A stretch of 64,000 bases of DNA from Microbacterium halimionae (GTDB lineage Bacteria > Actinomycetota > Actinomycetes > Actinomycetales > Microbacteriaceae): assembly GCF_011761265.1 (NCBI RefSeq), contig NZ_JAAOZB010000001.1, positions 434,001-498,000 on the forward strand. The letters run 5' to 3'. The notes beneath the pieces were generated by a model. That model made no database searches. It was not told the DNA's origin and saw nothing but the letters and a program-made list of their open reading frames with translations. The position numbers were made by a program, and so were the translations under genes. Shown piece after piece: positions 1 through 64,000 of the stretch; the first letter of the stretch is position 1; each line of letters begins with the position of its first letter.

Positions 1-2337
1 CGTCGATCCGTCGCACGGCACTTCGGCGCCGAGCGGGAATGTGAACGACACCGAGTCGAGCGCGTCACCGGCGTTGTAGAAACCGGCAAACGCTTCGGCG
101 CCAGCGGCCGTGAGCGACGCCGACGCGTTCGACCATGAAATGCTGTTCGCTGACTGCGCCGCGGTCGGTAATAAGAGCGTTGCGAACACAACGCCGGAGG
201 CATTGACGTCAGGGGAACCGTTGAATCCCCGTGATTGCACATTCACGATGAGCGACGCACTTGTGGCACTCGTCACCTGGATGCGCGGGTTCGAAATCGT
301 CAGATCGAGCAGCCCATCATGGCCCGTGTAGTGAATAGAGCCCGCGAAGCTCACTCGCCCGCGATCGTTCTCGGCGCTGTATGCACCAGAACCCGAGCCC
401 CAGCCGCCGGAAACGGATCCGTTCGCGATCGGACCATTGATGTAGCTCACGAAGGACTGCTTGACCCCCCACTGCAAGGTCGCACCAGACACTGACTGCG
501 CGACGCACGTGGGTGCGGCAACCTCTTCGACCGCGGCGGCTGCTGCGGCTGCGGCTGCGGCTGCGGCTGCGGCTGCGGCTGCGGCTGCGGTAATCGTGAA
601 TCCCGCGGATGCCACGACATCGCCGTTGACACTCAGTTCGATCGTGTGCGCTCCTATCTCGAAGTCAGCAGGTACCGTCCAGGAGAAGCTCACTCGTCCG
701 GTGTCGCCGGCTACGACGGTTCCAACCGTGACCGGGTCAGAGTGCACGACGGCGGCCACTCGATCGCCGGAGACAAAGCCCGACCCGCCGAATGTGAGGG
801 TCCCGCCCTGTGCAACGCTGCCGCTGCTCAGTCCACCGATTGTGACAACCGGTGCAGATTGCTTCGCGACCGTCACAGGCGTAAAGGTGTCGAGGGAACG
901 GTCAGTGATCGACAGGCGGTGCGCCGCAGACGTCACAACCTGATAATCGACTCCGGCATCGAGGGCGCCCGCCGGCACCGTCAAGGTGGTCGTGAACTCG
1001 CCGTCTACGATCTGCGCCGGCTGCACCCACGCCTGAACAATCCAGCCCTCGGTCGGCAGCGCGCCGGTTCCGTTCCACAGCGAGGTCTCGCCCAGGAGAA
1101 CGTAGGCGCCGCTGGCCGCTCCCGCGCCGGTGAAATCTGTGCCGTTCACTGTCAGAGTGTGCGCGAGCGCCGGGTCGAGGTCTGTCGTCGGCGTCACCTC
1201 GACCCGTGGGGCACTGGTGTCAGGCGTGGGCTCAGGGGTCGTGTCAGGGGTCGTGTCAGGGGTCGGGTTCGGATCCGGGGTTACTGAAGCAAAGTTGATT
1301 GGCTCTGCGAGTTCGTTGACAGCCTGGACCACCCCGCCAGCGCCGGTCGTAAACACAGCCAGAGTGCCGCCGTCGATCTGTTTCGCGGCTAGCGTTTCCT
1401 GATCAATCGTGACGTTCCACGTGAAATTCGCGGTGCCATCATCGTTCACCGACCACTTCACATACGGCGACTCATCGCTCACTCCCTGCGCCCATGCGGT
1501 GTACGCACTTGCACGAGCGCTCGAGGGCGCTCCCTCAGACGCATGCCAATTGTCTGCGATCCAACCGATCTGCACGTAGACCCCGGCCGACTGGCCTGCC
1601 GTCGGACCGTAGAGTCCGAGGGCATCAGTGTTGTAGTTCGAGCCTGTGACAGTCACCGTTGCACCTGTCGGGTCGAGCGAGTCCGAGGGCGTGACCGTCA
1701 GCGAGGGCGCAGGTGCCTCAGGAACCACGGGTGCGACGTACGGCACTGTCAAAGTGAGAGGGTCAAGAGCCGTTCCCGCGGTGTAGAAGCCAGCGAACAG
1801 CGGCACGCCGGCATCCGTGAGCGTTGTCGCGGCGTTCGCGTAGGTGGCCGTGCCATCCGCGATTGCGGGGCCAGACAGTACCAGCGCCGCAATACCCACA
1901 CCTGTTGATGTCGAGTATTCACCGCTCGTCATATCGCGCGTCACGGCATCGACGTAGAGCACGCCAGTTGTTTCACTCTCGATCGAAACGCGGGGGTTCG
2001 AGAGTGTGACGTCGAGCACGCCGCCATGAGCTGTGAACTGCACAGCGCCCGAGAATGCGGCTTCACCTGACTGCGCATCGGTGTCGACGGTGCTGCTTCC
2101 ACCGCTCCACACGAAGGGGGAAGACCCCGAAACATTGCCGCTCGTGACGACGGAGCCGCCACCGATCGGACCACCGACGTACGAAACAAAGCTCTGCTTC
2201 ACTCCCCACGACAGAGCGGATGCCTCAGCTGCCTGCGCGGGAGTGGCGATACCGACGATGGCCCCGGCCATGACAAGCGCACCGGTGATCACACTCGCGA
2301 GCAGCCGTTGAAGGGGCGATCTACTCATTTTCTGCAC
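1..2337 (-). CDS. HtaA-domain haem-binding surface protein, 3' end outside window
   Basis: Open reading frame that runs off the left edge (about 779 codons seen). It begins with a signal peptide (hydrophobic stretch followed by AQAAEA). An HtaA domain follows at about residues 40-200 (WGVKQSFVSYV start, then FSG, HGGLLDVTLSNP and FAGFYTAG). Next come Ig-like/adhesin segments separated by a Thr-Pro-Asp-rich linker and a run of 19 alanines. A second HtaA domain starts around residue 610 (WGVKQSFVSYINGPI). HtaA domains bind haem at the actinobacterial cell surface. I chose GTG at 2337 because AAGGAG (2345-2350) sits 7 bases upstream; the in-frame ATG at 2328 would be 16 bases away. The gene lies downstream of hmuV on the same strand but has its own DtxR-like boxes. 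The C-terminal anchor, if any, is outside the window. Confidence 0.85.
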   Translation of the reverse strand, partial: MQKMSRSPLQRLLASVITGALVMAGAIVGIATPAQAAEASALSWGVKQSFVSYVGGPIGGGSVVTSGNVSGSSPFVWSGGSSTVDTDAQSGEAAFSGAVQFTAHGGVLDVTLSNPRVSIESETTGVLYVDAVTRDMTSGEYSTSTGVGIAALVLSGPAIADGTATYANAATTLTDAGVPLFAGFYTAGTALDPLTLTVPYVAPVVPEAPAPSLTVTPSDSLDPTGATVTVTGSNYNTDALGLYGPTAGQSAGVYVQIGWIADNWHASEGAPSSARASAYTAWAQGVSDESPYVKWSVNDDGTANFTWNVTIDQETLAAKQIDGGTLAVFTTGAGGVVQAVNELAEPINFASVTPDPNPTPDTTPDTTPEPTPDTSAPRVEVTPTTDLDPALAHTLTVNGTDFTGAGAASGAYVLLGETSLWNGTGALPTEGWIVQAWVQPAQIVDGEFTTTLTVPAGALDAGVDYQVVTSAAHRLSITDRSLDTFTPVTVAKQSAPVVTIGGLSSGSVAQGGTLTFGGSGFVSGDRVAAVVHSDPVTVGTVVAGDTGRVSFSWTVPADFEIGAHTIELSVNGDVVASAGFTITAAAAAAAAAAAAAAAAAAAVEEVAAPTCVAQSVSGATLQWGVKQSFVSYINGPIANGSVSGGWGSGSGAYSAENDRGRVSFAGSIHYTGHDGLLDLTISNPRIQVTSATSASLIVNVQSRGFNGSPDVNASGVVFATLLLPTAAQSANSISWSNASASLTAAGAEAFAGFYNAGDALDSVSFTFPLGAEVPCDGST
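545..590. repeat. GCGGCT hexanucleotide tandem repeat coding poly-alanine
   Basis: About 7.7 tandem copies of a 6-bp unit inside the HtaA gene. On the minus strand it encodes most of a 19-alanine run (codons at 532-588). Because the unit is two codons, copy-number change would alter linker length without a frameshift. The run separates the central Ig-like part from the C-terminal HtaA domain. Confidence 0.85.
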
Positions 2338-2403
2338 GAAAAAGCTCCTTGAAGAGTGGGGACGCCGCGGAACACCGGAAACAGTGCCGCAGGCGAGCAG
2401 AAG

Positions 2404-2437
2404 TTAGGTTCCGCTTACTTAGCTAAGCCTTGCCTAT
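2404..2437 (-). promoter_or_regulatory. Two overlapping DtxR/IdeR-like iron boxes upstream of the HtaA gene
   Basis: Two degenerate 19-bp matches to the DtxR consensus TTAGGTTAGSCTAACCTAA lie in the short gap between hmuV and the HtaA gene. The sequence at 2404-2422 and that at 2419-2437 each match at about 14 of 19 positions. They sit 67-100 bases before the GTG start at 2337, which suggests iron-dependent repression of a promoter separate from the hmu operon. This is a consensus comparison by eye. Confidence 0.5.
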
Positions 2438-2464
2438 CTTTAACCTGAAAGCAAGGTGTGCGGG

Positions 2465-3277
2465 TCAGTGAGCGGAGCGACGCGGCAACACGATGGGCCG
2501 CCCGGTGTCGACATCGGAGATCACCCGCACCGCGGTGCCATACACCTCAGCGATGCGCTCTTCCGTAAACACGTCAGCCGGTGCGCCGTGCGCGACGAGC
2601 CGCCCGGCGTCAATCATCGCGACCTCATCGGCATATGCCGCGGCAAGAGAAAGATCGTGCAGCACGACGACGACAGCACGGCGAGATTCTGCGAGCTGGC
2701 GGGCAATACGCAGCACGTCTTCTTGATGGCGGAGATCGAGCGCTGCAGTGGGCTCGTCTAACAGAACTATGCGCGTGTCTTGAGCGAGAACGCGGGCCAA
2801 TGACACCCGCGCACGTTCACCACCAGACAACGATGAAAACGGGCGATGGGCAAGATGCTGTACATCGGTGCGCAGCATCGATTCGGCGATGATCGCGTCG
2901 TCGTCGCCCGCTTGCCCGTCGTCGACGTGCGCGCCGATCCAGGGCGCGCGACCCATTTCTACGACGTCGTAAGCCGAGAATGCGAACGACACCTGATTCG
3001 ACTGGAGCAGCACCGCGCGCGTGCGGGCAAGCTCCGTGATGTGATGCTGCGCGAGGGATTTTCCATCGAGCAAGACCTCACCCGACGATGGGCTGATATC
3101 TGCGGTGAGCACGCTCAACAGGCTCGACTTACCCGCACCATTCGGGCCGACAAGGGCCAAGACACGCCCGTAAGGCACATCGAGCGAGACATCGTCGAGG
3201 ATTGTCGCCGCACCGATGCGGTAGCCCACAGCGCGCACCTCGAATGCGAGCGTCGTGGCATCCGTTCTCATGCCCAA
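2465..3277 (-). CDS. hmuV: Haem ABC transporter ATP-binding protein HmuV
   Basis: Cytoplasmic ATPase of a haem (or Fe-siderophore) importer, 270 residues. Walker A GPNGAGKSS lies at 44-52, the ABC signature LSGGERARVSLAR in the middle, Walker B RIVLLDEPTAALD follows, and a switch His sits in VVVLHDLSLAA. It matches the usual length for HmuV/BtuD-type proteins. The start overlaps the 3' end of hmuU by 10 bases, so the two are translationally coupled. The flanking HtaA proteins make haem the best substrate guess; a siderophore importer of the same superfamily is the alternative. Confidence 0.9.
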   Translation of the reverse strand: MGMRTDATTLAFEVRAVGYRIGAATILDDVSLDVPYGRVLALVGPNGAGKSSLLSVLTADISPSSGEVLLDGKSLAQHHITELARTRAVLLQSNQVSFAFSAYDVVEMGRAPWIGAHVDDGQAGDDDAIIAESMLRTDVQHLAHRPFSSLSGGERARVSLARVLAQDTRIVLLDEPTAALDLRHQEDVLRIARQLAESRRAVVVVLHDLSLAAAYADEVAMIDAGRLVAHGAPADVFTEERIAEVYGTAVRVISDVDTGRPIVLPRRSAH

Positions 3278-4368
3278 CCACCGCCCGAGCGCCGGCCGCG
3301 CCGAATGAGCCAGTAAAAGAACGGGCCACCAATCAGAGACGTGAGGATGCCGATGGGGAGATCCGCCGACGGCACGAGGGTGCGTGCCAAAAGGTCGGCG
3401 TAGACCAACAGTGTTGCGCCACCGAGGAGAGACACGATCATGACCCAGCGGTTGGCTGGCCCCAGAGCCATCCGCACGAGGTGTGGCACGACGAGGCCGA
3501 CAAAAGCGATGATTCCCACGAATGCGACAGCGACGCCCGTCATCAGCGCAACGACCACGATCGAGACGACCCGCAGCCGTTCGACACGAACACCCAGATG
3601 GGATGCCGTGCGATCACCGAGTGCGAGCAGGTCGAACTGACGGGCAAAACCGAGGGCGATCACCGTCGAAACGGTTCCGAGCGCGGCGACGACACCGACC
3701 TCTGTCCAGCGCGATCCGTTGATTGAGCCCAACTGCCAAAAGACGATCTGCTCGCGCGCCGAACTGCCACCGGCAAACATCAAAATGGCGAGCGCCGCCC
3801 CCGTGAACGCGTTTACCGCGATGCCGGTGAGAATCAGCGTGACCGATTCGGTTCGACCGTTAGCCTTCGCCGTCGAATAGACGATAAAGGTCGCGGCAAG
3901 CCCACCCGCGAAGGCGAAAACCGCCGTCGTCCAGGTGCCGAAAAATGTCAGCCCCAGCGCGATCGATGCGGCGGCTCCGACCGCCGCTCCTGACGAGACA
4001 CCGACGACGCCAGGTTCTGCGAGCGGATTGCCGAAAATCGCCTGCATAATCGCGCCAGCGATGGCAAGCAACCCACCGACGAGTAGCGCCATCACTATCC
4101 GTGGAAACCGAATCTGCCATAGCGTCTTCTCGATGAGTTCGCCGGTCGGTGCCCATCCGTTGTCGAGGCCGAGCGAACGAAGCACCGACCCAACGACCTC
4201 TGTGGGCGCGATCGAAAGCTGGCCGAGGCCCGCCGAAAGTACGACGCCGGCGACCAGAAATACCGAAGCAAGCGCGACGACGGCGCCTCGGCGGAATACG
4301 ACCGTCGCAGCCGAAGTCGCCGCCGACTTCGCTGCCGTCTTCGCTGCCGTCTTCGCCTGCCCAGTCAT
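3268..4368 (-). CDS. hmuU: Haem ABC transporter permease HmuU (FecCD family)
   Basis: Polytopic membrane protein of 366 residues in the FecCD/BtuC family. It has an N-terminal helix VVALASVFLVAGVVLSAGL, the family segments RFPRIVMALLVGGLLAIAGAIMQ and NPLAEPGVVGVSSGA, and a C-terminal PHLVRMALGPANRW followed by LPIGILTSLIGGPFF. Such permeases form a homodimer with about ten helices each and move haem across the membrane. A short Ala-Ala-Lys repeat (KTAAKTAAKSAATSAAT) lies at the extreme N terminus and is low-complexity. The 5' end overlaps hmuT by 4 bases (ATGA). Confidence 0.9.
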   Translation of the reverse strand: MTGQAKTAAKTAAKSAATSAATVVFRRGAVVALASVFLVAGVVLSAGLGQLSIAPTEVVGSVLRSLGLDNGWAPTGELIEKTLWQIRFPRIVMALLVGGLLAIAGAIMQAIFGNPLAEPGVVGVSSGAAVGAAASIALGLTFFGTWTTAVFAFAGGLAATFIVYSTAKANGRTESVTLILTGIAVNAFTGAALAILMFAGGSSAREQIVFWQLGSINGSRWTEVGVVAALGTVSTVIALGFARQFDLLALGDRTASHLGVRVERLRVVSIVVVALMTGVAVAFVGIIAFVGLVVPHLVRMALGPANRWVMIVSLLGGATLLVYADLLARTLVPSADLPIGILTSLIGGPFFYWLIRRGRRSGGGWA

Positions 4369-5462
4369 GAGGCTTTTGGGGCGTAGATCGCGCGCGCAAG
4401 TGCATCCAGCACGTCCGCCGAGCGCGGCCCGAACGAGAGAATCTCACCGTCAGCCATGTCGACGAAGCGACCATTCTGACCCGCCGTCGTGATGGCGATT
4501 GCGGGTTTTGACTCCAGCAGGCCATCAACGCCGCCAACAGAGGCGAGCCCGTCGGTCATGACGAGGATGAGATCTGGGTCGGCAGCAACGATCGCTTCAT
4601 CGGTCATCGGCTGCATCCCGCTCCACCCGAGTTCGCCCGCAACGTCGAGGCCACCGAGCGCCGTAATGAGTTGGTCGGCACCTGACTCTTCCCCGAAGAG
4701 GTAATACACACCCGATGCGCCACGCATGTAGAGAAAGATCATGCGAATCTTCGCACCGGATACCACCGAGGGGAGAGCCGCTATCTCAGCGATCTTCTCT
4801 TCGACATCCGCCGTGATGCGAGCAGCGAGCGCCGCTCCGGCATCGGGTGCACCATAGGTCGCTGCAACGTCTTCGGCGAGCGCTGCGGCCCCTGTGAATG
4901 ACGGCTCGTTTTCGAGGAAGACAACCCGAATTCCCACATCGCGAAGCTGCTCGATCACGTCTCGAGGCCCCACGCTTCCGTCAGTGATGACGACAGCCGG
5001 GTCAAGGGCGATGATCGACTCGGCGTTGACAGTGTGACCGCCGCTCGTGACGAGGGGCAGGTCTTCGGTGCCAGGAAAGGTCGTCGACTGATCCCGCGCG
5101 ACGAGAGTTTCTCCAAAGCCGAGGCCCCACACCGTGGCGGCAAGCGAACCCGAGATATCGAGCGCGATGACCCGAGAAGTATCAGTGACTACGACGTCGA
5201 CATCACCATCGCGATCGTGCGAGACGACGGTTGCGGGGAGTGACTGCGCGGGATCATCGCTGACCGGGTGCACCGAGGCATCCGCTATCACCGCTGTCGA
5301 TGCGCCCTCGTACGTGAGCGGGTCGTCGAGAACGTCAGACTGCGACAGCGGCACAGCGCTGGCAGCGGACACTGGGGCCGGCTGGTCGACACCCGAGGCG
5401 CAACCGGTCAGGAGGAGTGCTGCGGCAATCACTGCCGCAAGGGCCACCCGCGGGAGTCTCAC
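4365..5462 (-). CDS. hmuT: Haem-binding lipoprotein HmuT
   Basis: Substrate-binding protein of the haem importer, about 365 residues. I place the start at GTG 5462, which overlaps the stop of the upstream HtaA gene (GTGA). This gives a clean lipoprotein signal, LLLTGCASG. The longer frame to 5555 adds only an Arg-rich, out-of-place leader. The mature part has the periplasmic-binding fold of the ChuT/BtuF family (RVIALDISGSLAATVWGLGFGETLVARD, then ALGGLDVAGELGWSGMQPM). It is coupled to hmuU by a 4-base overlap. Lipid anchoring at the outer face of the membrane would receive haem from the HtaA proteins. Confidence 0.9.
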   Translation of the reverse strand: MRLPRVALAAVIAAALLLTGCASGVDQPAPVSAASAVPLSQSDVLDDPLTYEGASTAVIADASVHPVSDDPAQSLPATVVSHDRDGDVDVVVTDTSRVIALDISGSLAATVWGLGFGETLVARDQSTTFPGTEDLPLVTSGGHTVNAESIIALDPAVVITDGSVGPRDVIEQLRDVGIRVVFLENEPSFTGAAALAEDVAATYGAPDAGAALAARITADVEEKIAEIAALPSVVSGAKIRMIFLYMRGASGVYYLFGEESGADQLITALGGLDVAGELGWSGMQPMTDEAIVAADPDLILVMTDGLASVGGVDGLLESKPAIAITTAGQNGRFVDMADGEILSFGPRSADVLDALARAIYAPKAS

Positions 5463-6295
5463 AGACGCGCTTTCTGCCGGCGGCGAATAAGCACGACCGC
5501 GGCCGCCGCGGCGAGTAGCGCCGCGGCGGCGCCCCCACCGACCCATCCGATCCACGACTCATCCTCGGCGGCCGTGGGGTCAGCAGCGATGAGTGGCGTC
5601 ACTGATTCCGTGGGCGTCGCCACGACGTCTTGCTCGGGTTCGGCGCAGTCCAAAGTCATCGTGAATGTAATGGGATCGAACATGGTTCCCGGCTCGTAAT
5701 TGCCGAACTCCGCGAATCCCTCCGCCGTGATTGCCGTCGGCACGGCTCTTGCCGTGACCGTCTGTTCGCCCACATCGAGAGGCGCTGCCGTGAGGTCAAG
5801 CTCAACGAAGCGAATCTGCGTTACGGTCTGCACGTTCTCGGAGTCACCGGCCATGGCATCGCTCATTGAGACGCCGCTGACGTCGAGCAAGAGGTGCGCT
5901 CCAGAATCGTCGAGCACGAGGGTCGGGTCGGAGATTGTCGTGTTCAGCAGGCCGTCGTGGCCCGAGAACGTGACTCCGCCGAGAAAAGAAATCGAACCGG
6001 TTGCGCTCTCGGGATCGTAACTGCCGGACCCCTCCGGCCATGTGAAGGCAGGAGTTACATACGTTGCCGGCGCGCCCACCTGCCAGTCTCCGTTCGCGAT
6101 CGAACCCGAGATGTACGCGCGAAACGACTCTTTGAAGCCCCACACCAACTGTGCCGACGTGACATCGCATGCTTTTTCGGCGGGTACTGCCGTTTCGGCG
6201 GCGCTAGCGGCGGAAAAGAAGCCACCCGCGACCATTGCTGATCCTGCGCCGAGGGCAGCGATACGGAAAACGAGAGCAGACAGGCCTGAGCGCAT
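5459..6295 (-). CDS. Membrane-anchored HtaA-domain protein (haem uptake)
   Basis: A 278-residue exported protein that opens the hmu operon. It has an N-terminal signal peptide (MRSGLSALVFRIAALGAGSAM...AASAA), a single HtaA domain at about 45-205 (LVWGFKESFRAYISGSIANGDW, then FSGHDGLLNTTISDPTLVL), an acidic linker, and a C-terminal helix WVGGGAAAALLAAAAAVVLI followed by RRRQK, a stop-transfer anchor. Corynebacterial HtaA proteins capture haem and hand it to HmuT; this one probably does the same. The DtxR box abuts the ATG and there is no space for a ribosome-binding site, so the mRNA is probably leaderless. Confidence 0.88.
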   Translation of the reverse strand: MRSGLSALVFRIAALGAGSAMVAGGFFSAASAAETAVPAEKACDVTSAQLVWGFKESFRAYISGSIANGDWQVGAPATYVTPAFTWPEGSGSYDPESATGSISFLGGVTFSGHDGLLNTTISDPTLVLDDSGAHLLLDVSGVSMSDAMAGDSENVQTVTQIRFVELDLTAAPLDVGEQTVTARAVPTAITAEGFAEFGNYEPGTMFDPITFTMTLDCAEPEQDVVATPTESVTPLIAADPTAAEDESWIGWVGGGAAAALLAAAAAVVLIRRRQKARL

Positions 6296-6313
6296 TAGGC
6301 AAGCCTAACCAAA
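6295..6313 (-). promoter_or_regulatory. DtxR/IdeR-type iron box overlapping a leaderless promoter
   Basis: TTAGGCAAGCCTAACCAAA matches the DtxR consensus TTAGGTTAGSCTAACCTAA at 16 of 19 positions. On the minus strand it contains TAGGCT six bases before the ATG at 6295, a typical actinobacterial leaderless -10. Repressor bound with iron would cover the -10 and the start point. The site governs the operon HtaA protein-hmuT-hmuU-hmuV. Confidence 0.8.
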
Positions 6314-6348
6314 CTTCTAGCTCAGTGCTGAGCGTGTAAGCCGCTTCG

Positions 6349-6717
6349 TCAGGGGCGCACGGGAAGCACCGGCGAAAGATCTGCCCGCACGCCTGAAGCG
6401 TTGATACGGCCCTCGGCAGCGGCATCCGCCCATTTTTCGGCACCCGTCGCCAACGCGATCCAGGTGGCGGGATCCATCTCGACGACATTCGGCGGCGTGC
6501 CCCGCGTGTGCCGTGGACCCTCGATCACTTGCGCCGCGCCGTGCGGAGGCACGCGCACCTCAACCGTGCCGCCTGGCGCCTTCTCGGCGAGCAACTGCAA
6601 GAGATATCGGGATGCCGTGGCTTCAGCAGGGCGCGCGGGCACGACGCCCGCTTCACGCGCCGTCGCCACCGCAGCGAGTGCTGCGCGGCCATCGTCTGTC
6701 GAGATTTTGCGAGCCAT
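6349..6717 (-). CDS. Sterol carrier family protein
   Basis: Small 122-residue soluble protein resembling the bacterial sterol-carrier-like family found next to purD in many Actinobacteria. Its core VEVRVPPHGAAQVIEGPRHTRGTPPNVVEMDPATWIALATG followed by WADAAAEGRINASG matches the family pattern, with an acceptor-like WIALATG segment. The exact ligand and role are unknown. The start is ATG 6717 with TACGGT (6724-6729) six bases upstream, so it is probably leaderless. It is divergent from purD, with only 47 bases between the two starts. Confidence 0.7.
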   Translation of the reverse strand: MARKISTDDGRAALAAVATAREAGVVPARPAEATASRYLLQLLAEKAPGGTVEVRVPPHGAAQVIEGPRHTRGTPPNVVEMDPATWIALATGAEKWADAAAEGRINASGVRADLSPVLPVRP

Positions 6718-6764
6718 GGCGATACCGTATCGGGCACAGCGCGCCCCGCGGCTAGGCTGGCCGA
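6718..6764. promoter_or_regulatory. Compact divergent leaderless promoters (sterol-carrier-like gene / purD)
   Basis: The 47-base gap carries two TANNNT boxes. TACGGT lies on the minus strand (6724-6729), six bases before ATG 6717. TAGGCT lies on the plus strand (6753-6758), six bases before GTG 6765. Neither gene has a Shine-Dalgarno sequence, which fits transcription starting at the start codon itself. Confidence 0.6.
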
Positions 6765-8027
6765 GTGAGAATCCTGGTCATTGGTTCGGGCGCGCGCGAG
6801 CACGCCATCATCCTTGCTCTCCGTGCGGAGAGCGCCGATCACGTGATCTTTGCCGCGGCCGGCAACGCCGGCATCGCCGCGGACGCAACGGTCGTAGAGC
6901 TCTCGGAGACCGACGCTGTCGCCGTCACCGAGTTTGCCGGCAGCGAGCAGATCGACCTTGTCGTGGTCGGCCCGGAAGCGCCGCTCGTTGCGGGGGTCGC
7001 CGATGCGCTGCGTACCCGCGGCATCCCGGTCTTCGGACCCGGGAAGGCCGCCGCAGCGCTCGAAGGCTCAAAGGCTTTCGCCAAGCGGATCATGCACGCG
7101 GCAGGTGTTCCGACCGGCCGCGCACAGCACGCGTATAACCGCGAAGAAACAGCGGCCGCTCTCGACACGTTCGGCGCCCCGTACGTCGTGAAGGCCGACG
7201 GCCTTGCCGCCGGTAAGGGCGTCATCGTGACAGATGACCGAGACGCCGCCCTCGCGCACGCCGACGGATTTTTGTCGACCGGGCCGGTTCTCGTCGAAGA
7301 GTTTCTCTCGGGCCCCGAAGTGTCGCTGTTCTTTTTGTGCGACGGAGACCGCGTGCTGCCGCTCAGTCCCGCGCAGGATTTCAAGCGCCTGCTCGATGGT
7401 GACGCCGGCCCCAATACGGGCGGCATGGGCGCGTACTCGCCGCTCGGCTGGCTTGCCGATCGGTTCGGAAGCGAAGAAGCATTCGTCGATCAGGTCACGC
7501 GCGAAGTTGCCGAGCCGGTCATTCGCGAGATGGATGCCGAGGGCACCCCGTTCATTGGACTGCTTTACGCGGGTCTCATCATCACCGAATCCGGTATCAA
7601 GGTCATCGAGTTCAATGCGCGCTTCGGTGACCCCGAGACGCAGGTCGTTCTGCCGCGGCTCGTCGATCCCCTGTCTGAGCTGCTGTTGGCAGCGGCGTCG
7701 GGAACGCTGGAAGACATGGCACGGCCGGTCTTCGCCGACACCGCCGCCGTCACTGTTGTGCTTGCGAGCGAGGGGTACCCGGGGCATCCGCTCACCGGCC
7801 GAGCCCTTGGCGGACTCGATGCCGCAGCCGCTATCGAGGGCGTGCATATCGCCCACGCGGCCACAAAGTCGGTTGACGGTGAGCTGCTCGCCACCGGCGG
7901 TCGGGTGCTGAGCGTTGTGGCAACCGGCGATGACTTCGCCGCTGCGCGCGCCGCTGCCTACGAGGCCGTCGCCAAAATCTCGCTGCCGGGCGCCCAATAC
8001 CGCACCGACATCGCCGCCCAGGCCTGA
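6765..8027 (+). CDS. purD: Phosphoribosylamine-glycine ligase
   Basis: Second step of de novo purine synthesis: ATP-dependent joining of glycine to 5-phosphoribosylamine, in the cytoplasm. It is 420 residues, the normal length. The N domain has ILVIGSGAREHAI and VVGPEAPLVAGVADALR. The ATP-grasp domain has YVVKADGLAAGKGVIVTDD, the GPEVSLFFLCDG segment, NTGGMGAYSPLG and FNARFGDPETQVVLPRL. It starts with GTG and no ribosome-binding site; TAGGCT six bases upstream suggests a leaderless transcript. It is followed by purC after a gap holding a 13-bp inverted repeat. Confidence 0.97.
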   Translation: MRILVIGSGAREHAIILALRAESADHVIFAAAGNAGIAADATVVELSETDAVAVTEFAGSEQIDLVVVGPEAPLVAGVADALRTRGIPVFGPGKAAAALEGSKAFAKRIMHAAGVPTGRAQHAYNREETAAALDTFGAPYVVKADGLAAGKGVIVTDDRDAALAHADGFLSTGPVLVEEFLSGPEVSLFFLCDGDRVLPLSPAQDFKRLLDGDAGPNTGGMGAYSPLGWLADRFGSEEAFVDQVTREVAEPVIREMDAEGTPFIGLLYAGLIITESGIKVIEFNARFGDPETQVVLPRLVDPLSELLLAAASGTLEDMARPVFADTAAVTVVLASEGYPGHPLTGRALGGLDAAAAIEGVHIAHAATKSVDGELLATGGRVLSVVATGDDFAAARAAAYEAVAKISLPGAQYRTDIAAQA

Positions 8028-8088
8028 CGGCCCATTCCCGGCAACGGCCTCCGCCCAACGGCCCCGCCCGACGGCCCCTTTTCCCCCG

Positions 8089-8146
8089 CCCATGTCTCAC
8101 TCATTCACCCTTTTGCACCCAAATACCTGCATAAGTGAGACATGGG
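8089..8146. repeat. Perfect 13-bp inverted repeat between purD and purC
   Basis: CCCATGTCTCACT (8089-8101) and its exact complement AGTGAGACATGGG (8134-8146) are separated by 32 bases. There is no T-run after it, so it is not a standard intrinsic terminator. It could be an operator pair, an mRNA-processing hairpin or a dispersed palindromic repeat. It is the only long perfect palindrome of this kind that I noticed in the window. Confidence 0.75.
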
Positions 8147-8185
8147 TAATCACAGGGGGCTGTGTCAGAGCGGGATAATGGGGCA

Positions 8186-9106
8186 GTGACTTCACCTTTG
8201 AGCCTGGCCGGATGGCGACACCTGTACTCGGGGAAGGTCCGGGACCTCTACGTGCCCGACGCGAGCGAAAATCCCGAGCGGATGCTGGTGGTCGCTAGCG
8301 ACCGTGTAAGCGCTTTCGACCACGTCCTCTCCCCCGGTATTGCTGGCAAAGGCGAGCTGCTCACGACCCTGAGTCTCTGGTGGTTCGACCAACTCGCGGG
8401 GGGCGACGGTGGCGGGGGCATCCCCAATCACCTCGTCGCCGACCATGAGCTGACCGGCGACGACACCGTGCGGGAGCTGATCCCAGCGGCCGTATCGGGC
8501 AGGTCAATGCTCGTGCGAAGCCTTGAAATGTACCCCGTCGAGTGCGTTGTGCGCGGATACCTCACCGGTAGCGGCTGGGTCGAGTATCAGTCGAGCGGCA
8601 CTGTGTGTGGCATCCCACTACCCGAGGGGCTCAACGACGGCGATCGACTGCCCGAACCGATTTATACGCCCGCGTACAAGGCACCGATGGGTGAGCACGA
8701 CGAGAACATCTCGTACGAGCAGAGCGTCGAGCTCGTCGGTGCGGATGTGGCGGCGGCCCTTAGGGACGCATCACTTGAGATTTACCGCAGAGCGGCTGCG
8801 CTCGCCGAATCACGCGGACTCATTCTCGCCGACACCAAGTTCGAGTTCGGCGCCGATGAGAACGGCACACTCACTCTCGGTGACGAAGTGCTAACGAGCG
8901 ACTCTTCGCGATACTGGGATGCCGAGGCGTGGCACCGATCGACAGTTCCCGCCGAGCGCATGGCGAGCTTCGACAAGCAGATCGTCCGCAATTGGCTCGC
9001 CGCGAACTGGGACAAGACCGGCACTCCCCCGGAGCTTCCCGAAGAGGTCGTGGCTCGCACAGCGAATCGCTACCGGGAGCTTCTCGAGCGTCTCACTGGC
9101 GCGTAA
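8186..9106 (+). CDS. purC: Phosphoribosylaminoimidazole-succinocarboxamide synthase
   Basis: SAICAR synthase, ATP-dependent condensation of CAIR with aspartate in purine synthesis; about 306 residues, the longer form of the family. Motifs are LYSGKVRDLY (nucleotide contact), VASDRVSAFDHVLSPGIAGKGELLT, VECVVRGYLTGSGWVEY, and DTKFEFG with DEVLTSDSSRYWDAEAW at the end. I prefer GTG 8186 (protein MTSPLSLAGWRHLYSGK), which has GATAAT six bases before it. An in-frame GTG at 8162 would add eight residues that the family lacks. It is followed by a nucleobase permease on the same strand. Confidence 0.96.
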   Translation: MTSPLSLAGWRHLYSGKVRDLYVPDASENPERMLVVASDRVSAFDHVLSPGIAGKGELLTTLSLWWFDQLAGGDGGGGIPNHLVADHELTGDDTVRELIPAAVSGRSMLVRSLEMYPVECVVRGYLTGSGWVEYQSSGTVCGIPLPEGLNDGDRLPEPIYTPAYKAPMGEHDENISYEQSVELVGADVAAALRDASLEIYRRAAALAESRGLILADTKFEFGADENGTLTLGDEVLTSDSSRYWDAEAWHRSTVPAERMASFDKQIVRNWLAANWDKTGTPPELPEEVVARTANRYRELLERLTGA

Positions 9107-9149
9107 AGCGCCGCACGAACTTGCAGAATCACTGAGCCGAGAGAGAACT

Positions 9150-10442
9150 ATGCCCATCTGGACCATGCACGGAAACGGTCGAACCGTCGGCCCCGGAAAA
9201 GTCGTCGCACCAGCTGAGCGCCTCAACTGGCCAGCTACCATCGCGATCGGCGTGCAGCACGTCGTAGCGATGTTCGGCGCAACCTTTCTCGTCCCCGCAC
9301 TGACGGGCTTTCCAGTCTCGACCACGCTCCTCTTCTCCGGCATCGGCACTCTGCTGTTCTTGCTCGTCACAAAGAACAAGCTGCCGAGCTACCTGGGTTC
9401 ATCCTTCGCGTTCATCGCGCCAGTAACGGCGGCGACCGCGAGCGCCGGAATGGGTTCGGCACTCGCCGGAATCGTGGCGGTCGGCCTGCTGCTTGCCGCC
9501 ATCGGATTCATCGTGCAATTTGCGGGCATCGGCTGGATCGACAAGCTCATGCCGCCGGTGGTCGCAGGCAGCATCGTCGCACTCATCGGGTTCAACCTCG
9601 CTCCCACCGCATGGGCGAGCTACGAGCAAGCACCGATCACAGCGACACTCACACTCGCGGCGGTCATCATCTTTGGCGTGCTTTTTCGTGGCTTCCTCGG
9701 ACGCATCTCCATTTTCGTCGGCGTCGCCGTCGGCTATGTCGTCGCCGTCATCCGCGGTGAAGTGGACTACTCCAAAGTCGGCGAAGCTGACTGGCTGGGT
9801 TTGCCCACATTTCACATCGCCGATTTCGCTTCTTCCGGCACCTGGAGCGTGATCGCGATGTTCCTCCCGGTCGTACTCGTGCTGATCGCCGAGAATGTCG
9901 GTCACGTGCGAGGGGTGGCAACGATGACGGATGCCTCGGTGAACAAGTCCACAGGGCGCGCGCTGATCGCAGACGGTCTCGCGACAACACTCGCTGGCAC
10001 GTTCGGGGGATCGGGGACCACGACCTACGGCGAAAACATCGGGGTGATGGCAGCAACCCGGGTGTATTCAACCGCCGCCTACTGGGTAGCTGGGGCCGTG
10101 GCAATCCTCTTGAGCCTCTCTCCGAAAATCGGGGAAGTGTTCAATTCAGTGCCCGCGGGAGTCCTCGGCGGAGTCACCACAGCGCTATATGGCCTCATCG
10201 GAATCATCGGAATCAAGATCTGGGTCGATAACCGCGTCGACTTCTCGCGCCCGGTGAATCAGTACACCGCGGCGGTTGCTCTTGTGATCGCGATCGCCGG
10301 TTTCACTATGCAGTGGGGCGACTTTCAACTCGGTGCCATCGTGATCGGAACAGCCGCCGCCCTCATCATTTATCACGGTGGCAATGCGCTCGCGCGTTGG
10401 CGAAAGACCGGCGCTGACGATGGTGGTCCCCTCGTGAGCTAA
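9150..10442 (+). CDS. Uracil/nucleobase permease, NCS2 family
   Basis: Proton-coupled importer of 430 residues with about 14 membrane segments. The UraA-type signatures are visible: IGVQHVVAMFGATFLVPALTG near the start, LPSYLGSSFAFIAPV, and GHVRGVATMTDASVNKSTGRALIADGLATTLAGTFGGSGTTTYGENIG, which includes the substrate-site half-helices. It is closer to UraA/RutG (uracil) than to xanthine/uric-acid NCS2 carriers, but the substrate cannot be fixed from sequence alone. The start is ATG 9150 after GAGAGAA. It lies 43 bases after purC, so cotranscription with purine synthesis is likely. Confidence 0.88.
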   Translation: MPIWTMHGNGRTVGPGKVVAPAERLNWPATIAIGVQHVVAMFGATFLVPALTGFPVSTTLLFSGIGTLLFLLVTKNKLPSYLGSSFAFIAPVTAATASAGMGSALAGIVAVGLLLAAIGFIVQFAGIGWIDKLMPPVVAGSIVALIGFNLAPTAWASYEQAPITATLTLAAVIIFGVLFRGFLGRISIFVGVAVGYVVAVIRGEVDYSKVGEADWLGLPTFHIADFASSGTWSVIAMFLPVVLVLIAENVGHVRGVATMTDASVNKSTGRALIADGLATTLAGTFGGSGTTTYGENIGVMAATRVYSTAAYWVAGAVAILLSLSPKIGEVFNSVPAGVLGGVTTALYGLIGIIGIKIWVDNRVDFSRPVNQYTAAVALVIAIAGFTMQWGDFQLGAIVIGTAAALIIYHGGNALARWRKTGADDGGPLVS

Positions 10443-10466
10443 AGCACTTCGCGGGGTCGGATCAAA

Positions 10467-11477
10467 CTACGCCGAATCGCGGTCGATCAGCTCGGTCGAC
10501 ATGATTGTGGCGTGTGTCGGCTCTTCGCCGCCGAGAATCTGTAGCAGTGTGGCCGCCATCGCGCGACCCTGCGAAAACGAGGGCTGACGCATAGTCGTGA
10601 GCTGCGGTACAACGCCAGTGGCAACCGGCGAATCATCAAATCCTACGATCGCAACGTCTTCGGGAACACGAAGACCGGATGACTGCAGCACAGACATCGC
10701 GCCTCGAGCCATCAAGTCACTCGCGACAAAAATGGCGTCTGGTCGCACCCCGGTGTCCAAAATTTCCCGCATTGCGGTGGCTCCGCCGTTGGCCGTGAAG
10801 TTTCCGTCCGCCGTGCCAACCGGCGTGAGGCCGGCATCGTTCATGGCGTCGTGGAAACCGTCGAGACGGTCAACACCAGCCGGCATTGTGAGGGGTCCCG
10901 TAATCGTCGCAATATTGCGGCGCCCCTTCGCGATGAGGTGCGCCGTGGCATCAGCAGCTCCCGCACGGTTGTCGACGTCGATGTAGTAATCATTCGGGCG
11001 TTCACGCACCGGGCGCCCACCGTAGACCACTGGAACTGCCGCCGCGATGCGATCGATGAAAGTGTCACTCGTGTGGTGCGACACGATGATGGCGCCATCG
11101 ACATTTCCGCCGCGCACGTAGCTCGTCATCTTTTCGCCCGCATCGTCGCTTGCAATCAGCAGGTTGAGAACGTAATCCGAGTCCCGGATGACCGAGTTAA
11201 TTCCAGAGACGATAGCGGCGAAAAAGGGATCTCCGAAGAACCGGGTGGTGTCTTCGGGCACGACAAGTGCGATCGCAAGAGTGACGCTGCTCGCGAGCGA
11301 GCGCGCGGCACGGTTAGGCACGTAGTTCAACCGCGCAATCGCCTCTTGCACCGCCTCCCGCGCTTCCGCGCTCACAGCTGTCGAACCGTTGACCACCCGA
11401 GACACAGTTGATCGAGAAACACCGGCTACCGCCGCGACCTCCTCGATCGTTGCCGCGCCCCGCGAAGAAATCGTCAT
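10467..11477 (-). CDS. cebR: LacI-family repressor of the beta-glucoside operon (CebR/CelR-like)
   Basis: LacI/GalR regulator, 336 residues. The N-terminal helix-turn-helix is TIEEVAAVAGVSRSTVSRVVNGSTAVSAEARE with hinge LNYVPNRAARSLASS. The rest is a periplasmic-binding-protein-like ligand domain (VDGAIIVSHHT, GRRNIATITGP, VAIVGFDDSPVATGVVPQLTTMRQP). It sits at the 3' end of the sugar operon on the same strand. The nearby TGGGAGCGCTCCCA operators are the sequence bound by CelR/CebR in Thermobifida and Streptomyces, so cellobiose or cello-oligosaccharide is the probable inducer. The assignment rests on context plus operator sequence. Confidence 0.82.
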   Translation of the reverse strand: MTISSRGAATIEEVAAVAGVSRSTVSRVVNGSTAVSAEAREAVQEAIARLNYVPNRAARSLASSVTLAIALVVPEDTTRFFGDPFFAAIVSGINSVIRDSDYVLNLLIASDDAGEKMTSYVRGGNVDGAIIVSHHTSDTFIDRIAAAVPVVYGGRPVRERPNDYYIDVDNRAGAADATAHLIAKGRRNIATITGPLTMPAGVDRLDGFHDAMNDAGLTPVGTADGNFTANGGATAMREILDTGVRPDAIFVASDLMARGAMSVLQSSGLRVPEDVAIVGFDDSPVATGVVPQLTTMRQPSFSQGRAMAATLLQILGGEEPTHATIMSTELIDRDSA

Positions 11478-11534
11478 TTGTTCATCTTGGCGTATCTCCC
11501 TGTGCCTTCTCGAGGCGCGACTCGAAAAGTGACG

Positions 11535-12974
11535 CTAGAGCGCTCGTTCAGCAATTACTCGCTGGTACTCGAAGCCACTGTCTTTCAACGAGCGTTCCTG
11601 CGTGAGGTAGTCAACGTGAACGATGCCGAACCGCTTCTCGTAGCCCCATGCCCACTCGAAGTTATCGAGGAGCGACCAGTAGAAGTACCCACGGACGTCA
11701 ACGCCGGTATCGATCGCATCGAGGATCGCGCCGAGATGCTCACGAACGAATGTCGATCGCTCAGCATCGTGCACTCGAACGACACCGTCTTCGTTCACTG
11801 CGATGTCGTCGTAGGCCGCACCGTTTTCGGTGACGTAGAGAACTGTCGACGCGGGCGCGGCATACTCGCTGCTGACGCGGCACAGGAGCCGCGTCAGGCC
11901 CTCCGGCTGCACATCCCAGTGCATAGCGGTCTGCGGAAGCTGGCGATCGTGCCAATAGATGCCGTCGGCCGCGGGGAACGGTGAGTGTGCGACGCGGTCG
12001 GTGGGCGCATCGCCACTGATCGCGGGCGACACTGCGGGAACGCCACTGACGAGTTCACCGTGGTAATAGTTCACGCCGAGCGCATCGATCGGAGTCGAAA
12101 TCACCTCAAGGTCACCGGGTTTCACTGCCGCTTCAAACTGAGCCACGGCATCCGCATCAACAGCGCGAATGTCGTCGAGAACGTCACTCGGGTACGCGCC
12201 ACGGAAGACCGGATCGAGGAACCACCGGTTGAACTGACCGTCGATACGGCGGGCAGCATCGAGGTCACGCGGGGATTCAGCATCAGCGGGGTCTGCAACC
12301 GTGAGATTTAGCGTGATGCCGAGGTCGAGGCTGGAATCGCGAGCGCGCAGTTCACGCACCGCCTGGCCGTGACCAAGCAGCAGATGGTGCGATGCCAGCA
12401 TTCCTTCAAGATTGCTGTAGTGACCCGGAGCGTGAATTCCGGCCGTGTAGCTAAGGAACGACGAGCACCACGGCTCATTGAGCGTCGTCCACACGTTCAC
12501 CCGGTCGCCGAGCGCATCATGCATGTCGAGCGCATACTCAGTGAACAGGTCAGCGGTGTCTCGGTTGGCCCAGCCGCCCTTCTCCTGCAGCGCCTGCGGC
12601 AGATCCCAGTGATAGAGGGTCAGCCACGGCAAGATGCCGGCATCAAGCAGCCCGTCAACGAGTCGCTTGTAAAAGTCAACACCGGCTGGATTGAGCGGAC
12701 CACCATCGGGGTGCACGCGCGACCAGGAGGTCGAGAAGCGATATGTCTGGAGCCCAAGGTCCTTCATGAGCGCGATGTCTGCCGGGTACCGGTGGTAGTG
12801 ATCGCAGGCAACATCTCCATTGTCGGCGTTGATCACAGCACCGGGCACGCGAGCGAAGGCATCCCAGATGGAGTCGGTGCGACCGTCTTCACTAGCCGCT
12901 CCCTCGATTTGATAAGCAGCCGTTGCCGCGCCGAACAAGAAGTTCTGCGGGAACGCACGCGACGCGGTAGTCAT
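11535..12974 (-). CDS. bglC: GH1 beta-glucosidase (BglC-like)
   Basis: Cytoplasmic glycoside hydrolase family 1 enzyme of 479 residues that splits imported cellobiose or aryl-beta-glucosides to glucose. The acid/base Glu167 lies in TLNEPW and the nucleophile Glu383 in YVTENG. FLFGAATAAYQIEGA opens the barrel, and the C-terminal FYWSLLDNFEWAWGYEKRFGIVHVDY closes it. Start ATG 12974 has AAAGGA ten bases upstream. An alternative ATG at 13007 overlaps the permease stop (ATGA) and would add eleven residues. No signal peptide. It is the fourth gene of the sugar operon, as in Streptomyces cebEFG-bglC. Confidence 0.93.
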   Translation of the reverse strand: MTTASRAFPQNFLFGAATAAYQIEGAASEDGRTDSIWDAFARVPGAVINADNGDVACDHYHRYPADIALMKDLGLQTYRFSTSWSRVHPDGGPLNPAGVDFYKRLVDGLLDAGILPWLTLYHWDLPQALQEKGGWANRDTADLFTEYALDMHDALGDRVNVWTTLNEPWCSSFLSYTAGIHAPGHYSNLEGMLASHHLLLGHGQAVRELRARDSSLDLGITLNLTVADPADAESPRDLDAARRIDGQFNRWFLDPVFRGAYPSDVLDDIRAVDADAVAQFEAAVKPGDLEVISTPIDALGVNYYHGELVSGVPAVSPAISGDAPTDRVAHSPFPAADGIYWHDRQLPQTAMHWDVQPEGLTRLLCRVSSEYAAPASTVLYVTENGAAYDDIAVNEDGVVRVHDAERSTFVREHLGAILDAIDTGVDVRGYFYWSLLDNFEWAWGYEKRFGIVHVDYLTQERSLKDSGFEYQRVIAERAL

Positions 12975-13003
12975 AGTGAGTGTGTCCTTTCGGGCAGCGA
13001 GAG

Positions 13004-13921
13004 TCATCCCTTCACCGCCCCCTGCATGATGCCACTGACAAGTTGTCTTCCAGCAAAGATAAACAGAATCAGAAGCGGAATTGTCGAAAGCAACACGCCT
13101 GCGAGCACGATCGAGTAGTCGACAAAGTAGTTGGACTGCAAGAGCGACAGCGCAACGGGCAGAGTCGGGTTCTGACGATCAAGCACGATAAACGGCCAGA
13201 AGAAGTTATTCCACGCCGTCACGAAGGTGAACAGAGCGAGCATCGCGGCTGCCGGTCGTGCAGCAGGCAAGCCCACTGTGAGGAACGTGCGAAACGAACT
13301 CGCGCCGTCGACGCGTGCGGCCTCGATGAGCTCGTCGGGAACAGCCTGCTGCAGGTACTGCGTCATCCAGAACACACCGAATGCTGTGACGAGCGCCGGC
13401 ACGATGATCGCACCAATCTGTCCCGTCCACCCGATGTCGCTGAACAGGATGTAGAGCGGCACAACCCCGAGCTGCATGGGAACAGCCATCGTGGCGATAA
13501 CAAAGATGAGCAGAAACGAGCTGCCCTTGAACTTCAGCTTCGCAAACGCCCAGCCCGCGAGGGTGGAGAAGAACACGACGGATGCCGCGATCAACGCCGA
13601 GCTAAAGATGGAGTTCCAGAGCGCCAGCCAAAAGTTCACAGCCGGGTCGTTGACAACCGCCGCGGCATTTTCGAAGAAGTTGCCACCGGGGATCCACGAC
13701 ATGTTGGGGTCGCGGATTGTGGTTGAGTCGCCGGAACCGATGAGCAGCGACCAGTAATACGGAAAGAGCGATGCGATCAGGACTATGGCGAGGCTGGTGT
13801 ACACGAACCAGCCGGGCTTCGTGCCCTTTACGGCACGGCGACGCTTCTGGCGACGTGGGCGCTCTTCGGGGGCAATATCGGGGTCGCGGACACCGATAGG
13901 AACAGGCTCAACAGCGGTCAT
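13004..13921 (-). CDS. cebG: Sugar ABC transporter permease (CebG/MalG type)
   Basis: Inner-membrane subunit of 305 residues with six predicted helices. The first follows a basic N-terminal tail rich in Arg/Lys (ERPRRQKRRRAVKGTKPGW). The family EAA loop is ELIEAARVDGASSFRTFLTVGLPAARPAAA. It pairs with the permease encoded just upstream, which overlaps it by 4 bases. No ATPase gene is in the cluster; in Streptomyces such systems use the shared ATPase MsiK, so the ATPase is probably encoded elsewhere. Confidence 0.9.
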   Translation of the reverse strand: MTAVEPVPIGVRDPDIAPEERPRRQKRRRAVKGTKPGWFVYTSLAIVLIASLFPYYWSLLIGSGDSTTIRDPNMSWIPGGNFFENAAAVVNDPAVNFWLALWNSIFSSALIAASVVFFSTLAGWAFAKLKFKGSSFLLIFVIATMAVPMQLGVVPLYILFSDIGWTGQIGAIIVPALVTAFGVFWMTQYLQQAVPDELIEAARVDGASSFRTFLTVGLPAARPAAAMLALFTFVTAWNNFFWPFIVLDRQNPTLPVALSLLQSNYFVDYSIVLAGVLLSTIPLLILFIFAGRQLVSGIMQGAVKG

Positions 13922-15000
13922 GACCCCGCCTCCTCGGTCTGGTTTTCGTTGCGACTTCCGGTGGCGGCCGCGCGTTTCGCGAGACGTGCTCCCGCTCTTC
14001 GTTGCGCTCGGGTCATCGAAGTTCGCTTTCCTTCATTGCGCACGAGCCCCTGAGTGACAAAGAGATTGATGACGCCGATGGCCAGGATAATGATGAAGAG
14101 AATCCATGCAAGAGCCGCGGCACGTCCGAAGTTCCACTCGCCCCAACCAATGTCGTAGAGCCACAGCGTGATGGTCAGCCACTGGTAGTTGGCACCGCCC
14201 GTGCCGTACTGGTCGTACATGCGGGGCTCATCGAAGATCTGAAGTCCGCCGATGGTCGACGTGATGATCACGAAAATGAGGGTCGGCCGGAGGCTCGGCA
14301 CCGTGATCGAGAAGAACTGGCGCACCTTGCCGGCACCATCGACTGTTGCGGCTTCGTAATAGTCGCGCGGGATGGCTTGCATCGCCGCAAGAAGAATGAG
14401 GGTGTTGTAACCGGTCCAGCGGAAGTTCACCATGGTCGCAATCGCGATGTGGCTCGCGAATGCGTTTGAGTGCCACGGAATTGCGGGAATGCCGAGGTTC
14501 TGCAATGTGGTGTTGACGATTCCGTACTGGTCGCCGAACATGTTGCTGAAAATGAGCGCGACGGCAACGGGCGCCATGACGTAGGGCAGCAGAACGCCCA
14601 TGCGCCAGAAAGTCTTTCCGCGAATGTTCTGGTCAAGAATCGCGGCGATGAAGATTGCGAAGATGAGCTGCGGAACTGAAGAAATCAGGAAGATGCTGAA
14701 TGTATTGCGCAGCGCTATCCAGAACTTGGGGTTGGAGAGCACATACGCGTACTGATCGAAACCGATGAAAGTACCGGTGTTGCGAACCAGATCCCAGTCC
14801 ATGAAAGAGATCACGGCGGTGAAAGCGATCGGGAAGAGCCCCACGATGAAGAAGAGGATGAAGAACGGCGAGATGTACAGGTAGGGCGAGAACTTGAAGT
14901 CCCACCGGCTGAGCCGTGGGCCGAAGCCGACGCGGCGCGGCTTCTTCGGTGCCGGTGGAGCGGTCTTCGCTACTTCCGGCGGGTTGATGGTCGTCGTCAC
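13918..15000 (-). CDS. cebF: Sugar ABC transporter permease (CebF/MalF type)
   Basis: Permease of about 360 residues; six or more helices beginning at YLYISPFFILFFIVGLFPIAFTAVISF. Its EAA loop is DYYEAATVDGAGKVRQFFSITVPSLRPT. I start it at GTG 15000, which has AGAGG (15007-15011) six bases upstream; the longer frame to 15081 runs through an intercistronic hairpin and is not credible. The C terminus is basic (TRAQRRAGARLAKR). It is second in the operon, after the binding protein, and overlaps the next permease gene by 4 bases. Confidence 0.9.
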   Translation of the reverse strand: MTTTINPPEVAKTAPPAPKKPRRVGFGPRLSRWDFKFSPYLYISPFFILFFIVGLFPIAFTAVISFMDWDLVRNTGTFIGFDQYAYVLSNPKFWIALRNTFSIFLISSVPQLIFAIFIAAILDQNIRGKTFWRMGVLLPYVMAPVAVALIFSNMFGDQYGIVNTTLQNLGIPAIPWHSNAFASHIAIATMVNFRWTGYNTLILLAAMQAIPRDYYEAATVDGAGKVRQFFSITVPSLRPTLIFVIITSTIGGLQIFDEPRMYDQYGTGGANYQWLTITLWLYDIGWGEWNFGRAAALAWILFIIILAIGVINLFVTQGLVRNEGKRTSMTRAQRRAGARLAKRAAATGSRNENQTEEAGS

Positions 15001-15051
15001 GACGCACCTCTTTTCAGGGGGAACGGGATCGAGCATGGTGGTGCAGCCCGA

Positions 15052-15081
15052 GTGGTGTGGACACGCGTGTGCCCACACCAC
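15052..15081 (-). promoter_or_regulatory. Intercistronic stem-loop between binding-protein and permease genes
   Basis: A 30-base palindrome pairs over nine perfect base pairs (GTGGTGTGG with CCACACCAC), then, after one mismatch, continues through CACGCGTG. No T-run follows on the minus strand. The position after cebE suggests an mRNA-stabilising or attenuating hairpin that lets the cell make more binding protein than permease, as in the malE-malF gap of enterobacteria. The function is inferred. Confidence 0.65.
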
Positions 15082-15101
15082 TCACGAGCTACGACGGAGG
15101 G

Positions 15102-16379
15102 TTACTGAAGTGCGTCGACTTCAGCGGCCCACTGATCCCAGGACTGCTGCGCATCTTGCGTGCCGTCTTCGACACGGGTGAGCGCCTTCTGCATGGCGTC
15201 GTTGATCTGGAAGTAGAACGCGCCCTTGAACGGTGCAACCGTGACAGCGTTCGCGCGATCGGTGAGGATCTGGCCAACCGGTGCGTTGTTGAAGTACTCG
15301 TTTGTCGACTCAAGCAGCGTCGGGTCGGTGAGAGCTTCGTTCTGGCTTGGGAACGTGCCTGCCGCTTCGAACGCCGTGATCTGCTGCTCGGGAGCGGTCA
15401 GCCAGTCGGCAAGCTTCTGAGCTGCCTCAACGTTTTCGCCGTTGGCCGGCACTGTCAGGTACGAACCGCCCCAGTTACCGCCGCCACCGGGGAAGACATT
15501 TGCAATGTCCCAGCCGGTCGTGTCGGGGGCGTTGCCGGAGATGACACCGAGCATCCAACCGGGGCACAGCATCGTCGCGAAGGCGCCGTTGGAAAGACCA
15601 GCCATCCAGTCATCCGACCACTGGCCGAGGTGAGCAGACTGCGTGGCGCTGGCGTCGAGAACCTGGTTGTAGATGTCTTCAACTTCGGGGTTCGTCGTTG
15701 CGGTGATCTCACCGGTGTCGGGGTCTTCGTACGCGGCGGGAAGTTGGTTTACCATGCCCTGGTAGGTGCCACCGGCGGAGTCGAAGAATGCCTTGCCCGT
15801 GGCTGCGACGTACTCATCGCCAGCTTCGAAGTAGGTCGACCAGTCGCCCTCAAGCATCGCGGCGACTTCGTCACGATCGGTGGGGAGGCCGGCTGCTTCG
15901 AAGAGGTCCGAGCGATAGCAGACGCCCTCGGGGCCGATGTCGGTACCGTAGCCGATGAGGTTTCCGTCGGCATCCGTTGCGGCTTCGACCTTCCAGTCGA
16001 GCCAGCGGTCGGTCAACTCGGTGGGAACCGGTGCGAGGAGGTCCGAGTAGTCCATGACCTCGGGCAGCCAGTCGACCTCGATGGCTTCGACGTCGGCAAG
16101 ACCAGTCTTTCCGAGCTTCTGGAAGTAGTTTGCTCGAGCGTCGTTGGACGTTGCGGCCTTGTTCTGGACGACAGTGACGCCGGGGTTCTCATCCATGTAC
16201 TTCTGAAGAAGCGCATCGGTGTATCCGAAGTCATTGAAGGTGGCGACGGTCAGCGTGATGTCGCCACCGTCTGCTGACGAGCCACCGTCGCTGCTGCTGG
16301 AACATCCGGCAAGAACGAGAGCTGCTGTTGATGCAACGGCTGCGATGGTGGCGGCGCGATGCAGTGCGCGTGATTTCAC
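15102..16379 (-). CDS. cebE: Cellobiose/beta-glucoside-binding lipoprotein (CebE-like)
   Basis: Extracytoplasmic solute-binding protein family 1, 425 residues. The lipobox ALVLAGCSSSS gives a lipid-anchored Cys at about 26, followed by a Ser/Gly/Asp linker. The mature part has DITLTVATFNDFGYTDALLQKYMDENPGV and the family segment NGAFATMLCPGWMLGVI. First gene of the operon, with AAAGGAG six bases before ATG. Operators of the CelR type lie 57-127 bases upstream. The sugar specificity is inferred from those operators and from the GH1 gene; other beta-glucosides are possible. Confidence 0.88.
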   Translation of the reverse strand: MKSRALHRAATIAAVASTAALVLAGCSSSSDGGSSADGGDITLTVATFNDFGYTDALLQKYMDENPGVTVVQNKAATSNDARANYFQKLGKTGLADVEAIEVDWLPEVMDYSDLLAPVPTELTDRWLDWKVEAATDADGNLIGYGTDIGPEGVCYRSDLFEAAGLPTDRDEVAAMLEGDWSTYFEAGDEYVAATGKAFFDSAGGTYQGMVNQLPAAYEDPDTGEITATTNPEVEDIYNQVLDASATQSAHLGQWSDDWMAGLSNGAFATMLCPGWMLGVISGNAPDTTGWDIANVFPGGGGNWGGSYLTVPANGENVEAAQKLADWLTAPEQQITAFEAAGTFPSQNEALTDPTLLESTNEYFNNAPVGQILTDRANAVTVAPFKGAFYFQINDAMQKALTRVEDGTQDAQQSWDQWAAEVDALQ

Positions 16380-16435
16380 GGGTCACTCCTTTGTGTGTGG
16401 GGTAAAGATGAGCCGAAGCGCTCTTTTGCTGCCCG

Positions 16436-16506
16436 TGGGAGCGCTCCCAATCTCTTCGCAGCAAACGCTATGGGACCGCTCCCACGATGTCAAGAGAGCG
16501 CTCCCA
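16436..16506. promoter_or_regulatory. Cluster of three CelR/CebR-type operators
   Basis: Perfect palindrome TGGGAGCGCTCCCA at 16436-16449, one-mismatch copy TGGGACCGCTCCCA at 16471-16484, and a 12-of-14 copy at 16493-16506. The first is identical to the 14-bp site known for Thermobifida CelR. They lie between the sugar operon (minus) and purS (plus). The third copy sits just upstream of a possible purS -10 (TACAGT, 16531-16536). Confidence 0.88.
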
Positions 16507-16573
16507 TGATTCTGGTCACGATTTGGCCACTACAGTAGAACCGCTGCTTTTCCCACGACATCGGAGCTTTCGA

Positions 16574-16822
16574 ATGCCCACAATCGTCGTCGACGTGATG
16601 CCCAAAGCCGAACTCCTCGACCCCCAAGGGAAGGCCGTAGCCGGAGCCCTCTCCCGAATGGGCATCGACGCCTTTGACTCGGTGCGCATCGGCAAGCGAT
16701 TCGAGCTCCGCGTCGAGGGCGAAGTCACCGACGCAGTCCTCGACCAGGCTCGTCAGATCGCGGCGGATGTTCTGTCCAACTCCGTCATCGAGGATGTCGT
16801 TGGCATCGAGGTTGTCGAATGA
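16574..16822 (+). CDS. purS: Phosphoribosylformylglycinamidine synthase subunit PurS
   Basis: Small 82-residue subunit of FGAM synthase that bridges PurL and PurQ and helps channel ammonia. [30 protein letters not shown] and the C-terminal [17 protein letters not shown] are typical. Start ATG 16574 with GGAG seven bases upstream; the longer frame from 16487 would read through the operator region. It overlaps purQ by 4 bases. purL is not in this window. Confidence 0.95.
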
Positions 16823-17526
16823 CAGCGCGCATCGGGGTCATCACGTTCCCGGGCTCGCTCGATGACCGTGATGCCCAGCGCGCTATCCGCATGGCAGGAG
16901 CCGAGCCCGTTGTGCTCTGGCACGGCACACACGATCTCGACGGCGTAGACGCACTCGTACTACCGGGTGGGTTCAGCTACGGCGACTACCTTCGCGCCGG
17001 CGCCATCGCGGCTCTCGCACCGATCATGACCGAAGTGAAAAGCGCGGCAGCATCCGGGATGCCGATTCTTGGTATCTGCAACGGTTTTCAAATGCTTGTC
17101 GAAGCCCACCTTCTGCCGGGCGGCTTGATCAGGAACGCGAACCAGCAGTTCATTCGCCGCGACCAGCGGCTGCGTGTTGAAAACGCCTCGACGGCATGGA
17201 CGAGTGAGTTCACTGTGGGTGACGAGATCGTCATTCCATTGAAGAACGCGGATGGCGGATTCACGGCAGACGCCGAGACGCTCAAACGCGTCGAAGGTGA
17301 GGGCCTTGTGGCGTTTCGCTACCTCGGCGTGAATCCCAACGGCTCACTCGACGACATCGCCGGCCTCACGAACGAACGTGGCAACGTGGTGGGCCTTATG
17401 CCGCACCCTGAGCACGCAGTTGAAGAGGGTTTTGGCCCGAATACACCGTTAGCGATGCGCTCCGGTACCGACGGACTCGGTTTCTTCACGTCGGCAATCG
17501 CTGCGGTCGTCTCCGCTGCCGCGTGA
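16819..17526 (+). CDS. purQ: Phosphoribosylformylglycinamidine synthase subunit PurQ
   Basis: Glutaminase subunit of FGAM synthase, 235 residues, class-I glutamine amidotransferase fold. The nucleophile Cys87 lies in LGICNGFQ, and the His and Glu of the triad lie in MPHPEHAVE near the C terminus. [15 protein letters not shown] precedes the nucleophile elbow. It is translationally coupled to purS (ATGA). The usual neighbour purL is missing here; the next gene is a dehydrogenase. Confidence 0.96.
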
Positions 17527-17555
17527 TTCGATAGCCACGCGATAGCCTCAATGGG

Positions 17556-18485
17556 GTGAGTACTCCGCGGATTGTCGTTTCTGTTCCGTCTGTCGAGCTG
17601 GCGGCAGACGTGCAGCCGTTGCCCGCAGGCGTGGAGCTCATCGTGTGGCCGATGGACTCGGCGCCTCCCCGCGACCACATCGACCTCATCGTCACGCCCT
17701 ATCTCCACCAACCGGGGGCGCTCTCACGGCTGAACGACGTCTCGTCGCGCCTCGTGCAGAGCCAATCGATCGGGTACGAAGGGATCGAATCCCGGCTTCC
17801 TGTTGGCACCATATTCGCCAACGCTGCCAGCGTCCACGAGACCTCGACGGCAGAACTCGCCCTCGCGCTCACTCTCGCCGCACAGCGCGAACTCGGGCGG
17901 TTTGTCGTCAGTGCAACACGGGGCGAGTGGCAGACGGCCTTCACCGAAAGCCTTGCTGACAAGCGTGTCTTACTGCTGGGCTTTGGTGGCGTAGGCAAGG
18001 CAGTCGCCGCACGGCTCGCAGGCTTCGAAGCCCAGATCGTTCCCGTCGCCTCCCGCGCGCGCGAGGAAGACGGTTTTCATGTGCACGGTGTCGACGAACT
18101 CAACGCGCTTCTCCCCACCTCTGATGTCGTCATCCTCACCCTGCCGGGTGGCGAGAGCACTCACCACATCATTGGTGACGCCGAGCTTTCGCTGCTCCCC
18201 GAAAACGCGCTCATCGTGAATGTCGGCCGCGGCCCGCTTGTCGACACCGACGCGCTCGTCGCACACGTGTCGCGCGGGCGCATCAGAGCGGCTCTCGACG
18301 TGACCGATCCAGAACCGCTACCGCAGAACCACCCGCTCTGGGCACTGCCGGGCGTACTAATTTCACCTCACGTAGGCGGCGCGACCACCGCCATGCGCCC
18401 GCGGATCGCGCGTTTAGTACGCCGTCAGATTGAGCTGATGTGCGCAGGCAGTGCGCCCATCAATGTCGTCGTCGGCGGCGGCTAG
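17556..18485 (+). CDS. D-2-hydroxyacid dehydrogenase family protein
   Basis: NAD(P)-dependent oxidoreductase of 309 residues. The Rossmann motif VLLLGFGGVGKAVAARLAGF sits near the middle. Catalytic elements are visible: the Arg segment NVGRGPLVD (just before the second lobe), the Glu of VTDPEPLPQNHPLW, and the His of ISPHVGG. The natural substrate is unknown; glyoxylate or hydroxypyruvate reductase activity is common in the family and would suit a purine degrader that makes glyoxylate. GTG start with TAGCCT seven bases upstream, hence probably leaderless. Confidence 0.85.
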   Translation: MSTPRIVVSVPSVELAADVQPLPAGVELIVWPMDSAPPRDHIDLIVTPYLHQPGALSRLNDVSSRLVQSQSIGYEGIESRLPVGTIFANAASVHETSTAELALALTLAAQRELGRFVVSATRGEWQTAFTESLADKRVLLLGFGGVGKAVAARLAGFEAQIVPVASRAREEDGFHVHGVDELNALLPTSDVVILTLPGGESTHHIIGDAELSLLPENALIVNVGRGPLVDTDALVAHVSRGRIRAALDVTDPEPLPQNHPLWALPGVLISPHVGGATTAMRPRIARLVRRQIELMCAGSAPINVVVGGG

Positions 18486-18694
18486 AGCAAAACAACAACC
18501 CCGGCAACAACGGATGCCACGGCCAACACGAGTGCGATAGTAATCAACACCACGTGCACCCGGTAAAACGCGGTACGTGCGCCTGCGGCGTCGCGTGCAC
18601 GGAGGTCGTTCGCGATTCGTGGGTAGAACCTCGGCCACACCACAAAATTGAAGAGCGCATTCACGAAAAGCACGACAGCAGCGAAGATGACCAC
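18482..18694 (-). CDS. Small two-helix membrane protein (SCO4848-like)
   Basis: About 70 residues if started at GTG 18694: one helix VVIFAAVVLFVNALFNFVV, a basic/aromatic loop WPRFYPRIANDLRARDAAG, and a second helix VHVVLITIALVLAVASVVAGVVVLL. The layout resembles the uncharacterised actinobacterial SCO4848 family. A longer frame up to 18799 adds a Ser/Thr/Asp-rich, Cys-containing leader that looks non-native. The stop overlaps the stop of the convergent dehydrogenase through a CTAG. Confidence 0.6.
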   Translation of the reverse strand: MVIFAAVVLFVNALFNFVVWPRFYPRIANDLRARDAAGARTAFYRVHVVLITIALVLAVASVVAGVVVLL

Positions 18695-18722
18695 AGTTCG
18701 ATCGTACGTGTCTCGAGCTGCG

Positions 18723-19280
18723 CTATCTGTCGATGTCGAGTCCCGACCAGAGGTCACCGCACTCGAGTTGTTGAGCGTCGTGCTCGCGCAGGTACACACC
18801 CGCGCCAGTATCTCCCGAGAGGGTCTCTTTTACGCTCGACCAGTGGTCGCGTCCGATCAAGACCGGGTGCCCCGGGTGACCCCGATAGACAGCTTGCGCG
18901 AGCGATGAGGCTTTCGCTCCGGCAGCAATCCGAGCAACCGCGGTGGCCGGAACATCAGGGGTGTCGACGGGGCAGATCATGAGGGCATCCGCGCCCATTG
19001 CCTCCGCTGCTTCCAATGCCGCGCGCACGCTCGCGGAGAGCCCAGCGGCCCAATCCGGTACGTCGACCGCGCGAGCGACCGACGGCACGAGGGGCCGCGC
19101 ATCATCACGCCGCGCCCCGAGCATGACGCCCACTGAGCCACAACCACCGTCGACGAGCGATGTCACGACGTTCACGATCCACGGCGAACCGTCAGAGCTG
19201 CGCGCGAGAGCTTTGGGCCCACCAAATCGCGTGCCCGCACCCGCTGCGAGTACCGCGCCGTATATCAACGGTTCGACCAT
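18723..19280 (-). CDS. MocA-like molybdenum cofactor nucleotidyltransferase
   Basis: A 185-residue NTP-transferase. The signature YGAVLAAGAGTRFGGPKAL (LAAG-x-S/G-x-R-x-G-x-x-K) is at the N terminus. VDVPDWAAGLSASVRAAL and MICPVDTPDVP (metal-binding DxP region) follow, then YRGHPGHPVLIGRDHW. MocA adds CMP to molybdopterin to form the cytosine dinucleotide cofactor used by xanthine-dehydrogenase-family enzymes. It is divergent from xdhC and near the Mo-enzyme genes, which supports this role; MobA (GMP) is the less likely alternative. Confidence 0.82.
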   Translation of the reverse strand: MVEPLIYGAVLAAGAGTRFGGPKALARSSDGSPWIVNVVTSLVDGGCGSVGVMLGARRDDARPLVPSVARAVDVPDWAAGLSASVRAALEAAEAMGADALMICPVDTPDVPATAVARIAAGAKASSLAQAVYRGHPGHPVLIGRDHWSSVKETLSGDTGAGVYLREHDAQQLECGDLWSGLDIDR

Positions 19281-19328
19281 GTTGCTCCATGTAGCGTTCT
19301 CGAAACACCGTGCAGCTAGCGTAAGTGC

Positions 19329-20420
19329 ATGCTGGAGCTTGCCGCCGACCTTCTCCCCGTCTTGCGTTCGGGTGAACGCGTCGCTGTGATTACCGTCACA
19401 CGTGTCGCGCGAAGCGCCCCGCGTGGGGCCGGGGCCGCAATGGCGTTAACCGAATCGGGGCGCGTCATCGGCTCGATTTCGGGCGGCTGCGTCGAAGGCG
19501 ACTCGGTCATGCTGGGTGCAGAAGCACTCGCGACCGGTTCGGGCCGCACGGCATCCTTCGGCTTCAGCGACGACGTCGCTCATGCTGCCGGGCTCGCCTG
19601 CGGCGGCGCGGTCGACGTGGTTTCTTCGGTGATCGAACCAACGGATGCCAGAACCATCACCGCCCTCGAAATGGCCGCTGCCGACCGGCCCGTCTCCGTG
19701 GGCCTCATAACCTCCGGACCTGGCACGGGCCGGGTCGTAGCCGCTGGAGAACTCGCACCCAGCGAGCAACGAGAGCGTTCCACGCGCTTGCGCGAAACCT
19801 ACATGCTGACCGCGGCATATGACGGCGACGATGCCCTCTTGATCTCGGTGGCACCCAAGCCTCGGCTCATTATTCTCGGCGCCGGAGAACACGCGGCAGC
19901 CCTCTGCCGCGTCGCGGCGGCTTCGGGGTGGGCAGTGACTGTGTGCGATGCGTGGCCGCTCCTCATCACAGCGGAGCGTTTTCCTGAAGCAACCGAACTC
20001 GTGGCGGAGATGCCGCACGAGTATTTGGCGCGCCTGGATGAGGGCGATATCGATGCACGCACAGCCGTGTGCGTGCTCACCCACGATGAGCGCCTCGATG
20101 TGCCAGCGTTGCGCGTTGCGCTAGAGCTCCCCGTCGGCTTCGTCGGCGCTCTCGGAGCCCGCGCCACAGTGGCCCGGCGTACGACGCTGCTCTTGCAGGC
20201 GGGTGTCGACCCGGCATCCCTCGCGCGCCTTCATTCCCCGCTCGGGCTCGATCTCGGGGGCTCGGGCCCCAACGAGGTTGCGATTGCCGCCCTCGCCGAG
20301 ATAGTTGCGGCCCGCTACGACGCAAGTACGCGACCGTTGCGGGTACTCGACGGACCGCTTCATCGCCGCGCACAGAGCGCAAATACTGACGAAGCGTGCG
20401 TCATTCCGCAAGAGGCATAG
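19329..20420 (+). CDS. xdhC: XdhC/CoxI family Mo-enzyme maturation protein
   Basis: Chaperone of 363 residues that binds molybdenum cofactor, protects its sulfuration, and inserts it into xanthine-dehydrogenase-type enzymes. The N-terminal XdhC/CoxI domain has VTVTRVARSAPRGAGAAMALTESG and GSISGGCVEGD. The C-terminal Rossmann domain has LIILGAGEHAAALCRVAAASGWAVTVCDAWP and GFVGALGARATVARR. The start ATG 19329 follows TAGCGT (19317-19322) by six bases with no ribosome-binding site, so it is probably leaderless. It is about 1 kb upstream of the dehydrogenase genes on the same strand. Confidence 0.92.
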   Translation: MLELAADLLPVLRSGERVAVITVTRVARSAPRGAGAAMALTESGRVIGSISGGCVEGDSVMLGAEALATGSGRTASFGFSDDVAHAAGLACGGAVDVVSSVIEPTDARTITALEMAAADRPVSVGLITSGPGTGRVVAAGELAPSEQRERSTRLRETYMLTAAYDGDDALLISVAPKPRLIILGAGEHAAALCRVAAASGWAVTVCDAWPLLITAERFPEATELVAEMPHEYLARLDEGDIDARTAVCVLTHDERLDVPALRVALELPVGFVGALGARATVARRTTLLLQAGVDPASLARLHSPLGLDLGGSGPNEVAIAALAEIVAARYDASTRPLRVLDGPLHRRAQSANTDEACVIPQEA

Positions 20421-20559
20421 GGCTCTGCCGCAGCGAAAGTGAGACGTGTTACGCTCGCCGAACTGCGTGTCCTATCACCATGGGCGAAAGCCTGGCGCAC
20501 TGCTCAGGGCGGGGACTGCGGCGAATTCGTCTCGTCTCAGACCTGCAAGGAGCAAAGAT

Positions 20560-21342
20560 ATGACCAGTTCCGGAACCAAACCCCACGTCGACAAATCGCT
20601 AGAGGGCATCGGCGTCCGGCAGTACCACATCGGAATCGCCCCGGGAGAAGTCTCGTCGGTGGCGCTCTTGCCAGGTGACCCGTTTCGGGTTCCGTTCGTT
20701 GCCGAATTTCTTTCCGATGTGAAAGAGGTTGCTCATAACCGCGAGCATCGTACGATGACAGGTTGGTACAAAGGTCGTCACATCACGGCAACCTCGACCG
20801 GCATGGGATGCCCGTCGACCGCGATCGCAGTGGAAGAACTCGCTCGCGTCGGAGTGACCTCATTTATTCGCGTGGGGAGCTCCGCCGGTCTCCAGCCGGG
20901 TATCGTCCCCGGTGATTTGCTCGTGAGCGAAGGCAGCTTCCGCAATGACGGCACGACCGACGCATACCTACCGAAGGGTTTTCCCGCGGTTCCCGACCTC
21001 GAGCTCACGATGTCGCTCGCCCGCCACTCGACGCGACTTGCCGAAGCATCCGGCACCCAATCGCACACCGGCATCAGCGTGAGCGATGACGCTTTCTACG
21101 CCGAGACCCCGGAATGGATTGCGCAGCTGAACACAATGGGCATCCTGAATGTGGAGATGGAAGCATCCGCTCTCTACATCGTCGCGCGAATGCGAGGGCT
21201 TCGCGCGGGAATGGTGTGCGCGTGTTCGAGCAACCTCGTCGATGGGGCATCACTTTACGACCACAAGAACTCCGCGCTCAAAGACGGCTGGATGCGCTCG
21301 ATCGAAGCAGCACTCGAGACAGCCGTTGAACTCGAGCTGTGA
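20560..21342 (+). CDS. Nucleoside (uridine) phosphorylase
   Basis: Family-1 nucleoside phosphorylase of 260 residues that cleaves a nucleoside with phosphate to base plus ribose-1-phosphate. Motifs are LLPGDPFRVPFVAEF (phosphate loop), TSTGMGCPSTAIAVEEL, FIRVGSSAGLQPGIVPGD and ILNVEMEASALYIVA (ribose site Glu-Met-Glu). It groups with uridine phosphorylases by eye, but purine substrates are possible. I chose ATG 20560 because AAGGAG lies seven bases upstream; the longer frame is unsupported. It sits between xdhC and the Mo-enzyme genes, so it may supply bases for oxidation. Confidence 0.88.
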   Translation: MTSSGTKPHVDKSLEGIGVRQYHIGIAPGEVSSVALLPGDPFRVPFVAEFLSDVKEVAHNREHRTMTGWYKGRHITATSTGMGCPSTAIAVEELARVGVTSFIRVGSSAGLQPGIVPGDLLVSEGSFRNDGTTDAYLPKGFPAVPDLELTMSLARHSTRLAEASGTQSHTGISVSDDAFYAETPEWIAQLNTMGILNVEMEASALYIVARMRGLRAGMVCACSSNLVDGASLYDHKNSALKDGWMRSIEAALETAVELEL

Positions 21343-21375
21343 TCGCTCGTCATCGAGCATTCCGAAACACTGAAG

Positions 21376-21419
21376 AAATCAACGGCTGATTTGATTACGA
21401 GCACCAGTGTTCACAACAC
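21376..21419. promoter_or_regulatory. Short palindromes upstream of the xanthine dehydrogenase genes
   Basis: Two small dyads lie in the 101-base gap before the FAD-subunit gene: AAATCA-ACGGC-TGATTT (21376-21392) and GTGTT-CAC-AACAC (21407-21419). Either could be an operator. Neither is followed by a T-run. The short arms make chance occurrence possible. Confidence 0.3.
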
Positions 21420-21443
21420 CAACATTTTTCACAGGAGGCATCC

Positions 21444-22268
21444 GTGGACATCAACACCGTCACGAGCTTCCGTGCGGCGCGCTCACGCGATGCTCTGACA
21501 CTTGCGCCGAGTGAGGACTTCATTGCTGGCGGCACGTGGGTCATGAGTGAGCCGCAACCCGAGACAACCGGGTTCGTGGATCTGACCACAATGGCGTGGA
21601 CTGACATCGAGATCCTCCCCGATGGGCTGCGCATTTCGGCCACCTGCACCATCGCACGACTGCTCGCCTGGGCCACGGACTCAACGACTGCTCCCGCTGA
21701 GTGGACAGCCCTGGCGCTTGTGCCCGATGCTGCAGATGCTCTGCTCGCGTCGTTCAAAATCTGGAACACAGCGACCGTTGGTGGCAACGTATGCCGGTCG
21801 TTTGCCGCCGGCGCTATGGTCTCATTCGCTGCCGCGCTCGATGGCGTCGCGTGGATCTGGCAGCCCGATGGTGGCGAACGCCGCGAACCTGTTGCGGGCA
21901 TCATCACCGGCAACGGTGAGAACAACCTCGCGCGCGGCGAAGTATTGCGCGCTGTCGAGCTGCCCGCTTATGCGCTTCGCTCAACCGCGCTGCTTCGAAA
22001 GATCGCTCTCGCGGAGCTTGGACGGTCGGGGTGTGTCGTCACCGGCCGTGTCGACGAAGACGACTCGGCAACGTTCGTGGTGACAGCCGCGACCCTCACT
22101 CCGCACGTGATGCGGTTTGAGGCGCTTCCAACCCGCGAAGCGCTCACGGATGCTGTCGCGTCGGCGCCCGATTTCTACACCGATCCGCTCGGCTCAGCCG
22201 ACTGGCGTCGGGGCGTGAGTATTGAGTTCGCTCAGAATATTCGAGGCGACCTGGAGGCGACGCGATGA
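21444..22268 (+). CDS. Xanthine dehydrogenase-type FAD-binding subunit
   Basis: FAD subunit (CoxM/XdhB type) of a molybdenum hydroxylase, 274 residues. The FAD loop is EDFIAGGTWVMSE, a variant of the usual AGGTD/AGGT-N. The second FAD contact is FKIWNTATVGGNVCRSFAAGA. The C-terminal domain follows from about residue 165. It passes electrons from the 2Fe-2S centres to FAD. GTG start with AGGAGG (21433-21438) five bases upstream. It overlaps the next gene by 4 bases. Confidence 0.9.
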   Translation: MDINTVTSFRAARSRDALTLAPSEDFIAGGTWVMSEPQPETTGFVDLTTMAWTDIEILPDGLRISATCTIARLLAWATDSTTAPAEWTALALVPDAADALLASFKIWNTATVGGNVCRSFAAGAMVSFAAALDGVAWIWQPDGGERREPVAGIITGNGENNLARGEVLRAVELPAYALRSTALLRKIALAELGRSGCVVTGRVDEDDSATFVVTAATLTPHVMRFEALPTREALTDAVASAPDFYTDPLGSADWRRGVSIEFAQNIRGDLEATR

Positions 22269-25027
22269 AGTTCGACGTCAATGGCGCACCCGTCGATGCA
22301 GATCCTCGGGCGGGACAGAGCCTTCGCACGCTGCTGCGTGAGAACGGCCACACTGAAGTGAAAAAGGGGTGCGACGCCGGCGACTGCGGTGCGTGCTCGG
22401 TACTCCTCGACGGCGATCCGGTGCACTCGTGCATCATTCCGGCGGCACGCGTTGCAGGACGCGCGATCACGACAGCGGCGGGCCTTGCGCCCGCAGGTGA
22501 GCTGCACCCGGTGCAGGAAGCACTCGTCGGCAGCTTTGGTTTCCAGTGCGGTTTCTGTACTCCCGGCATGAGCGTGACGGCATCGACGCTGTGCGAGAGC
22601 GATCTTGATGATCTCGATCGACGGATGAAGGGGAACCTCTGCCGCTGCACGGGCTACCGTCCGATTCGCGAGGCGATTACGGCATCCGTACTGGGTCCGG
22701 TGCGAACGACCGGCACCTCAGCAGCCGTCGAGCCGAATACTTCGGGTGTGGGGCGTTCAGTATCTCCGGAGGCAGCGCGCCGAGTCGTGCAGGGGCTTGA
22801 GCCGTACACGTTCGATGAGCCGATCACGGGTGCTCTCACTCTGCGAGTGCTCTCTTCGCCGCACGCGCATGCGCGCATCACGTCAATCGATACGTCGGCG
22901 GCCGAAGCTGTTGCGGGTGTCGTCGCGGTTTTCACTCACCTCGACGTGCCCGACAAGCGCTACTCGACCGGACGTCATGAGCACCGCGAGGACGATCCCG
23001 ACGACACGCGCATGCTCGACAACGTCGTGCGGCACATCGGTCAGCGTGTTGTCGCCGTTGTCGCCGAAACAGCGTCGGCCGCCGAGGAGGCGTGCCGACT
23101 CGTGCAGGTGGACTACGAAGTTCTTCCCGCGGTTTTCGACCCTGAAGCAGCACGGCTTCCGGGTGCGCCGTTGCTGCACCCGGAGCGAACGCCCGACGAG
23201 CGCGTCGACGAGGCGCATCGCAACGTCATCCTGAGTGTGCACGAGAATTCCGGCGGCGACGTGGCCGCAGCTTTTGCCGCAAGCGCCGTGACGGTCGAAG
23301 GCTCATGGCAGACGCAGCGCGTGTCGCACGCGCAACTCGAAACGCACGGTGCAATGGGGTACATCGACGACGACGGTCGCCTGGTCATTCGATCCTCAAC
23401 GCAAGTTCCGTTTCTGACCCGCGACGAGCTGTGCCACATCTTCGACCTCGACAAGGATTGCGTGCGTGTCTACGCGCCGCGCGTCGGTGGCGGTTTCGGC
23501 GGCAAGCAAGAGATCTTCACCGAGGACCTCGTTACCCTCGCGGTGCTTCGCACCGGTCGACCTGTTTCCTATGAGTTCTCGCGCACTGATCAATTCCAGC
23601 GCGCTGCCCTTCGTCACCCCATGCGCGTGAAGGTGACGCTCGGCGCCACGTCCGACGGCATACTCACCGCGATGAAGGTCGATGTACTGAGCGACACCGG
23701 CGCGTATGGCAATCACTCGCGCGGCGTGCTGTTTCACTCGCTCGCCGAATCGACGACTCTGTACCGCGTTCCCGCAAAACAGCTCGATGCTGAGGTCGTC
23801 TACACGAACAACGTGCCCTCGGGTGCGTTCCGCGGCTACGGTCTCGGCCAGGTGATCCTCGGTGTGGAATCCGCCATGGACATGCTCGCTCAACGCCTCG
23901 ACATCGACCCGTTCGCGCTCCGTCGTCTGAACGCCGTGCGCGAGGGCGACCCGCTTCACCCCGACGACGACAAGTACGAAGAAGACCTCATTTGGGGCAG
24001 CTACGGCCTCGACCAGTGCCTTGATCTGGCCGAAGATGCGCTGCGGCGTGGCAATGGTGTCGACGCACCCGCGGGCTGGCAGGTGGGCGAGGGAATGGCC
24101 GTTGCGATGATCGCAACTCTTGCACCACGAGGTCACATCTCGCACACCACTGCAACGCTCCGGCCTGACGGCACCTACATGCTGGGTGTCGGCACGGCAG
24201 AATTTGGCAATGGCACCACGACAGTTCACCGGCAGATTGCGGCGAGCGTGCTCGAAGCATCCGGCGATCGGGTCTCTCTCTGGAGCTCCGACACGGATGC
24301 CGTCACCCATGACACGGGGGCGTTCGCGTCGGCCGGAATCACCGTCGCAGGTAAGGCACTTTATGCTGCGTGCCTCACTCTGAAAGAGCGGATGCTGCAG
24401 ATCGCCGCCACGCTGACCGACACTTCGGTGGACTCGGCCTCACTTCGGGCCGACGGCATCCTGACACCTGTTCGTTTGGTCGCGTTTACGGAGGTCGTTG
24501 CCGCGGCCCCGGCCGAGCATCTCACCGCTGATGGACTCACTGCCGACGGTAGCGAGTTTGGCGATCTCCGCTCGATCGCTTTCAACGTGCATGCAGTTCG
24601 TGTTGCTGTGCAACCAGAAACTGGCATCGTGCGCGTTTTGCAGTCGATCCAATCCGCTGATGCTGGCGTGGTTTTGAACCCGGCGCAGTGTCGCGGACAG
24701 GTCGAGGGTGGTGCCGCTCAGGGCATTGGTAGTGCTCTCTACGAAGAGGTCATGATCGATGAGGGTCAAGTGACGAACCCGGTGTTCCGCACGTACCGGG
24801 TGCCACAGTTCGCCGACGTTCCTGACACCGAGGTGTACTTCGCCACGACGAACGACGAACTCGGACCGTTCGGCGCGAAGTCAATGAGCGAGTCGCCCTA
24901 CAACCCGGTGGCGCCGGCTATCGGTAACGCAATCGCCCGTGCAATCGGTGCGCGCCCGTTCGAGCAGCCGTTCTCTCGCGACCGAGTATGGCGTCTCGCA
25001 CGCGGGAAGTCTGCCCTCACGAGCTGA
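22265..25027 (+). CDS. Xanthine dehydrogenase-type protein, fused 2Fe-2S and Mo-binding subunits
   Basis: A 920-residue fusion. Residues 1-150 are the iron-sulfur part with all eight cluster cysteines: Cys36, 41, 44, 56 and Cys95, 98, 126, 128. From about 175 the Mo-cofactor subunit follows, with VGGGFGGKQE near 407-416 and SGAFRGYGLGQ near 520. The catalytic glutamate is probably Glu876 in GAKSMSES, where the family usually has GAKGVGE. It hydroxylates a purine, xanthine or hypoxanthine being the best guess from context. The three-domain set is completed by the separate FAD subunit upstream. Fusion of these two parts is less usual than three separate subunits. Confidence 0.88.
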   Translation: MKFDVNGAPVDADPRAGQSLRTLLRENGHTEVKKGCDAGDCGACSVLLDGDPVHSCIIPAARVAGRAITTAAGLAPAGELHPVQEALVGSFGFQCGFCTPGMSVTASTLCESDLDDLDRRMKGNLCRCTGYRPIREAITASVLGPVRTTGTSAAVEPNTSGVGRSVSPEAARRVVQGLEPYTFDEPITGALTLRVLSSPHAHARITSIDTSAAEAVAGVVAVFTHLDVPDKRYSTGRHEHREDDPDDTRMLDNVVRHIGQRVVAVVAETASAAEEACRLVQVDYEVLPAVFDPEAARLPGAPLLHPERTPDERVDEAHRNVILSVHENSGGDVAAAFAASAVTVEGSWQTQRVSHAQLETHGAMGYIDDDGRLVIRSSTQVPFLTRDELCHIFDLDKDCVRVYAPRVGGGFGGKQEIFTEDLVTLAVLRTGRPVSYEFSRTDQFQRAALRHPMRVKVTLGATSDGILTAMKVDVLSDTGAYGNHSRGVLFHSLAESTTLYRVPAKQLDAEVVYTNNVPSGAFRGYGLGQVILGVESAMDMLAQRLDIDPFALRRLNAVREGDPLHPDDDKYEEDLIWGSYGLDQCLDLAEDALRRGNGVDAPAGWQVGEGMAVAMIATLAPRGHISHTTATLRPDGTYMLGVGTAEFGNGTTTVHRQIAASVLEASGDRVSLWSSDTDAVTHDTGAFASAGITVAGKALYAACLTLKERMLQIAATLTDTSVDSASLRADGILTPVRLVAFTEVVAAAPAEHLTADGLTADGSEFGDLRSIAFNVHAVRVAVQPETGIVRVLQSIQSADAGVVLNPAQCRGQVEGGAAQGIGSALYEEVMIDEGQVTNPVFRTYRVPQFADVPDTEVYFATTNDELGPFGAKSMSESPYNPVAPAIGNAIARAIGARPFEQPFSRDRVWRLARGKSALTS

Positions 25028-25184
25028 GTGACCGTACATCTTCAGCTCACGCTGTGGTGATGCACGGGTGAGGTCTGGCAGAGTTGCAGTGTGTTCCGCG
25101 AGCGCCGGTCGCCACTTGCATCCGGGACCTCTAGCAGTGCTGTGCGGCACAGCTTGAATCCCGAATGAAGGAATGCTGCCCGGA

Positions 25185-26462
25185 ATGACTGACTCCCGCG
25201 ACACCCCTGGCTCCAACTCCAACTCCCAGTCATCATTCGATGACCTGCTGCAGTCATCATCGGATAGCTCCAGCGAGTTTTCGATCGGTTTTCGCGGTTA
25301 TGACAAGCAAGAGGTTGACTCGGCCATCGGCGATCTCACGACGCGCCTCAATCGAGCGACCACCGAAATAACTGGCGCCGAGCAGCGCCAGCGGGAGGCC
25401 GTTGAGCGCGCGAAAGCACAGCAGCGGGAAGAGTTCGAGCAGCAGCAAAAAGAAGCAGACCAGCTGCGTGCCGATATGGCTGCCGTCAACGCGCAGTTAG
25501 AAGAAGCGCAGCGTCAGGTGACGACACTCACCTCGGAACTCGCCGACGACGCGACCGACGGTGAAGGTACGCATCGAAACCAATTCGAAGCCGTGCTTCG
25601 CGTTGCCGAAGAGCAGGCAAGCCTCCTGATTCAAAACGCTGTGACTCAGGCCGAGCGGTTGCTTGATTCCGCGCGAGACGAAGCCGATGAGCACCGCTCG
25701 CAGGGCCGCTCGGATGGTGCCGCCATTACGGCGGAAGCGCAACACGCAGCCGATCAGGTACACCTCAAGATCGACACTGAGCGCACCGCCCACGAGGCTG
25801 CGATCGAACGTGAAGCAGCACACGCCGCCGAGAAGGTTGCCCAGGCTGAGCGTGAAGCCGAAACAATCCGTTCCGAAGCCGAGAAGGGTGCCGCCGCACT
25901 CCGCGCAATGGTGACGCGCGAGACAACTGAACTTCGCGCCGACGCCGAGCGTGCCGTTCGTGAAATGAACGCTCGGGTGCTCGAGTTCGAAGAGTCGCTC
26001 ACGCGCCGACAGGATGACGCTCAGCAGGAGTTTCTCGTGTTGCACAATCAAGCCGTCGCACACGCTGAGCGCATCACATCGGATGCGAACGCTCAGGTCA
26101 CAGCATCCCTCGAGCATGCGCAGCGCATTTCGAACAAGGCTGATGACTACGAGCGCGTCATGCGCGCACAGGCAAAACAGATCGAAGCCGAAGCGCGACT
26201 GAAGGCCGAGGAAACCATGGATCGCGCCCGCACGAAAGCGCAAGGCATCGTCGACTCGGTTACCGACCACACAAACGGCGTGCTGCGAGACGCCGAAGAC
26301 CGCACCCGCCAGTTGCGCTGGCAGCAGCAGCAGCTCACGAGCTTCATGTCTGAGGTTCGCGAGCTCATCCGGCCAGAATCTCGCGGCAAAGAGCCAGCCA
26401 AAGTTGAGACTTCTGAAGACACAATCGAAGAGCACACCGAAGAGCAGTCGGCGGAGGGATGA
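25185..26462 (+). CDS. DivIVA-like coiled-coil protein
   Basis: About 425 residues. After a Ser/Asn-rich N-terminal tail, a DivIVA-type segment appears (FSIGFRGYDKQEVDSAIGDL, residues about 30-50). A long, highly charged Ala/Glu/Arg coiled coil then runs to about residue 400, and the tail is acidic (EDTIEEHTEEQSAEG). Such proteins bind curved membrane at poles or septa and organise growth in Actinobacteria. Start ATG 25185 is preferred since GAAGGA lies upstream; ATG 25173 overlaps it. It could be a paralogue of the essential Wag31 rather than that gene itself. The stop overlaps the next start by 4 bases. Confidence 0.75.
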   Translation: MTDSRDTPGSNSNSQSSFDDLLQSSSDSSSEFSIGFRGYDKQEVDSAIGDLTTRLNRATTEITGAEQRQREAVERAKAQQREEFEQQQKEADQLRADMAAVNAQLEEAQRQVTTLTSELADDATDGEGTHRNQFEAVLRVAEEQASLLIQNAVTQAERLLDSARDEADEHRSQGRSDGAAITAEAQHAADQVHLKIDTERTAHEAAIEREAAHAAEKVAQAEREAETIRSEAEKGAAALRAMVTRETTELRADAERAVREMNARVLEFEESLTRRQDDAQQEFLVLHNQAVAHAERITSDANAQVTASLEHAQRISNKADDYERVMRAQAKQIEAEARLKAEETMDRARTKAQGIVDSVTDHTNGVLRDAEDRTRQLRWQQQQLTSFMSEVRELIRPESRGKEPAKVETSEDTIEEHTEEQSAEG

Positions 26463-27058
26463 ACGAGCCTCACACTTCGGATGCCTCCACCACGGATGCG
26501 TTGATCGGCATTTCGCTCGGGCGTGAGATTCGAGCGGCACGCACGGCGCGAAAGTTGTCGATGCGGGCACTTGCCACGGCCGCTGAGATCAGCCAACCGT
26601 TTCTGAGCCAGATCGAAAGTGGCAACACCATGCCGTCGGTCGTTACGCTCTTTCGCCTCGCGAAGGTTCTCGGTATCTCTCCGTCAGCTCTCCTTCCCGC
26701 GATGCCGGAGCCCGAGCCGATCACCCTCACGCGCCGTGCGGAAGGTAAGCGGGTGCCCATCGCGGAAGGGGATGATGCGGCGAGCAGTCGCGTCATCTCG
26801 TCAGGCACGGCGCACATCGCCACGGTGCAGGAGTACCGCATCGATCATGGGCCGTACGTCGGCGATTGGTTCGAGTCCGACGGCGAACTCACGGTTTACG
26901 TCGTGGACGGTTCTGTCACCGTGACAATCGATGGTCGCGGCGACTGGGGACTCGGGCCGGGGGATGCACTCTCGCACCCGGGCGCCTACCGAAATCGCTG
27001 GTCGCTGCCGGGGCCGTCAGGGGCAACCATTCTGCTCGTGTACGCCGTCGCACCCTGA
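26459..27058 (+). CDS. XRE-cupin transcriptional regulator
   Basis: A 199-residue regulator. The helix-turn-helix is at about 20-75 (REIRAARTARKLSMRALATAAEISQPFLSQIESGNTMPSVVTLFRLAKVLG). A C-terminal cupin at about 125-195 (DGELTVYVVDGSVTVTIDGRGDWGLGPGDALSHPGAYRNRW) has the layout of a small-molecule sensor. XRE-cupin proteins often control catabolism of amino acids, polyamines or purines. The ATGA overlap with the DivIVA-like gene means they are co-translated, which is odd. The xanthine dehydrogenase genes lie just upstream on the same strand and are a possible target. Confidence 0.85.
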   Translation: MNEPHTSDASTTDALIGISLGREIRAARTARKLSMRALATAAEISQPFLSQIESGNTMPSVVTLFRLAKVLGISPSALLPAMPEPEPITLTRRAEGKRVPIAEGDDAASSRVISSGTAHIATVQEYRIDHGPYVGDWFESDGELTVYVVDGSVTVTIDGRGDWGLGPGDALSHPGAYRNRWSLPGPSGATILLVYAVAP

Positions 27059-27160
27059 CTTTCGGGCGTAAACGGAACCAAACGCTCTCTGCCGGACATA
27101 CCTGTAGGGCGCTCGAATCAGAGTGCCCACGCACCGGTAGCGAGCGAAGGAGGCGCGCAC

Positions 27161-27937
27161 ATGAGTCACCCGATGAGCCACTCGGCATTCGCTCTCGTGT
27201 CGACGCGCGCCGCGGCAGGGGCTGCGCTCGCTACCGGGCGTCGAGACTTCACTTGGTCGTTCGTGAAAGTGAGGTCGCGGCATCGCGGTTATCCTGAAAG
27301 TGCTTCGCAGACGAGGCGTTTGCGAGTGCGATCGGGGGATCAGGTAGTGACGAGCGGGGGCATGGAGCCGTCAGACAGCGACCTGCTGTTTCGACTCACG
27401 AGGGGTGACGAGCAGGCCTACCGGCTGCTGTTTCGTCGTCATGAACGTGTCTGCTACCGAGTTGCGCTCGCAATGGTGGAGTCGCCGTGGGATGCCGAAG
27501 AGGTGGTGGGAGCTGCCTTCGCCGAGCTCTGGAAGAAGCGCGAAAGCGTGCGAATTGTCGACGAGAGCGTGGTGCCGTGGCTCTTGACGGTGGTTTCGTA
27601 TGCGGCGAAGAATCAATTGCGAGGGCTTCGTCGCTATCGACGGTTGCTGGCAAAAGTGCCGCACGACGGGCCCGAGCCCGATCACGCCGAAGAAGTCGCT
27701 CGAGTTGTTGATGCGGCATCCGTTTCTGCCGAAGTACAAGCTGTGCTCGCAGACTTGGGCGCTCGCGACTCCGCAGTTGTTGTGCTCTGCATGGTGGAAG
27801 GATTGACCACGCGAGATGCTGCTCGCACGCTCGGGTTACCCGAGGGCACCGTGAAATCTCGCCTCTCGCGCGCGAAAGCGAGATTGCGTCGCAGCTTGTC
27901 GCGGTACGCACCGACAACCGAGGAGGTGGCGGAATGA
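27161..27937 (+). CDS. ECF-like RNA polymerase sigma factor
   Basis: Sigma-70 family protein. Region 2 (LLFRLTRGDEQAYRLLFRRHERVCYRVALAMVESPWDAEEVVGAAFAELWKKRE) and region 4 (VVLCMVEGLTTRDAARTLGLPEGTVKSRLSRAKARLRRSL) are clear; no region 3. Two start options exist. ATG 27161 has a perfect AAGGAGG (27147-27153) seven bases upstream and gives 258 residues with a basic 65-residue leader. GTG 27347 (GGGGGA upstream) gives the usual ECF length. I report the first because of its ribosome-binding site. It overlaps the next gene by 4 bases. The target promoters are unknown. Confidence 0.8.
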   Translation: MSHPMSHSAFALVSTRAAAGAALATGRRDFTWSFVKVRSRHRGYPESASQTRRLRVRSGDQVVTSGGMEPSDSDLLFRLTRGDEQAYRLLFRRHERVCYRVALAMVESPWDAEEVVGAAFAELWKKRESVRIVDESVVPWLLTVVSYAAKNQLRGLRRYRRLLAKVPHDGPEPDHAEEVARVVDAASVSAEVQAVLADLGARDSAVVVLCMVEGLTTRDAARTLGLPEGTVKSRLSRAKARLRRSLSRYAPTTEEVAE

Positions 27938-28422
27938 ACGACAACGAACGGATGCCGCGCGCCCACGCCATCGAAGACCTCCTTGTTGAGCGGATGCACT
28001 CCGACCTCACCCGTCCGCGGTGGTGGCGCACGTGGTGGGGCAAGCTCAGTGCCGCTGGCACCGTTTTTGTGCTCGCGGGCGTATCGATCGCTGCGTTTCA
28101 AGTGCTGCAGCCCGCGCCGGTGACAGATACCGAAGTTGTGGACTGCCTGGCGGATCCGCCACTGAACGCTGACGGTTCGCTGTCTGGCACTTCAGTCTCA
28201 GTGTTGACCGAGGACGGCCGGATCAATGTTGACGATGCCGTTGCGACGTGCCGCACGGTCTGGGAGGCGGGCTTTCCTGCCGACGACCCACTCGACCCCT
28301 CGCCTACGCCAGGAGACATCCCCACATCGTTCACCGTATGCGTGACAAACGACGGTCACCCCGCTGTTGCTCCCGGCGACATCGACTGCGTCGCGTTGAG
28401 CCTTCACCCCGCGGACGGCTGA
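27934..28422 (+). CDS. Single-helix membrane protein coupled to the sigma factor
   Basis: A 162-residue protein not recognised by family. A basic, Trp-rich cytoplasmic N terminus (RPRWWRTWWGKL, about 26-38) precedes one helix (AAGTVFVLAGVSIAAFQVL). An extracellular domain with four cysteines follows (VVDCLADPP, ATCRTVW, FTVCVTNDG, DIDCVALS). The start overlaps the sigma-factor stop (ATGA), which suggests a regulatory partner. It lacks the zinc-binding HxxxCxxC motif of typical anti-sigma factors. The 3' end overlaps the convergent HNH gene by 19 bases. Confidence 0.6.
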   Translation: MNDNERMPRAHAIEDLLVERMHSDLTRPRWWRTWWGKLSAAGTVFVLAGVSIAAFQVLQPAPVTDTEVVDCLADPPLNADGSLSGTSVSVLTEDGRINVDDAVATCRTVWEAGFPADDPLDPSPTPGDIPTSFTVCVTNDGHPAVAPGDIDCVALSLHPADG

Positions 28423-29762
28423 CCCCAGTTTTCTGCAAGTGCTCCGGGTGGATCGGTCAGGTCGGGTTCGAATGCGACGCCGGGTGGTGTGTCGGTGTAA
28501 CTTCGCCCGGTTGGCGAGGTCCACTCCAACACACCGTCGCCTTTTTGTTTCACCGACCACCTGCTCGCATGTTTCAGGCTGTGATGTCGTCGGCACAGAT
28601 GCGCGAGGTTGTGCTGATGCGTCGAACCCCCGAGCGCGGCATCGACTGTGTGATCAATGTCGCACCGGTGGGTGGGCATGCGGCATCCCACGAACCTGCA
28701 GTGTTGATCTCGCGCTCGAAGTTGCCGTTTGAGTTGGTCGCTGGGTCGGTATCGATCGACCGCCACCACCGTGCCCGTGACGGGCCGAGTGAACACTCGA
28801 TCCCACCCCGGCGCGGTACCCGCGAGGCGTCGTGCACTCTCGGGATCAACCAAGCTCAGCCCCGACAGATCCGTCGGTGTCGAACTCGTTCCTGCAAGGG
28901 TCGTGGCCGGAACGGTGACCTGCACGATGGCCCGGATCGCGCCGAGCCCGCCGCAATCGTCACCCGCGAGCGGGTCAAGGCTCGGAACCGAGGTCAACAG
29001 CATGTCGGAGAACAGGTCGGCCCGGATCTGATCCGTCGTTCGCCGATCATCCACTACGGGTTCGTCTTCGGTGCGGAGCTTCGTGCCGTAGTCCGACCGC
29101 CCTGTTTGGAAGTCCTTCAACGCCCGCGCCTGCTGCGTGAGTCGGTTGAAGATCCCATGCGCCTGCACCGACGGCAACACCGCATTGAGTGAACTCATCC
29201 CATCAGCGAGGTCAAACAGGCGCACAGTCCGCGTCGCGTTCGCGTCTTCGAAGCGTTCCTGAAGCGTTCGCGGCTGTGCTTTCTCCGCCAACGCTGCAGC
29301 AAACCCCCGCAACCTGCCCGGTGTCTCAGCCTCAGCGACCCCGACCACGTCGCGGTCGTAGAGGGCCTTGGCTGCAGCATCCGTCAGGTTCACGCCCGCC
29401 CGCAAGATCTCTTGCACATGCCGTTCCGAGACACGCCCCGCGCTCCACGACCCGAACGTCTCCGGATACGACTCGGTCACGTCGAGCGCATCATCGACAC
29501 GTATTTGCGCCGTGCGATCCGACAGTCGCAACGCAGCCCCAACTTCTGCCGCGACCGCACGCATCGGAATCTCACGATCCCGCGAGTCACGCGACGTCAT
29601 CCGCCGTATCTGGGCAAGAGCGATCCGCCCCATGTTTGCAAGAACCGCAGCGCGTGCCGCCTGGATGTGCGCGATCTGTTGATCGAAAGAAATCAACGTC
29701 GCCACAGACTCAGACAGCTCGGAGGCCTCTGCTTCTTGTTGCTCGGTTTCGTTCTCTGACAT
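28404..29762 (-). CDS. DUF222/HNH endonuclease family protein
   Basis: About 452 residues. The N-terminal helical DUF222 (13E12-type) region is followed by a C-terminal HNH nuclease domain (RDQHCRFVGCRMPTHRCDIDHTVDAALGGSTHQHNLAHLCRRHHSLKH). The two Cys and the His cluster look intact, so a metal-dependent nuclease is plausible. Members of this family occur in many copies in Actinobacteria and mycobacteria and their role is not settled. The start at ATG 29762 follows TTGGGGC. A second, more divergent copy lies at 39.5 kb in the opposite orientation. Confidence 0.85.
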   Translation of the reverse strand: MSENETEQQEAEASELSESVATLISFDQQIAHIQAARAAVLANMGRIALAQIRRMTSRDSRDREIPMRAVAAEVGAALRLSDRTAQIRVDDALDVTESYPETFGSWSAGRVSERHVQEILRAGVNLTDAAAKALYDRDVVGVAEAETPGRLRGFAAALAEKAQPRTLQERFEDANATRTVRLFDLADGMSSLNAVLPSVQAHGIFNRLTQQARALKDFQTGRSDYGTKLRTEDEPVVDDRRTTDQIRADLFSDMLLTSVPSLDPLAGDDCGGLGAIRAIVQVTVPATTLAGTSSTPTDLSGLSLVDPESARRLAGTAPGWDRVFTRPVTGTVVAVDRYRPSDQLKRQLRARDQHCRFVGCRMPTHRCDIDHTVDAALGGSTHQHNLAHLCRRHHSLKHASRWSVKQKGDGVLEWTSPTGRSYTDTPPGVAFEPDLTDPPGALAENWGQPSAG

Positions 29763-29811
29763 GCCCCAAGTATCGAACGTACCTCCGACATTGAGCATCC
29801 CAAGCCAGCCT

Positions 29812-29854
29812 AAAAAACCCCGGCGTGGATAACTTTCTCAAAAAACTTTCGGGG
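29812..29854 (-). terminator. Possible terminator after the DeoR gene
   Basis: On the minus strand a five-base stem CCCCG/CGGGG (29850-29854 with 29818-29822) encloses an AT-rich loop and is followed by six T (29812-29817). The stem is short and the loop long, so this is a moderate candidate. It would separate the DeoR gene from the HNH gene downstream. Confidence 0.4.
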
Positions 29855-29889
29855 AGAAGAAGATGCGCGGCCGCTACCCCGCGGGCGCG

Positions 29890-30648
29890 TCAGCGCGCGT
29901 GCAGCAAACGGACCCCGATACCGGCCAGCGCACTCAGCGTCGGCGACGCCGTGTCGGCGGACTCCACAATCACCGCGGCGACCCCATCGAGCGGCAACAC
30001 TTGATAGCGCGAGACGGCTCCGATCTTCTCGCTGCTTCCCAAGACGTACGTCTCGCTCGCCCGACTTGCAAGCACGCGCTTCATCGCCGCTTCGTCCGGG
30101 TCTCCTGTCGTGAGGCCGGAGTGCTCGTGGATGCCGGTGACCCCAAGAAAAAAGCGGTCTGCACTGATCGCCGCGGCTGCCTCAGCGGTGGCCGCGCCGC
30201 TCGCTACCGCCGAGTGCTTGAAGAGCCGCCCACCAAGAATGATCACTTCTGCCGCATGATCGAGAAGTGCGGCAGCAACCGTCGGACTGTGCGTAATGAT
30301 CGTGCACTCGGTGTCAAGCGGCAGCGCCCTCACCATTTCCAGGGCGGTGGTACCGCCGTCAATCAGCACCGTGCTCCCCGGTTCAATCAGCCGCGCTGCG
30401 TATTGACCGATGCGCTGTTTACTCTCGGTCGCCACAGTTTGCCGTGCGGCATAATTCACGACAGCGGGCGACGCGGGCAGTGCACCTCCGTATACGCGAA
30501 CAGCAAGGCCAGCGGCATCCAGTTCACGTAGGTCGCGCCGGATGCTGTCTTCCGAGACACCGAGTTCGGTAGCAATGTCTTTCGCCACAATTCGGCCCTC
30601 GGTGCGAAGACGATCCAGCAAAAGCTCTTTGCGCGATGCGGCCAGCAT
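29890..30648 (-). CDS. DeoR-family transcriptional regulator
   Basis: About 252 residues. The helix-turn-helix is LLLDRLRTEGRIVAKDIATELGVSEDSIRRDLRELDAAGLAVRVYGGAL, followed by the DeoR sensor domain (IEPGSTVLIDGGTTALEMVRALP, then VIILGGRLFKHSAVASGAATAEAA), which binds sugar phosphates or related effectors. ATG 30648 has AAGGAG upstream. It is divergent from a DUF4406 gene, with two TGTGCACG repeats between them. Autoregulation and control of the neighbour are likely. Confidence 0.9.
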   Translation of the reverse strand: MLAASRKELLLDRLRTEGRIVAKDIATELGVSEDSIRRDLRELDAAGLAVRVYGGALPASPAVVNYAARQTVATESKQRIGQYAARLIEPGSTVLIDGGTTALEMVRALPLDTECTIITHSPTVAAALLDHAAEVIILGGRLFKHSAVASGAATAEAAAAISADRFFLGVTGIHEHSGLTTGDPDEAAMKRVLASRASETYVLGSSEKIGAVSRYQVLPLDGVAAVIVESADTASPTLSALAGIGVRLLHAR

Positions 30649-30665
30649 GCGTACTCCTTCACGTT

Positions 30666-30698
30666 TGTGCACGAGTGTGCACGTTCATGTATTACTCT
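30666..30698. promoter_or_regulatory. Direct repeats and promoter between DeoR and DUF4406 genes
   Basis: TGTGCACG occurs at 30666-30673 and again at 30676-30683, one helical turn apart, on the same face. TACTCT (30693-30698) lies six bases before the ATG at 30705 and fits a leaderless promoter. The repeats also lie about 20-35 bases before the DeoR start. They are the natural candidate operator for the DeoR protein. Confidence 0.55.
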
Positions 30699-30704
30699 AG
30701 CCGC

Positions 30705-31073
30705 ATGCCGAAGCCAATGATGATCTTGATCGCCGGGCCATACGCCTCGGGCACCAACGGAGACGCCGAGCTGATGCAGCAAAACCTCACGCGCCTCGAA
30801 GAAGCCGCGTGGCCGATTTTCAAAGCGGGCCACGTGCCGATGATCGGTGAATGGGTAGCGTTGCCGATTCTCAGCAGCGCGGGAGCCAGTGGACCCTCAG
30901 ACCCGCGCGCATCGGAGGTCATGTACCCGACCGCACATCGCCTCCTTCAGCACTGCGATGCGGTGCTTCGCCTTCCGGGCGAATCGAAAGGCGCAGACCA
31001 AGATGTCGTCATCGCGCGCGAGCGCGGTATCCCCGTCTATTCATCGTTGACGGAAGTGCCCGGCGTCGAGTAG
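30705..31073 (+). CDS. DUF4406-like small protein (deoxyribosyltransferase-like fold)
   Basis: A 122-residue protein. MILIAGPYASG at the N terminus, QHCDAVLRLPGESKGADQDVVIARERGIPVYSSL at the C terminus, and NLTRLEEAAWPIFKAGHVPMIGEW in the middle fit the DUF4406/nucleoside 2-deoxyribosyltransferase-like Rossmannoid fold. The substrate is unknown; a nucleotide or nucleoside sugar ligand is the family expectation. It probably lacks a 5' leader. The divergent DeoR regulator suggests a role in sugar or nucleoside catabolism. Confidence 0.65.
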   Translation: MPKPMMILIAGPYASGTNGDAELMQQNLTRLEEAAWPIFKAGHVPMIGEWVALPILSSAGASGPSDPRASEVMYPTAHRLLQHCDAVLRLPGESKGADQDVVIARERGIPVYSSLTEVPGVE

Positions 31074-31086
31074 CCGGATCCTCTCG

Positions 31087-31692
31087 TCACCCGAACGTGC
31101 CGGAGGGCCGATAGACAACCGACGAGACGGCACCGTTGAGCGAGCCGAGAGTCGAGCAGTACGGAGTGCAGTTGAGTCGAGAACCGCCGTACGAGGTATT
31201 CGCATACGTGGTGACCCAGCAGTTCGCATAACCTCGTGCCGATCGGGCGGTGTCGTTCCATCCCGACGGAAGACTCGGAAAACCATAGGTCACGCCATTG
31301 CAACCGGAGCCGGTTCCCCAGTGGAGAAGCGACGTTCCGCTCGCGCCGGTTGACGACCACAGCGTGCCGACGTGCACGGTGCTCTCCGCGGCGAGCGCCG
31401 TGCGCGACGGCGTCTCGCCTGCAACGCCAAGTAACTTCTCGAGGTCTCCGGGCGCACCGTCGGCGATGAACTCTTTCGCCGCAGCGACGGTATCAAAGCA
31501 CGAGATCACCGTCGGCACGCGCGTCACGTCATCTTTGCTCGTGATGGGTAGCCCACCGACTGTGCACGCGCGGGCGGGAGCAGTGCTGACCTGAACCTCA
31601 GATGCCGACGCCGCAGTGGGAACCGCAAACAAACCCGCAACCACCAGGACCGCACCTACCGCTACCGATGCGAGCCCTCTCCAGCGAGTCAC
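31087..31692 (-). CDS. Secreted protein of unknown function
   Basis: About 201 residues. A clear signal peptide (LASVAVGAVLVVAGLFAVPTAASASE) is followed by a cysteine-containing mature domain. The C-terminal part (CNGVTYGFPSLPSGWNDTARSARGYANCWVTTYANTSYGGSRLNC) looks like the short, aromatic/Gly-rich crystallin or inhibitor I36-type modules seen in secreted actinobacterial proteins, but I do not assign a family. GTG 31692 has CAGGAG seven bases upstream. It overlaps the upstream AraC-type gene by 4 bases, so the two are co-translated. Confidence 0.65.
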   Translation of the reverse strand: MTRWRGLASVAVGAVLVVAGLFAVPTAASASEVQVSTAPARACTVGGLPITSKDDVTRVPTVISCFDTVAAAKEFIADGAPGDLEKLLGVAGETPSRTALAAESTVHVGTLWSSTGASGTSLLHWGTGSGCNGVTYGFPSLPSGWNDTARSARGYANCWVTTYANTSYGGSRLNCTPYCSTLGSLNGAVSSVVYRPSGTFG

Positions 31693-32126
31693 AGCCAAAC
31701 TCCTGTCGTGCCGCGCCCCCACCGGTGCGCCCGGGAGACATCTTCCTCTTGCTGACGGAGCCGGCGCTGCAGTTGCAGGGGCGTCTCATCGAACACCCGC
31801 CGAAAGTGAAATTTCATTGCGCTGAGATTCGTAAAACCCGCGCCCTCAGATGCGACCGTCAGGCTCCGGCACTGCCCGCACAAGAGCGAACGCCGCACCC
31901 GCTGCACACGAGCCCGGCCGATGGCGTACGCCACACTCTCACCCTCTGAGAAGGTGCGATCGAGGGTCTTCCGCGATACACCAAGTACCCCAGCGAGTGC
32001 ATCCTCATCAAATTGCGGATCCCAGCACTGTTCGCTGATGACCTGCAACGCTCGCACTCTAAGTTGAGCGCGCCGTGTTGTTGTCATGTGCGACACGTGA
32101 TCGGATGCTGCCGTCGATGCTCTCAT
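31689..32126 (-). CDS. AraC-type DNA-binding protein, short form
   Basis: A 145-residue protein that consists mainly of an AraC/XylS helix-turn-helix pair (FDEDALAGVLGVSRKTLDRTFSEGESVAYAIGRARVQRVRRSLL, then VASEGAGFTNLSAMKFHFRRVFDETPLQLQRRL). It lacks an N-terminal effector domain, which is unusual. An ATG at 32087 is an alternative start. It diverges from the aldehyde dehydrogenase operon, with the 32127-32230 gap between them, and is the likely regulator of that operon or of the secreted protein to which it is coupled. Confidence 0.75.
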   Translation of the reverse strand: MRASTAASDHVSHMTTTRRAQLRVRALQVISEQCWDPQFDEDALAGVLGVSRKTLDRTFSEGESVAYAIGRARVQRVRRSLLCGQCRSLTVASEGAGFTNLSAMKFHFRRVFDETPLQLQRRLRQQEEDVSRAHRWGRGTTGVWL

Positions 32127-32198
32127 ACCGGGTCATGTCCGGCAGGCGCACAATGGTTCCCAACCTTCTGGAAACACGATTGTCATCTGATTGCTACT

Positions 32199-32215
32199 AG
32201 TTATCAACGATAGCT
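32199..32215. promoter_or_regulatory. Imperfect palindrome in the aldehyde dehydrogenase promoter region
   Basis: AGTTATC-AAC-GATAGCT, with six of seven arm bases matching, ends 15 bases before the ATG at 32231. It may be an operator for the divergent AraC-type protein or another regulator. The rest of the 104-base gap holds no gene I can see. Confidence 0.4.
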
Positions 32216-32230
32216 ATTTAGCATCGAGGT

Positions 32231-33742
32231 ATGACGATTGAGATCGGAAACATCGCGTTGCGCGAGCGCGTGTCACAGTTTCTCGCTGACGACCCGGGAA
32301 AGCTGCTGATCGGCGGCGCTTGGGTTGAGGCATCCTCCGGCGAACGCTTCTCTACTATCGACCCGGCGACGGGCGCCGTCATCGCGCACGTGGCACGCGC
32401 GAGAGAAGCGGATGCCGACAAAGCCGTATCTGCGGCGCGCACAGCGTTGATCTCCCCGGCGTGGGCGAAGATGACACCCGCCGCCCGCAGTGCGCTGCTC
32501 TGGCGCATCGCCGATGTCATGCAGGAGCACCTCGAAGATCTTGCCGAGCTTGAAACGCTCGACCAGGGCAAGAACCTGCGCACATCGCTTTTCGGCGAAG
32601 TGCCGGCCGCGATCAGCCAGTTCCGTTACTACGCGGGGTGGCCGACCAAGATCACCGGCGAGACGATTCCCACCTCACTTTCGCGCACCCCTCCCGGTAA
32701 AGAGGTGTTCGCCTATACGCGGCGTGAGCCCGTCGGCGTCGTCGCGGCGGTCGTGCCGTGGAACTCGCCTCTCATCATGACGGCGATGAAGCTCGCCCCC
32801 GCTCTCGCTGCTGGCTGCACAATCGTGCTGAAGCCCGCCGAAAACACCCCGCTCACGGCGCTCTACCTCGGCCGCCTGTTGCAAGAAGCCGGTGTTCCCG
32901 ATGGTGTCGTCAATATCCTCACCGGCTACGGCACGGAGGCCGGGCAAGCCCTCGCCGATCATCGCGGTGTCGACAAACTCGCATTCACTGGCTCAACCGC
33001 TGTCGGCAAACGACTCGTGAGTTCGGCCGCCGGTAGCTTGAAGCGCCTCACGCTCGAGCTCGGCGGAAAGTCACCGTCGATTATCATGCCCGACGCCGAC
33101 CTCCCTGCCGCGATCGAGGGAGTCTCACGCGGAATTTTCGACAACGGCGGCCAGGTGTGTGTCGCGAGCGCGCGCATTTACGCCCACCGCGACGTGTATC
33201 AAGACGTGGTCGACGGCATGGCTGCCGCGGGCGACAAGCTGCGCCTTGGGCACGGTCTCGACAGCGCAGCCGACCTTGGGCCCCTCGTGAGTCGGGCGCA
33301 GGCCGAGCGCGTATCTGACTTCATTTCGGAGGGTCGCGTTGAAGGCGCAACTGTCGTCACGGGCGGCACGCTCAGCGGACCGGCCGACACGTTCTTCTCC
33401 CCTACTGTGCTCACCGATGTGCGCGCCGATATGCGCCTCATGCGGGAAGAAATTTTCGGCCCGGTTGCCGTCGTCACACCGTTCGATGACCTCGACGAGG
33501 TTGTCGGCTGGGCCAACGACAGCGACTACGGTCTCGCAGCGAGCGTCTGGACCGAAGGCCTCAGCAACGGGCATCGCGTCGCCTCAGCTCTCGAAGCCGG
33601 AACCGTGTGGGTCAATTGCCACTCGTTCCTCGGCCCCGAGCTCCCCAAGGGTGGCCACAAAGAATCGGGCTGGGGATATGAGAACGGCGCCCAGGGCCTT
33701 GAAAACTACCTCGAGACAAAGACAGTGGTGATGGTCATATGA
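32231..33742 (+). CDS. NAD(P)-dependent aldehyde dehydrogenase
   Basis: Aldehyde dehydrogenase of 503 residues, the normal length for the family. Catalytic Glu276 lies in LELGGKSPS and the nucleophile Cys310 in NGGQVCVAS. The NAD contact ENTPLTALYL and the FTGSTAVGKRL motif are present. It oxidises an aldehyde to an acid. It is first in a tight five-gene operon (each junction overlaps by 1 or 4 bases), so its substrate should be an intermediate made by the GMC oxidoreductase or the ThDP decarboxylase further down. The precise aldehyde is unknown. Confidence 0.92.
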   Translation: MTIEIGNIALRERVSQFLADDPGKLLIGGAWVEASSGERFSTIDPATGAVIAHVARAREADADKAVSAARTALISPAWAKMTPAARSALLWRIADVMQEHLEDLAELETLDQGKNLRTSLFGEVPAAISQFRYYAGWPTKITGETIPTSLSRTPPGKEVFAYTRREPVGVVAAVVPWNSPLIMTAMKLAPALAAGCTIVLKPAENTPLTALYLGRLLQEAGVPDGVVNILTGYGTEAGQALADHRGVDKLAFTGSTAVGKRLVSSAAGSLKRLTLELGGKSPSIIMPDADLPAAIEGVSRGIFDNGGQVCVASARIYAHRDVYQDVVDGMAAAGDKLRLGHGLDSAADLGPLVSRAQAERVSDFISEGRVEGATVVTGGTLSGPADTFFSPTVLTDVRADMRLMREEIFGPVAVVTPFDDLDEVVGWANDSDYGLAASVWTEGLSNGHRVASALEAGTVWVNCHSFLGPELPKGGHKESGWGYENGAQGLENYLETKTVVMVI

Positions 33743-35121
33743 GTCGCATTATTTTCGGCGTGTTCGAGATGATGAATCCGAGCAACGGCATGCCAACGTG
33801 GACGCACCCGGAGGGCCGCGGCGACGATTGGGACCAACTCGACTACTGGGTCGGGCTCGCGAAAGAGCTCGACCAGGCCGGGTTCGACTTTCTCTTCTTC
33901 GCCGACACCTATGGCTACGCAACTCTTGATGGGCGGATGCCCGAAGAAGTTGCCGCCCACGGCATCCAGTTCCCCGCACTCGACCCCATGCTCGCGATCG
34001 CGACTCTCGCGCACGAAACCGAGAACCTCGGGTTTGTGGTGACTTCGCCGACGACCGTCGAGCGCCCGTATGCGCTCGCGCGGCGGTTTGCGACCCTTGA
34101 TCGCTTCACGGGCGGTCGCATCGGCTGGAACATCGTCACGGGCAGTTCACAGAAGACCACAGACGACCTCTTCGGCGTCACCGAAACGCTCACGCACGAC
34201 CAGCGTTACGACGCCGCCGATGACTTTCTCGACACGTGTCTGCGCTTCTGGGAGCACAGCTGGGACGACGATGCCGAAGTCCGCGACCGAAAAACCGGCA
34301 TGTATGCCGACCCCGCAAAGCTCCACCGCATCGAGGTTGATGGCACGTACCAGCGCTCGCACGGCATCTTCGCTGTTCCGCCGACACCGCAGCGCACCCC
34401 CGTGCTGTTTCAGGCGGGAACGAGCGACCGTGGCCGCGCGTATGCTGCCCGAAACGCCGAGGCTGTCTTCATTCAGGGCCAGACGATCGCGGGCGCGGCC
34501 GGCCACGTTGCCGACATTCGCGCACAGGCAGAACTGCAGGGTCGGGATGCCGCTGACGTCAAGGTCGTCACAGGAATGACCGTGACCGTTGCCCAGACCG
34601 AGGAAGAAGCTCGCGCCAAGCGCGCTGAATATGAGGCCCTGCTCGGCATCGACGACGCAGCCGTCATGTTTGCCGGCATCACCGGCATCGACCTCACCGG
34701 GTTTGACCCCGAAACGAAGCTCACCGACATCAAGACCGATCTCGGCCAGACCCTCGTTGATCGCTACGCCAAGAAAGACCCCGACGTGCGCGTGCGGGCG
34801 GTGCTCGATCAGTTCCGCACGAAGGCGATCCGTGGCTTCCAAGTGACGGGTACTCCAGAACAGGTCGCCGACGAGATCGAAGCCATCGTCGACGGCTCGG
34901 GTATCGACGGCATCATGCTCGAACCCACGTTCGGCGGACCCGCTGCGTACCGGGACTTCATCGAGCTGGTACTGCCGATCCTTGCCGCACGCGGCCGGGC
35001 CGAGTCATCCGTTGGTTCTCCCACCCTTCGCGAGCGCTTCAGCGGCGCACCGCGTCTTTCCCCCACCCACCGCGCTCACCGACTGTCGGCGAGCGCCCAA
35101 GAAACAGGAGTTCTGGCATGA
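33739..35121 (+). CDS. NtaA/DmoA-type flavin-dependent monooxygenase
   Basis: Luciferase-like (LLM) monooxygenase of 460 residues, in the NtaA/SnaA/DszA/DmoA group by eye. It has HGIQFPALDPMLAIATLAHETENLGFVVTSPTTVERPYALARRFATLDRFTGGRIGWNIVTG and the loop TPVLFQAGTSDRGRAYAARNAEAVFIQG. Such enzymes use FMNH2 made by a separate reductase, not seen here, to attack C-S or C-N bonds (nitrilotriacetate, dimethyl sulfide, sulfones) or similar. The ATGA overlap with the dehydrogenase gene and with the next gene ties it to the operon's pathway. The residues after about 420 are Ser/Arg-rich and not conserved. Confidence 0.88.
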   Translation: MSRIIFGVFEMMNPSNGMPTWTHPEGRGDDWDQLDYWVGLAKELDQAGFDFLFFADTYGYATLDGRMPEEVAAHGIQFPALDPMLAIATLAHETENLGFVVTSPTTVERPYALARRFATLDRFTGGRIGWNIVTGSSQKTTDDLFGVTETLTHDQRYDAADDFLDTCLRFWEHSWDDDAEVRDRKTGMYADPAKLHRIEVDGTYQRSHGIFAVPPTPQRTPVLFQAGTSDRGRAYAARNAEAVFIQGQTIAGAAGHVADIRAQAELQGRDAADVKVVTGMTVTVAQTEEEARAKRAEYEALLGIDDAAVMFAGITGIDLTGFDPETKLTDIKTDLGQTLVDRYAKKDPDVRVRAVLDQFRTKAIRGFQVTGTPEQVADEIEAIVDGSGIDGIMLEPTFGGPAAYRDFIELVLPILAARGRAESSVGSPTLRERFSGAPRLSPTHRAHRLSASAQETGVLA

Positions 35122-35618
35122 GAGCCGACGCTGTTGAGGCGGTGATTCGCGGGCTCAAACGTGCCGGCGTCACCGTCGCTACCTACCTGCCCGACTCGCT
35201 CTTGAAAGAGCTCTACCCCGCCCTCGATGCCGACCCCGACATTCGCACGATTCCCGTGACGAACGAGGGCGAAGGCGCCGCAATCGCCGGCGGTGTTTTC
35301 CTCTCGGGTCAGCGTGCTGTGTTGATCATGGAGAACTCCGGGTTGCGCGCCGCGACCGAGCACCTTGCCCGCATGGGCCTTGGCGCCGGTATTCCGGTGG
35401 TCATGATCATGAGCTACCGCGGTGAAATGGGCGAAAACAACTGGTGGGCGATCCCGCACGGCATCACGATGGAGCCGCTGCTTAAGACCCTGCGCACGCC
35501 CTACACGATCGTGCACGACGTCGACAAGATCGAGCAGGCCGTCTTCAACGCGTATGAAACTGCGTACGCCTCGTACTATCACGCAGCAGTTGTTCTGGGA
35601 GGGGAGCTCGTCCGATGA
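35118..35618 (+). CDS. ThDP decarboxylase-like alpha subunit (ComD-like)
   Basis: A 166-residue pyrimidine-domain subunit of a two-part thiamine-diphosphate enzyme. TYLPDSLLKELYPALDADPDIRTIPVTNEGEGAAIAGGVFLSG carries the Glu that activates the cofactor (NEGEGA). The layout resembles sulfopyruvate decarboxylase subunit ComD and phosphonopyruvate decarboxylases. It overlaps the next subunit by 4 bases. The substrate is a 2-oxo acid, perhaps carrying a sulfonate or phosphonate; this is inferred. Confidence 0.85.
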   Translation: MRADAVEAVIRGLKRAGVTVATYLPDSLLKELYPALDADPDIRTIPVTNEGEGAAIAGGVFLSGQRAVLIMENSGLRAATEHLARMGLGAGIPVVMIMSYRGEMGENNWWAIPHGITMEPLLKTLRTPYTIVHDVDKIEQAVFNAYETAYASYYHAAVVLGGELVR

Positions 35619-36229
35619 GTTACAGCCGGTTTGAAGCCATGAAGCTCCTCGGGGCACGCCTCGAGAACGAACTCGTCATCCTCTCTCTCGGCGGCGCTGT
35701 CGACGAGTGGTACAACGCCGCGCCGCACATGCGCGACGCGAGCCTCTTTCAGCAGCAGCTCGGCTGCGTCACCCCCGAGGCATTTGGTCTTTCGGTTGGT
35801 CTCCCCAACCGTCGCATCGTCTCGCTCGACACCGACGGTGGACTGCTGTTCAACCTCGGTATCTTGGCGACGCTTGCGAATGAGCAGCCGAAGAACCTGT
35901 TCGTCGTCGTGTGGGACAACGAGCAGTACCAGTCGATCGGTGGCCCGCGCACGCACACGAAGGGTGGCCGCGTGAATCTCGCCGCCATCGCGCGCGGGGC
36001 CGGAGTCGAGAAAGCATTCACGGCCGAGACGCTCGAAGAGTTCGATGCTCACTGCGAAGCTGGGCTTCAGGCATCCGAGCCGTACATCGTGGTCGCCAAG
36101 ACCGATGGCATTCTCGAGCCTGGCATCAAGCGCAAGCACTCAGACGGACGCGAAGACAAATACATCTTCGTGCGTCACGTTGAGAAGACCGAGGGCATCA
36201 CGATCATGGGTCCGAGCGAGCACAACTGA
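35615..36229 (+). CDS. ThDP decarboxylase-like beta subunit (ComE-like)
   Basis: A 204-residue diphosphate-binding subunit. The ThDP/metal motif is seen as DTDGGLLFNLGIL, in place of the usual GDG...N. It also has NLFVVVWDNEQYQSIGG. It completes the active site together with the preceding gene product. The 1-base overlap with the GMC gene (TGATG) shows tight coupling. The enzyme would decarboxylate a 2-oxo acid to an aldehyde, which the aldehyde dehydrogenase could then oxidise. Confidence 0.85.
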   Translation: MSYSRFEAMKLLGARLENELVILSLGGAVDEWYNAAPHMRDASLFQQQLGCVTPEAFGLSVGLPNRRIVSLDTDGGLLFNLGILATLANEQPKNLFVVVWDNEQYQSIGGPRTHTKGGRVNLAAIARGAGVEKAFTAETLEEFDAHCEAGLQASEPYIVVAKTDGILEPGIKRKHSDGREDKYIFVRHVEKTEGITIMGPSEHN

Positions 36230-37791
36230 TGCCGATCGTTTCAGCTCCCGCTGCCGCCTACGACTTTCTTGTTGTGGGCGGCGGCGCAGCTGGTTGTGTA
36301 CTCGCGGCGCGGCTGTCAGAAGATTCTGCCGCTCGCGTGCTGCTGATCGAAAGCGGACCCGACCACCGCGGCCTGCGCGAAGTCTTAGACGCAGCACGCT
36401 GGGACGCCATGATCGGCGGGCCCTACGACTACGGCTACCACGCGACCCCAACCGATCACGTGCTCGGGCGGGCTATCGCCATGCCGCGGGGCAAAGTCCT
36501 TGGCGGCTCTTCGAGCACCAACGCGATGCTCTGGTATCGCGGTGCGCGCGCCGATTACGACGGCTGGGCAGATGCCGGGGCCACCGGCTGGAGCTATGAC
36601 GATCTGCTGCCCTACTTTCGCCGCTCCGAGGCACGTGCCGGCGGCGACCCTGCGTTTCGCGGCCTCGCTGGGCCCATGCGTGTCGGGCCACTGACCCGGG
36701 TGCACCCCATCGCTCATGCGCTGATCGACGCGGCCGGCGAGCGCGGCATCCCGGTGATCGAGGATGCCAACGGCACTTCCAATGAGGGGGCCGCCTACCC
36801 CGATTACAACGCGGTAGAAAACACCGACGGCTCATTCGAACGATGGAGCACGGCACGCGCGTATCTTGAGCCCGCGCTAGGGCGGGCAAATCTCGACGTG
36901 CTCGTCGATAGCGCCGTGCACACACTCGTACTTTCGGGCGACGCCGTATTGGGCGTGCGGCACATTGTCGACGGCGAGCTCATCACGACGACAGCGACCC
37001 GCACTGTGCTCGCCGCCGGAGCGCTCGATACGCCGCGGCTGTTGCAACGCTCGGGTATCGGAGATTCTGATCGGCTGCGTGCTGCCGGCATCCGGCCCGT
37101 GCACGAGCTGCCGGGCGTGGGCGAGAACTTTCAAGACCACCCCCTGATTCTTGGCGTGAACTTTCGCGCGCGCGCAGACCTCGGACCCGTGCTCGGCAAC
37201 GGTGGTGGTGCCATGGTGAATTGGCGGAGCACGTACGCCGAAGCTGGGCCCGATCTGCACACCGTCATTGCGCACGGCTCGCGCGGCGACGATGCTTTGC
37301 ATGCCACGCACGATCTTTCGGGCAATCGTGTGTTCGCTCTGGTTCCAGGGCTCTACGGTTCGCGAAGTATCGGGTGGGTGCGCTCGAGATCTGCCGACCC
37401 CGATGTGCCCGCCGACTTTCAGCCGAACTACCTGGCCGACCCGAGAGATCTCGGTGCGATGGTGGAGGCCCTGGATGCCGCGCAGGATCTGGTTGCGTCA
37501 TCCGCCTACGCCGAGCTGGCGGAGGGGCCGATCACACCCGTTTCTGGGCTCTCTCGCGACCAGCGCGTGCGGTTTGTGCGCGAAAACATCGGGTCTTTCT
37601 TTCACTGCGCAGGCACAGCTCGCATCGGCACCGACGCAGACGCGGTTGTCGACCCGGACCTGCGAGTTAGAGGTCTCTCGGGCCTGTGGATCGCGGATGC
37701 TTCGGTCATGCCGACCATCCCGACGGCCAATACGCAGGCTCCGACCGTGGCAATCGCAGAGCGCGGTGCGGAGTTGGTCGCGGCGGGCTGA
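36229..37791 (+). CDS. GMC-family flavin oxidoreductase
   Basis: FAD-dependent alcohol oxidase/dehydrogenase of 520 residues. The ADP-binding motif VVGGGAAGCVLAARLSE lies at 15-31, the GMC signature MPRGKVLGGSSSTNAMLWYRG near 85-105, and the C-terminal catalytic segment FFHCAGTARIGTD near 460, with IPTANTQAPTVAIAERGAE at the end. Related enzymes (choline dehydrogenase and relatives) oxidise primary alcohols to aldehydes. It is last in the operon and would either feed an aldehyde to the dehydrogenase or make the 2-oxo acid precursor. Confidence 0.9.
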   Translation: MPIVSAPAAAYDFLVVGGGAAGCVLAARLSEDSAARVLLIESGPDHRGLREVLDAARWDAMIGGPYDYGYHATPTDHVLGRAIAMPRGKVLGGSSSTNAMLWYRGARADYDGWADAGATGWSYDDLLPYFRRSEARAGGDPAFRGLAGPMRVGPLTRVHPIAHALIDAAGERGIPVIEDANGTSNEGAAYPDYNAVENTDGSFERWSTARAYLEPALGRANLDVLVDSAVHTLVLSGDAVLGVRHIVDGELITTTATRTVLAAGALDTPRLLQRSGIGDSDRLRAAGIRPVHELPGVGENFQDHPLILGVNFRARADLGPVLGNGGGAMVNWRSTYAEAGPDLHTVIAHGSRGDDALHATHDLSGNRVFALVPGLYGSRSIGWVRSRSADPDVPADFQPNYLADPRDLGAMVEALDAAQDLVASSAYAELAEGPITPVSGLSRDQRVRFVRENIGSFFHCAGTARIGTDADAVVDPDLRVRGLSGLWIADASVMPTIPTANTQAPTVAIAERGAELVAAG

Positions 37792-37823
37792 CGGTATACG
37801 TGCAGCCTCGTTAGATGTACGAG

Positions 37824-38009
37824 CTAGCGCAGCAGCCCGCTGCGACCGCGGTCGATCTGATCGCGGATCTCTTCGTGCGCGGCGCGAAGTTCCGGATTCG
37901 TCGTACGGGATTCAACAGGATGCCGACGCAGCACCATCATGCCCACGATGAGAGCGATCACGGCCACCGTGCCGCCGGTGCCCACCATCGCGGCAACTAG
38001 TCCAGTCAT
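37824..38009 (-). CDS. Small single-helix membrane protein
   Basis: A 61-residue protein: one helix (LVAAMVGTGGTVAVIALIVGMMVL) then a short charged tail (RRHPVESRTTNPELRAAHEEIRDQIDRGRSG). GGGGGAG lies six bases before the ATG, which supports real translation. No family recognised. It is convergent with the GMC operon. Confidence 0.6.
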   Translation of the reverse strand: MTGLVAAMVGTGGTVAVIALIVGMMVLRRHPVESRTTNPELRAAHEEIRDQIDRGRSGLLR

Positions 38010-38076
38010 TCGTAACTCCCCCGAGTTCGATTGTGAGTTTTCAACACTACTCGTCTGTTGCGAACAAGCAAGGGCA

Positions 38077-38547
38077 TCAGTGCAGCGCGCGGGCGTAGCG
38101 TCGCTGCGCGATCAACTGCGCCATCCGAAGTGCCGGGTACAGCATTCGCCACATTCCGCGAGGCGCGGGGCGCGTCATTGACCGAATCGTGAGCCACACG
38201 CTCGACCCGGCGCGGTACACAACGAATGCTTCCTCGCCATCAACCGGATGCCCCGGCTTCGTGCGATACGAGTAGCCCACGCGGTCGAGGTCAGAGACGA
38301 CATCCATCACCTGCACGGGTTCGCGAACTCGCATCCCGAGCACATGGGTCGTTACTGTGACGTTCTGCCCCGGGGCCACTGGGCTTTCGGAGTCGACACT
38401 GAACCCACTGCGGGTCTTCACCGCCCAGCGCATGATGTCTCGAGACGCTCGCTGCCACAGATCGTCGCCTGATCCCAGATATACCGAGATCTCGGTACGG
38501 CGATGAGCGTCGCCATCGGGCCACGTCTGGAGGCGTGGGAACGTCAT
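38077..38547 (-). CDS. DUF1990 family protein
   Basis: A 156-residue soluble protein with the DUF1990 pattern: DDLWQRASRDIMRWAVKTRSGFSVDSE, then VTVTTHVLGMRVREPVQVMDVVSDLDRVGYSYRTKPGHPVDGEEAFVV and a C-terminal WRMLYPALRMAQLIAQRRYARAL. The biochemical role is unknown. It is divergent from a small membrane protein gene, with starts 48 bases apart. Confidence 0.75.
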   Translation of the reverse strand: MTFPRLQTWPDGDAHRRTEISVYLGSGDDLWQRASRDIMRWAVKTRSGFSVDSESPVAPGQNVTVTTHVLGMRVREPVQVMDVVSDLDRVGYSYRTKPGHPVDGEEAFVVYRAGSSVWLTIRSMTRPAPRGMWRMLYPALRMAQLIAQRRYARALH

Positions 38548-38595
38548 GCGCGCCTAGCGTCTTGTTCCGCCATCTCAGCACCGTACCTTGGTCTC

Positions 38596-38865
38596 GTGAG
38601 TATCAGGCGCCCAGCGATCGTCGTCACCTTCGCCGTTTCGGCATTGCTTGTGCTCGGCGGCGGCGTGGTGTTCGCCTACGATCTCTTGACGCCCGCAACG
38701 TTCGGGTGGACGAACGTGGACGCCAGTTCGAGCTTCGCGTTCGTTGCCGGAGCGGCGATCATCACATCACGTTTGGTGATCATCAGCGCCGCACTGCTCA
38801 CAGCCGGGCTCGCTGGCTTCGCCGCGCTGGGCTGCTACGCCCTCGGGCGCCGCAACAGGTCGTAG
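38596..38865 (+). CDS. Small two-helix membrane protein A (paralogue pair)
   Basis: An 89-residue protein with helix 1 AIVVTFAVSALLVLGGGVVFAYDLL, a short loop TPATFGWTNVD, and helix 2 LVIISAALLTAGLAGFAALGCYALG ending in RRNRS. It shares the (N/T)PA(T/S)FGW loop and the C-terminal LGRR with the protein at 39077-39370. GTG start with TACCTT (38584-38589) six bases before it and no ribosome-binding site. The function is unknown. Confidence 0.6.
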   Translation: MSIRRPAIVVTFAVSALLVLGGGVVFAYDLLTPATFGWTNVDASSSFAFVAGAAIITSRLVIISAALLTAGLAGFAALGCYALGRRNRS

Positions 38866-38886
38866 CGCGTTGCCCCTTTTGCCCAT

Positions 38887-39036
38887 CTAGGCGCTCTGCG
38901 GGAGGCAGGCGACGTATTGGTGTGTGGGTTTCGATGCGGCTGCGGGGTCAACCTCAACCGGATCACCGAAGGGGTCGGGTGGCAGATGGTGAGCAGCAGA
39001 CATGGGTAATGCTTCCAGCAGTCGAGCAATGATCAT
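38887..39036 (-). CDS. Unannotated 49-residue ORF with strong ribosome-binding site
   Basis: A short frame, MIIARLLEALPMSAAHHL..., with a near-perfect AAAGGAGG (39041-39048) four bases before the ATG at 39036, ending at TAG 38887. The product is Pro-, Ala- and Asp-rich with one cysteine and no membrane helix. It fills the 211-base gap between two paralogous membrane-protein genes. It could be a peptide or a leader. The ribosome-binding site is the main evidence. Confidence 0.5.
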   Translation of the reverse strand: MIIARLLEALPMSAAHHLPPDPFGDPVEVDPAAASKPTHQYVACLPQSA

Positions 39037-39076
39037 GATGCCTCCTTTGAGTCAGCAACGTACCAGCGATGCTCAC

Positions 39077-39370
39077 TCAGCGCGCGGCTGCGCGGCGACC
39101 ACGACGGCCAAGCACAAAGCCCAGCAGCGCGGCCAGGCCCACGACTCCAACTGCACACACCACGCCTCCCCACACAGCGCTACTCGATAGAACCACTGTG
39201 TCGGGGCCGAAGAAGACTTGATTCGCCAGTGGCTGGTATGCGAACCAGCCGAATGACGCCGGGTTCTGCGCCTGAAGAAACTGCTGCTGGAGAAAAACGA
39301 GAGCTCCCGCGACAACCAGAATCGCCGATACGGCCGCGACCGCTATGAGCAGTTTTCGTTCCCTCGTCAC
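39077..39370 (-). CDS. Small two-helix membrane protein B (paralogue pair)
   Basis: About 97 residues from GTG 39370: helix 1 LLIAVAAVSAILVVAGALVFL, loop NPASFGWFAYQPL, helix 2 VVCAVGVVGLAALLGFVLGRRGRR. It resembles the 38596-38865 product in loop and tail. TACATT (39377-39382 on the minus strand) lies six bases before the start, so it is probably leaderless. The longer frame to 39625 enters the upstream divergent HNH gene and is not supported. Confidence 0.6.
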   Translation of the reverse strand: MTRERKLLIAVAAVSAILVVAGALVFLQQQFLQAQNPASFGWFAYQPLANQVFFGPDTVVLSSSAVWGGVVCAVGVVGLAALLGFVLGRRGRRAAAR

Positions 39371-39475
39371 GCAGTCAATGTAGCGCAGTTCTCCCCAAGT
39401 AGGCGCCGCGTTTCGAGTTTCCACAATCGCATCTGTGTTCGAGTGAATGTCAGTGGCTGCTGCTTGAATATTAGT

Positions 39476-40906
39476 ATGCAAAGACCAACGGAATCCCTCG
39501 CTGCCACACTCGCAGCGCTGGCTAGCGCCTGGGATTCGGGCGACGTGAAAAGCATGACGGATGCTGGCCTGCTCACCGTAAACGAGAACCTCGCCGTCAT
39601 GCGTCGCCAACTCGATGGTCTTCACATGCGGGTGGCTGCTGAGATATCTTCGCGTTCACGCCCCGAGCTCGGCAAAGAAGGACTCGCCAGGAAGACCGGG
39701 CACCGCTCGCCCGCCAAGCTCATCGCTGCTGCAACCGGTGGTCACACGGGAGACGCGCATCGACTCATTCATGTGGGTGAAGCCAGTCGTGAGCGCACAC
39801 TTCTTTCTGGTCAGTCGGCGCCCGCGCAGCATCCCCACGTTGCAGCGTCAGTCTCGCGAGGTTTGATCAGCGTGTGCGCCGCGGCAGCAATCGTTGCCAT
39901 GCTGAACCGCATTGCCATGCGCGTGTCAGCGTCATTGCGCGACGAAGCGGAGCGTGTGATTACTGCACAGGCGACCCGACTCACACTCGACGAGTTGAAC
40001 GCCGTATTGCGCCGCGCAGAAGCGCACCTTGATCCTGACGGGCTTGAGCCTGCGGTGACCGAACTTCATGGCGAGCGCTCGGTGAAGATCAGACACGATG
40101 CCGCGGGAATGATCTTGATCGATGCGCGGCTCGATCCCGAGTCGGGCGCACCCGTTGTGGCAGCAATCGAGGGAATCGTAACGCAGCGATTGCGCACGAG
40201 CCGCGGGCACAACCAACGCGGAGTGGCCGCGGAAGGTGCCCCCGCTGACGGCGCCTCGGAAAGTCAGGCCGAAAGCGGCGCGATTGCCGAAGAAACACGC
40301 TCGCTCGCCCAGCTGCGCGCCGATGCGCTCTCAGCGCTGTGCTCGCACGGACTCGGCTGCGATCGCAGCGAATTGCCACTTGCAACAACGACGGTTGTGG
40401 TGCGCATACCCGTTGAAGCGCTTGAAACCGGCAGCGGAGTTGCCACGATCGACGGCATCGAACAACCGATCGACGCCGCAACGGCCCGGCGGATGGCAGC
40501 GAACGGCGAGATCATTCCGTGCGTTCTCGGCACCGACAGCGAAGTGCTTGATTGGGGCCGCGCGAAGCGCAACTTCACCCGGGCGCAGCGCCTCGCACTC
40601 GTCGAACGCGACGGCGGCTGTGCCTTTTGCCACCTCCCGCCCCAGTTCACCGAGGCCCATCACCTCAAATGGTGGTCACGAGATGGCGGCACGACCAATC
40701 TCGACAACGGCATCCTGCTGTGCACTGCATGCCACCACCGCATGCACGACGAAGGGTGGGAGATACGAATCGAGCGGCCGCCCAAGGTCCACCCGACCGC
40801 CGGAACCGTGTGGTTCGTTCCACCGCCGCATATCGACCCGGGGAGAACTCCGCGCATCGGCGGCAGGCGCAGGTTTGACCCTCAGCTGTGGAAGCTCAGC
40901 GCCTGA
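39476..40906 (+). CDS. DUF222/HNH endonuclease family protein
   Basis: About 476 residues. N-terminal helical DUF222 part, then an HNH nuclease motif near the C terminus: GCAFCHLPPQFTEAHHLKWWSRDGGTTNLDNGILLCTACHHRMHDEGW. The Cys pairs and His residues look complete. It is a distant relative of the gene at 28.4 kb. I prefer ATG 39476 (MQRPTESLAATLAALASAW) over the frame start at 39443. The role is unsettled; multi-copy dispersed genes of this kind are common in Actinobacteria. Its 3' end overlaps the convergent exporter gene by 25 bases. Confidence 0.85.
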   Translation: MQRPTESLAATLAALASAWDSGDVKSMTDAGLLTVNENLAVMRRQLDGLHMRVAAEISSRSRPELGKEGLARKTGHRSPAKLIAAATGGHTGDAHRLIHVGEASRERTLLSGQSAPAQHPHVAASVSRGLISVCAAAAIVAMLNRIAMRVSASLRDEAERVITAQATRLTLDELNAVLRRAEAHLDPDGLEPAVTELHGERSVKIRHDAAGMILIDARLDPESGAPVVAAIEGIVTQRLRTSRGHNQRGVAAEGAPADGASESQAESGAIAEETRSLAQLRADALSALCSHGLGCDRSELPLATTTVVVRIPVEALETGSGVATIDGIEQPIDAATARRMAANGEIIPCVLGTDSEVLDWGRAKRNFTRAQRLALVERDGGCAFCHLPPQFTEAHHLKWWSRDGGTTNLDNGILLCTACHHRMHDEGWEIRIERPPKVHPTAGTVWFVPPPHIDPGRTPRIGGRRRFDPQLWKLSA

Positions 40907-41865
40907 CGATTGCTTGCGTGAGGATTGGTTGCGTGCGCGCCTGAATCGTCAGTGGCGCGGCGAAAGCGTGCGGCCCGCGCTTCACTCACCAGCACGACCG
41001 CGACGCCCGCGCCGCAAAGCACGAAGCCAGCGAGCGTCAGCAGAGTGAGCGGCTCACCGAGTAATACTGATCCGGCGAGTGCTGTCGTCGGGGCAACGAG
41101 AAAGAGCAGCGCGTTCAGCGCCGTCACGCCGATGCGACGAAGTAGCCACCAATACAGCCCGTACGCCGCAAGCGTGGGCGAAAGGGCTGCGACAGCTGTC
41201 GCGACCCAGAACGAAACGGATGCCGGCGGCACAAGAGTGCCCGTCGCCACGGCAATAGCGGTCAACACCACCGCGGTCACCGTCACGTGCACCGTCAAGG
41301 TGACAAGCACAGGCGGCTGATTTTGCGTACGCCGCTCAACGAACGTGCCAGCGATCAGGCACACCATCGCAAGCGCCGGCAAGAGGTACGCGATGGGTGC
41401 GGCATCCGATCCACCAATTTGCGACTGCACGACCAACACCACACCTACCGCGCCAACCCCGAGTCCGATCCACTGCGCGCCGCGCACCCGCAACCCCAAC
41501 AAGGGCCCGACCAGGGTGGCGACAACCAGCGGCTGAACAGCATCGATGAGCGCCGTGGTGCCCGTCGTGATGCCGATAGCGATCGACCCGTACACACATG
41601 CGCAATAACCGAATTGCGCGAAAAACCCGATGATCACCTGGCTTTGTATGTCGTCACGACGCACCCCGCGGAAGGCCCCGGTCGCGAACGTAACGGCAAG
41701 CAAGACAAGAGCTATCGGCACAAATCGCCAGACCAACAGCGTCGTCGGAGCGACGTCGACAGTGCCGATGGCTGCCACGAGAAACCCGGAGCTCCAGGTG
41801 AGTACGAAAGCAGCGGACGCGCCGACTGTTAGCAGTCCCGAAAGTATACCGATCTGTTTACTCAT
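40882..41865 (-). CDS. EamA-family (DMT superfamily) transporter
   Basis: Membrane protein of about 327 residues with ten helices in two EamA repeats. SSGFLVAAIGTVDVAPTTLLVWRFVPIALVLL is in the first, and AYGLYWWLLRRIGVTALNALLFLVAPTTALAGSVLLGEPLTLLTLAGFVLCGAGV ends the second. Such carriers usually export amino acids or metabolites. The start ATG 41865 follows TATAGT by seven bases with no ribosome-binding site; MNMSKQ (41871) is an alternative. It is divergent from a TetR gene with a shared operator. Confidence 0.88.
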   Translation of the reverse strand: MSKQIGILSGLLTVGASAAFVLTWSSGFLVAAIGTVDVAPTTLLVWRFVPIALVLLAVTFATGAFRGVRRDDIQSQVIIGFFAQFGYCACVYGSIAIGITTGTTALIDAVQPLVVATLVGPLLGLRVRGAQWIGLGVGAVGVVLVVQSQIGGSDAAPIAYLLPALAMVCLIAGTFVERRTQNQPPVLVTLTVHVTVTAVVLTAIAVATGTLVPPASVSFWVATAVAALSPTLAAYGLYWWLLRRIGVTALNALLFLVAPTTALAGSVLLGEPLTLLTLAGFVLCGAGVAVVLVSEARAARFRRATDDSGAHATNPHASNRQALSFHS

Positions 41866-41872
41866 GTTCATG

Positions 41873-41892
41873 ACTATACAGGTTGGTATACT
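41873..41892. promoter_or_regulatory. Divergent leaderless promoters with TetR-type operator
   Basis: An inverted repeat TATAC-AGGTTG-GTATA lies at 41875-41890. TATAGT on the minus strand (41873-41878) lies seven bases before the exporter ATG (41865), and TATACT on the plus strand (41887-41892) lies six bases before the TetR ATG (41899). Each operator arm thus overlaps one -10 box. A single TetR dimer bound there would block both promoters. Confidence 0.75.
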
Positions 41893-41898
41893 CGGATC

Positions 41899-42498
41899 AT
41901 GACAACGCCCGCCCCGGTCCTTGAGCCACTCACCCCAGGAGCTCGACGCTTGCTGGATGCCGCATCCGTCCTCTTCTACGAAAGAGGCATTCACGCCGTC
42001 GGGGTCGACGTAATCGCCGAAGCGGCGGGGGTCACCAAGAAGACGCTCTACGACAGATTCGGCTCGAAAGAAGCGCTCGTCGTCTCATACCTGCAGCATC
42101 GCGACGAACGGTGGCGGGCTCATGTCGCCGTGCACCTCGCACGCGTTCCCGAGCCTGGGGTTGACCGCATCCTGATGATCTTCGACGCCGCCATCTCATG
42201 GTCTGACGACAACAGCCCGAAAGGATGCAGCGCCATCAATGCCCGCGCAGAAATCGGTGACGGCCATGATGGGCACCCTGTCTTTCCTGAGGTCTCGCGA
42301 CAGAAAACTTGGCTACTCGATCAGTTCGCGGGGCTCTGCACTGAGGCCGGGATGTCATCACCCGACGACCTAGCGCGCCAGCTCATGCTGCTCTATGAAG
42401 GCGCAATCGTCACGGTGGGCATGGAGACTTTCGCACACCCCTTTGAACTCGCCCGCTCCGTGTCGCGCTCGCTCCTTGAAGCGGCGGTGAGAGGCTAG
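41899..42498 (+). CDS. TetR-family transcriptional regulator
   Basis: A 199-residue repressor. The N-terminal helix-turn-helix is SVLFYERGIHAVGVDVIAEAAGVTKKTLYDRFGSKEALVVSYL; the C-terminal ligand domain follows. No ribosome-binding site; probably leaderless. It probably represses itself and the divergent EamA exporter, with the exported substrate or a toxic relative as inducer. The stop overlaps the stop of the convergent deaminase-family gene. Confidence 0.92.
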   Translation: MTTPAPVLEPLTPGARRLLDAASVLFYERGIHAVGVDVIAEAAGVTKKTLYDRFGSKEALVVSYLQHRDERWRAHVAVHLARVPEPGVDRILMIFDAAISWSDDNSPKGCSAINARAEIGDGHDGHPVFPEVSRQKTWLLDQFAGLCTEAGMSSPDDLARQLMLLYEGAIVTVGMETFAHPFELARSVSRSLLEAAVRG

Positions 42499-43535
42499 CG
42501 CGCTAGGAGCGCGTCGAGGGCGAGGAACTGGGCAGCAAACTCCGCCCGCATCCGGGACTTTTCCGCGTCGGTACAGAACGCTGCCTCAATACCGTTAACG
42601 GCAATCTGCTTCGCGGAATCTACATCAACGCCTAGCAGCGTGAGTCCTTCACGATATTCGCGCCCAAGGTCTGTGCGAAAGAACAGCGCATCATCAGTCG
42701 ACAGTGTGACTTTCAGTCCGGCGTCGATCATGGCGCGGATGCGGTGCGACGGATCGAGCACCCACCCTGAGCAAATCGTGGTCGACACGGGAGTAGCTGT
42801 GAAGGCGATACCGCGAGCTAGCGCCAGCTCGACGAGCGATGGCTCGTCCATGATGCGATACCCGTGGTCGAGCCGGTCACAGCCCAGCACTTCGATCGCC
42901 TCACGCACGGCATCCGGCGTCGCATTGTCAGTCTCGCCGACGTGAGCCGTCAGCTTGAGCCCGTGTTCACGCGCGAGTCGATAGGCCGCGACAAACCGTG
43001 TCGGGTCTTCGGTTCCTTCCGGCGTCAAATCATCCTGACCAATGCCAACGACCTCGGGCGCACCGTGCGCGATGACCTGACGCACAAGCTCAACCGCAGA
43101 CTCAGCGCTGTCTTGACGGTTAATCGCAACGACGATGCGAAACCCGACGCCGAACTCGCGCTCAGCCCGGCGTAGACCAGCGATCAAGGGGTCGATCACC
43201 TCGGCGTACGTCATCCCGCGCTCGGCAAAGTACTGCGGATTGATGAAGTACTCGCGGTAGCGCAAGTTACCGACAGCGACTGCGTGGCGTACGCCTTCTA
43301 CCGCGACACGCTCGAAGTCCTCCGGTTCGCGCAACACATCATGTGCCGCGCGAAAAGCCACGAGAAAATCAGCGAGATCGTCAAAGTTGAAGAGCTCTTC
43401 AGGGTCCGTCGCCCACAATTCGACGCCGTACTTCGCCGCGAGCTCGATGAACAACGGCGCCGTCAGGGTCGACGCAAAATGGCAGTGCAGTTCCGTCTTT
43501 GGGAGCAACTGCAGATAGTCGGAAGTACTGATCAT
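42495..43535 (-). CDS. Adenosine deaminase-family enzyme 1 (divergent)
   Basis: A 346-residue metal-dependent deaminase of the ADA superfamily. Metal ligands are His17/His19 (ELHCHF), the HVGE motif (KLTAHVGETDNA), CDRLDHGYRI and the ASP pair in STDDALFF. The HVGE motif keeps the catalytic Glu. The substrate loop ASTL replaces the usual DGS/DGA, and TPVSTTICSGW replaces the usual CPxSN, so the substrate may be a modified or different purine. ATG 43535 overlaps the regulator stop by 4 bases. It is last in an operon with an NMT1-type ABC transporter. Confidence 0.8.
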   Translation of the reverse strand: MISTSDYLQLLPKTELHCHFASTLTAPLFIELAAKYGVELWATDPEELFNFDDLADFLVAFRAAHDVLREPEDFERVAVEGVRHAVAVGNLRYREYFINPQYFAERGMTYAEVIDPLIAGLRRAEREFGVGFRIVVAINRQDSAESAVELVRQVIAHGAPEVVGIGQDDLTPEGTEDPTRFVAAYRLAREHGLKLTAHVGETDNATPDAVREAIEVLGCDRLDHGYRIMDEPSLVELALARGIAFTATPVSTTICSGWVLDPSHRIRAMIDAGLKVTLSTDDALFFRTDLGREYREGLTLLGVDVDSAKQIAVNGIEAAFCTDAEKSRMRAEFAAQFLALDALLAR

Positions 43536-44155
43536 TCCTGGCCACCATCGGGACGGAACGCAAATCCCTGTTTGACGATCAGCAGTCGAAACGCACCACC
43601 GTCGGCCGACCACCAGCGGTGCGAGACCCCGCCGCAGTAGTACGCGGTGTCGCCCGGCTCGAGTCGCTGCATCTGACCGTCGAGATCGATCATCACCGCC
43701 CCCTCGAGCACATATGCGAACTCATCTTCAGCGTGCACGAAGTGGACGCCCGGCGCTGTTGCTTCGGAGGAGACCTCCATCGGGTGAAACGGTCGATTCG
43801 AGTGCGCCAGCATGCGAGCAGTACCGGCCGCGAATCCCTGCGGCACTGACTCGCCACTTCGGTGGTTCACTTCGGTCTGTGGCGCACCGGCCGCTGGCGC
43901 ATCAGCGGCGGCAATGAGCTCAATCGGGCTCGTCTCCAACGCAAGCGCGATCCGCCGCAGCGAACCGAGGCTGGGTTGCGCAAGCCCTCGTTCCAACTGA
44001 CTCAGAAACGGATGCGAAAGCTCGGTCTCCCCCGCGAGCTGAACGAGCGTCAGCCCACGCGCTTTGCGCAGCTGCCGCATGTACGCGCCAAGACGCCGAC
44101 TCGAGGCCTCGTCACTTCGCGCATCAATCTCCGCGCTTGCGACGACTTCGCTCAC
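43532..44155 (-). CDS. XRE-cupin regulator in the deaminase operon
   Basis: A 207-residue regulator: helix-turn-helix at about 25-80 (LGAYMRQLRKARGLTLVQLAGETELSHPFLSQLERGLAQPSLGSLRRIALALETSPIELI) and a C-terminal cupin at about 125-200 (HAEDEFAYVLEGAVMIDLDGQMQRLEPGDTAYYCGGVSHRWW). It sits between two deaminase genes and overlaps both by 4 bases, so it is probably an autoregulator sensing a purine-related ligand. It is a paralogue of the XRE-cupin gene at 26.5 kb next to the xanthine dehydrogenase. Confidence 0.88.
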   Translation of the reverse strand: MSEVVASAEIDARSDEASSRRLGAYMRQLRKARGLTLVQLAGETELSHPFLSQLERGLAQPSLGSLRRIALALETSPIELIAAADAPAAGAPQTEVNHRSGESVPQGFAAGTARMLAHSNRPFHPMEVSSEATAPGVHFVHAEDEFAYVLEGAVMIDLDGQMQRLEPGDTAYYCGGVSHRWWSADGGAFRLLIVKQGFAFRPDGGQE

Positions 44156-45195
44156 GCAACATCCCCCGCAACACCGTAGCCCGCTGCGTACTCCGCGACC
44201 CGGTCAAGGTATTCAGCACGACGACGCGGTGTCAGCCACGATGCCTCGAACGAATTCGAAGCGAGCAGCACGAGGTCGGCGAGCGAAAGATCCGCCTGCT
44301 CCGCGAGAGCCACATAGTTGGCCGAGGCGTAAGCACCGAAGTAGGCGGGGTCATCCGAATTGATGGTGACGCGCACACCCTCGCGCATCAGCGCGACAAT
44401 CTCATCGGACTTCATCTGCTCAGTGACGAACGAGTTCGACACCGGGCAACACGTAAGCCCCAGCCCACGCTCTTTGACGAGCGCGACGAGCTCCGGGTTC
44501 TCCACGATGTTCGTGCCGTGATCGATGCGGTCGACCTCGATCTCCGTCAGTACCTGACGGATGTGATCGATCGAACCCGGCTGATCGATGTCGCAGTGCA
44601 TCGTCAGGAAGAACCCCTCAGCCTTCGCTCGCGCGAACACCGCCGCAAACTTCTGGGGTGGGTTGCCGCGCTCGTCGGAGTCGAGCCCGACGCCCACGAT
44701 CCACGATCGGTAAGGCAGCGCCTCCATGAGAGTTGCCATGGCGTACTCAGCCGAGAAGTCACGCAAGAAACACATGATCAATTCTGCCGAGACACCGAGT
44801 TCGCTCTGCGCGCGCACAGCCGCTCGCCGATACCCCGAGATCACAGTCTCAAACGGCACCCCTCGGCTCGTATGCGCTTGGGGGTCGAAAAACATCTCAG
44901 CGTGCACGACGCCGTCAGCGCTTGCTCGCTGCAAGTACGCCCACGCCAAATCATGGAAGTCATCCGCGGTCTGCAGCACGTTCATCGCCGGGTAGTAAAT
45001 GGCGAGAAAGCTGGTGAGATCGGTGAAGTCGTATGTCGCCTTCACTTCTTCCACCGATGTCTGATCCAGCGGGATGCCGTTTCGCTCAGCGAGCGCGAAC
45101 TTCAGTTCCGGCTCGAGTGTCCCCTCGAGGTGAAGGTGGAGTTCTGCTTTCGGAAGACCTGTCGCGAAAGCGAGGAGGTCGGACTTGGTGCTCAC
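44152..45195 (-). CDS. Adenosine deaminase-family enzyme 2 with altered HAGE motif
   Basis: A 347-residue ADA-superfamily enzyme close in layout to adenine deaminase. His20/His22 (ELHLHLEGTL), His226 (DRIDHGTNI) and the Asp281-Asp282 pair (INSDDPAYF) are intact, and CCPVSNSF is present. The motif that normally reads H-A-G-E reads H200-C-D-I-D204, so the catalytic Glu position is Ile203 with Asp202 and Asp204 beside it. A purine deamination role is inferred from the family and operon. GTG 45195 is the start; longer frames run into the permease gene. Confidence 0.8.
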   Translation of the reverse strand: MSTKSDLLAFATGLPKAELHLHLEGTLEPELKFALAERNGIPLDQTSVEEVKATYDFTDLTSFLAIYYPAMNVLQTADDFHDLAWAYLQRASADGVVHAEMFFDPQAHTSRGVPFETVISGYRRAAVRAQSELGVSAELIMCFLRDFSAEYAMATLMEALPYRSWIVGVGLDSDERGNPPQKFAAVFARAKAEGFFLTMHCDIDQPGSIDHIRQVLTEIEVDRIDHGTNIVENPELVALVKERGLGLTCCPVSNSFVTEQMKSDEIVALMREGVRVTINSDDPAYFGAYASANYVALAEQADLSLADLVLLASNSFEASWLTPRRRAEYLDRVAEYAAGYGVAGDVA

Positions 45196-45203
45196 CGTGT
45201 GAC

Positions 45204-46097
45204 CTAAATGCCTTTCTGAGGTGTCATACCCATTCGTGCCAGAACGACGTCTTCCACTATCTGAATGACGTTGTAGAGAATCAGCGAGGCTGCCGTGACC
45301 ACCACAACAGATGCCCAGAGCGCGCTGAATTGGGCCTGCGGTACGTAGCCCGCAATTGATCCACCGATACCGCCGCCGACTGCAAGCCATTCGGCAAGGA
45401 GCGCACCGGTAATAGCGCCCGGTACAGAGATGCGAACGGCCGCGAAGAACGCCGGGAGCGAGGTAGGCATAGCCACCGTGCTGAGCTTCTTCCAGGCACC
45501 GCCGCCGTAAACCTCAACGAGGTCGTTCATCTGCGGTGACGCTGACTTCAGCCCGAACGAGATGTTGACGAGAGCCGGGAAGAGCACCACGATTCCACCG
45601 ATGACAGCGACAGTCCAGAAGTCACGGCCGAAAATCAGAATGATCACCGGTGCCATGGCCACAAGAGGCACGGATCGCAGCAACATAGCAACTGGCATCA
45701 GTGCGCTCTCGGCGCCCTTACTCAGCTGGAAGAGACCGGCACCAAGGATGGCGACGATGAGACCCGCGACGAAACCGATAACGGCATCGCCGAGAGTGAC
45801 CCAAAGGTTGCCGAAGATCATTTCGCGGTTTGCTGCGGCGGCGGGCACCTCAAAGAGGTAGGCCCACACATCCGCGGGGCCCTTGCCGATCAGCGGAGAA
45901 ATCTGGAACGCCCAGAGCACGCCGACCCAGACAGCGAGTACCGCGACGATAGTTCCAATAAAGGTGAGTAAGCCCCACGCGAACGCCTTCAGCGCTCCGG
46001 ATGCCGCTTGCTTACGTACCGCCGCGTGAACATCGATCGACGGCTCTGTGCCGGTAGGCGATGCGTTCGCTGCGGTGATTGTTCCCGCGCCACTCAT
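45204..46097 (-). CDS. ABC transporter permease, NitT/TauT type (second)
   Basis: A 297-residue permease with about six helices: FAWGLLTFIGTIVAVLAVWVGVLW, then VTLGDAVIGFVAGLIVAILGAGLFQLS, and LYNVIQIVEDVVLARMG at the end. Its coupling loop is NDLVEVYGGGAWKKLSTVAMPTSLPAFFAAVRISV. It overlaps the other permease by 4 bases. With the ATPase and NMT1-type binding protein it forms an importer that, by context, may bring in a purine or modified base. Confidence 0.88.
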   Translation of the reverse strand: MSGAGTITAANASPTGTEPSIDVHAAVRKQAASGALKAFAWGLLTFIGTIVAVLAVWVGVLWAFQISPLIGKGPADVWAYLFEVPAAAANREMIFGNLWVTLGDAVIGFVAGLIVAILGAGLFQLSKGAESALMPVAMLLRSVPLVAMAPVIILIFGRDFWTVAVIGGIVVLFPALVNISFGLKSASPQMNDLVEVYGGGAWKKLSTVAMPTSLPAFFAAVRISVPGAITGALLAEWLAVGGGIGGSIAGYVPQAQFSALWASVVVVTAASLILYNVIQIVEDVVLARMGMTPQKGI

Positions 46098-46924
46098 GAT
46101 GCACTTCCTCTTGACCAGGGCGCGATGACCCGAGCAATCAGACCAACCAGCCCATAACCCGCGAGAGCGACAGCTCCCGAGGCCAGCGCCAAGCCCCAGA
46201 CAAGGGGAGCGTCCGAATTCTGCTGGGCGAGGATCATGGCAAGACCCACGCCGGCTTCGACTTTTCCAAAGAACTCACCCAGAACCGCACCGAGAAACGC
46301 GGCGGGAACTGCAATCTGGAGCGCGTTGAGAATGGCGGGCAACGCCGCAATAAGGCGCACCTTGAGCAGTTGCGTGAGCTTTGAGCCGCCGTAGACGCTG
46401 ATCAGATCAAGGCTGGTCTTGTCCGCTGACTTCAAGCCGAGCAATGCGCCCACGACAGTGGTGAAGAAGACCGACAGCGCGGCGAGAAACACGGCTGTGC
46501 CACTCGGCTCGCCTACTGCGGGAGCGCCAAAGAGCACGACGGCAAGGAAGCCGATAGCAACGATGGGAACGCAGTAGGTCAAGATTGCGAGCTGCATGGC
46601 GACACCTTCGAGCCGCGGAACGATCAGCACGAGCGCCGAAAGCAGCAGAGCGAGGACGTTTCCCCAGACGTAGCCGATACCTGCCTCAGTGAGCGTCACT
46701 GAGAAGTTACGCCAGTAGAACTGCCAACCAGCGTCGAAATAACTGATGATGACCGCGGGCGGGCTGGGGACGGGGTGCGCGCCGGAGGACGTCACGAATA
46801 CGGCAGAAATGATCCACCATAGGGCGACTAGTCCGATGCCACCGATCGCGCCGGTGACCCACGGCGGGAGATAGACATCTTCCCACTGAATCGCGCGACC
46901 TTTCGCGGGTGCGTCAGTGGTCAT
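46094..46924 (-). CDS. ABC transporter permease, NitT/TauT type (first)
   Basis: About 276 residues. Helices begin at [22 protein letters not shown]; the coupling loop is [35 protein letters not shown]. Start ATG 46924 gives [16 protein letters not shown]; the longer frame to 46975 extends into the ATPase gene. It overlaps that gene by 11 bases. Two different permeases imply a heterodimeric channel. Confidence 0.87.
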
Positions 46925-47738
46925 CAGCCGCCGCGCCCCCTTCGCCGAACAACAAGTCTGATGCCTGATCGACATAGGTGTGGAATTCGGGCGAACGCAT
47001 CATTTCAGGCAGCCGAGGCCGCGGCAGATCGATCGTCATAACTTCCTTGACGCGACCGGGGCGCGGGCTCATGACAGCGACCTGATCAGAAAGGAAGATT
47101 GCTTCGTTTATGCCGTGTGTGACCATCAGTGTGGTCGCGGGCTTCTCGGTCCAGATGCGCAGCAACTCGAGGTTCAGCTTCTGTCGCGTCATGTCGTCGA
47201 GCGCGCCGAAGGGCTCATCGAAGAGCAGAACTTCGGGGCGCATGATGAGCGAGCGCGCGATCGACACCCGCTGGCGCATTCCGCCAGACAGCTGCGCCGG
47301 CTTCGCTTTCTCGAAGCCTTTGAGCCCGACAAGCGAGATCATCTCGTCGATATAGGCCTTGTCGACGGACTTTCCCGCGACCTCGAACGGCAGGCGAATG
47401 TTGGTCATGACGCTGCGCCATGGCAACAGCGCCGAGTCCTGAAACGCGATGCCGAGCTTGTTTTCTTTGCGCATCTCCTTCGGGCTCTTGCCATCGACGC
47501 GCGTGGTTCCGCTCGTCGGTTGGTCGAGACCAGCAAGGATGCGCAGGATCGTTGACTTGCCGCATCCCGACGGCCCCAGCAACGACAGGAACGTGCCCTG
47601 ATCGGTGTGGAGGTTGGTGTCTTGCAGAGCTACCACCGACTTGCGGCCGCTCGTGAAGACTTTGTTGAGGTCAGTAATCTGAAGGCCGGTGCCCAGGGTC
47701 GAGCCCTGGACACCAGCCTCAGCGACGGGTTGCGTCAC
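46914..47738 (-). CDS. ABC transporter ATPase, NitT/TauT type
   Basis: A 274-residue ATP-binding protein. Walker [10 protein letters not shown] at 55-63, Q-loop [12 protein letters not shown], signature [13 protein letters not shown], Walker [14 protein letters not shown] and H-switch [13 protein letters not shown]. It follows the NitT/SsuB/ThiZ pattern. It energises the importer with the two permeases, all overlapped or closely spaced. Confidence 0.9.
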
Positions 47739-47752
47739 GTCAGAACTCCAAA

Positions 47753-48832
47753 TCAGCCCGCGTAGGCGATCAGGTCGGGGTTCTCCTCGTACACCTCTGC
47801 AAGCAGCGAGAGGTCGAAGAGATCGGATGCGGAAAGTTCGATACCAGCGCCAGCGAGACTTTCGATCGTGGCGGCCTGAAGCTCGTCGCTGATCGTAAAG
47901 AGACCGTTCTCGGCTGTCTCGTCAGTGACAACGAGATCCACCTGGGCAATAGACCCTGCCGTGGAGTTCTCGGGGTTCAGGTCGAGGTCTGCACCGTACT
48001 CTTCGTAGGCGAGACGTGCACCCTCTTCAGGGTCGTTGACCAGGTCGGTCCAACCCATGATTTCGGCCTTGAGGAAGGCTTTCACTGTCTCGGGGTAGTT
48101 GGCGATCATGTCGTCAGTCGTGACGAGTGTCTCTGCCACAAAGGGAAGTCCATTGTCGGCGAAGGGAAGGTTCGTTGTGTCGTAGCCCTCATTCGCGACG
48201 ATGATCGCCTCGTTCGTGAGGTAAGAGATGAATCCATCGACCTCACCGTTGATGAGCGGTGCCGGGTCGTACTGAACGGGCACAATCTCAACGTCATCGC
48301 TGGTGAGGCCATTTGCAGACAAGAAGGCATTGAACAGGGCGGTGTTGGAGTCCTGCACACCGATCTTCTTACCCACGAGGTCATCCACAGTGGCGATGTC
48401 GCCACCGTCAGCGAGCGAGAGTACCGTGAACGGGTTCTTCTGGTAAGTGGTACCGATGATCTTCAGCGGTGCGCCTTCTGAAGCAATAACCGAACCCGTC
48501 GAGACAGCGTCACTCATGCCGAAGTCGGCAGTGCCAGAGATGAGCTCGGGAGCGCTCGTTGAGGGACCAGGAACCAGCGTGACCGAGTCGAAGCCAGCAT
48601 CGGTGTAGTAGCCCTTGCTGTCAGCGAAGAACTCGCCCGCAAACTCTTCGTTCTTGATCCAGCTGAGCTGAACTGTGATGTCTTTCTTCATTGCTGAATC
48701 GCCATCGCTCGATGTCGAAGCATCGCCGCCAGCGTCCGATGAGCTTGAGCAAGCGCTCAGGGCGAGGGCAGAGATCGCGACCGCTGCGAGCGATGCGGCG
48801 ACGCGCGAGCGCCGCGAGGAAAAGATTGTCAT
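47753..48832 (-). CDS. NMT1/THI5-type substrate-binding lipoprotein
   Basis: A 359-residue lipoprotein ([10 protein letters not shown] lipobox) of the NMT1/THI5 binding-protein family. Mature part: [59 protein letters not shown]. Homologues bind pyrimidine precursors, riboflavin, taurine, nitrate and hydantoin-like molecules. Here it precedes two purine-type deaminases, so an N-heterocycle such as a purine base is the inferred ligand. The start follows GGAGA. It lies 14 bases before the ATPase. Confidence 0.88.
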
Positions 48833-48992
48833 TTTGCTATGTCTCCAGATGCCGGTGTTGCACTCGGGTTAAGGAACTGCACGTGAGCGGGTACTCGGTC
48901 GTGCAACTTCTCTGAAGGTAGGCGTTGTAGATTTCATGAACACTGGCAACGTGTTTCGACGCCGTTACAGCTGTCTTTGTGTCGGCAGATTC

Positions 48993-50363
48993 TCAGTGCG
49001 GATGGCCGAAATTGGCCGCAACAGCAGGCAAATCGTTATGAATGCGGGCCGAAGCCGCTGCTGCCAGCGGATTTGTCGAGACGCCACCATCCGACACAAG
49101 TTCGCCACCGACGTAGACGCGGGTGAGGTTCCGCAGCGTGCTGGAGAGCACGTAGTTACGCACCGGATGCCATAGCGGACCCATATCGGGCTGACGTGGG
49201 TCGACCACGACGAAGTCGGCGAACTTGCCGACCTCCAGACTTCCGACGCGGTCATCGACGCCCATGATCTCGGCGCCACCCAGTGTGTGAAGACGCAGGG
49301 CAAGCTCCGGCATCATCGACTCGGGCTCTTTCGTGCGCGCTCGCTGCATGTAGATACCGAGCCGCATGTTCTGCCACGGGTCCGACACATCAGTGCAGGC
49401 TTGATCGTCGAGGCCCATACCGACTTTCATCCCCATCGCAATCATCTCCGGCACGAGCGCGACGCCCGAGGCGAGACGCCCATTCGACGCCGGTTGCCAA
49501 GACATCGATGCGCCACTAGCCGCGGTCTCTTCGATGATCTCCGGCGTCGTCTGGATGAAGTGCCCAAACATCATGTCGGGGCCGAGTGCTCCGGCATCCC
49601 GATACATTGCGAACTTCGACTGCTGCAGCTCGACAGCCTCGGGAGATTCCAAGAAGTGCGCCTGGTTGGTCACGCCGAAACGGCGCATCGCAGCAACTTC
49701 AATCTCAGCCGCGTCTTCACGCGGTGACCACTGCACTTGGCCCATGATCGAGGCGCCGAGTGCGAGGTTCTGGTCCAAACCGCGGGTGTGGGCAACGGAA
49801 GCGCCGAAGCGCTCAAAGATCTCGTCATCGGTGCCGACCGTGGCATCCATTCCGATCGAATCCACGAAGCGGATGCCGGCATCGGCACAGCCGTCGGCCT
49901 GGCGCGTGTGGTAATCGAGCGCGCGCATCTGAGCGTTGCCCAGGCGCTTGCCGTCGACCATCGATTCCCATGCCTGCAGCGGATCGGTGAAGTTGTAGGC
50001 CGTCGTGACGCCGTTGCTCAGAAAGTCGAGCGCCCCGTGGAGCGTTGACCAATAAATGTCTTCGGCAGACATGTGCGAGGTGAAACCGAGCATCGAGTCG
50101 CACCATCCATAAAGCGTGTCGGCAACGCCGAGTCCGCGCAGTCCGCTCGTGAACAGGTGGCTGTGAGACGACACGAACCCCGGTGCAACGAATGCGCCAT
50201 CGACGTCGAGCACCTCGTCAGCCGACGTCTCGGGAGCATCGCCTTCGCCGATACCGGCGATGCGGCCTTCTTCAACGAGCATCCATCCGCGCTCAATGTA
50301 TCCGGGGTCGTCGGTTCCGGCCGGGATCGTGATGAGCCGAGCGTTGATAACAAGAAGTGACAT
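48993..50363 (-). CDS. Amidohydrolase/deaminase of the TRZ/ATZ type
   Basis: A 456-residue amidohydrolase (COG0402-type). The metal motif appears as SSHSHLF (HxH) near residue 72-78; a later His is in NQAHFLESPEAV, another in MFGHFIQTTP, and the Asp is in GMGLDDQACTD. Such enzymes hydrolyse or deaminate purines, triazines or pyrimidines (guanine deaminase, 8-oxoguanine deaminase, AtzB). The substrate is not assigned. GAGGAG lies five bases before the ATG. It lies upstream of the ABC/deaminase operon on the same strand, with a 160-base gap. Confidence 0.8.
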   Translation of the reverse strand: MSLLVINARLITIPAGTDDPGYIERGWMLVEEGRIAGIGEGDAPETSADEVLDVDGAFVAPGFVSSHSHLFTSGLRGLGVADTLYGWCDSMLGFTSHMSAEDIYWSTLHGALDFLSNGVTTAYNFTDPLQAWESMVDGKRLGNAQMRALDYHTRQADGCADAGIRFVDSIGMDATVGTDDEIFERFGASVAHTRGLDQNLALGASIMGQVQWSPREDAAEIEVAAMRRFGVTNQAHFLESPEAVELQQSKFAMYRDAGALGPDMMFGHFIQTTPEIIEETAASGASMSWQPASNGRLASGVALVPEMIAMGMKVGMGLDDQACTDVSDPWQNMRLGIYMQRARTKEPESMMPELALRLHTLGGAEIMGVDDRVGSLEVGKFADFVVVDPRQPDMGPLWHPVRNYVLSSTLRNLTRVYVGGELVSDGGVSTNPLAAAASARIHNDLPAVAANFGHPH

Positions 50364-50452
50364 GGGTTCTCCTCAGGGCAGGGTGCGCCCAGCAACACTA
50401 CTCATCACGTGTTTCGCGCCTGCTACGTCGAACGTGGAAGAGTCAAGGAGTG

Positions 50453-51061
50453 ATGGAAGAGTACATCCGGCAGGATGCCGCGGCCGGTCGATTCGCTTCG
50501 TGGACACATTCGACCGTGATCGATGAATACATCCAGGGGCCCATCATCGAACGCGATACCTTCGCCAAGCTGCATGCGCTAGCCGATATCCCGGCACGCT
50601 TTCCCGTCGGCAACGCCGGCCTCATCCACGTATACGGGTATTGGCTCTCTGCTGTACATACGCCTTTCGGCTACAAACGGGACAGGTGGAGCCAAGGTCA
50701 TCTTGCAGCGGCGCTCGGTCAGCCGCGAGAGTCGTTTTGGCTCGATTACGTGGATAGTGTCGCACCAGGATCGAGCACTCCGTTGCAGCGTGTCACGGAC
50801 GCCTGTTTGCCGCTGCTGCAGGCGCCGCCCGCAGCTGGCGCGCGCACAGCGGATGCTCTCGTCGAGGGCGTGTTCACGCGCGTCGTGGTCACGCGCCCAC
50901 AAAACTCGCCGTACTCGGCTCTTGTCTATGGCATAGATCCCGGTGATGGCATGCGCCTCGTCACAACCTTCCCCATCAGCGAAGACCCTTCCGCTCTGTT
51001 GTCAGATTTCTCTGCGACGCCATCGCTGCGCTGGAATGCCGCCGTTCTCGACAATCGGTAA
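50453..51061 (+). CDS. Hypothetical protein in the phosphonate-type transporter cluster
   Basis: About 202 residues; no family recognised. Features: a Trp/Tyr-rich segment FPVGNAGLIHVYGYWLSAVHTPFGYKRDRWSQGHLAAALGQPRESFWLDYVDSV and a C-terminal RVVVTRPQNSPYSALVYGIDPGDGMRLVTTFPIS. It looks cytoplasmic with no signal or helices. AAGGAG is close to the start (ATG 50453; GTG 50450 is an alternative). It is first in a plus-strand series with a HAD hydrolase and the PhnDCE-like transporter. Confidence 0.65.
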   Translation: MEEYIRQDAAAGRFASWTHSTVIDEYIQGPIIERDTFAKLHALADIPARFPVGNAGLIHVYGYWLSAVHTPFGYKRDRWSQGHLAAALGQPRESFWLDYVDSVAPGSSTPLQRVTDACLPLLQAPPAAGARTADALVEGVFTRVVVTRPQNSPYSALVYGIDPGDGMRLVTTFPISEDPSALLSDFSATPSLRWNAAVLDNR

Positions 51062-51142
51062 CCAAGTGTTAACCGGGCGTGGTCATTACGTCCACACGCG
51101 ATAGCTACGGTGGACGCACTGTCCGCAGCTAAAGGAGCGTGC

Positions 51143-51844
51143 ATGACCCCGACCATCGTCTTCGACTTCGACGGAACCCTCGCCGTCGGGCCAGGGCCGA
51201 TCCTGGCATACGCGAAGCTCATCGCCCCCGCCGCAGGCGCCGACTTTTTCGACCGCGCGCGCACCTCCCTCCTCGCGTTTGAGTCAGGCGCGTCCGAGTA
51301 TCGCGATGGCTACGCAATCATCGGCGCGTTGGCCGACTCCGACGGAGTCGACCCAGAAATCACGCAGGCTGCCTACTATGCGAGCCGAAAGTTGCTTGGC
51401 ACCGATCAGGCGCCGGTCTCGACGATGCCAGAACTCGCAGACTTCCTTCAAGAACTGCGCGCGCATGCGCGAATCGTGCTCGCGACGAATGCGCCTGCCG
51501 ACGGAATAGATGCTGTCCTCACGTCGTGGGGGGTCGACGACCTATTCGACGAAATGCGCTTCACGATCGGCAAGCCTGACGGGCTCATCGCGCTCGTCAC
51601 AGAAGCCCTCGCCGCTGGACCTGTACTGGCCATCGGCGACATCGCCGAGTTCGACCTTGCTCCGGCGGCTGAGCTCGGCGCCGACACGGCGCTCGTCGGA
51701 GCCACCGCGCACACTTCGCCCGCAGTCGTCACTCTCCGCGGGCGCTTTATTTCTGATCTTCGTTCCGACATCCACACCTGGGCCGCAACCGCGGCCTCTC
51801 ACAACACGGCGTCACCAGACGCTTCTTCCTCACTCGAAAGGTAA
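51143..51844 (+). CDS. HAD-superfamily hydrolase
   Basis: A 233-residue phosphatase-like enzyme. Motif I is TPTIVFDFDGTLA, motif II is VLATNAPADG, motif III Lys is in IGKPDGLIALV, and motif IV is LAIGDIAEFD. The cap is small and alpha-helical. AAAGGAG lies five bases before ATG 51143. It ends seven bases before the PhnD-like gene, so it is probably cotranscribed and acts on the transported compound or a derivative, perhaps removing phosphate. Confidence 0.85.
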   Translation: MTPTIVFDFDGTLAVGPGPILAYAKLIAPAAGADFFDRARTSLLAFESGASEYRDGYAIIGALADSDGVDPEITQAAYYASRKLLGTDQAPVSTMPELADFLQELRAHARIVLATNAPADGIDAVLTSWGVDDLFDEMRFTIGKPDGLIALVTEALAAGPVLAIGDIAEFDLAPAAELGADTALVGATAHTSPAVVTLRGRFISDLRSDIHTWAATAASHNTASPDASSSLER

Positions 51845-51850
51845 GTCCTC

Positions 51851-52861
51851 ATGCGCAAGAAATCCCTCGCCCTCCTCACGCTGGGCACAGTCGCTGCGCT
51901 TTCACTCGCGGGCTGCAGCGCAGGCACGAGCGACGCGCCTGCAAGCGACTCCGCAGCTTGGCCGGAATCAATCACAATTTCTCTCGTCCCTTCGGTCGAG
52001 GGCGAAGACCTCGCCGAAGCACTGGATCCCCTGACGACCTACCTCTCCGACAACCTCGGAATCGAAGTAAACGGTGTTGTCGCCACGGATTACGCTGCCA
52101 CCGTCGAAGCCCTCGGAGCAGACCAGTCGCAGGTCATCATCACCGACGCCGGCTCGCTCTACAACGCCACTGAACAGTACGACGCCAAGCTGATTCTGCG
52201 CGACGTACGGTTTGGAGCAACGTCGTACGCTGCCGTCGCCCTGACCAATAACCCTGACAAATATTGCGATGACGAGCCCATCAAGGCGACGTATGCCGCG
52301 AGCGACATCGAGTTGTCGTACTGCAACGGCACCGAAAAGGCCGGCACCGACGCGACAGGCATGGGACCCGCAGGTCTCGACGCGTTCGCAAACATCAAGG
52401 GCGCAAAGGTTGCGTTGCAGGCAGCAACATCGCCCGCCGGCTACCAGTACCCCGTCGTCACGATGCGAGAAGCAGGTCTCGACACCGACAGTGACATCGA
52501 AGAAATTCCCGTCGAAGGCAACAACAACGCAGTGCTCGCCGTATATAACGGCGACGCCGAAGTGGGCTTCGCGTATTGGGATGCCCGCACAACCGTCACC
52601 GACGAGGCGCCGGATGTCGCGGACAAGGTAGTCGCCTTCGCCTACACCGACATGATCCCGAACGGTGGTGTCGCGGTCGCCTCGTCACTGCCCGCCGACT
52701 TGGTCGAGAAGCTCACCGACCTCATGGACGGGTACGCCGATTCATCGCCAGAGGCAGCCGACGTCATGTTCAACCTGGTCGGGCTCTCCGACTGGACGAA
52801 CGACACCGCCGAAGACGAGATCGCGCGCTACGGCGAGATCCTCTCGCAGTTCCAAAACTGA
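51851..52861 (+). CDS. Phosphonate-type substrate-binding lipoprotein (PhnD-like)
   Basis: A 336-residue PhnD-family lipoprotein: [13 protein letters not shown] lipobox, then [48 protein letters not shown]. The pattern of conserved [16 protein letters not shown] and [36 protein letters not shown] fits. PhnD homologues bind phosphonate, phosphite or other oxyanions. The ligand here is not known. Two cysteines (near YCDDEP and YCNGTE) are an unusual feature. Confidence 0.87.
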
Positions 52862-52884
52862 ACGAGTTCGAAGAAGCACACCAG

Positions 52885-53706
52885 ATGACTGATCTCATTC
52901 AGGATGCGGGGGCCTTCGCTGCCCCCGCATCCTGGCCGATTCGCCTCGACCGCGTATCGGTCACGTATCCGAACGGCACGGTTGCCCTCAAAGACGTCTC
53001 GCTGTCAATCGACGCCGGCGAAATGGTTTCGGTCGTGGGTCTATCAGGGTCGGGCAAGTCGACATTGATACGCACGATCAACGGAATCGTCCCGGCGACT
53101 TCCGGCACTGTCACCGTGGGACATCACGACGTAACCGCACTGCGCGGGAAACGGCTACGGGAACTACGCGGGCACATTGGCATGATCTTCCAGGGCTTCA
53201 ACCTGGCCGAGCGTGTTGACGTTTACCACAACGTTCTGGTGGGCCGCGTCTCGCACACGTCAACGCTTCGCAGTTTTTTCGGTATCGCCAGCTCATATGA
53301 TCGCGAACTCGCACTTCGCACTCTCGAATCGGTTGGTCTGCTCGAAAAAATGTGGATGCGGGCCGGCGCGCTCTCGGGAGGACAGAAGCAGCGAGTGGCG
53401 ATTGCTCGCGCATTGACTCAGGAGCCAAGCGTGATGCTTGCGGACGAACCGGTAGCAAGTCTCGACCCGCCGACAGCACACTCCGTCATGCACGCGTTGG
53501 AGAGAGTCAATGCGGAGAGCGGGCTGACCGTTCTGGTCAATCTGCACCTCATGGACCTTGCCCGGCAATACACAACGCGCATGATTGGCATCCGAGCAGG
53601 GGAAATTGTGCACGACGGTCCGGCCGGCGCGGCGACCGACGCTGATTTCGAGCGCATCTACGGTCGATCGATTCAACCGCACGATCGCCTCGGGGCAGCA
53701 ACATGA
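52885..53706 (+). CDS. Phosphonate-type ABC transporter ATPase (PhnC-like)
   Basis: A 273-residue ATPase. Walker [10 protein letters not shown] at 52-60, Q-loop [21 protein letters not shown] (typical of PhnC), signature [15 protein letters not shown], Walker [14 protein letters not shown]. The ATG at 52885 has a moderate upstream purine tract; the longer frame is unlikely. It overlaps the first permease by 4 bases. Confidence 0.9.
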
Positions 53707-54503
53707 CCGCGACAATTACCCCACCTGCTCGCCCCCGCCGGCACGGCCGCACGATCCTGATAGCTGCCCTCGTGGTGGCGTTCACGGTGGCGACCTGCAT
53801 TCCGGCGATTGGGGGCGTCGACCTCGACTTCGCGTCGATTGCGAAGAATTGGCGGAACGGCGCTGACAAGCTGCTTCAGATCATGCAGCCGAATCTGGCG
53901 TTTGTCCCCCGCACGATCGGGCCGATGCTTGAGACGCTGCAGATGGCACTCGTAGGAGCCGTTGCCGCAGCACTCGTTTCGATCCCGCTGGTGCTGTGGG
54001 CCGCGCGACCGACAAACCCCAACGCCATAGCGCGCGGAGTCGTGCGAGGTGTAATCAATATCATCCGATCCGTGCCGGACCTCGTCTATGCCACAGTCCT
54101 GGTCGCCGTCGTCGGCGTCGGCGCGCTCCCCGGGGTTCTCACGCTCTTTCTTTTCAACCTCGGAATCGTCGTGAAACTGATCTCAGAGGCTATCGACTCG
54201 GACGACCACCCCTACATCGAAGCGGGCCGAGCCGCCGGAGCGACGCAAACGCAGGTGAACAGACTCCTTGCCTTGCCACAATCGTGGCCGCTCTTCGCCA
54301 ACCAGTGGCTCTATGCCCTGGAGCTCAACGTTCGCATCTCAGCCATCCTCGGAATCGTCGGCGCCGGCGGAATCGGGCGTCTCCTCGATGAACGACGCGG
54401 CTTTTACGCATACCAAGACGTCGGAACCATCATCCTGGAGATCCTGGTCGTCGTGCTCCTGATCGAGATCGTCTCGAACCGGTTGCGTCGGAGGCTCGTG
54501 TGA
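53703..54503 (+). CDS. Phosphonate-type ABC transporter permease (PhnE-like, first)
   Basis: A 266-residue permease. Helix 1 is [21 protein letters not shown]; the family segment [32 protein letters not shown] and coupling loop [30 protein letters not shown] are present. It overlaps the second permease by 4 bases. Confidence 0.9.
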
Positions 54504-55345
54504 GTACCTTGACCGCCACGCCGCCTCGGTTTTCGCTCGCTGCTCCAGCTCGCCCTTCTCGGCTACGACCAACACTCACAGCAATCGTCGTGGGCCTCGT
54601 GGTCGTGATTGCGACGGCCAACCTGGGCATCGACTGGAACAAACTCGCTGAGATGCCCGGGGAGCTGTTGCGCTACGGCGCTCTCATGTTCGACCCGCCC
54701 AACTGGGAGAAGCTCCCGCGGGCGCTGTTCGAAATGTGGCGATCGATTTCGATGGCATGGCTCGGAGCGATTCTCTGCGTGTTTCTCTCGATACCCCTCG
54801 GGATACTCGCGGCGCACAACGTCGGTCCCGTCTGGGTCAGGATTCCCCTGCGGGTTTTCTTTGCCGTCATCCGAGCGGTACCAGAAGTGATCATCGCGCT
54901 GATTTTGCTCACGGTGACAGGCCTCACACCATTCACTGGCGCGCTGGCGTTGGGAATCGCAGGTATCGGCACGCAGGCGAAATGGGTATACGAAACAGTC
55001 GAGTCCACACCCGTTGGTGCAACAGAAGCGCTCCGGGCTGCCGGAGGCGGGGTGCTGGAAGTCACACGATGGGCGCTGTGGCCCGCTGCGGCGCCGGCCC
55101 TGATTTCATTCGCGCTCTACCGGTTCGAAATCAACATTCGCACCTCGGCAGTCTTGGGACTCGTCGGTGCCGGTGGCATCGGCAGCATGCTGTCGAACTA
55201 CACGAACTTTAGACAGTGGGATACCGTCGGGATGCTGCTCATCGTTGTCGTCGTGACAACGATGGTGATCGATGCGATTTCCGGTGCGGTGCGCCGTCGC
55301 ATCATGGAGGGGGCAAAATCGCATGGCATGGCACGGAGCCGCTGA
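54500..55345 (+). CDS. Phosphonate-type ABC transporter permease (PhnE-like, second)
   Basis: A 281-residue permease paralogous to the first. Helix ALTAIVVGLVVVIATANLGI opens it; the coupling loop is STPVGATEALRAAGGGVLEVTRWALWPAAAPALISFALYRFEINIRTSAVLGLVGAGGIG. Together they form a heterodimeric channel. The 3' end overlaps the RpiR gene by 23 bases. Confidence 0.9.
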   Translation: MSTLTATPPRFSLAAPARPSRLRPTLTAIVVGLVVVIATANLGIDWNKLAEMPGELLRYGALMFDPPNWEKLPRALFEMWRSISMAWLGAILCVFLSIPLGILAAHNVGPVWVRIPLRVFFAVIRAVPEVIIALILLTVTGLTPFTGALALGIAGIGTQAKWVYETVESTPVGATEALRAAGGGVLEVTRWALWPAAAPALISFALYRFEINIRTSAVLGLVGAGGIGSMLSNYTNFRQWDTVGMLLIVVVVTTMVIDAISGAVRRRIMEGAKSHGMARSR

Positions 55346-56189
55346 TGCACCGCCGACGGCGAGGATCGTCGCGTTGGCCCCCTCGTTGCAACCAACTGAG
55401 CAGCGCATTGCAGAAGCGATCGCGGCTGACATCGGTGGAACAATCGAGCGCACGGCTCAGGAGCTCGCCGAGGCTGTGGGAGTGGGGCGGGCGAGCGTAA
55501 TCCGCGCGGCGCAGTCTCTTGGCTATGACGGGTACCCGCAGTTGCGGGTTGCTCTTGCTCAGGAGCTAGCGCGGGAGGCGCCGATCAGGGACACCATCAG
55601 CGCCGACGGCACGATGGTCGGCGCGTTGCGAGCTGAGATCGATCGTTTTGGCTCTCGGCTCGGGCACACGGTTTCTGCTCTGACTGAAGAGGCCGTCGCG
55701 GCGTTTGTGAACGCTCTCGACGAGGCCGCGCGGGTGCTCGTCGTGGCGAACGGTCTATCCGCACCCCTCGGACTCGATATGGTTTTGCGCCTCAGCGCCG
55801 CCGGTCGCCCCGCAGAACAGCTCGCCGACGCCGTCGCTCAACAGATAGCCGCCCGACAGCTGGGACGAGATTCGATCTGCCTTGTTCTCTCGGGCTCCGG
55901 CGCAAATCGCGCGACCCTCGCAGCCGCGTCGGCCGCTCGGCAAAGTGGCGCTCGAGTCGTGGTCATCACATCTTTTGCGAAGTCCGCCATTACTGACCTC
56001 GCCGACGTGACCCTCGTCATCCCACCCGTCAACGACACATTTCGAGATGAACTCGTGCACACCTCGCGCGCGGCTCTCATGCTTCTCACCGAAGGACTGG
56101 TTGATCTTCTTGTCGTGCAGCGTGGTGACCGTGGCCGTGAAGCCCGACGCCTCTCGCTCTCCGTCTTGGGCGGAACCATTCAGGAGTAA
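55323..56189 (+). CDS. MurR/RpiR-family transcriptional regulator
   Basis: About 288 residues. Helix-turn-helix: PTEQRIAEAIAADIGGTIERTAQELAEAVGVGRASVIRAAQSLGYDGYPQLRVALAQEL. The SIS domain follows (RVLVVANGLSAPLGLDMVLRLSAAGRPAEQL, LVLSGSGANRATLAAASAARQSGARVVVIT), which binds a sugar-phosphate-like effector. It is last in the cluster and probably controls it. ATG 55323 is inside the permease gene; GGAGG lies upstream. Confidence 0.87.
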   Translation: MAWHGAADAPPTARIVALAPSLQPTEQRIAEAIAADIGGTIERTAQELAEAVGVGRASVIRAAQSLGYDGYPQLRVALAQELAREAPIRDTISADGTMVGALRAEIDRFGSRLGHTVSALTEEAVAAFVNALDEAARVLVVANGLSAPLGLDMVLRLSAAGRPAEQLADAVAQQIAARQLGRDSICLVLSGSGANRATLAAASAARQSGARVVVITSFAKSAITDLADVTLVIPPVNDTFRDELVHTSRAALMLLTEGLVDLLVVQRGDRGREARRLSLSVLGGTIQE

Positions 56190-56206
56190 CCAAGTCGGCG
56201 CACCGG

Positions 56207-57502
56207 TCAGGCCTTGTCTGCCGAAAGCTGCAGCACCGACTCGGCGAGCGCGCGGATGCCGAGGGCGACATCTCCGCCAGACACGAGCTCATCGGGATGA
56301 TGGCTGATGCCATCGGGGTTACGAAGAAACAGCATTCCGACATCGGTGATGGCACCGATCGACATACCGTCGTGGCCCGCTCTGCTGAAGATTGTGGCGG
56401 GCGCGTCAGACCCGGGCGCGAGCGTCGACACGATTCCTTCACGCACAACGTCCTGCAAGAGAGGCGCACACATCACGGCCGGTGCGTTGTGAATCTCGCG
56501 CGCAGTCCATCGAAGGTGACGGCGCCCCATGATCGTGTCGAGGTCACGCGAGATCGCGTTCCACACCTGATCACGCTGACCGTCAAACTCTCCGCGCAGG
56601 TCGAGCGAGAAGCGGGCTTCACCGGGGACGATATTGACAGCGCCGGGGAAGGCTTCAAGCTGACCCACGGTTCCGATGATGTGGTGCTCACTCGCGCAGA
56701 TGCGTTCAACGGCGAGGGCTGCTTCACTCGCTCCGAGGAGGGCATCCCGCCGCATGTCGTAGGGAGTGCCGCCCGCGTGCCGAGCTTCGCCCTCGACCAC
56801 GAGTTGAAAACGACGGGCGCTCGCGATCGACGATACGACAGCGAGTGACTCACCCCGGCGATCAAGCTCCGGTCCCTGCTCAATGTGGGCTTCGAGGTAT
56901 CCGATCAACTCTTCTGGGCGACGGGATGCCTCCCCCACACGCGCGGGGTCGAGGCCGAACTCGAGAAACGCTTGGCGGAGAGTCGTGCCGTCTTTATCGG
57001 CGAGAGCCCACCACTCCTTTTCCCATGTGCCAGCAACCGCTGACGAACCGAGCAGCGCCTTGCCGAAACGGGTGCCCTCCTCGTCGGAGAATGCGACAAC
57101 TTCGAGGGCGAATGGGAACGGTGAAATCCAGGTGTCGCCCGGGCCGGGCTGGCGCAGGAGCCGCACGACTTCGAGTCCGATCAACACACCGACGATGCCG
57201 TCAAATCGACCGGCGTCGGGAACAGTATCGAGGTGAGAGCCGATCATGAGGGCGGGCGCACCGTGCTCGGCGGCTTCGAGCCTGCCGAGTTGGTTGCCCG
57301 CGGCATCCTGTCGGCTCTTCATGCCGACTTCGCGCATCCATTCCGCCGCAAGACGGTTGACGCGCGCATGCTCGGTCGACAAGTAGACGCGCTCAATTTC
57401 ACCCGGTGTCGCGCTCACGCGAGCAAGTTCCTCGCATCGCGCCATGACGCGCCGGGCAGCCGCGGCGATCCGGTCGGGTGCAACTCCCGTTAGTAACGCC
57501 AC
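56207..57502 (-). CDS. Allantoate amidohydrolase / M20-family hydrolase
   Basis: A 431-residue M20 zinc hydrolase of the amidase/hydantoinase group. Metal ligands His90 and Asp101 lie in GSHLDTVPDAGRFDG, and the Glu pair in AFSDEEGTRFGKALLGS; HIEQGPELDRRGESLAVV and RRFQLVVEGEARHAGGTPYDMRRDAL are typical. The ureide neighbours make allantoate (to ureidoglycine plus NH3 and CO2) the best substrate. GTG start, with GGGGTG upstream, one base after the upstream gene stop. N-carbamoyl amino acids are an alternative. Confidence 0.87.
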   Translation of the reverse strand: MALLTGVAPDRIAAAARRVMARCEELARVSATPGEIERVYLSTEHARVNRLAAEWMREVGMKSRQDAAGNQLGRLEAAEHGAPALMIGSHLDTVPDAGRFDGIVGVLIGLEVVRLLRQPGPGDTWISPFPFALEVVAFSDEEGTRFGKALLGSSAVAGTWEKEWWALADKDGTTLRQAFLEFGLDPARVGEASRRPEELIGYLEAHIEQGPELDRRGESLAVVSSIASARRFQLVVEGEARHAGGTPYDMRRDALLGASEAALAVERICASEHHIIGTVGQLEAFPGAVNIVPGEARFSLDLRGEFDGQRDQVWNAISRDLDTIMGRRHLRWTAREIHNAPAVMCAPLLQDVVREGIVSTLAPGSDAPATIFSRAGHDGMSIGAITDVGMLFLRNPDGISHHPDELVSGGDVALGIRALAESVLQLSADKA

Positions 57503-57503
57503 A

Positions 57504-58727
57504 TCACACCCCGGCGTATACGTCGAGGGCTGCCTCTACTCCACCGCCCGCAGGAACCGAGGCGCCGAAACGGCGGAGCACCGACTCGAGCGCGGCAAGG
57601 GTGGTCAGCACAGTGTCTTTGCGCGCGTTGTATCCCATAGTTCCGATGCGCCACACTCGGCCATGGAGCGGCCCAAACGATGTGCCGATTTCGATACCGA
57701 AGTCATCGAGCATCGCGCCGCGTGCAGCATCTCCTGCAACGCCCTCGGGAATCTCCACAGCGACGACGTTCGTCATCTTGTGTGCAACATCACCGAAAAC
57801 CTGCAGCCCGAGCGCCTCGACGCCCGCGAGCATGGCGGCTCCCGCGATCTCGTGCCGAGTGATCACGGCGTCGCGGCCTTCGGCAAGAAGCAACCGGGCG
57901 CATTCGCGCGAACCGTAGAGCATTGATGTGGCTTCAGTGTGGTGGTTGAGGCGTCGCGGGCCCCAGTAGTCGAGAATCATGCCGAGGTCGAAGTAGTTCG
58001 ACCTGACGAAGTCAGCGGCATCCGGGTCGCCCTCTTCGCGAATTCCGGCCTCGATTTTCGCGCGCGAACGAATGACGGCAACTGCCTTTTCGCTCAGCGT
58101 GATCGGTGACGAACCCGACGGTCCGCCGAGGCACTTCTGGAGGCCTGCCGTTGCGGCATCGAGCCCCCACGCATCGGCTTCAAAGGCATTGCCGCCGAGC
58201 GAGGCAGTCGCATCGGTATAAAAGAGCACACCGTGCTTGGCGCAGATCGCACCGAGGTCGTCGAGCGGTTGCAGCATCGTGGTCGAGGTGTCGCCCTGCA
58301 CAACAGCCAGCAGCGTCGGCTTGACGCGCACGATCGCTTCTTCGATGACGGATGCCGGGAACACCTTCCCCCACTCGGTCTCGATCTTGTGCACCTCGGC
58401 ACCGGCGCGTTCGGCGATCTCGGTCAGAAGGTGACCGAAGCGCCCAAACACCGGCACGAGAACCCGGTCACCCGGGCGAATGAGCGACACTATGGCCGCT
58501 TCGATGCCCGCGCGAGAGGTGCCATCGACGAGAACTGTCGCATCGTTCGTTGTCGCCCACACCTGACGGTAGAGCTCCTGCGTCTCGTTCATGGTTGCCG
58601 TCATGAACGGGTCGTACTGCCCGACAAGGGGCGCCGACATTGCCGTCAACACGCTCGGGTAAGCCGAGATCGGGCCCGGCCCCATGAGAAGACGGGCGGG
58701 GGGAACAATCGAGCCGGGAATAGTCAC
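57504..58727 (-). CDS. pucG: Ureidoglycine-glyoxylate aminotransferase (PucG-like)
   Basis: A 407-residue class-V PLP aminotransferase. The PLP lysine is Lys198 in TAGLQKCLGGPSG; GPGPISAYPSVLTAMSAPLVGQYDP opens the fold, and TDATASLGG holds the PLP Asp. PucG in Bacillus converts (S)-ureidoglycine plus glyoxylate to oxalurate plus glycine. Position between the amidase and allantoate amidohydrolase supports this. Alanine- or serine-glyoxylate aminotransferase is the alternative. The start is GTG with GGAG five bases upstream. Confidence 0.88.
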   Translation of the reverse strand: MTIPGSIVPPARLLMGPGPISAYPSVLTAMSAPLVGQYDPFMTATMNETQELYRQVWATTNDATVLVDGTSRAGIEAAIVSLIRPGDRVLVPVFGRFGHLLTEIAERAGAEVHKIETEWGKVFPASVIEEAIVRVKPTLLAVVQGDTSTTMLQPLDDLGAICAKHGVLFYTDATASLGGNAFEADAWGLDAATAGLQKCLGGPSGSSPITLSEKAVAVIRSRAKIEAGIREEGDPDAADFVRSNYFDLGMILDYWGPRRLNHHTEATSMLYGSRECARLLLAEGRDAVITRHEIAGAAMLAGVEALGLQVFGDVAHKMTNVVAVEIPEGVAGDAARGAMLDDFGIEIGTSFGPLHGRVWRIGTMGYNARKDTVLTTLAALESVLRRFGASVPAGGGVEAALDVYAGV

Positions 58728-60355
58728 GGGGTCTCCGTTCGGTGAAATGCACGTGCGGCGCCAGCTAGGCGTCGCGCAAGGCGCACGAGGGCGATATCAG
58801 TGCCAGAGCGAGAAACGAGACAGATGCCCACGGGGGCAGGCCCAAGCTTCGACGGCACAGTGAGGAGGGGAATTGAGATTGCGGGAAAACCGCCGACTGC
58901 CGCAGGGGTTGTCATACGGAGGGTCGCCTGCCGCACCACATCAACCTTGGCACCGTCGGAGGTGCGCATGGGGGCAGGTCCCGGCACGGTCGGCATCAGC
59001 ATGACAGCACCGCGAAGCATGTCGTCGGCCTGTTCACCGAGTGCCTGCAGCTTCGTGCGGGCGAGAGCTTCGGCATCCGCTGTCACTTCGCTTGCAAGCC
59101 GGAATCTTTCGGCAACAGCGGCACCCGTCGCGCCCGGGTTGGCGCGCAGCCAATCGGAGTTGTTGCGCCACGCCTCTGAGGCCTGCACTGTGCGAAATGG
59201 TTCGTAGTAGTCATCGAGGGCGCCAATTGAGACACGCCGCAGCATCGGTGCATCATCGGATGCCGCGAGAGCTGCCAGGAACGCATCGAACGCTGCCTTC
59301 GTGTCATCTTCGACTGCGTCCAACGCTTCGTCGGGGACGAGAAAGCGCCAGGGTAGGTCGTCGCCGGATTCACCGAACACCCGCTCGGTCGAATCTGACC
59401 CGTCGTAGCTGAGACACCAGTCGACGACCTTTTGTAGCGTCTCACCATCTCGAGTGAGCCAGCCGACGGTGTCGAACGACTGCGCGAGCGGCAAGAGTCC
59501 CTGGCGCGGCACGAGACCGTGCGTTGTACGAAGGCCCCAAAGGCCCTGGTACGAAGCGGGAACACGAATGGACCCGGCCGTGTCGGTTGCGAGGCCGATT
59601 TCTGCCTGGCCGGTGGCAACCGCTGTCGCCGGACCGCTCGACGATCCACCGGGAAGAGCCCCCGGTAATGCCCCGTTCGGAGGAGTGCCGTAGTGCGCGT
59701 TGTCACCCGCGATCGAGTAGGCGAACTCATCTGTTCGTGCGATGCCGCGAAGCGAAGCACCGCCGCGGAGCAGATCGGAGACCGCCGCGGCTGTCGTCGA
59801 CTCGGGCCGAGCTGAATCGAGAAACGTGGGGTTTCCCGCCCCGATGCGGTAGCCCTTGATCGCAAAAAGGTCTTTGACAGCGACAGTGAGGCCCTCGAGC
59901 GGGCCGTCCCACGCGCCCTGCCACAGGGGGTCACCGACAGTTCGCCAGACGGATTTATCCAAAGCCTGCGCGCGGGGGGTCACGTGGGCCGCAGAAATAC
60001 GCCACACATCCTGAGTGCACTGCCACACCTGAGTTTGCAGGCCCGTTCCACCGCCGTGGTACCGCGAAACAGAGACGACGAGTGCAACAGCGGGCGCGAG
60101 CTCGCGGTACTCGACATGAGTAATCGTTCGGGGCGGAACACCACCGCGAACACCCCGAAAAGCGCTAATGACGTCGTGGCCCACAAGGAGACCGCCCGCA
60201 TCTCCCCGCATCGTTTCGGCGCCGGGAGCAAAGAACGCATCGAGGGCATCGAGATCGTTCGCGATGATGGCACGCTCGTAGGCGGTGAGAGCCTCGAAGA
60301 GGTCGTCTGGCATGCTCATGGGAACGTCTGCCGGAGTCGGAACTGCTGGCGTCAT
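58724..60355 (-). CDS. AtzH-like domain fused to amidase-signature enzyme
   Basis: A 543-residue two-domain protein. Residues about 15-130 match the AtzH/DUF3225 (SnoaL-like) fold (LFEALTAYERAIIANDLDALDAFFAPGAETMRGDAGGLLVGHDVISAFRG). Residues about 150-535 are an amidase-signature domain with Lys161 (VAVKDLF), the Gly-Ser-rich loop LPGGSSSGPATAVATG, and nucleophile Ser262 (TDTAGSIRVPAS). In Klebsiella the separate HpxY (amidase) and HpxZ (DUF3225) have the same two parts in a uric-acid cluster. Oxalurate or a related ureide amide is the inferred substrate. GAGGAG precedes the start. Confidence 0.88.
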   Translation of the reverse strand: MTPAVPTPADVPMSMPDDLFEALTAYERAIIANDLDALDAFFAPGAETMRGDAGGLLVGHDVISAFRGVRGGVPPRTITHVEYRELAPAVALVVSVSRYHGGGTGLQTQVWQCTQDVWRISAAHVTPRAQALDKSVWRTVGDPLWQGAWDGPLEGLTVAVKDLFAIKGYRIGAGNPTFLDSARPESTTAAAVSDLLRGGASLRGIARTDEFAYSIAGDNAHYGTPPNGALPGALPGGSSSGPATAVATGQAEIGLATDTAGSIRVPASYQGLWGLRTTHGLVPRQGLLPLAQSFDTVGWLTRDGETLQKVVDWCLSYDGSDSTERVFGESGDDLPWRFLVPDEALDAVEDDTKAAFDAFLAALAASDDAPMLRRVSIGALDDYYEPFRTVQASEAWRNNSDWLRANPGATGAAVAERFRLASEVTADAEALARTKLQALGEQADDMLRGAVMLMPTVPGPAPMRTSDGAKVDVVRQATLRMTTPAAVGGFPAISIPLLTVPSKLGPAPVGICLVSRSGTDIALVRLARRLAGAARAFHRTETP

Positions 60356-61452
60356 GCTGTCTCCTCAGCCTGGATACGAGCGAAGTCTGACTCACGAATT
60401 CGAGCGTGCACACCGCACACGATGTCGACAACCTGTGAAATGTCGAAGTCGGTCGCAGCACTCAAGTAGGCGTAGGCGAGGTGCTCGTCGAGACCCCATC
60501 GCGCCTGAATGAGGTCGATAGCGGCCCGCACGCAACGGCGCATCGCTTCACCGAGGTCCACGTCAAGTCCCGTGGGCACGAGGTACTCCGAGGTGCGGAC
60601 GAGCGGGCCCGCAAGCTCACCGAAAGCGGCGAGCGCGTCCTTACGCGTAACGACGTCGAATCTCACTGTCGCGCGCAACGACGCTTCGAGCGCGGTGAGA
60701 GCAACCTCGCCGTCGCCCTGGGCAAAGTGCGGATCTCCAACATACGCAAGGGCTCCCGCAACCTGCACTGGAAGGTAGAGCACGGTGCCTTCGACCAGCA
60801 GATTGATGTCGATGTTGCCACCGTGCGCACCCGGCGGCACTGAGTGCGGGTGCTCATCACCGGCAACGGCAACTCCCATCGTGCCGAGGAACGGTGCAAG
60901 CGGAAACTCCACGACACGTTCGCCGCCCTCGGAGACGGGGAGAACCCCGACGAGTCCTGAATCGCGCTGTTCAACAGGCGTAAAAACGCTCACGTTCTCG
61001 GGCCCGCGTGGCAGCACGCCGACGAGCGTACCTTTGCCATGGCGGTTGGAGATCACGCCGTAGGGAACGCGCGGCAGCAGCTTTTCTACCGTGATCTTCA
61101 AAAGGTCGCCGGGTTCTGCTCCCTCGACGTACACCGGCCCCGTGACGACGTGCGGACCATCGATCGCCGGGTTTCGCGAGAGGGATGCCGCAATCTCAAT
61201 GGCATCGTCGAGTACGTGTTCTGCAGCAACGCCGTGGCCCGTGAAATACGCGAGCGGGTCTTTCCCCTGGTCCTCGAGAATTCCTTCGTGGCTGACGGTA
61301 TCGAAAGTCACGCTGCTGCCAGCGGCGACCTTCAGGACAGGAACATCGACAGCGCAGGGAAGCCGCCCCCACATGACGTTGTCGGGGCTTGATGGCACGT
61401 AGTGGGCGCCAGAAATCTCTCCGACTCCGGGCTGCAGAATGTCAACGGTCAT
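60352..61452 (-). CDS. Acetamidase/formamidase-family amidohydrolase
   Basis: A 366-residue enzyme of the formamidase family (FmdA_AmdA). Motifs include SHEGILEDQGKDP, GPVYVEGAEPGDLLKITVE, GTMGVAVAGDEHPHSVPPGAHGGNIDINLLVEGTVLYLPVQV and VGDPHFAQGDGEVALTALE. It cleaves small amides such as formamide, acetamide or perhaps oxamate. It sits in the ureide operon with 4-base overlaps on both sides. The natural substrate is not known. Confidence 0.87.
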   Translation of the reverse strand: MTVDILQPGVGEISGAHYVPSSPDNVMWGRLPCAVDVPVLKVAAGSSVTFDTVSHEGILEDQGKDPLAYFTGHGVAAEHVLDDAIEIAASLSRNPAIDGPHVVTGPVYVEGAEPGDLLKITVEKLLPRVPYGVISNRHGKGTLVGVLPRGPENVSVFTPVEQRDSGLVGVLPVSEGGERVVEFPLAPFLGTMGVAVAGDEHPHSVPPGAHGGNIDINLLVEGTVLYLPVQVAGALAYVGDPHFAQGDGEVALTALEASLRATVRFDVVTRKDALAAFGELAGPLVRTSEYLVPTGLDVDLGEAMRRCVRAAIDLIQARWGLDEHLAYAYLSAATDFDISQVVDIVCGVHARIRESDFARIQAEETA

Positions 61453-62804
61453 CCCTGCACCTCTCTCAGTGTTTTCGCGAGAATTTCGCGCCCGGCACGC
61501 ACCGAGACCTGCTCGCCCCGACGGTACGCGATCTGGCCATGAACGAGCGTCGATTCCACGACACCATCAAGCGTCGCGCCGTCCCATGGTGACATTGGGT
61601 TGCGGTATTCGAGAGCTTCCGCGCGCACTGTGTGGGTAGCATCCGGGTGAAAAACGGTGAGGTGCGCTGGCTCGCCGATCGCAATGCGGCCGCGTGTGCC
61701 GAGACCGCCGATGCGGGCTGGGCCCGTGGTCATGAGCGGCAAAATCGTCTCAAGTGGGATGCCGCGGCTCTTCGCCGCGGTCCACACTGCCGAAAGCCCC
61801 GTCTGCAGCCCGGCGATCCCGCCCCACGCGAGGCCGAAATCTCCGTCGCCCTGTTCTTTGAGCGCGAGCGTTGCCGGCGAGTGGTCGCTGACAATTGCAT
61901 CGATTGTCCCGTCGACGATGCCCTGCCACAGCAGGTCTTGGTTCTTTGCGTCACGAATCGGCGGGCACGCTTTGAAGGCGCCGGCGCCGTCGGGCACATC
62001 TTCTGCCTGCAGCGTGAGGTAGTGCGGGCAAGTCTCGACAGTCAGGCGCACACCCGCAGCTTTTGCCGCCCGCACCTCTTCGAGTGCTGCGCCATCGGAG
62101 ACATGCACGATGTGCGCTCGGGCACCGGTGCGACGAGCGGCCGCGATCACCTGGCCGATCGCGGAGCGTTCGCTGACACTGGGCCGCGACGCCAAAAAGT
62201 CGATGTAGTGAGGCCCGAGCGCACCATCTCCGCGCAGGTGCGCCGGGTCTTCTGCGTGCACGATGAGCACGCCATCAAACTCGGCGATCTCCGTGAGCGC
62301 CGCTTCGAGCTGAGCGGTGTCGAGGTGACCGAACTCGTCGATTCCCGAGGGTGAGAGAAAACACTTGAACCCGACGACTCCGGCTTCGGCAAGTTGGGCG
62401 AGCGAGCCAAGGTTTTCGGGAACAGCACCGCCCCAGTACCCGACGTCGACAGCAAGCTTTCCCTTAGCGGCCGCGCGCTTAGCGGCGAGTGCTTCTGGGC
62501 TCGTGGTGACTGGCACGCTATTGAGCGGCATGTCGAGCACTGTGGTGACGCCACCAGCCACAGCCGCTGCGGTACCGGTTGCAAAGCCTTCCCACTCCGT
62601 GCGGCCCGGCTCGTCGAGATGCACATGGGAGTCGACGAGGCCTGGCAGCAGCACCGCGTCGCCGCCGAGTACGACATCGGCCGTGTCATCGAATCCGCGG
62701 ATGGCCGTCACAACACCGTCGGAAGTCTCCACCGTCGCCGCGCGAAATGACCCGTCCACGAACGCTTTTCGCGCTGCGATCGAGATGGGCTGAGCTGTCT
62801 TCAT
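61449..62804 (-). CDS. allB: Allantoinase (AllB-like)
   Basis: A 451-residue cyclic amidohydrolase converting allantoin to allantoate. Binuclear-metal ligands: His60/His62 (DSHVHLDEPGR), carboxylated Lys147 (VGFKCFLSPSG), His183 (IVHAED), His231/His234 (ARAHIVHVSD), Asp307 (IVSDHSP). The length and motif set match AllB rather than dihydropyrimidinase. It lies just after the NCS1 permease, so it opens the degradative part of the operon. Confidence 0.93.
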   Translation of the reverse strand: MKTAQPISIAARKAFVDGSFRAATVETSDGVVTAIRGFDDTADVVLGGDAVLLPGLVDSHVHLDEPGRTEWEGFATGTAAAVAGGVTTVLDMPLNSVPVTTSPEALAAKRAAAKGKLAVDVGYWGGAVPENLGSLAQLAEAGVVGFKCFLSPSGIDEFGHLDTAQLEAALTEIAEFDGVLIVHAEDPAHLRGDGALGPHYIDFLASRPSVSERSAIGQVIAAARRTGARAHIVHVSDGAALEEVRAAKAAGVRLTVETCPHYLTLQAEDVPDGAGAFKACPPIRDAKNQDLLWQGIVDGTIDAIVSDHSPATLALKEQGDGDFGLAWGGIAGLQTGLSAVWTAAKSRGIPLETILPLMTTGPARIGGLGTRGRIAIGEPAHLTVFHPDATHTVRAEALEYRNPMSPWDGATLDGVVESTLVHGQIAYRRGEQVSVRAGREILAKTLREVQG

Positions 62805-62884
62805 ATGCTCACGTTAATTGCGCCGCATTTCGTGGATGTAACCGTGACCAACACTCACGGTCCGCCCTCAGGTGCGATTTCTCG

Positions 62885-64000
62885 TCAATTGGATGCAGTC
62901 GAAGCTGTCACAGCTTCACTCGTGAGGCCGTGGTCGACCGGTCGATACGACCACATCGCCGCGACATAGAGGACCGCACCCAAAAGCGCTCCGATGACCC
63001 AGGCGAAGCCGCTGAGAGCGGCGAGTGCGGGCACCCAGACGGCGGCAATGGAGAACACCGCGGCGAGAGCGATCACGACGATCGCTCGCCCGTTCCACCC
63101 CTTTTGGTAGAAGTACCTTCCAGTCGGACTCATCGAATACAGATCCGAGACCTTCACGGAGCGCCGCTGGATGATGTAGTAGTCGGCGACGAGAACTCCG
63201 TACAGCGGCGCGAGGATAGCTCCCAGCGTGTCGACGAAGACCGGCAATCCGACCTGGCTGATCACAGCGACCCAGAGTGCTCCGATGATGAAACCAAATG
63301 CCGCAGTGAGATATCCCCCGGCTTTGAAGCTGATGCGCTGGGGCGCGAGGTTTGAAAGGTCGTACGCCGGCGGGATGAAGTTCGCCACCAGGTTGATTCC
63401 GACCGTCGCGATGACAAAGGTGATCGCCGCAATAATCGTGAGGAAAACATTGCCAACCAGCCCGACGATTTCTGCGGGGTTGGTCACCGGTTCCCCCTCG
63501 CCTCCCTGCAACACGATGTACGCCCCCGCAGTGATGAAAAGGCTGAGGAATGTGAAGAACGTGAGGCTCACGGGAAGACCGAGGAAGTTGCCCCGCCGCA
63601 TTGTCTTCTCGCTCTTGGAGAATCGTGCAAAGTCGCCGAAGTTGATGATGACAGCCGAGAAATAGGCGATCATCGTGCCGATCACACCGATAAACGCGCC
63701 GACGGCTGCCCAGCCCTCGACCGATGCATTGTTGAAGATTGAACCAACTGCCGGCAACAGACGGTCACCGGCCTGCACCCAGATCGCGACCAGCAGCACA
63801 ATCATCACGACGTAAACGGCAGGACCAGCAAAGTTCAAGAAGCGTTCGATCCACGCAATGCCGCGCACAAACAGCAGAACCTGGAGCGCCGCCACGAGCA
63901 CATACGAAACCCAGTCGATCAGATCCATGCCCAAGAACGTGGGCAGTGCTGGACTGTTGAAAATCGCATCGAGCGCGAGAGCGACCGCGGTAGAGGCGAA
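62885..64000 (-). CDS. NCS1-family allantoin/purine permease, 5' end outside window
   Basis: The frame stays open to the right edge (about 371 codons seen). NCS1 carrier with many helices: MIAYFSAVIINFGDFARFSKSEKTMRRGNFLGLPVSLTFFTFLSLFITAGAYIV, then VATVGINLVANFIPPAYDLSNLAPQRISFKAGGYLTAAFGFIIG. The family includes PucI and AllW-like allantoin permeases and Fur/Fcy nucleobase carriers. The gene lies 80 bases upstream of allantoinase on the same strand. The true N terminus is not in the window. Confidence 0.9.
   Translation of the reverse strand, partial: FASTAVALALDAIFNSPALPTFLGMDLIDWVSYVLVAALQVLLFVRGIAWIERFLNFAGPAVYVVMIVLLVAIWVQAGDRLLPAVGSIFNNASVEGWAAVGAFIGVIGTMIAYFSAVIINFGDFARFSKSEKTMRRGNFLGLPVSLTFFTFLSLFITAGAYIVLQGGEGEPVTNPAEIVGLVGNVFLTIIAAITFVIATVGINLVANFIPPAYDLSNLAPQRISFKAGGYLTAAFGFIIGALWVAVISQVGLPVFVDTLGAILAPLYGVLVADYYIIQRRSVKVSDLYSMSPTGRYFYQKGWNGRAIVVIALAAVFSIAAVWVPALAALSGFAWVIGALLGAVLYVAAMWSYRPVDHGLTSEAVTASTASN

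What the first reader, a model, noticed from the sequence alone, without database searches (positions are those of the whole stretch)
32231..37791. Five-gene operon joining aldehyde dehydrogenase, LLM monooxygenase, two-part ThDP decarboxylase and GMC oxidoreductase
All junctions overlap by 1 or 4 bases, so the proteins act together. A ComDE-like decarboxylase with an NtaA/DmoA-type monooxygenase suggests C-S (or C-P, C-N) bond chemistry. One hypothetical route: hydroxyacid oxidised to 2-oxo acid (GMC), decarboxylated to an aldehyde (ThDP pair), oxidised to an acid (aldehyde dehydrogenase), then cleaved by the monooxygenase, for example sulfolactate to sulfoacetate to glyoxylate plus sulfite. 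I know no described pathway with exactly this set.
Basis: partly seen in the sequence, partly recalled or inferred. Interest (0 to 1): 0.7.

Follow-up and report, generated by a model that had tools for sequence, protein, structure and literature searches.

The report
Probable heterocycle-trimming operon among purine genes
Five overlapping genes in a Microbacterium-type genome form a conserved but uncharacterised enzyme set that most likely strips a one-carbon group off a purine-like ring compound and feeds the rest into ordinary purine breakdown; it is probably not a sulfur pathway.

Summary
The five-gene operon is real: ALDH, LLM monooxygenase, two ThDP subunits and GMC oxidoreductase overlap by 4, 4, 4 and 1 bases. 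The ThDP pair belongs to a tight group (70-92% identity to the window in the aligned members) spread over Actinomycetota and Alphaproteobacteria, and scores below the curated cut-offs for sulfopyruvate and phosphonopyruvate decarboxylase. In 80 relatives it travels with GMC (77), ALDH (74), a deaminase-type amidohydrolase (67, but 7 of 16 LLM loci), xanthine-dehydrogenase-type enzymes (60) and adenine-deaminase-type genes (50). LLM (16 loci) and Rieske-type oxygenase genes (64 loci) never occur together, and the tree forces at least two changes, so they probably do the same job. LLM is nearest in the PDB to riboflavin lyase RcaE (41%). A two-subunit ThDP decarboxylase acting on a quinoxaline ring (LumKL) was published in November 2025. 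I propose: ring-CH3 to CH2OH (LLM/Rieske), CHO (GMC), COOH (ALDH), H (ThDP pair), then hydroxylation by XDH. A purine-type substrate, perhaps 2-methyladenine, is inferred from neighbours only; homology to LumK/LumL could not be tested.

The parts
32231..33742 (+). Aldehyde dehydrogenase; proposed heteroaryl-CHO to -COOH
   Evidence: PF00171 570 bits; NCBIfam best StyD 573 bits below cut-off 850; nearest PDB betaine-aldehyde DH 523 bits, phenylacetaldehyde DH 496 bits
33739..35121 (+). LLM flavin monooxygenase, NtaA/DmoA family; proposed hydroxylation of the ring substituent
   Evidence: TIGR03860 430 bits over cut-off; nearest PDB riboflavin lyase RcaE, 356 bits, 41-42% in the fold search
35118..35618 (+). 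ThDP enzyme, PYR-type subunit (ThN); conserved NEGEG glutamate
   Evidence: PF02776; TIGR03845 97.1 bits, below cut-off 147.95; 32-member alignment, 70-91% identity to the window
35615..36229 (+). ThDP enzyme, PP-type subunit (ThC); invariant DTDGG and DN, largely invariant C-terminal tail
   Evidence: PF02775; TIGR03846 85.8 bits, below cut-off 221.5; 16-member alignment, 76-92% identity to the window
36229..37791 (+). GMC oxidoreductase; proposed heteroaryl-CH2OH to -CHO
   Evidence: PF00732+PF05199; nearest PDB alcohol oxidase 260 bits, fatty acid photodecarboxylase 259, choline oxidase 243, pyridoxine 4-oxidase 223, HMF oxidase 219; NCBIfam choline DH 385 bits below cut-off 605
19329..20420 (+). 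XdhC maturation factor
   Evidence: PF13478, PF02625
20446..21342 (+). nucleoside phosphorylase family protein
   Evidence: PF01048; best NCBIfam uridine phosphorylase 186 bits, below cut-off
21444..22268 (+). FAD subunit of xanthine-dehydrogenase-type enzyme
   Evidence: PF00941
22265..25027 (+). Mo/FeS subunit of the only xanthine-dehydrogenase-type enzyme found in the genome; co-occurs with the operon
   Evidence: PF02738/PF20256; single PF02738 hit in own genome; present in 11 of 11 operon genomes of the genus; NCBIfam XdhA 498 bits, below cut-off 780
31689..32126 (-). AraC-type regulator, divergent from the operon, 104 bases upstream
   Evidence: PF12833; clustered with no protein of the relatives
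42495..43613 (-). adenosine/adenine-deaminase family protein, near the operon in several Microbacterium relatives
   Evidence: TIGR01430 239.7 bits over 216.55; nearest PDB 4gxw, 3rys
43532..44155 (-). XRE-cupin regulator between the two deaminase genes
   Evidence: PF13560 + PF07883; cluster 26, five sources including the window
44152..45390 (-). second adenosine/adenine-deaminase family protein
   Evidence: PF00962; TIGR01430 342.8 bits over 216.55
45204..48832 (-). NMT1/THI5-type ABC importer (two permeases, ATPase, binding protein)
   Evidence: PF00528 at 45204-46097 and 46094-46975, PF09084 at 47753-48832; ATPase 46914-47738 judged by its relatives
48993..50363 (-). amidohydrolase, deaminase type (not the close ortholog of the one in the relatives)
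   Evidence: best PRK08204 176 bits, PRK08203 8-oxoguanine deaminase 161 bits, both below cut-off; PDB 3hpa 138 bits

Best explanation
The operon encodes a four-step oxidative removal of a carbon substituent from an N-heterocycle of the purine (or pteridine) type. LLM monooxygenase with reduced flavin and O2, or a VanA-type Rieske oxygenase in relatives, hydroxylates a ring-bound methyl group. GMC oxidises the hydroxymethyl to the aldehyde, ALDH oxidises that to the ring carboxylate, and the two-subunit ThDP enzyme decarboxylates it at a C(=N)-COOH position, as LumKL does. The neighbouring xanthine-dehydrogenase-type enzyme then hydroxylates the freed ring carbon, and the product enters purine breakdown (XDH, HpxO, allantoin genes). 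Shown: gene set, operon, conservation, linkage, oxygenase alternation. Inferred: reactions, order, substrate.
For: GMC in 77 and ALDH in 74 of 80 loci. LLM 16 and Rieske-type 64, never together, with at least 2 changes forced on the tree: Dietzia in the LLM clade carries a full VanA-type oxygenase and a reductase-like protein, Subtercola, grouping with the Rieske rows, carries LLM. LLM is nearest to RcaE, which acts on a flavin; alkane monooxygenase LadA, a CH3 hydroxylase (recalled), is also close. Rieske parts match SxtT/SxtDIOX and NdmA. GMC relatives include CH2OH oxidases such as pyridoxine 4-oxidase and HMF oxidase. Two-subunit ThDP heterocycle decarboxylation, then a xanthine-oxidase-type step, is the LumKL-LumJ logic of PMC12746152. 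XDH is linked to the operon in the genus: 11 of 11 against 51 of 138. AdeC- or ADA-type genes in 50 of 80 loci; guanine deaminase in two Rhizobium clusters. HpxO and OHCU decarboxylase present.
Against: The amidohydrolase and XDH of the proposed core are mostly seen in Rieske-type loci: among 16 LLM loci 7 have the amidohydrolase and 3 an XDH within the flanks held, and the window itself has no close copy of that amidohydrolase. The only solved relatives of ThC are a phosphonopyruvate decarboxylase beta subunit (52 bits) and a ThDP-binding protein (40 bits). RcaE and NdmA remove N-linked groups, which gives no ring carboxylate. A distant GMC-ThN-ThC trio beside acyl-CoA-type ORFs (L121) points to hydroxy-acid chemistry. 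GMC is as close to fatty acid photodecarboxylases as to alcohol oxidases. ALDH's nearest solved relatives are not heteroaryl enzymes. ALDH is missing from 6 and GMC from 3 of 80 loci, some at contig ends.
Confidence: 0.42

Rival explanations
1. N-dealkylation with side-chain trimming: the oxygenase splits an N-linked side chain from a purine or flavin (as RcaE and NdmA do), and GMC, ThDP pair and ALDH turn the released hydroxy acid into oxo acid, aldehyde and acid.
For: LLM nearest to RcaE; Rieske parts match NdmA; a distant GMC-ThN-ThC trio next to acyl-CoA-type ORFs; classical ThDP substrates are 2-oxo acids (recalled).
Against: Leaves XDH and the deaminase-type amidohydrolase, present in 60 and 67 of 80 loci, without a role in the sequence, and needs an unknown purine with a hydroxy-acid side chain.
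Confidence: 0.27
2. Same chemistry on a pteridine or flavin product (6-hydroxymethylpterin, pterin-6-carboxylate, lumichrome) rather than a purine: a folate or riboflavin breakdown module.
For: RcaE and LumKL both belong to flavin catabolism; pterin-6-carboxylate has the required C(=N)-COOH; some amidohydrolases deaminate pterins (passages).
Against: No lum-type ring-opening genes among the neighbours annotated; neighbours include nucleoside hydrolase or phosphorylase, adenine/guanine deaminases and the purine route.
Confidence: 0.15
3. One reading: sulfolactate (or phosphonate) oxidised, decarboxylated as sulfopyruvate, oxidised to sulfoacetate and desulfonated by LLM.
For: Distant similarity to ComDE and phosphonopyruvate decarboxylase; LLM family includes C-S enzymes; importer ATPase of a relative weakly matches nitrate, sulfonate and phosphonate importer models, below cut-offs.
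Against: Window subunits far below the curated cut-offs; 32 ThN and 16 ThC members match these models with best E-values of only 4.8e-32 and 6.2e-28; purine-type context in two phyla; LLM nearer to RcaE (356 bits) than to DmoA (302) or DszA-type (207) enzymes.
Confidence: 0.05
4. Oxygenase demethylates N-methylated purines and GMC/ALDH only clear the formaldehyde, the ThDP pair serving an unrelated carboligation or decarboxylation.
For: NdmA-like Rieske parts, a GST-type protein and two VanA_C proteins in Rhizobium, reminiscent of the caffeine NdmABCDE set (recalled).
Against: GMC, ThDP pair and ALDH stay together where the oxygenase type changes; nothing explains the ThDP pair.
Confidence: 0.06

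Closest known systems
LumK/LumL, TPP-dependent quinoxaline decarboxylase of Nocardioides simplex lumichrome catabolism (PMC12746152; main text through the discussion read, supplement not seen)
   Same: Two small subunits of similar size (166 and 204 residues here; 20 and 23 kDa there); a xanthine-oxidase-type enzyme in the gene set and, in many relatives, a 50-kDa-class amidohydrolase; LumT/LumN oxidise CH2OH to CHO to COOH.
   Different: No P450, ring-opening or catechol dioxygenase genes among the neighbours annotated; RcaE-like LLM or VanA-type Rieske oxygenase instead; purine-type neighbours. Sequence homology to LumK/LumL not tested.
RcaE, riboflavin lyase of Microbacterium maritypicum
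   Same: Closest solved relative of the LLM protein, 41-42% identity; same NtaA/DmoA family.
   Different: Here in an operon with ALDH, ThDP pair and GMC. The 2025 paper reports no strain with RcaE beside lumichrome genes.
ComDE sulfopyruvate decarboxylase and phosphonopyruvate decarboxylase
   Same: Split PYR/PP ThDP enzyme.
   Different: Scores below the curated cut-offs; different neighbours.
NdmA-E methylxanthine demethylases and VanAB/TsaMBCD (Tsa and NdmC/E recalled)
   Same: VanA-type Rieske oxygenase with accessory proteins; in Tsa an aryl-CH3 goes to COOH through alcohol and aldehyde dehydrogenases.
   Different: Weak sequence match (32 bits to NdmA for VanA_C); ThDP step added; LLM takes the place of the Rieske enzyme in this genome.

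Membership tests
Sulfopyruvate decarboxylase ComDE | Scores above TIGR03845 / TIGR03846 curated cut-offs | tested here: not met
   97.1 vs 147.95 and 85.8 vs 221.5; for the other members only the best E-values were shown
Sulfopyruvate decarboxylase ComDE | Sulfonate genes in the neighbourhood | tested here: inconclusive
   No sulfonate enzyme among the neighbours annotated, but no exhaustive search; importer ATPase of a relative matches several importer models weakly
Phosphonopyruvate decarboxylase | Scores above TIGR03297 cut-off 312.5 | tested here: not met
   58.5 and 83.8 bits for the two subunits
LumKL-type heterocycle decarboxylase | Two-subunit ThDP enzyme linked to a xanthine-oxidase-type enzyme | tested here: met
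   60 of 80 loci and 11 of 11 operon genomes of the genus, compared
LumKL-type heterocycle decarboxylase | Sequence orthology to LumK/LumL | not tested
   N. simplex sequences were not reached; members of intermediate similarity were not seen in 394 class genomes
LumKL-type heterocycle decarboxylase | Decarboxylates a ring carboxylate | not testable with these tools
   needs enzyme assay
NtaA/DmoA FMN-dependent monooxygenase subfamily | TIGR03860 above cut-off | tested here: met
   430.1 vs 279.7
Riboflavin lyase RcaE | Closest solved family member by sequence and fold | tested here: met
   356 bits; first six fold hits, 41-42% (model pLDDT 74)
Riboflavin lyase RcaE | Cleaves riboflavin to lumichrome and ribose | not testable with these tools
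   needs assay; a paper that I took for the rca cluster report was not held
Ordinary purine catabolism (XDH, HpxO, OHCU decarboxylase, allantoin genes) | Genes present in the same genome | tested here: met
   PF01014 uricase absent
Ordinary purine catabolism (XDH, HpxO, OHCU decarboxylase, allantoin genes) | The five operon genes are part of the ordinary route | tested here: inconclusive
   51 of 62 genomes with an XDH match lack the operon LLM, which speaks against it; whether each runs the full route was not checked

The most novel reading that the evidence does not exclude
This would be a pathway for C-demethylation of a purine: 2-methyladenine, released from m2A of bacterial rRNA/tRNA or from a B12-like cofactor base, is deaminated, its methyl oxidised to a carboxylate, removed as CO2 by a ThDP heterocycle decarboxylase, and the hypoxanthine hydroxylated at the same carbon by XDH, with a flavin LLM enzyme and a Rieske enzyme as interchangeable first oxygenases in two phyla.
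Probability: 0.17. Interest if true: 0.85.

Novelty: new variant of a known kind. Interest (0 to 1): 0.62.

Why it matters
The authors of the 2025 lumichrome paper call ThDP decarboxylation of a heterocycle a new motif. If this operon does it too, the chemistry is widespread (two phyla, many rhizobia and roseobacter-type bacteria) and can be tested on a compact five-gene set. It would give a function to genes now named only 'thiamine pyrophosphate-binding protein', show two unrelated oxygenase types exchanged for one step, and give a route for modified purines or pteridines whose breakdown is little known.

Tried and rejected
Rfam scan of the window: no match; of 7 relatives: one, a 5' ureB sRNA match in L017 far from the operon, and no riboswitch. 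tRNA: none. Promoter/terminator scan: promoter-like 3 against 1.0 expected, terminator-like 4 against 4.1; not used. Search for intermediate relatives of the ThDP pair to reach the N. simplex lum cluster: 19 of 394 class genomes matched, all but two weakly. Three of those were inspected: L123 has a ThDP pair near Rieske-like, dioxygenase-like and Mo-hydroxylase-like ORFs and cannot be named; L121 is a GMC-ThDP trio with acyl-CoA-type ORFs; L122 has a ThN match a few kb from an aminotransferase-like ORF and was not followed. Plasmid records: 6 close relatives; 72 at a loose limit, 66 of them under 60% identity, 40 listed. Pterin deaminase: the literature hit (passages only) describes Arad3529; its sequence was not compared. 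Formaldehyde-clearing and cytokinin readings were considered and ranked low because they leave the ThDP pair unexplained.

Limits: 80 of 128 confirmed relatives were kept by the tool; presence calls used identity thresholds I chose and flanks of 10 kb or less; Fisher values ignore relatedness; my ORF caller misassigns some genes, so tblastn maps were used for counts. In four genomes of another family of the order (L004-L007; not among the 80) the LLM-like match next to ThN is only 30-33% identical and GMC 39-42%.
Full report
What is there. The window is G000:C1:434001-498000 of a 2.94-Mb genome. Its nearest public relatives by ThC are Microbacterium, and a same-genus genome (G702) has its XDH at the same coordinates as Microbacterium sp. 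Gd 4-13, so I call the genus Microbacterium. Families are ALDH (PF00171), LLM monooxygenase of the NtaA/DmoA subfamily (430 bits, cut-off 279.7), the two halves of a ThDP enzyme (PF02776, PF02775) and a GMC oxidoreductase. Expected catalytic motifs are present (meaning recalled). An AraC-type regulator (PF12833) is divergent, 104 bases upstream.

The ThDP pair is its own group. The window's subunits score 97.1 (cut-off 147.95) and 85.8 (221.5) for the sulfopyruvate models and 58.5/83.8 (312.5) for phosphonopyruvate decarboxylase. All 32 ThN and all 16 ThC members scanned match these models, with best E-values of 4.8e-32 and 6.2e-28 (their bit scores were not shown). ThC members from two phyla share 76-92% identity with the window and a largely invariant tail up to the last residue; ThN members share 70-91%. 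In plasmid records 6 matches have 73-75% identity and the other 66 of 72 are under 60%, those listed 24-42%. Four genomes of another family are a little further off (ThC 66-67%). The pair is rare: 7 of 297 genomes of the order (ThN), 2 of 394 of the class (ThC, E up to 1e-15).

Conserved context. A scan of species genomes gave 128 confirmed relatives, of which 80 were kept: Microbacterium and other Microbacteriaceae, Dietzia, Rhodococcus, Blastococcus, Nesterenkonia, and many Rhizobiales, roseobacter-type and a few other Alphaproteobacteria. With tblastn maps and the thresholds, recounted, GMC is present in 77 of 80, ALDH in 74, a deaminase-type amidohydrolase in 67, xanthine-dehydrogenase-type subunits in 60, and AdeC- or ADA-type genes in 50 (41 + 9). 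The amidohydrolase is lacking in 9 of the 16 LLM loci and in the window, and only 3 of the 16 show XDH within the flanks held. In proteobacteria the usual order is Rieske protein, GST, (AdeC), LysR, ThN, ThC, GMC, amidohydrolase, VanA_C oxygenase, XDH, 2Fe-2S, ALDH, mostly beside a BMP-type ABC importer. An annotated Rhizobium tumorigenes plasmid shows the same without AdeC, plus a second Rieske-type oxygenase alpha subunit and guaD. In Rhizobium sp. SG_E_25_P2 a guanine-deaminase match over its cut-off (417 vs 375.4 bits) lies just beyond the importer genes.

Two alternative oxygenases. LLM occurs in 16 of the 80 loci, Rieske-type genes in 64 (60 full sets, 3 with VanA_C alone, 1 with Rieske alone), and never both (Fisher p 3.7e-17 ignoring relatedness). 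The three VanA_C-only loci lie in genomes that hold a Rieske protein elsewhere (47-50% identity). Of 8 LLM-type genomes searched, 7 have none and one has a weak 35% hit. On a tree of the joined ThDP subunits the label needs 3 changes, at least 2 forced by supported branches. Dietzia, inside the LLM clade, has a full-length VanA-type oxygenase (Rieske + VanA_C) followed by a reductase-like protein with a 2Fe-2S domain; this is the 'Rieske alone' row, its oxygenase half falling under my threshold. Subtercola carries LLM and groups with the Rieske rows (its exact place has support 88/69). Exchange of one oxygenase for another around an unchanged GMC-ThDP-ALDH core suggests one shared step.

Link to purine breakdown. 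The genome has a single PF02738-type Mo subunit, the one at 22265-25027. Within 149 Microbacterium genomes the operon LLM (at least 79% identity; the next best listed match is 52%) is in 11. All 11 have that XDH (74% identity or more), against 51 of the other 138, 7 of those 51 only at 50-59% (Fisher p 3.7e-5). Where both lie on one contig they are about 4-15 kb apart in 7 of 8 genomes and 179 kb in one; in three genomes they are on different contigs. The own genome lacks PF01014 uricase but has HpxO over its cut-off (578 vs 500), an OHCU decarboxylase just past the window, and allantoinase and allantoate amidohydrolase matches over cut-off in the window. Downstream of the operon, on the other strand, lie two ADA-family proteins, an XRE-cupin regulator, an NMT1-type importer and a deaminase-type amidohydrolase.

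What the parts resemble. LLM's best PDB match is riboflavin lyase RcaE (356 bits; DmoA 302, LadA 287), and the predicted fold (pLDDT 74, 15 sequences) gives RcaE chains as the first six hits at 41-42%. GMC matches an alcohol oxidase, fatty acid photodecarboxylases and choline oxidase almost equally, then pyridoxine 4-oxidase and HMF oxidase. ALDH matches betaine-aldehyde and phenylacetaldehyde dehydrogenases. The Rieske parts match SxtT/SxtDIOX and NdmA. ThC has two weak solved relatives.

The key precedent. PMC12746152 (main text read through the discussion, plus passages; supplement not seen) reconstitutes lumichrome breakdown. LumT/LumN oxidise CH2OH to CHO to COOH, LumM (52 kDa) hydrolyses an amino-quinoxaline, LumK/LumL (20 and 23 kDa) form a ThDP enzyme that decarboxylates the quinoxaline carboxylate, and LumJ (xanthine-oxidase-like) hydroxylates the product. 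[quoted passage not shown] The present operon joins an RcaE-like LLM to a two-subunit ThDP enzyme and a GMC/ALDH pair, with XDH nearby.

Proposed mechanism. Ring-CH3 to CH2OH (LLM or Rieske), CHO (GMC), COOH (ALDH), H + CO2 (ThDP pair), then C-OH (XDH). It uses every operon gene once and ends in a product that the neighbouring genes can use. Reactions, order and substrate are inferred. A purine substrate is favoured by the neighbours; 2-methyladenine fits the need for a C(=N)-COOH intermediate, but pterins fit too.

Novelty. Ten full-text searches in the held open-access library showed no description of this operon; only asked for the gene set, several listings were cut (20 of 212, 10 of 341, 12 of 15, 10 of 11), and apart from PMC12746152 and passages of PMC9513972 only listings were seen. 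The kind of chemistry is known from one pathway, so I file it as a new variant.

Noticed in passing
L125 3877-7464 (Rhizobium sp. SG_E_25_P2) and L131 12.7-27.8 kb: Two oxygenase subunits (VanA_C without a Rieske match in L029/L125, 58% identical) seem to share one separate Rieske protein and a GST-type protein; the second sits near guanine deaminase.
   Followed up: partly
L123 1-10860: Distant ThDP pair (30%) in an unnamed actinomycete beside Mo-hydroxylase-like, Rieske-like and dioxygenase-like ORFs; another possible heterocycle pathway.
   Followed up: partly
L121 9198-11931: Distant GMC-ThN-ThC trio (35%, 35%, 27%) next to acyl-CoA dehydrogenase- and enoyl-CoA hydratase-like ORFs; suggests a different use of a GMC-ThDP pair.
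   Followed up: partly
window 56207-62804: Allantoin/allantoate catabolic genes (allantoinase 514 bits, allantoate amidohydrolase 497 bits, both over cut-off); an aminotransferase-like gene in between weakly matches pyridoxamine-pyruvate and aminoethylphosphonate transaminase models, below cut-off.
   Followed up: partly
window 28404-29798 and 39443-40906: Two proteins that look like DUF222/HNH endonucleases (name recalled, not searched) lie on either side of the operon.
   Followed up: no
L029 4992-5294 and relatives: Conserved protein of about 100 residues with no Pfam match just upstream of the Rieske protein in many proteobacterial clusters.
   Followed up: no
L004-L007: In four genomes of another family of the order the LLM-like match beside the ThDP pair is only 30-33% identical to the window's LLM.
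   Followed up: no
L025 4137: A second LLM-like match (42%) upstream of the operon in Frondihabitans.
   Followed up: no
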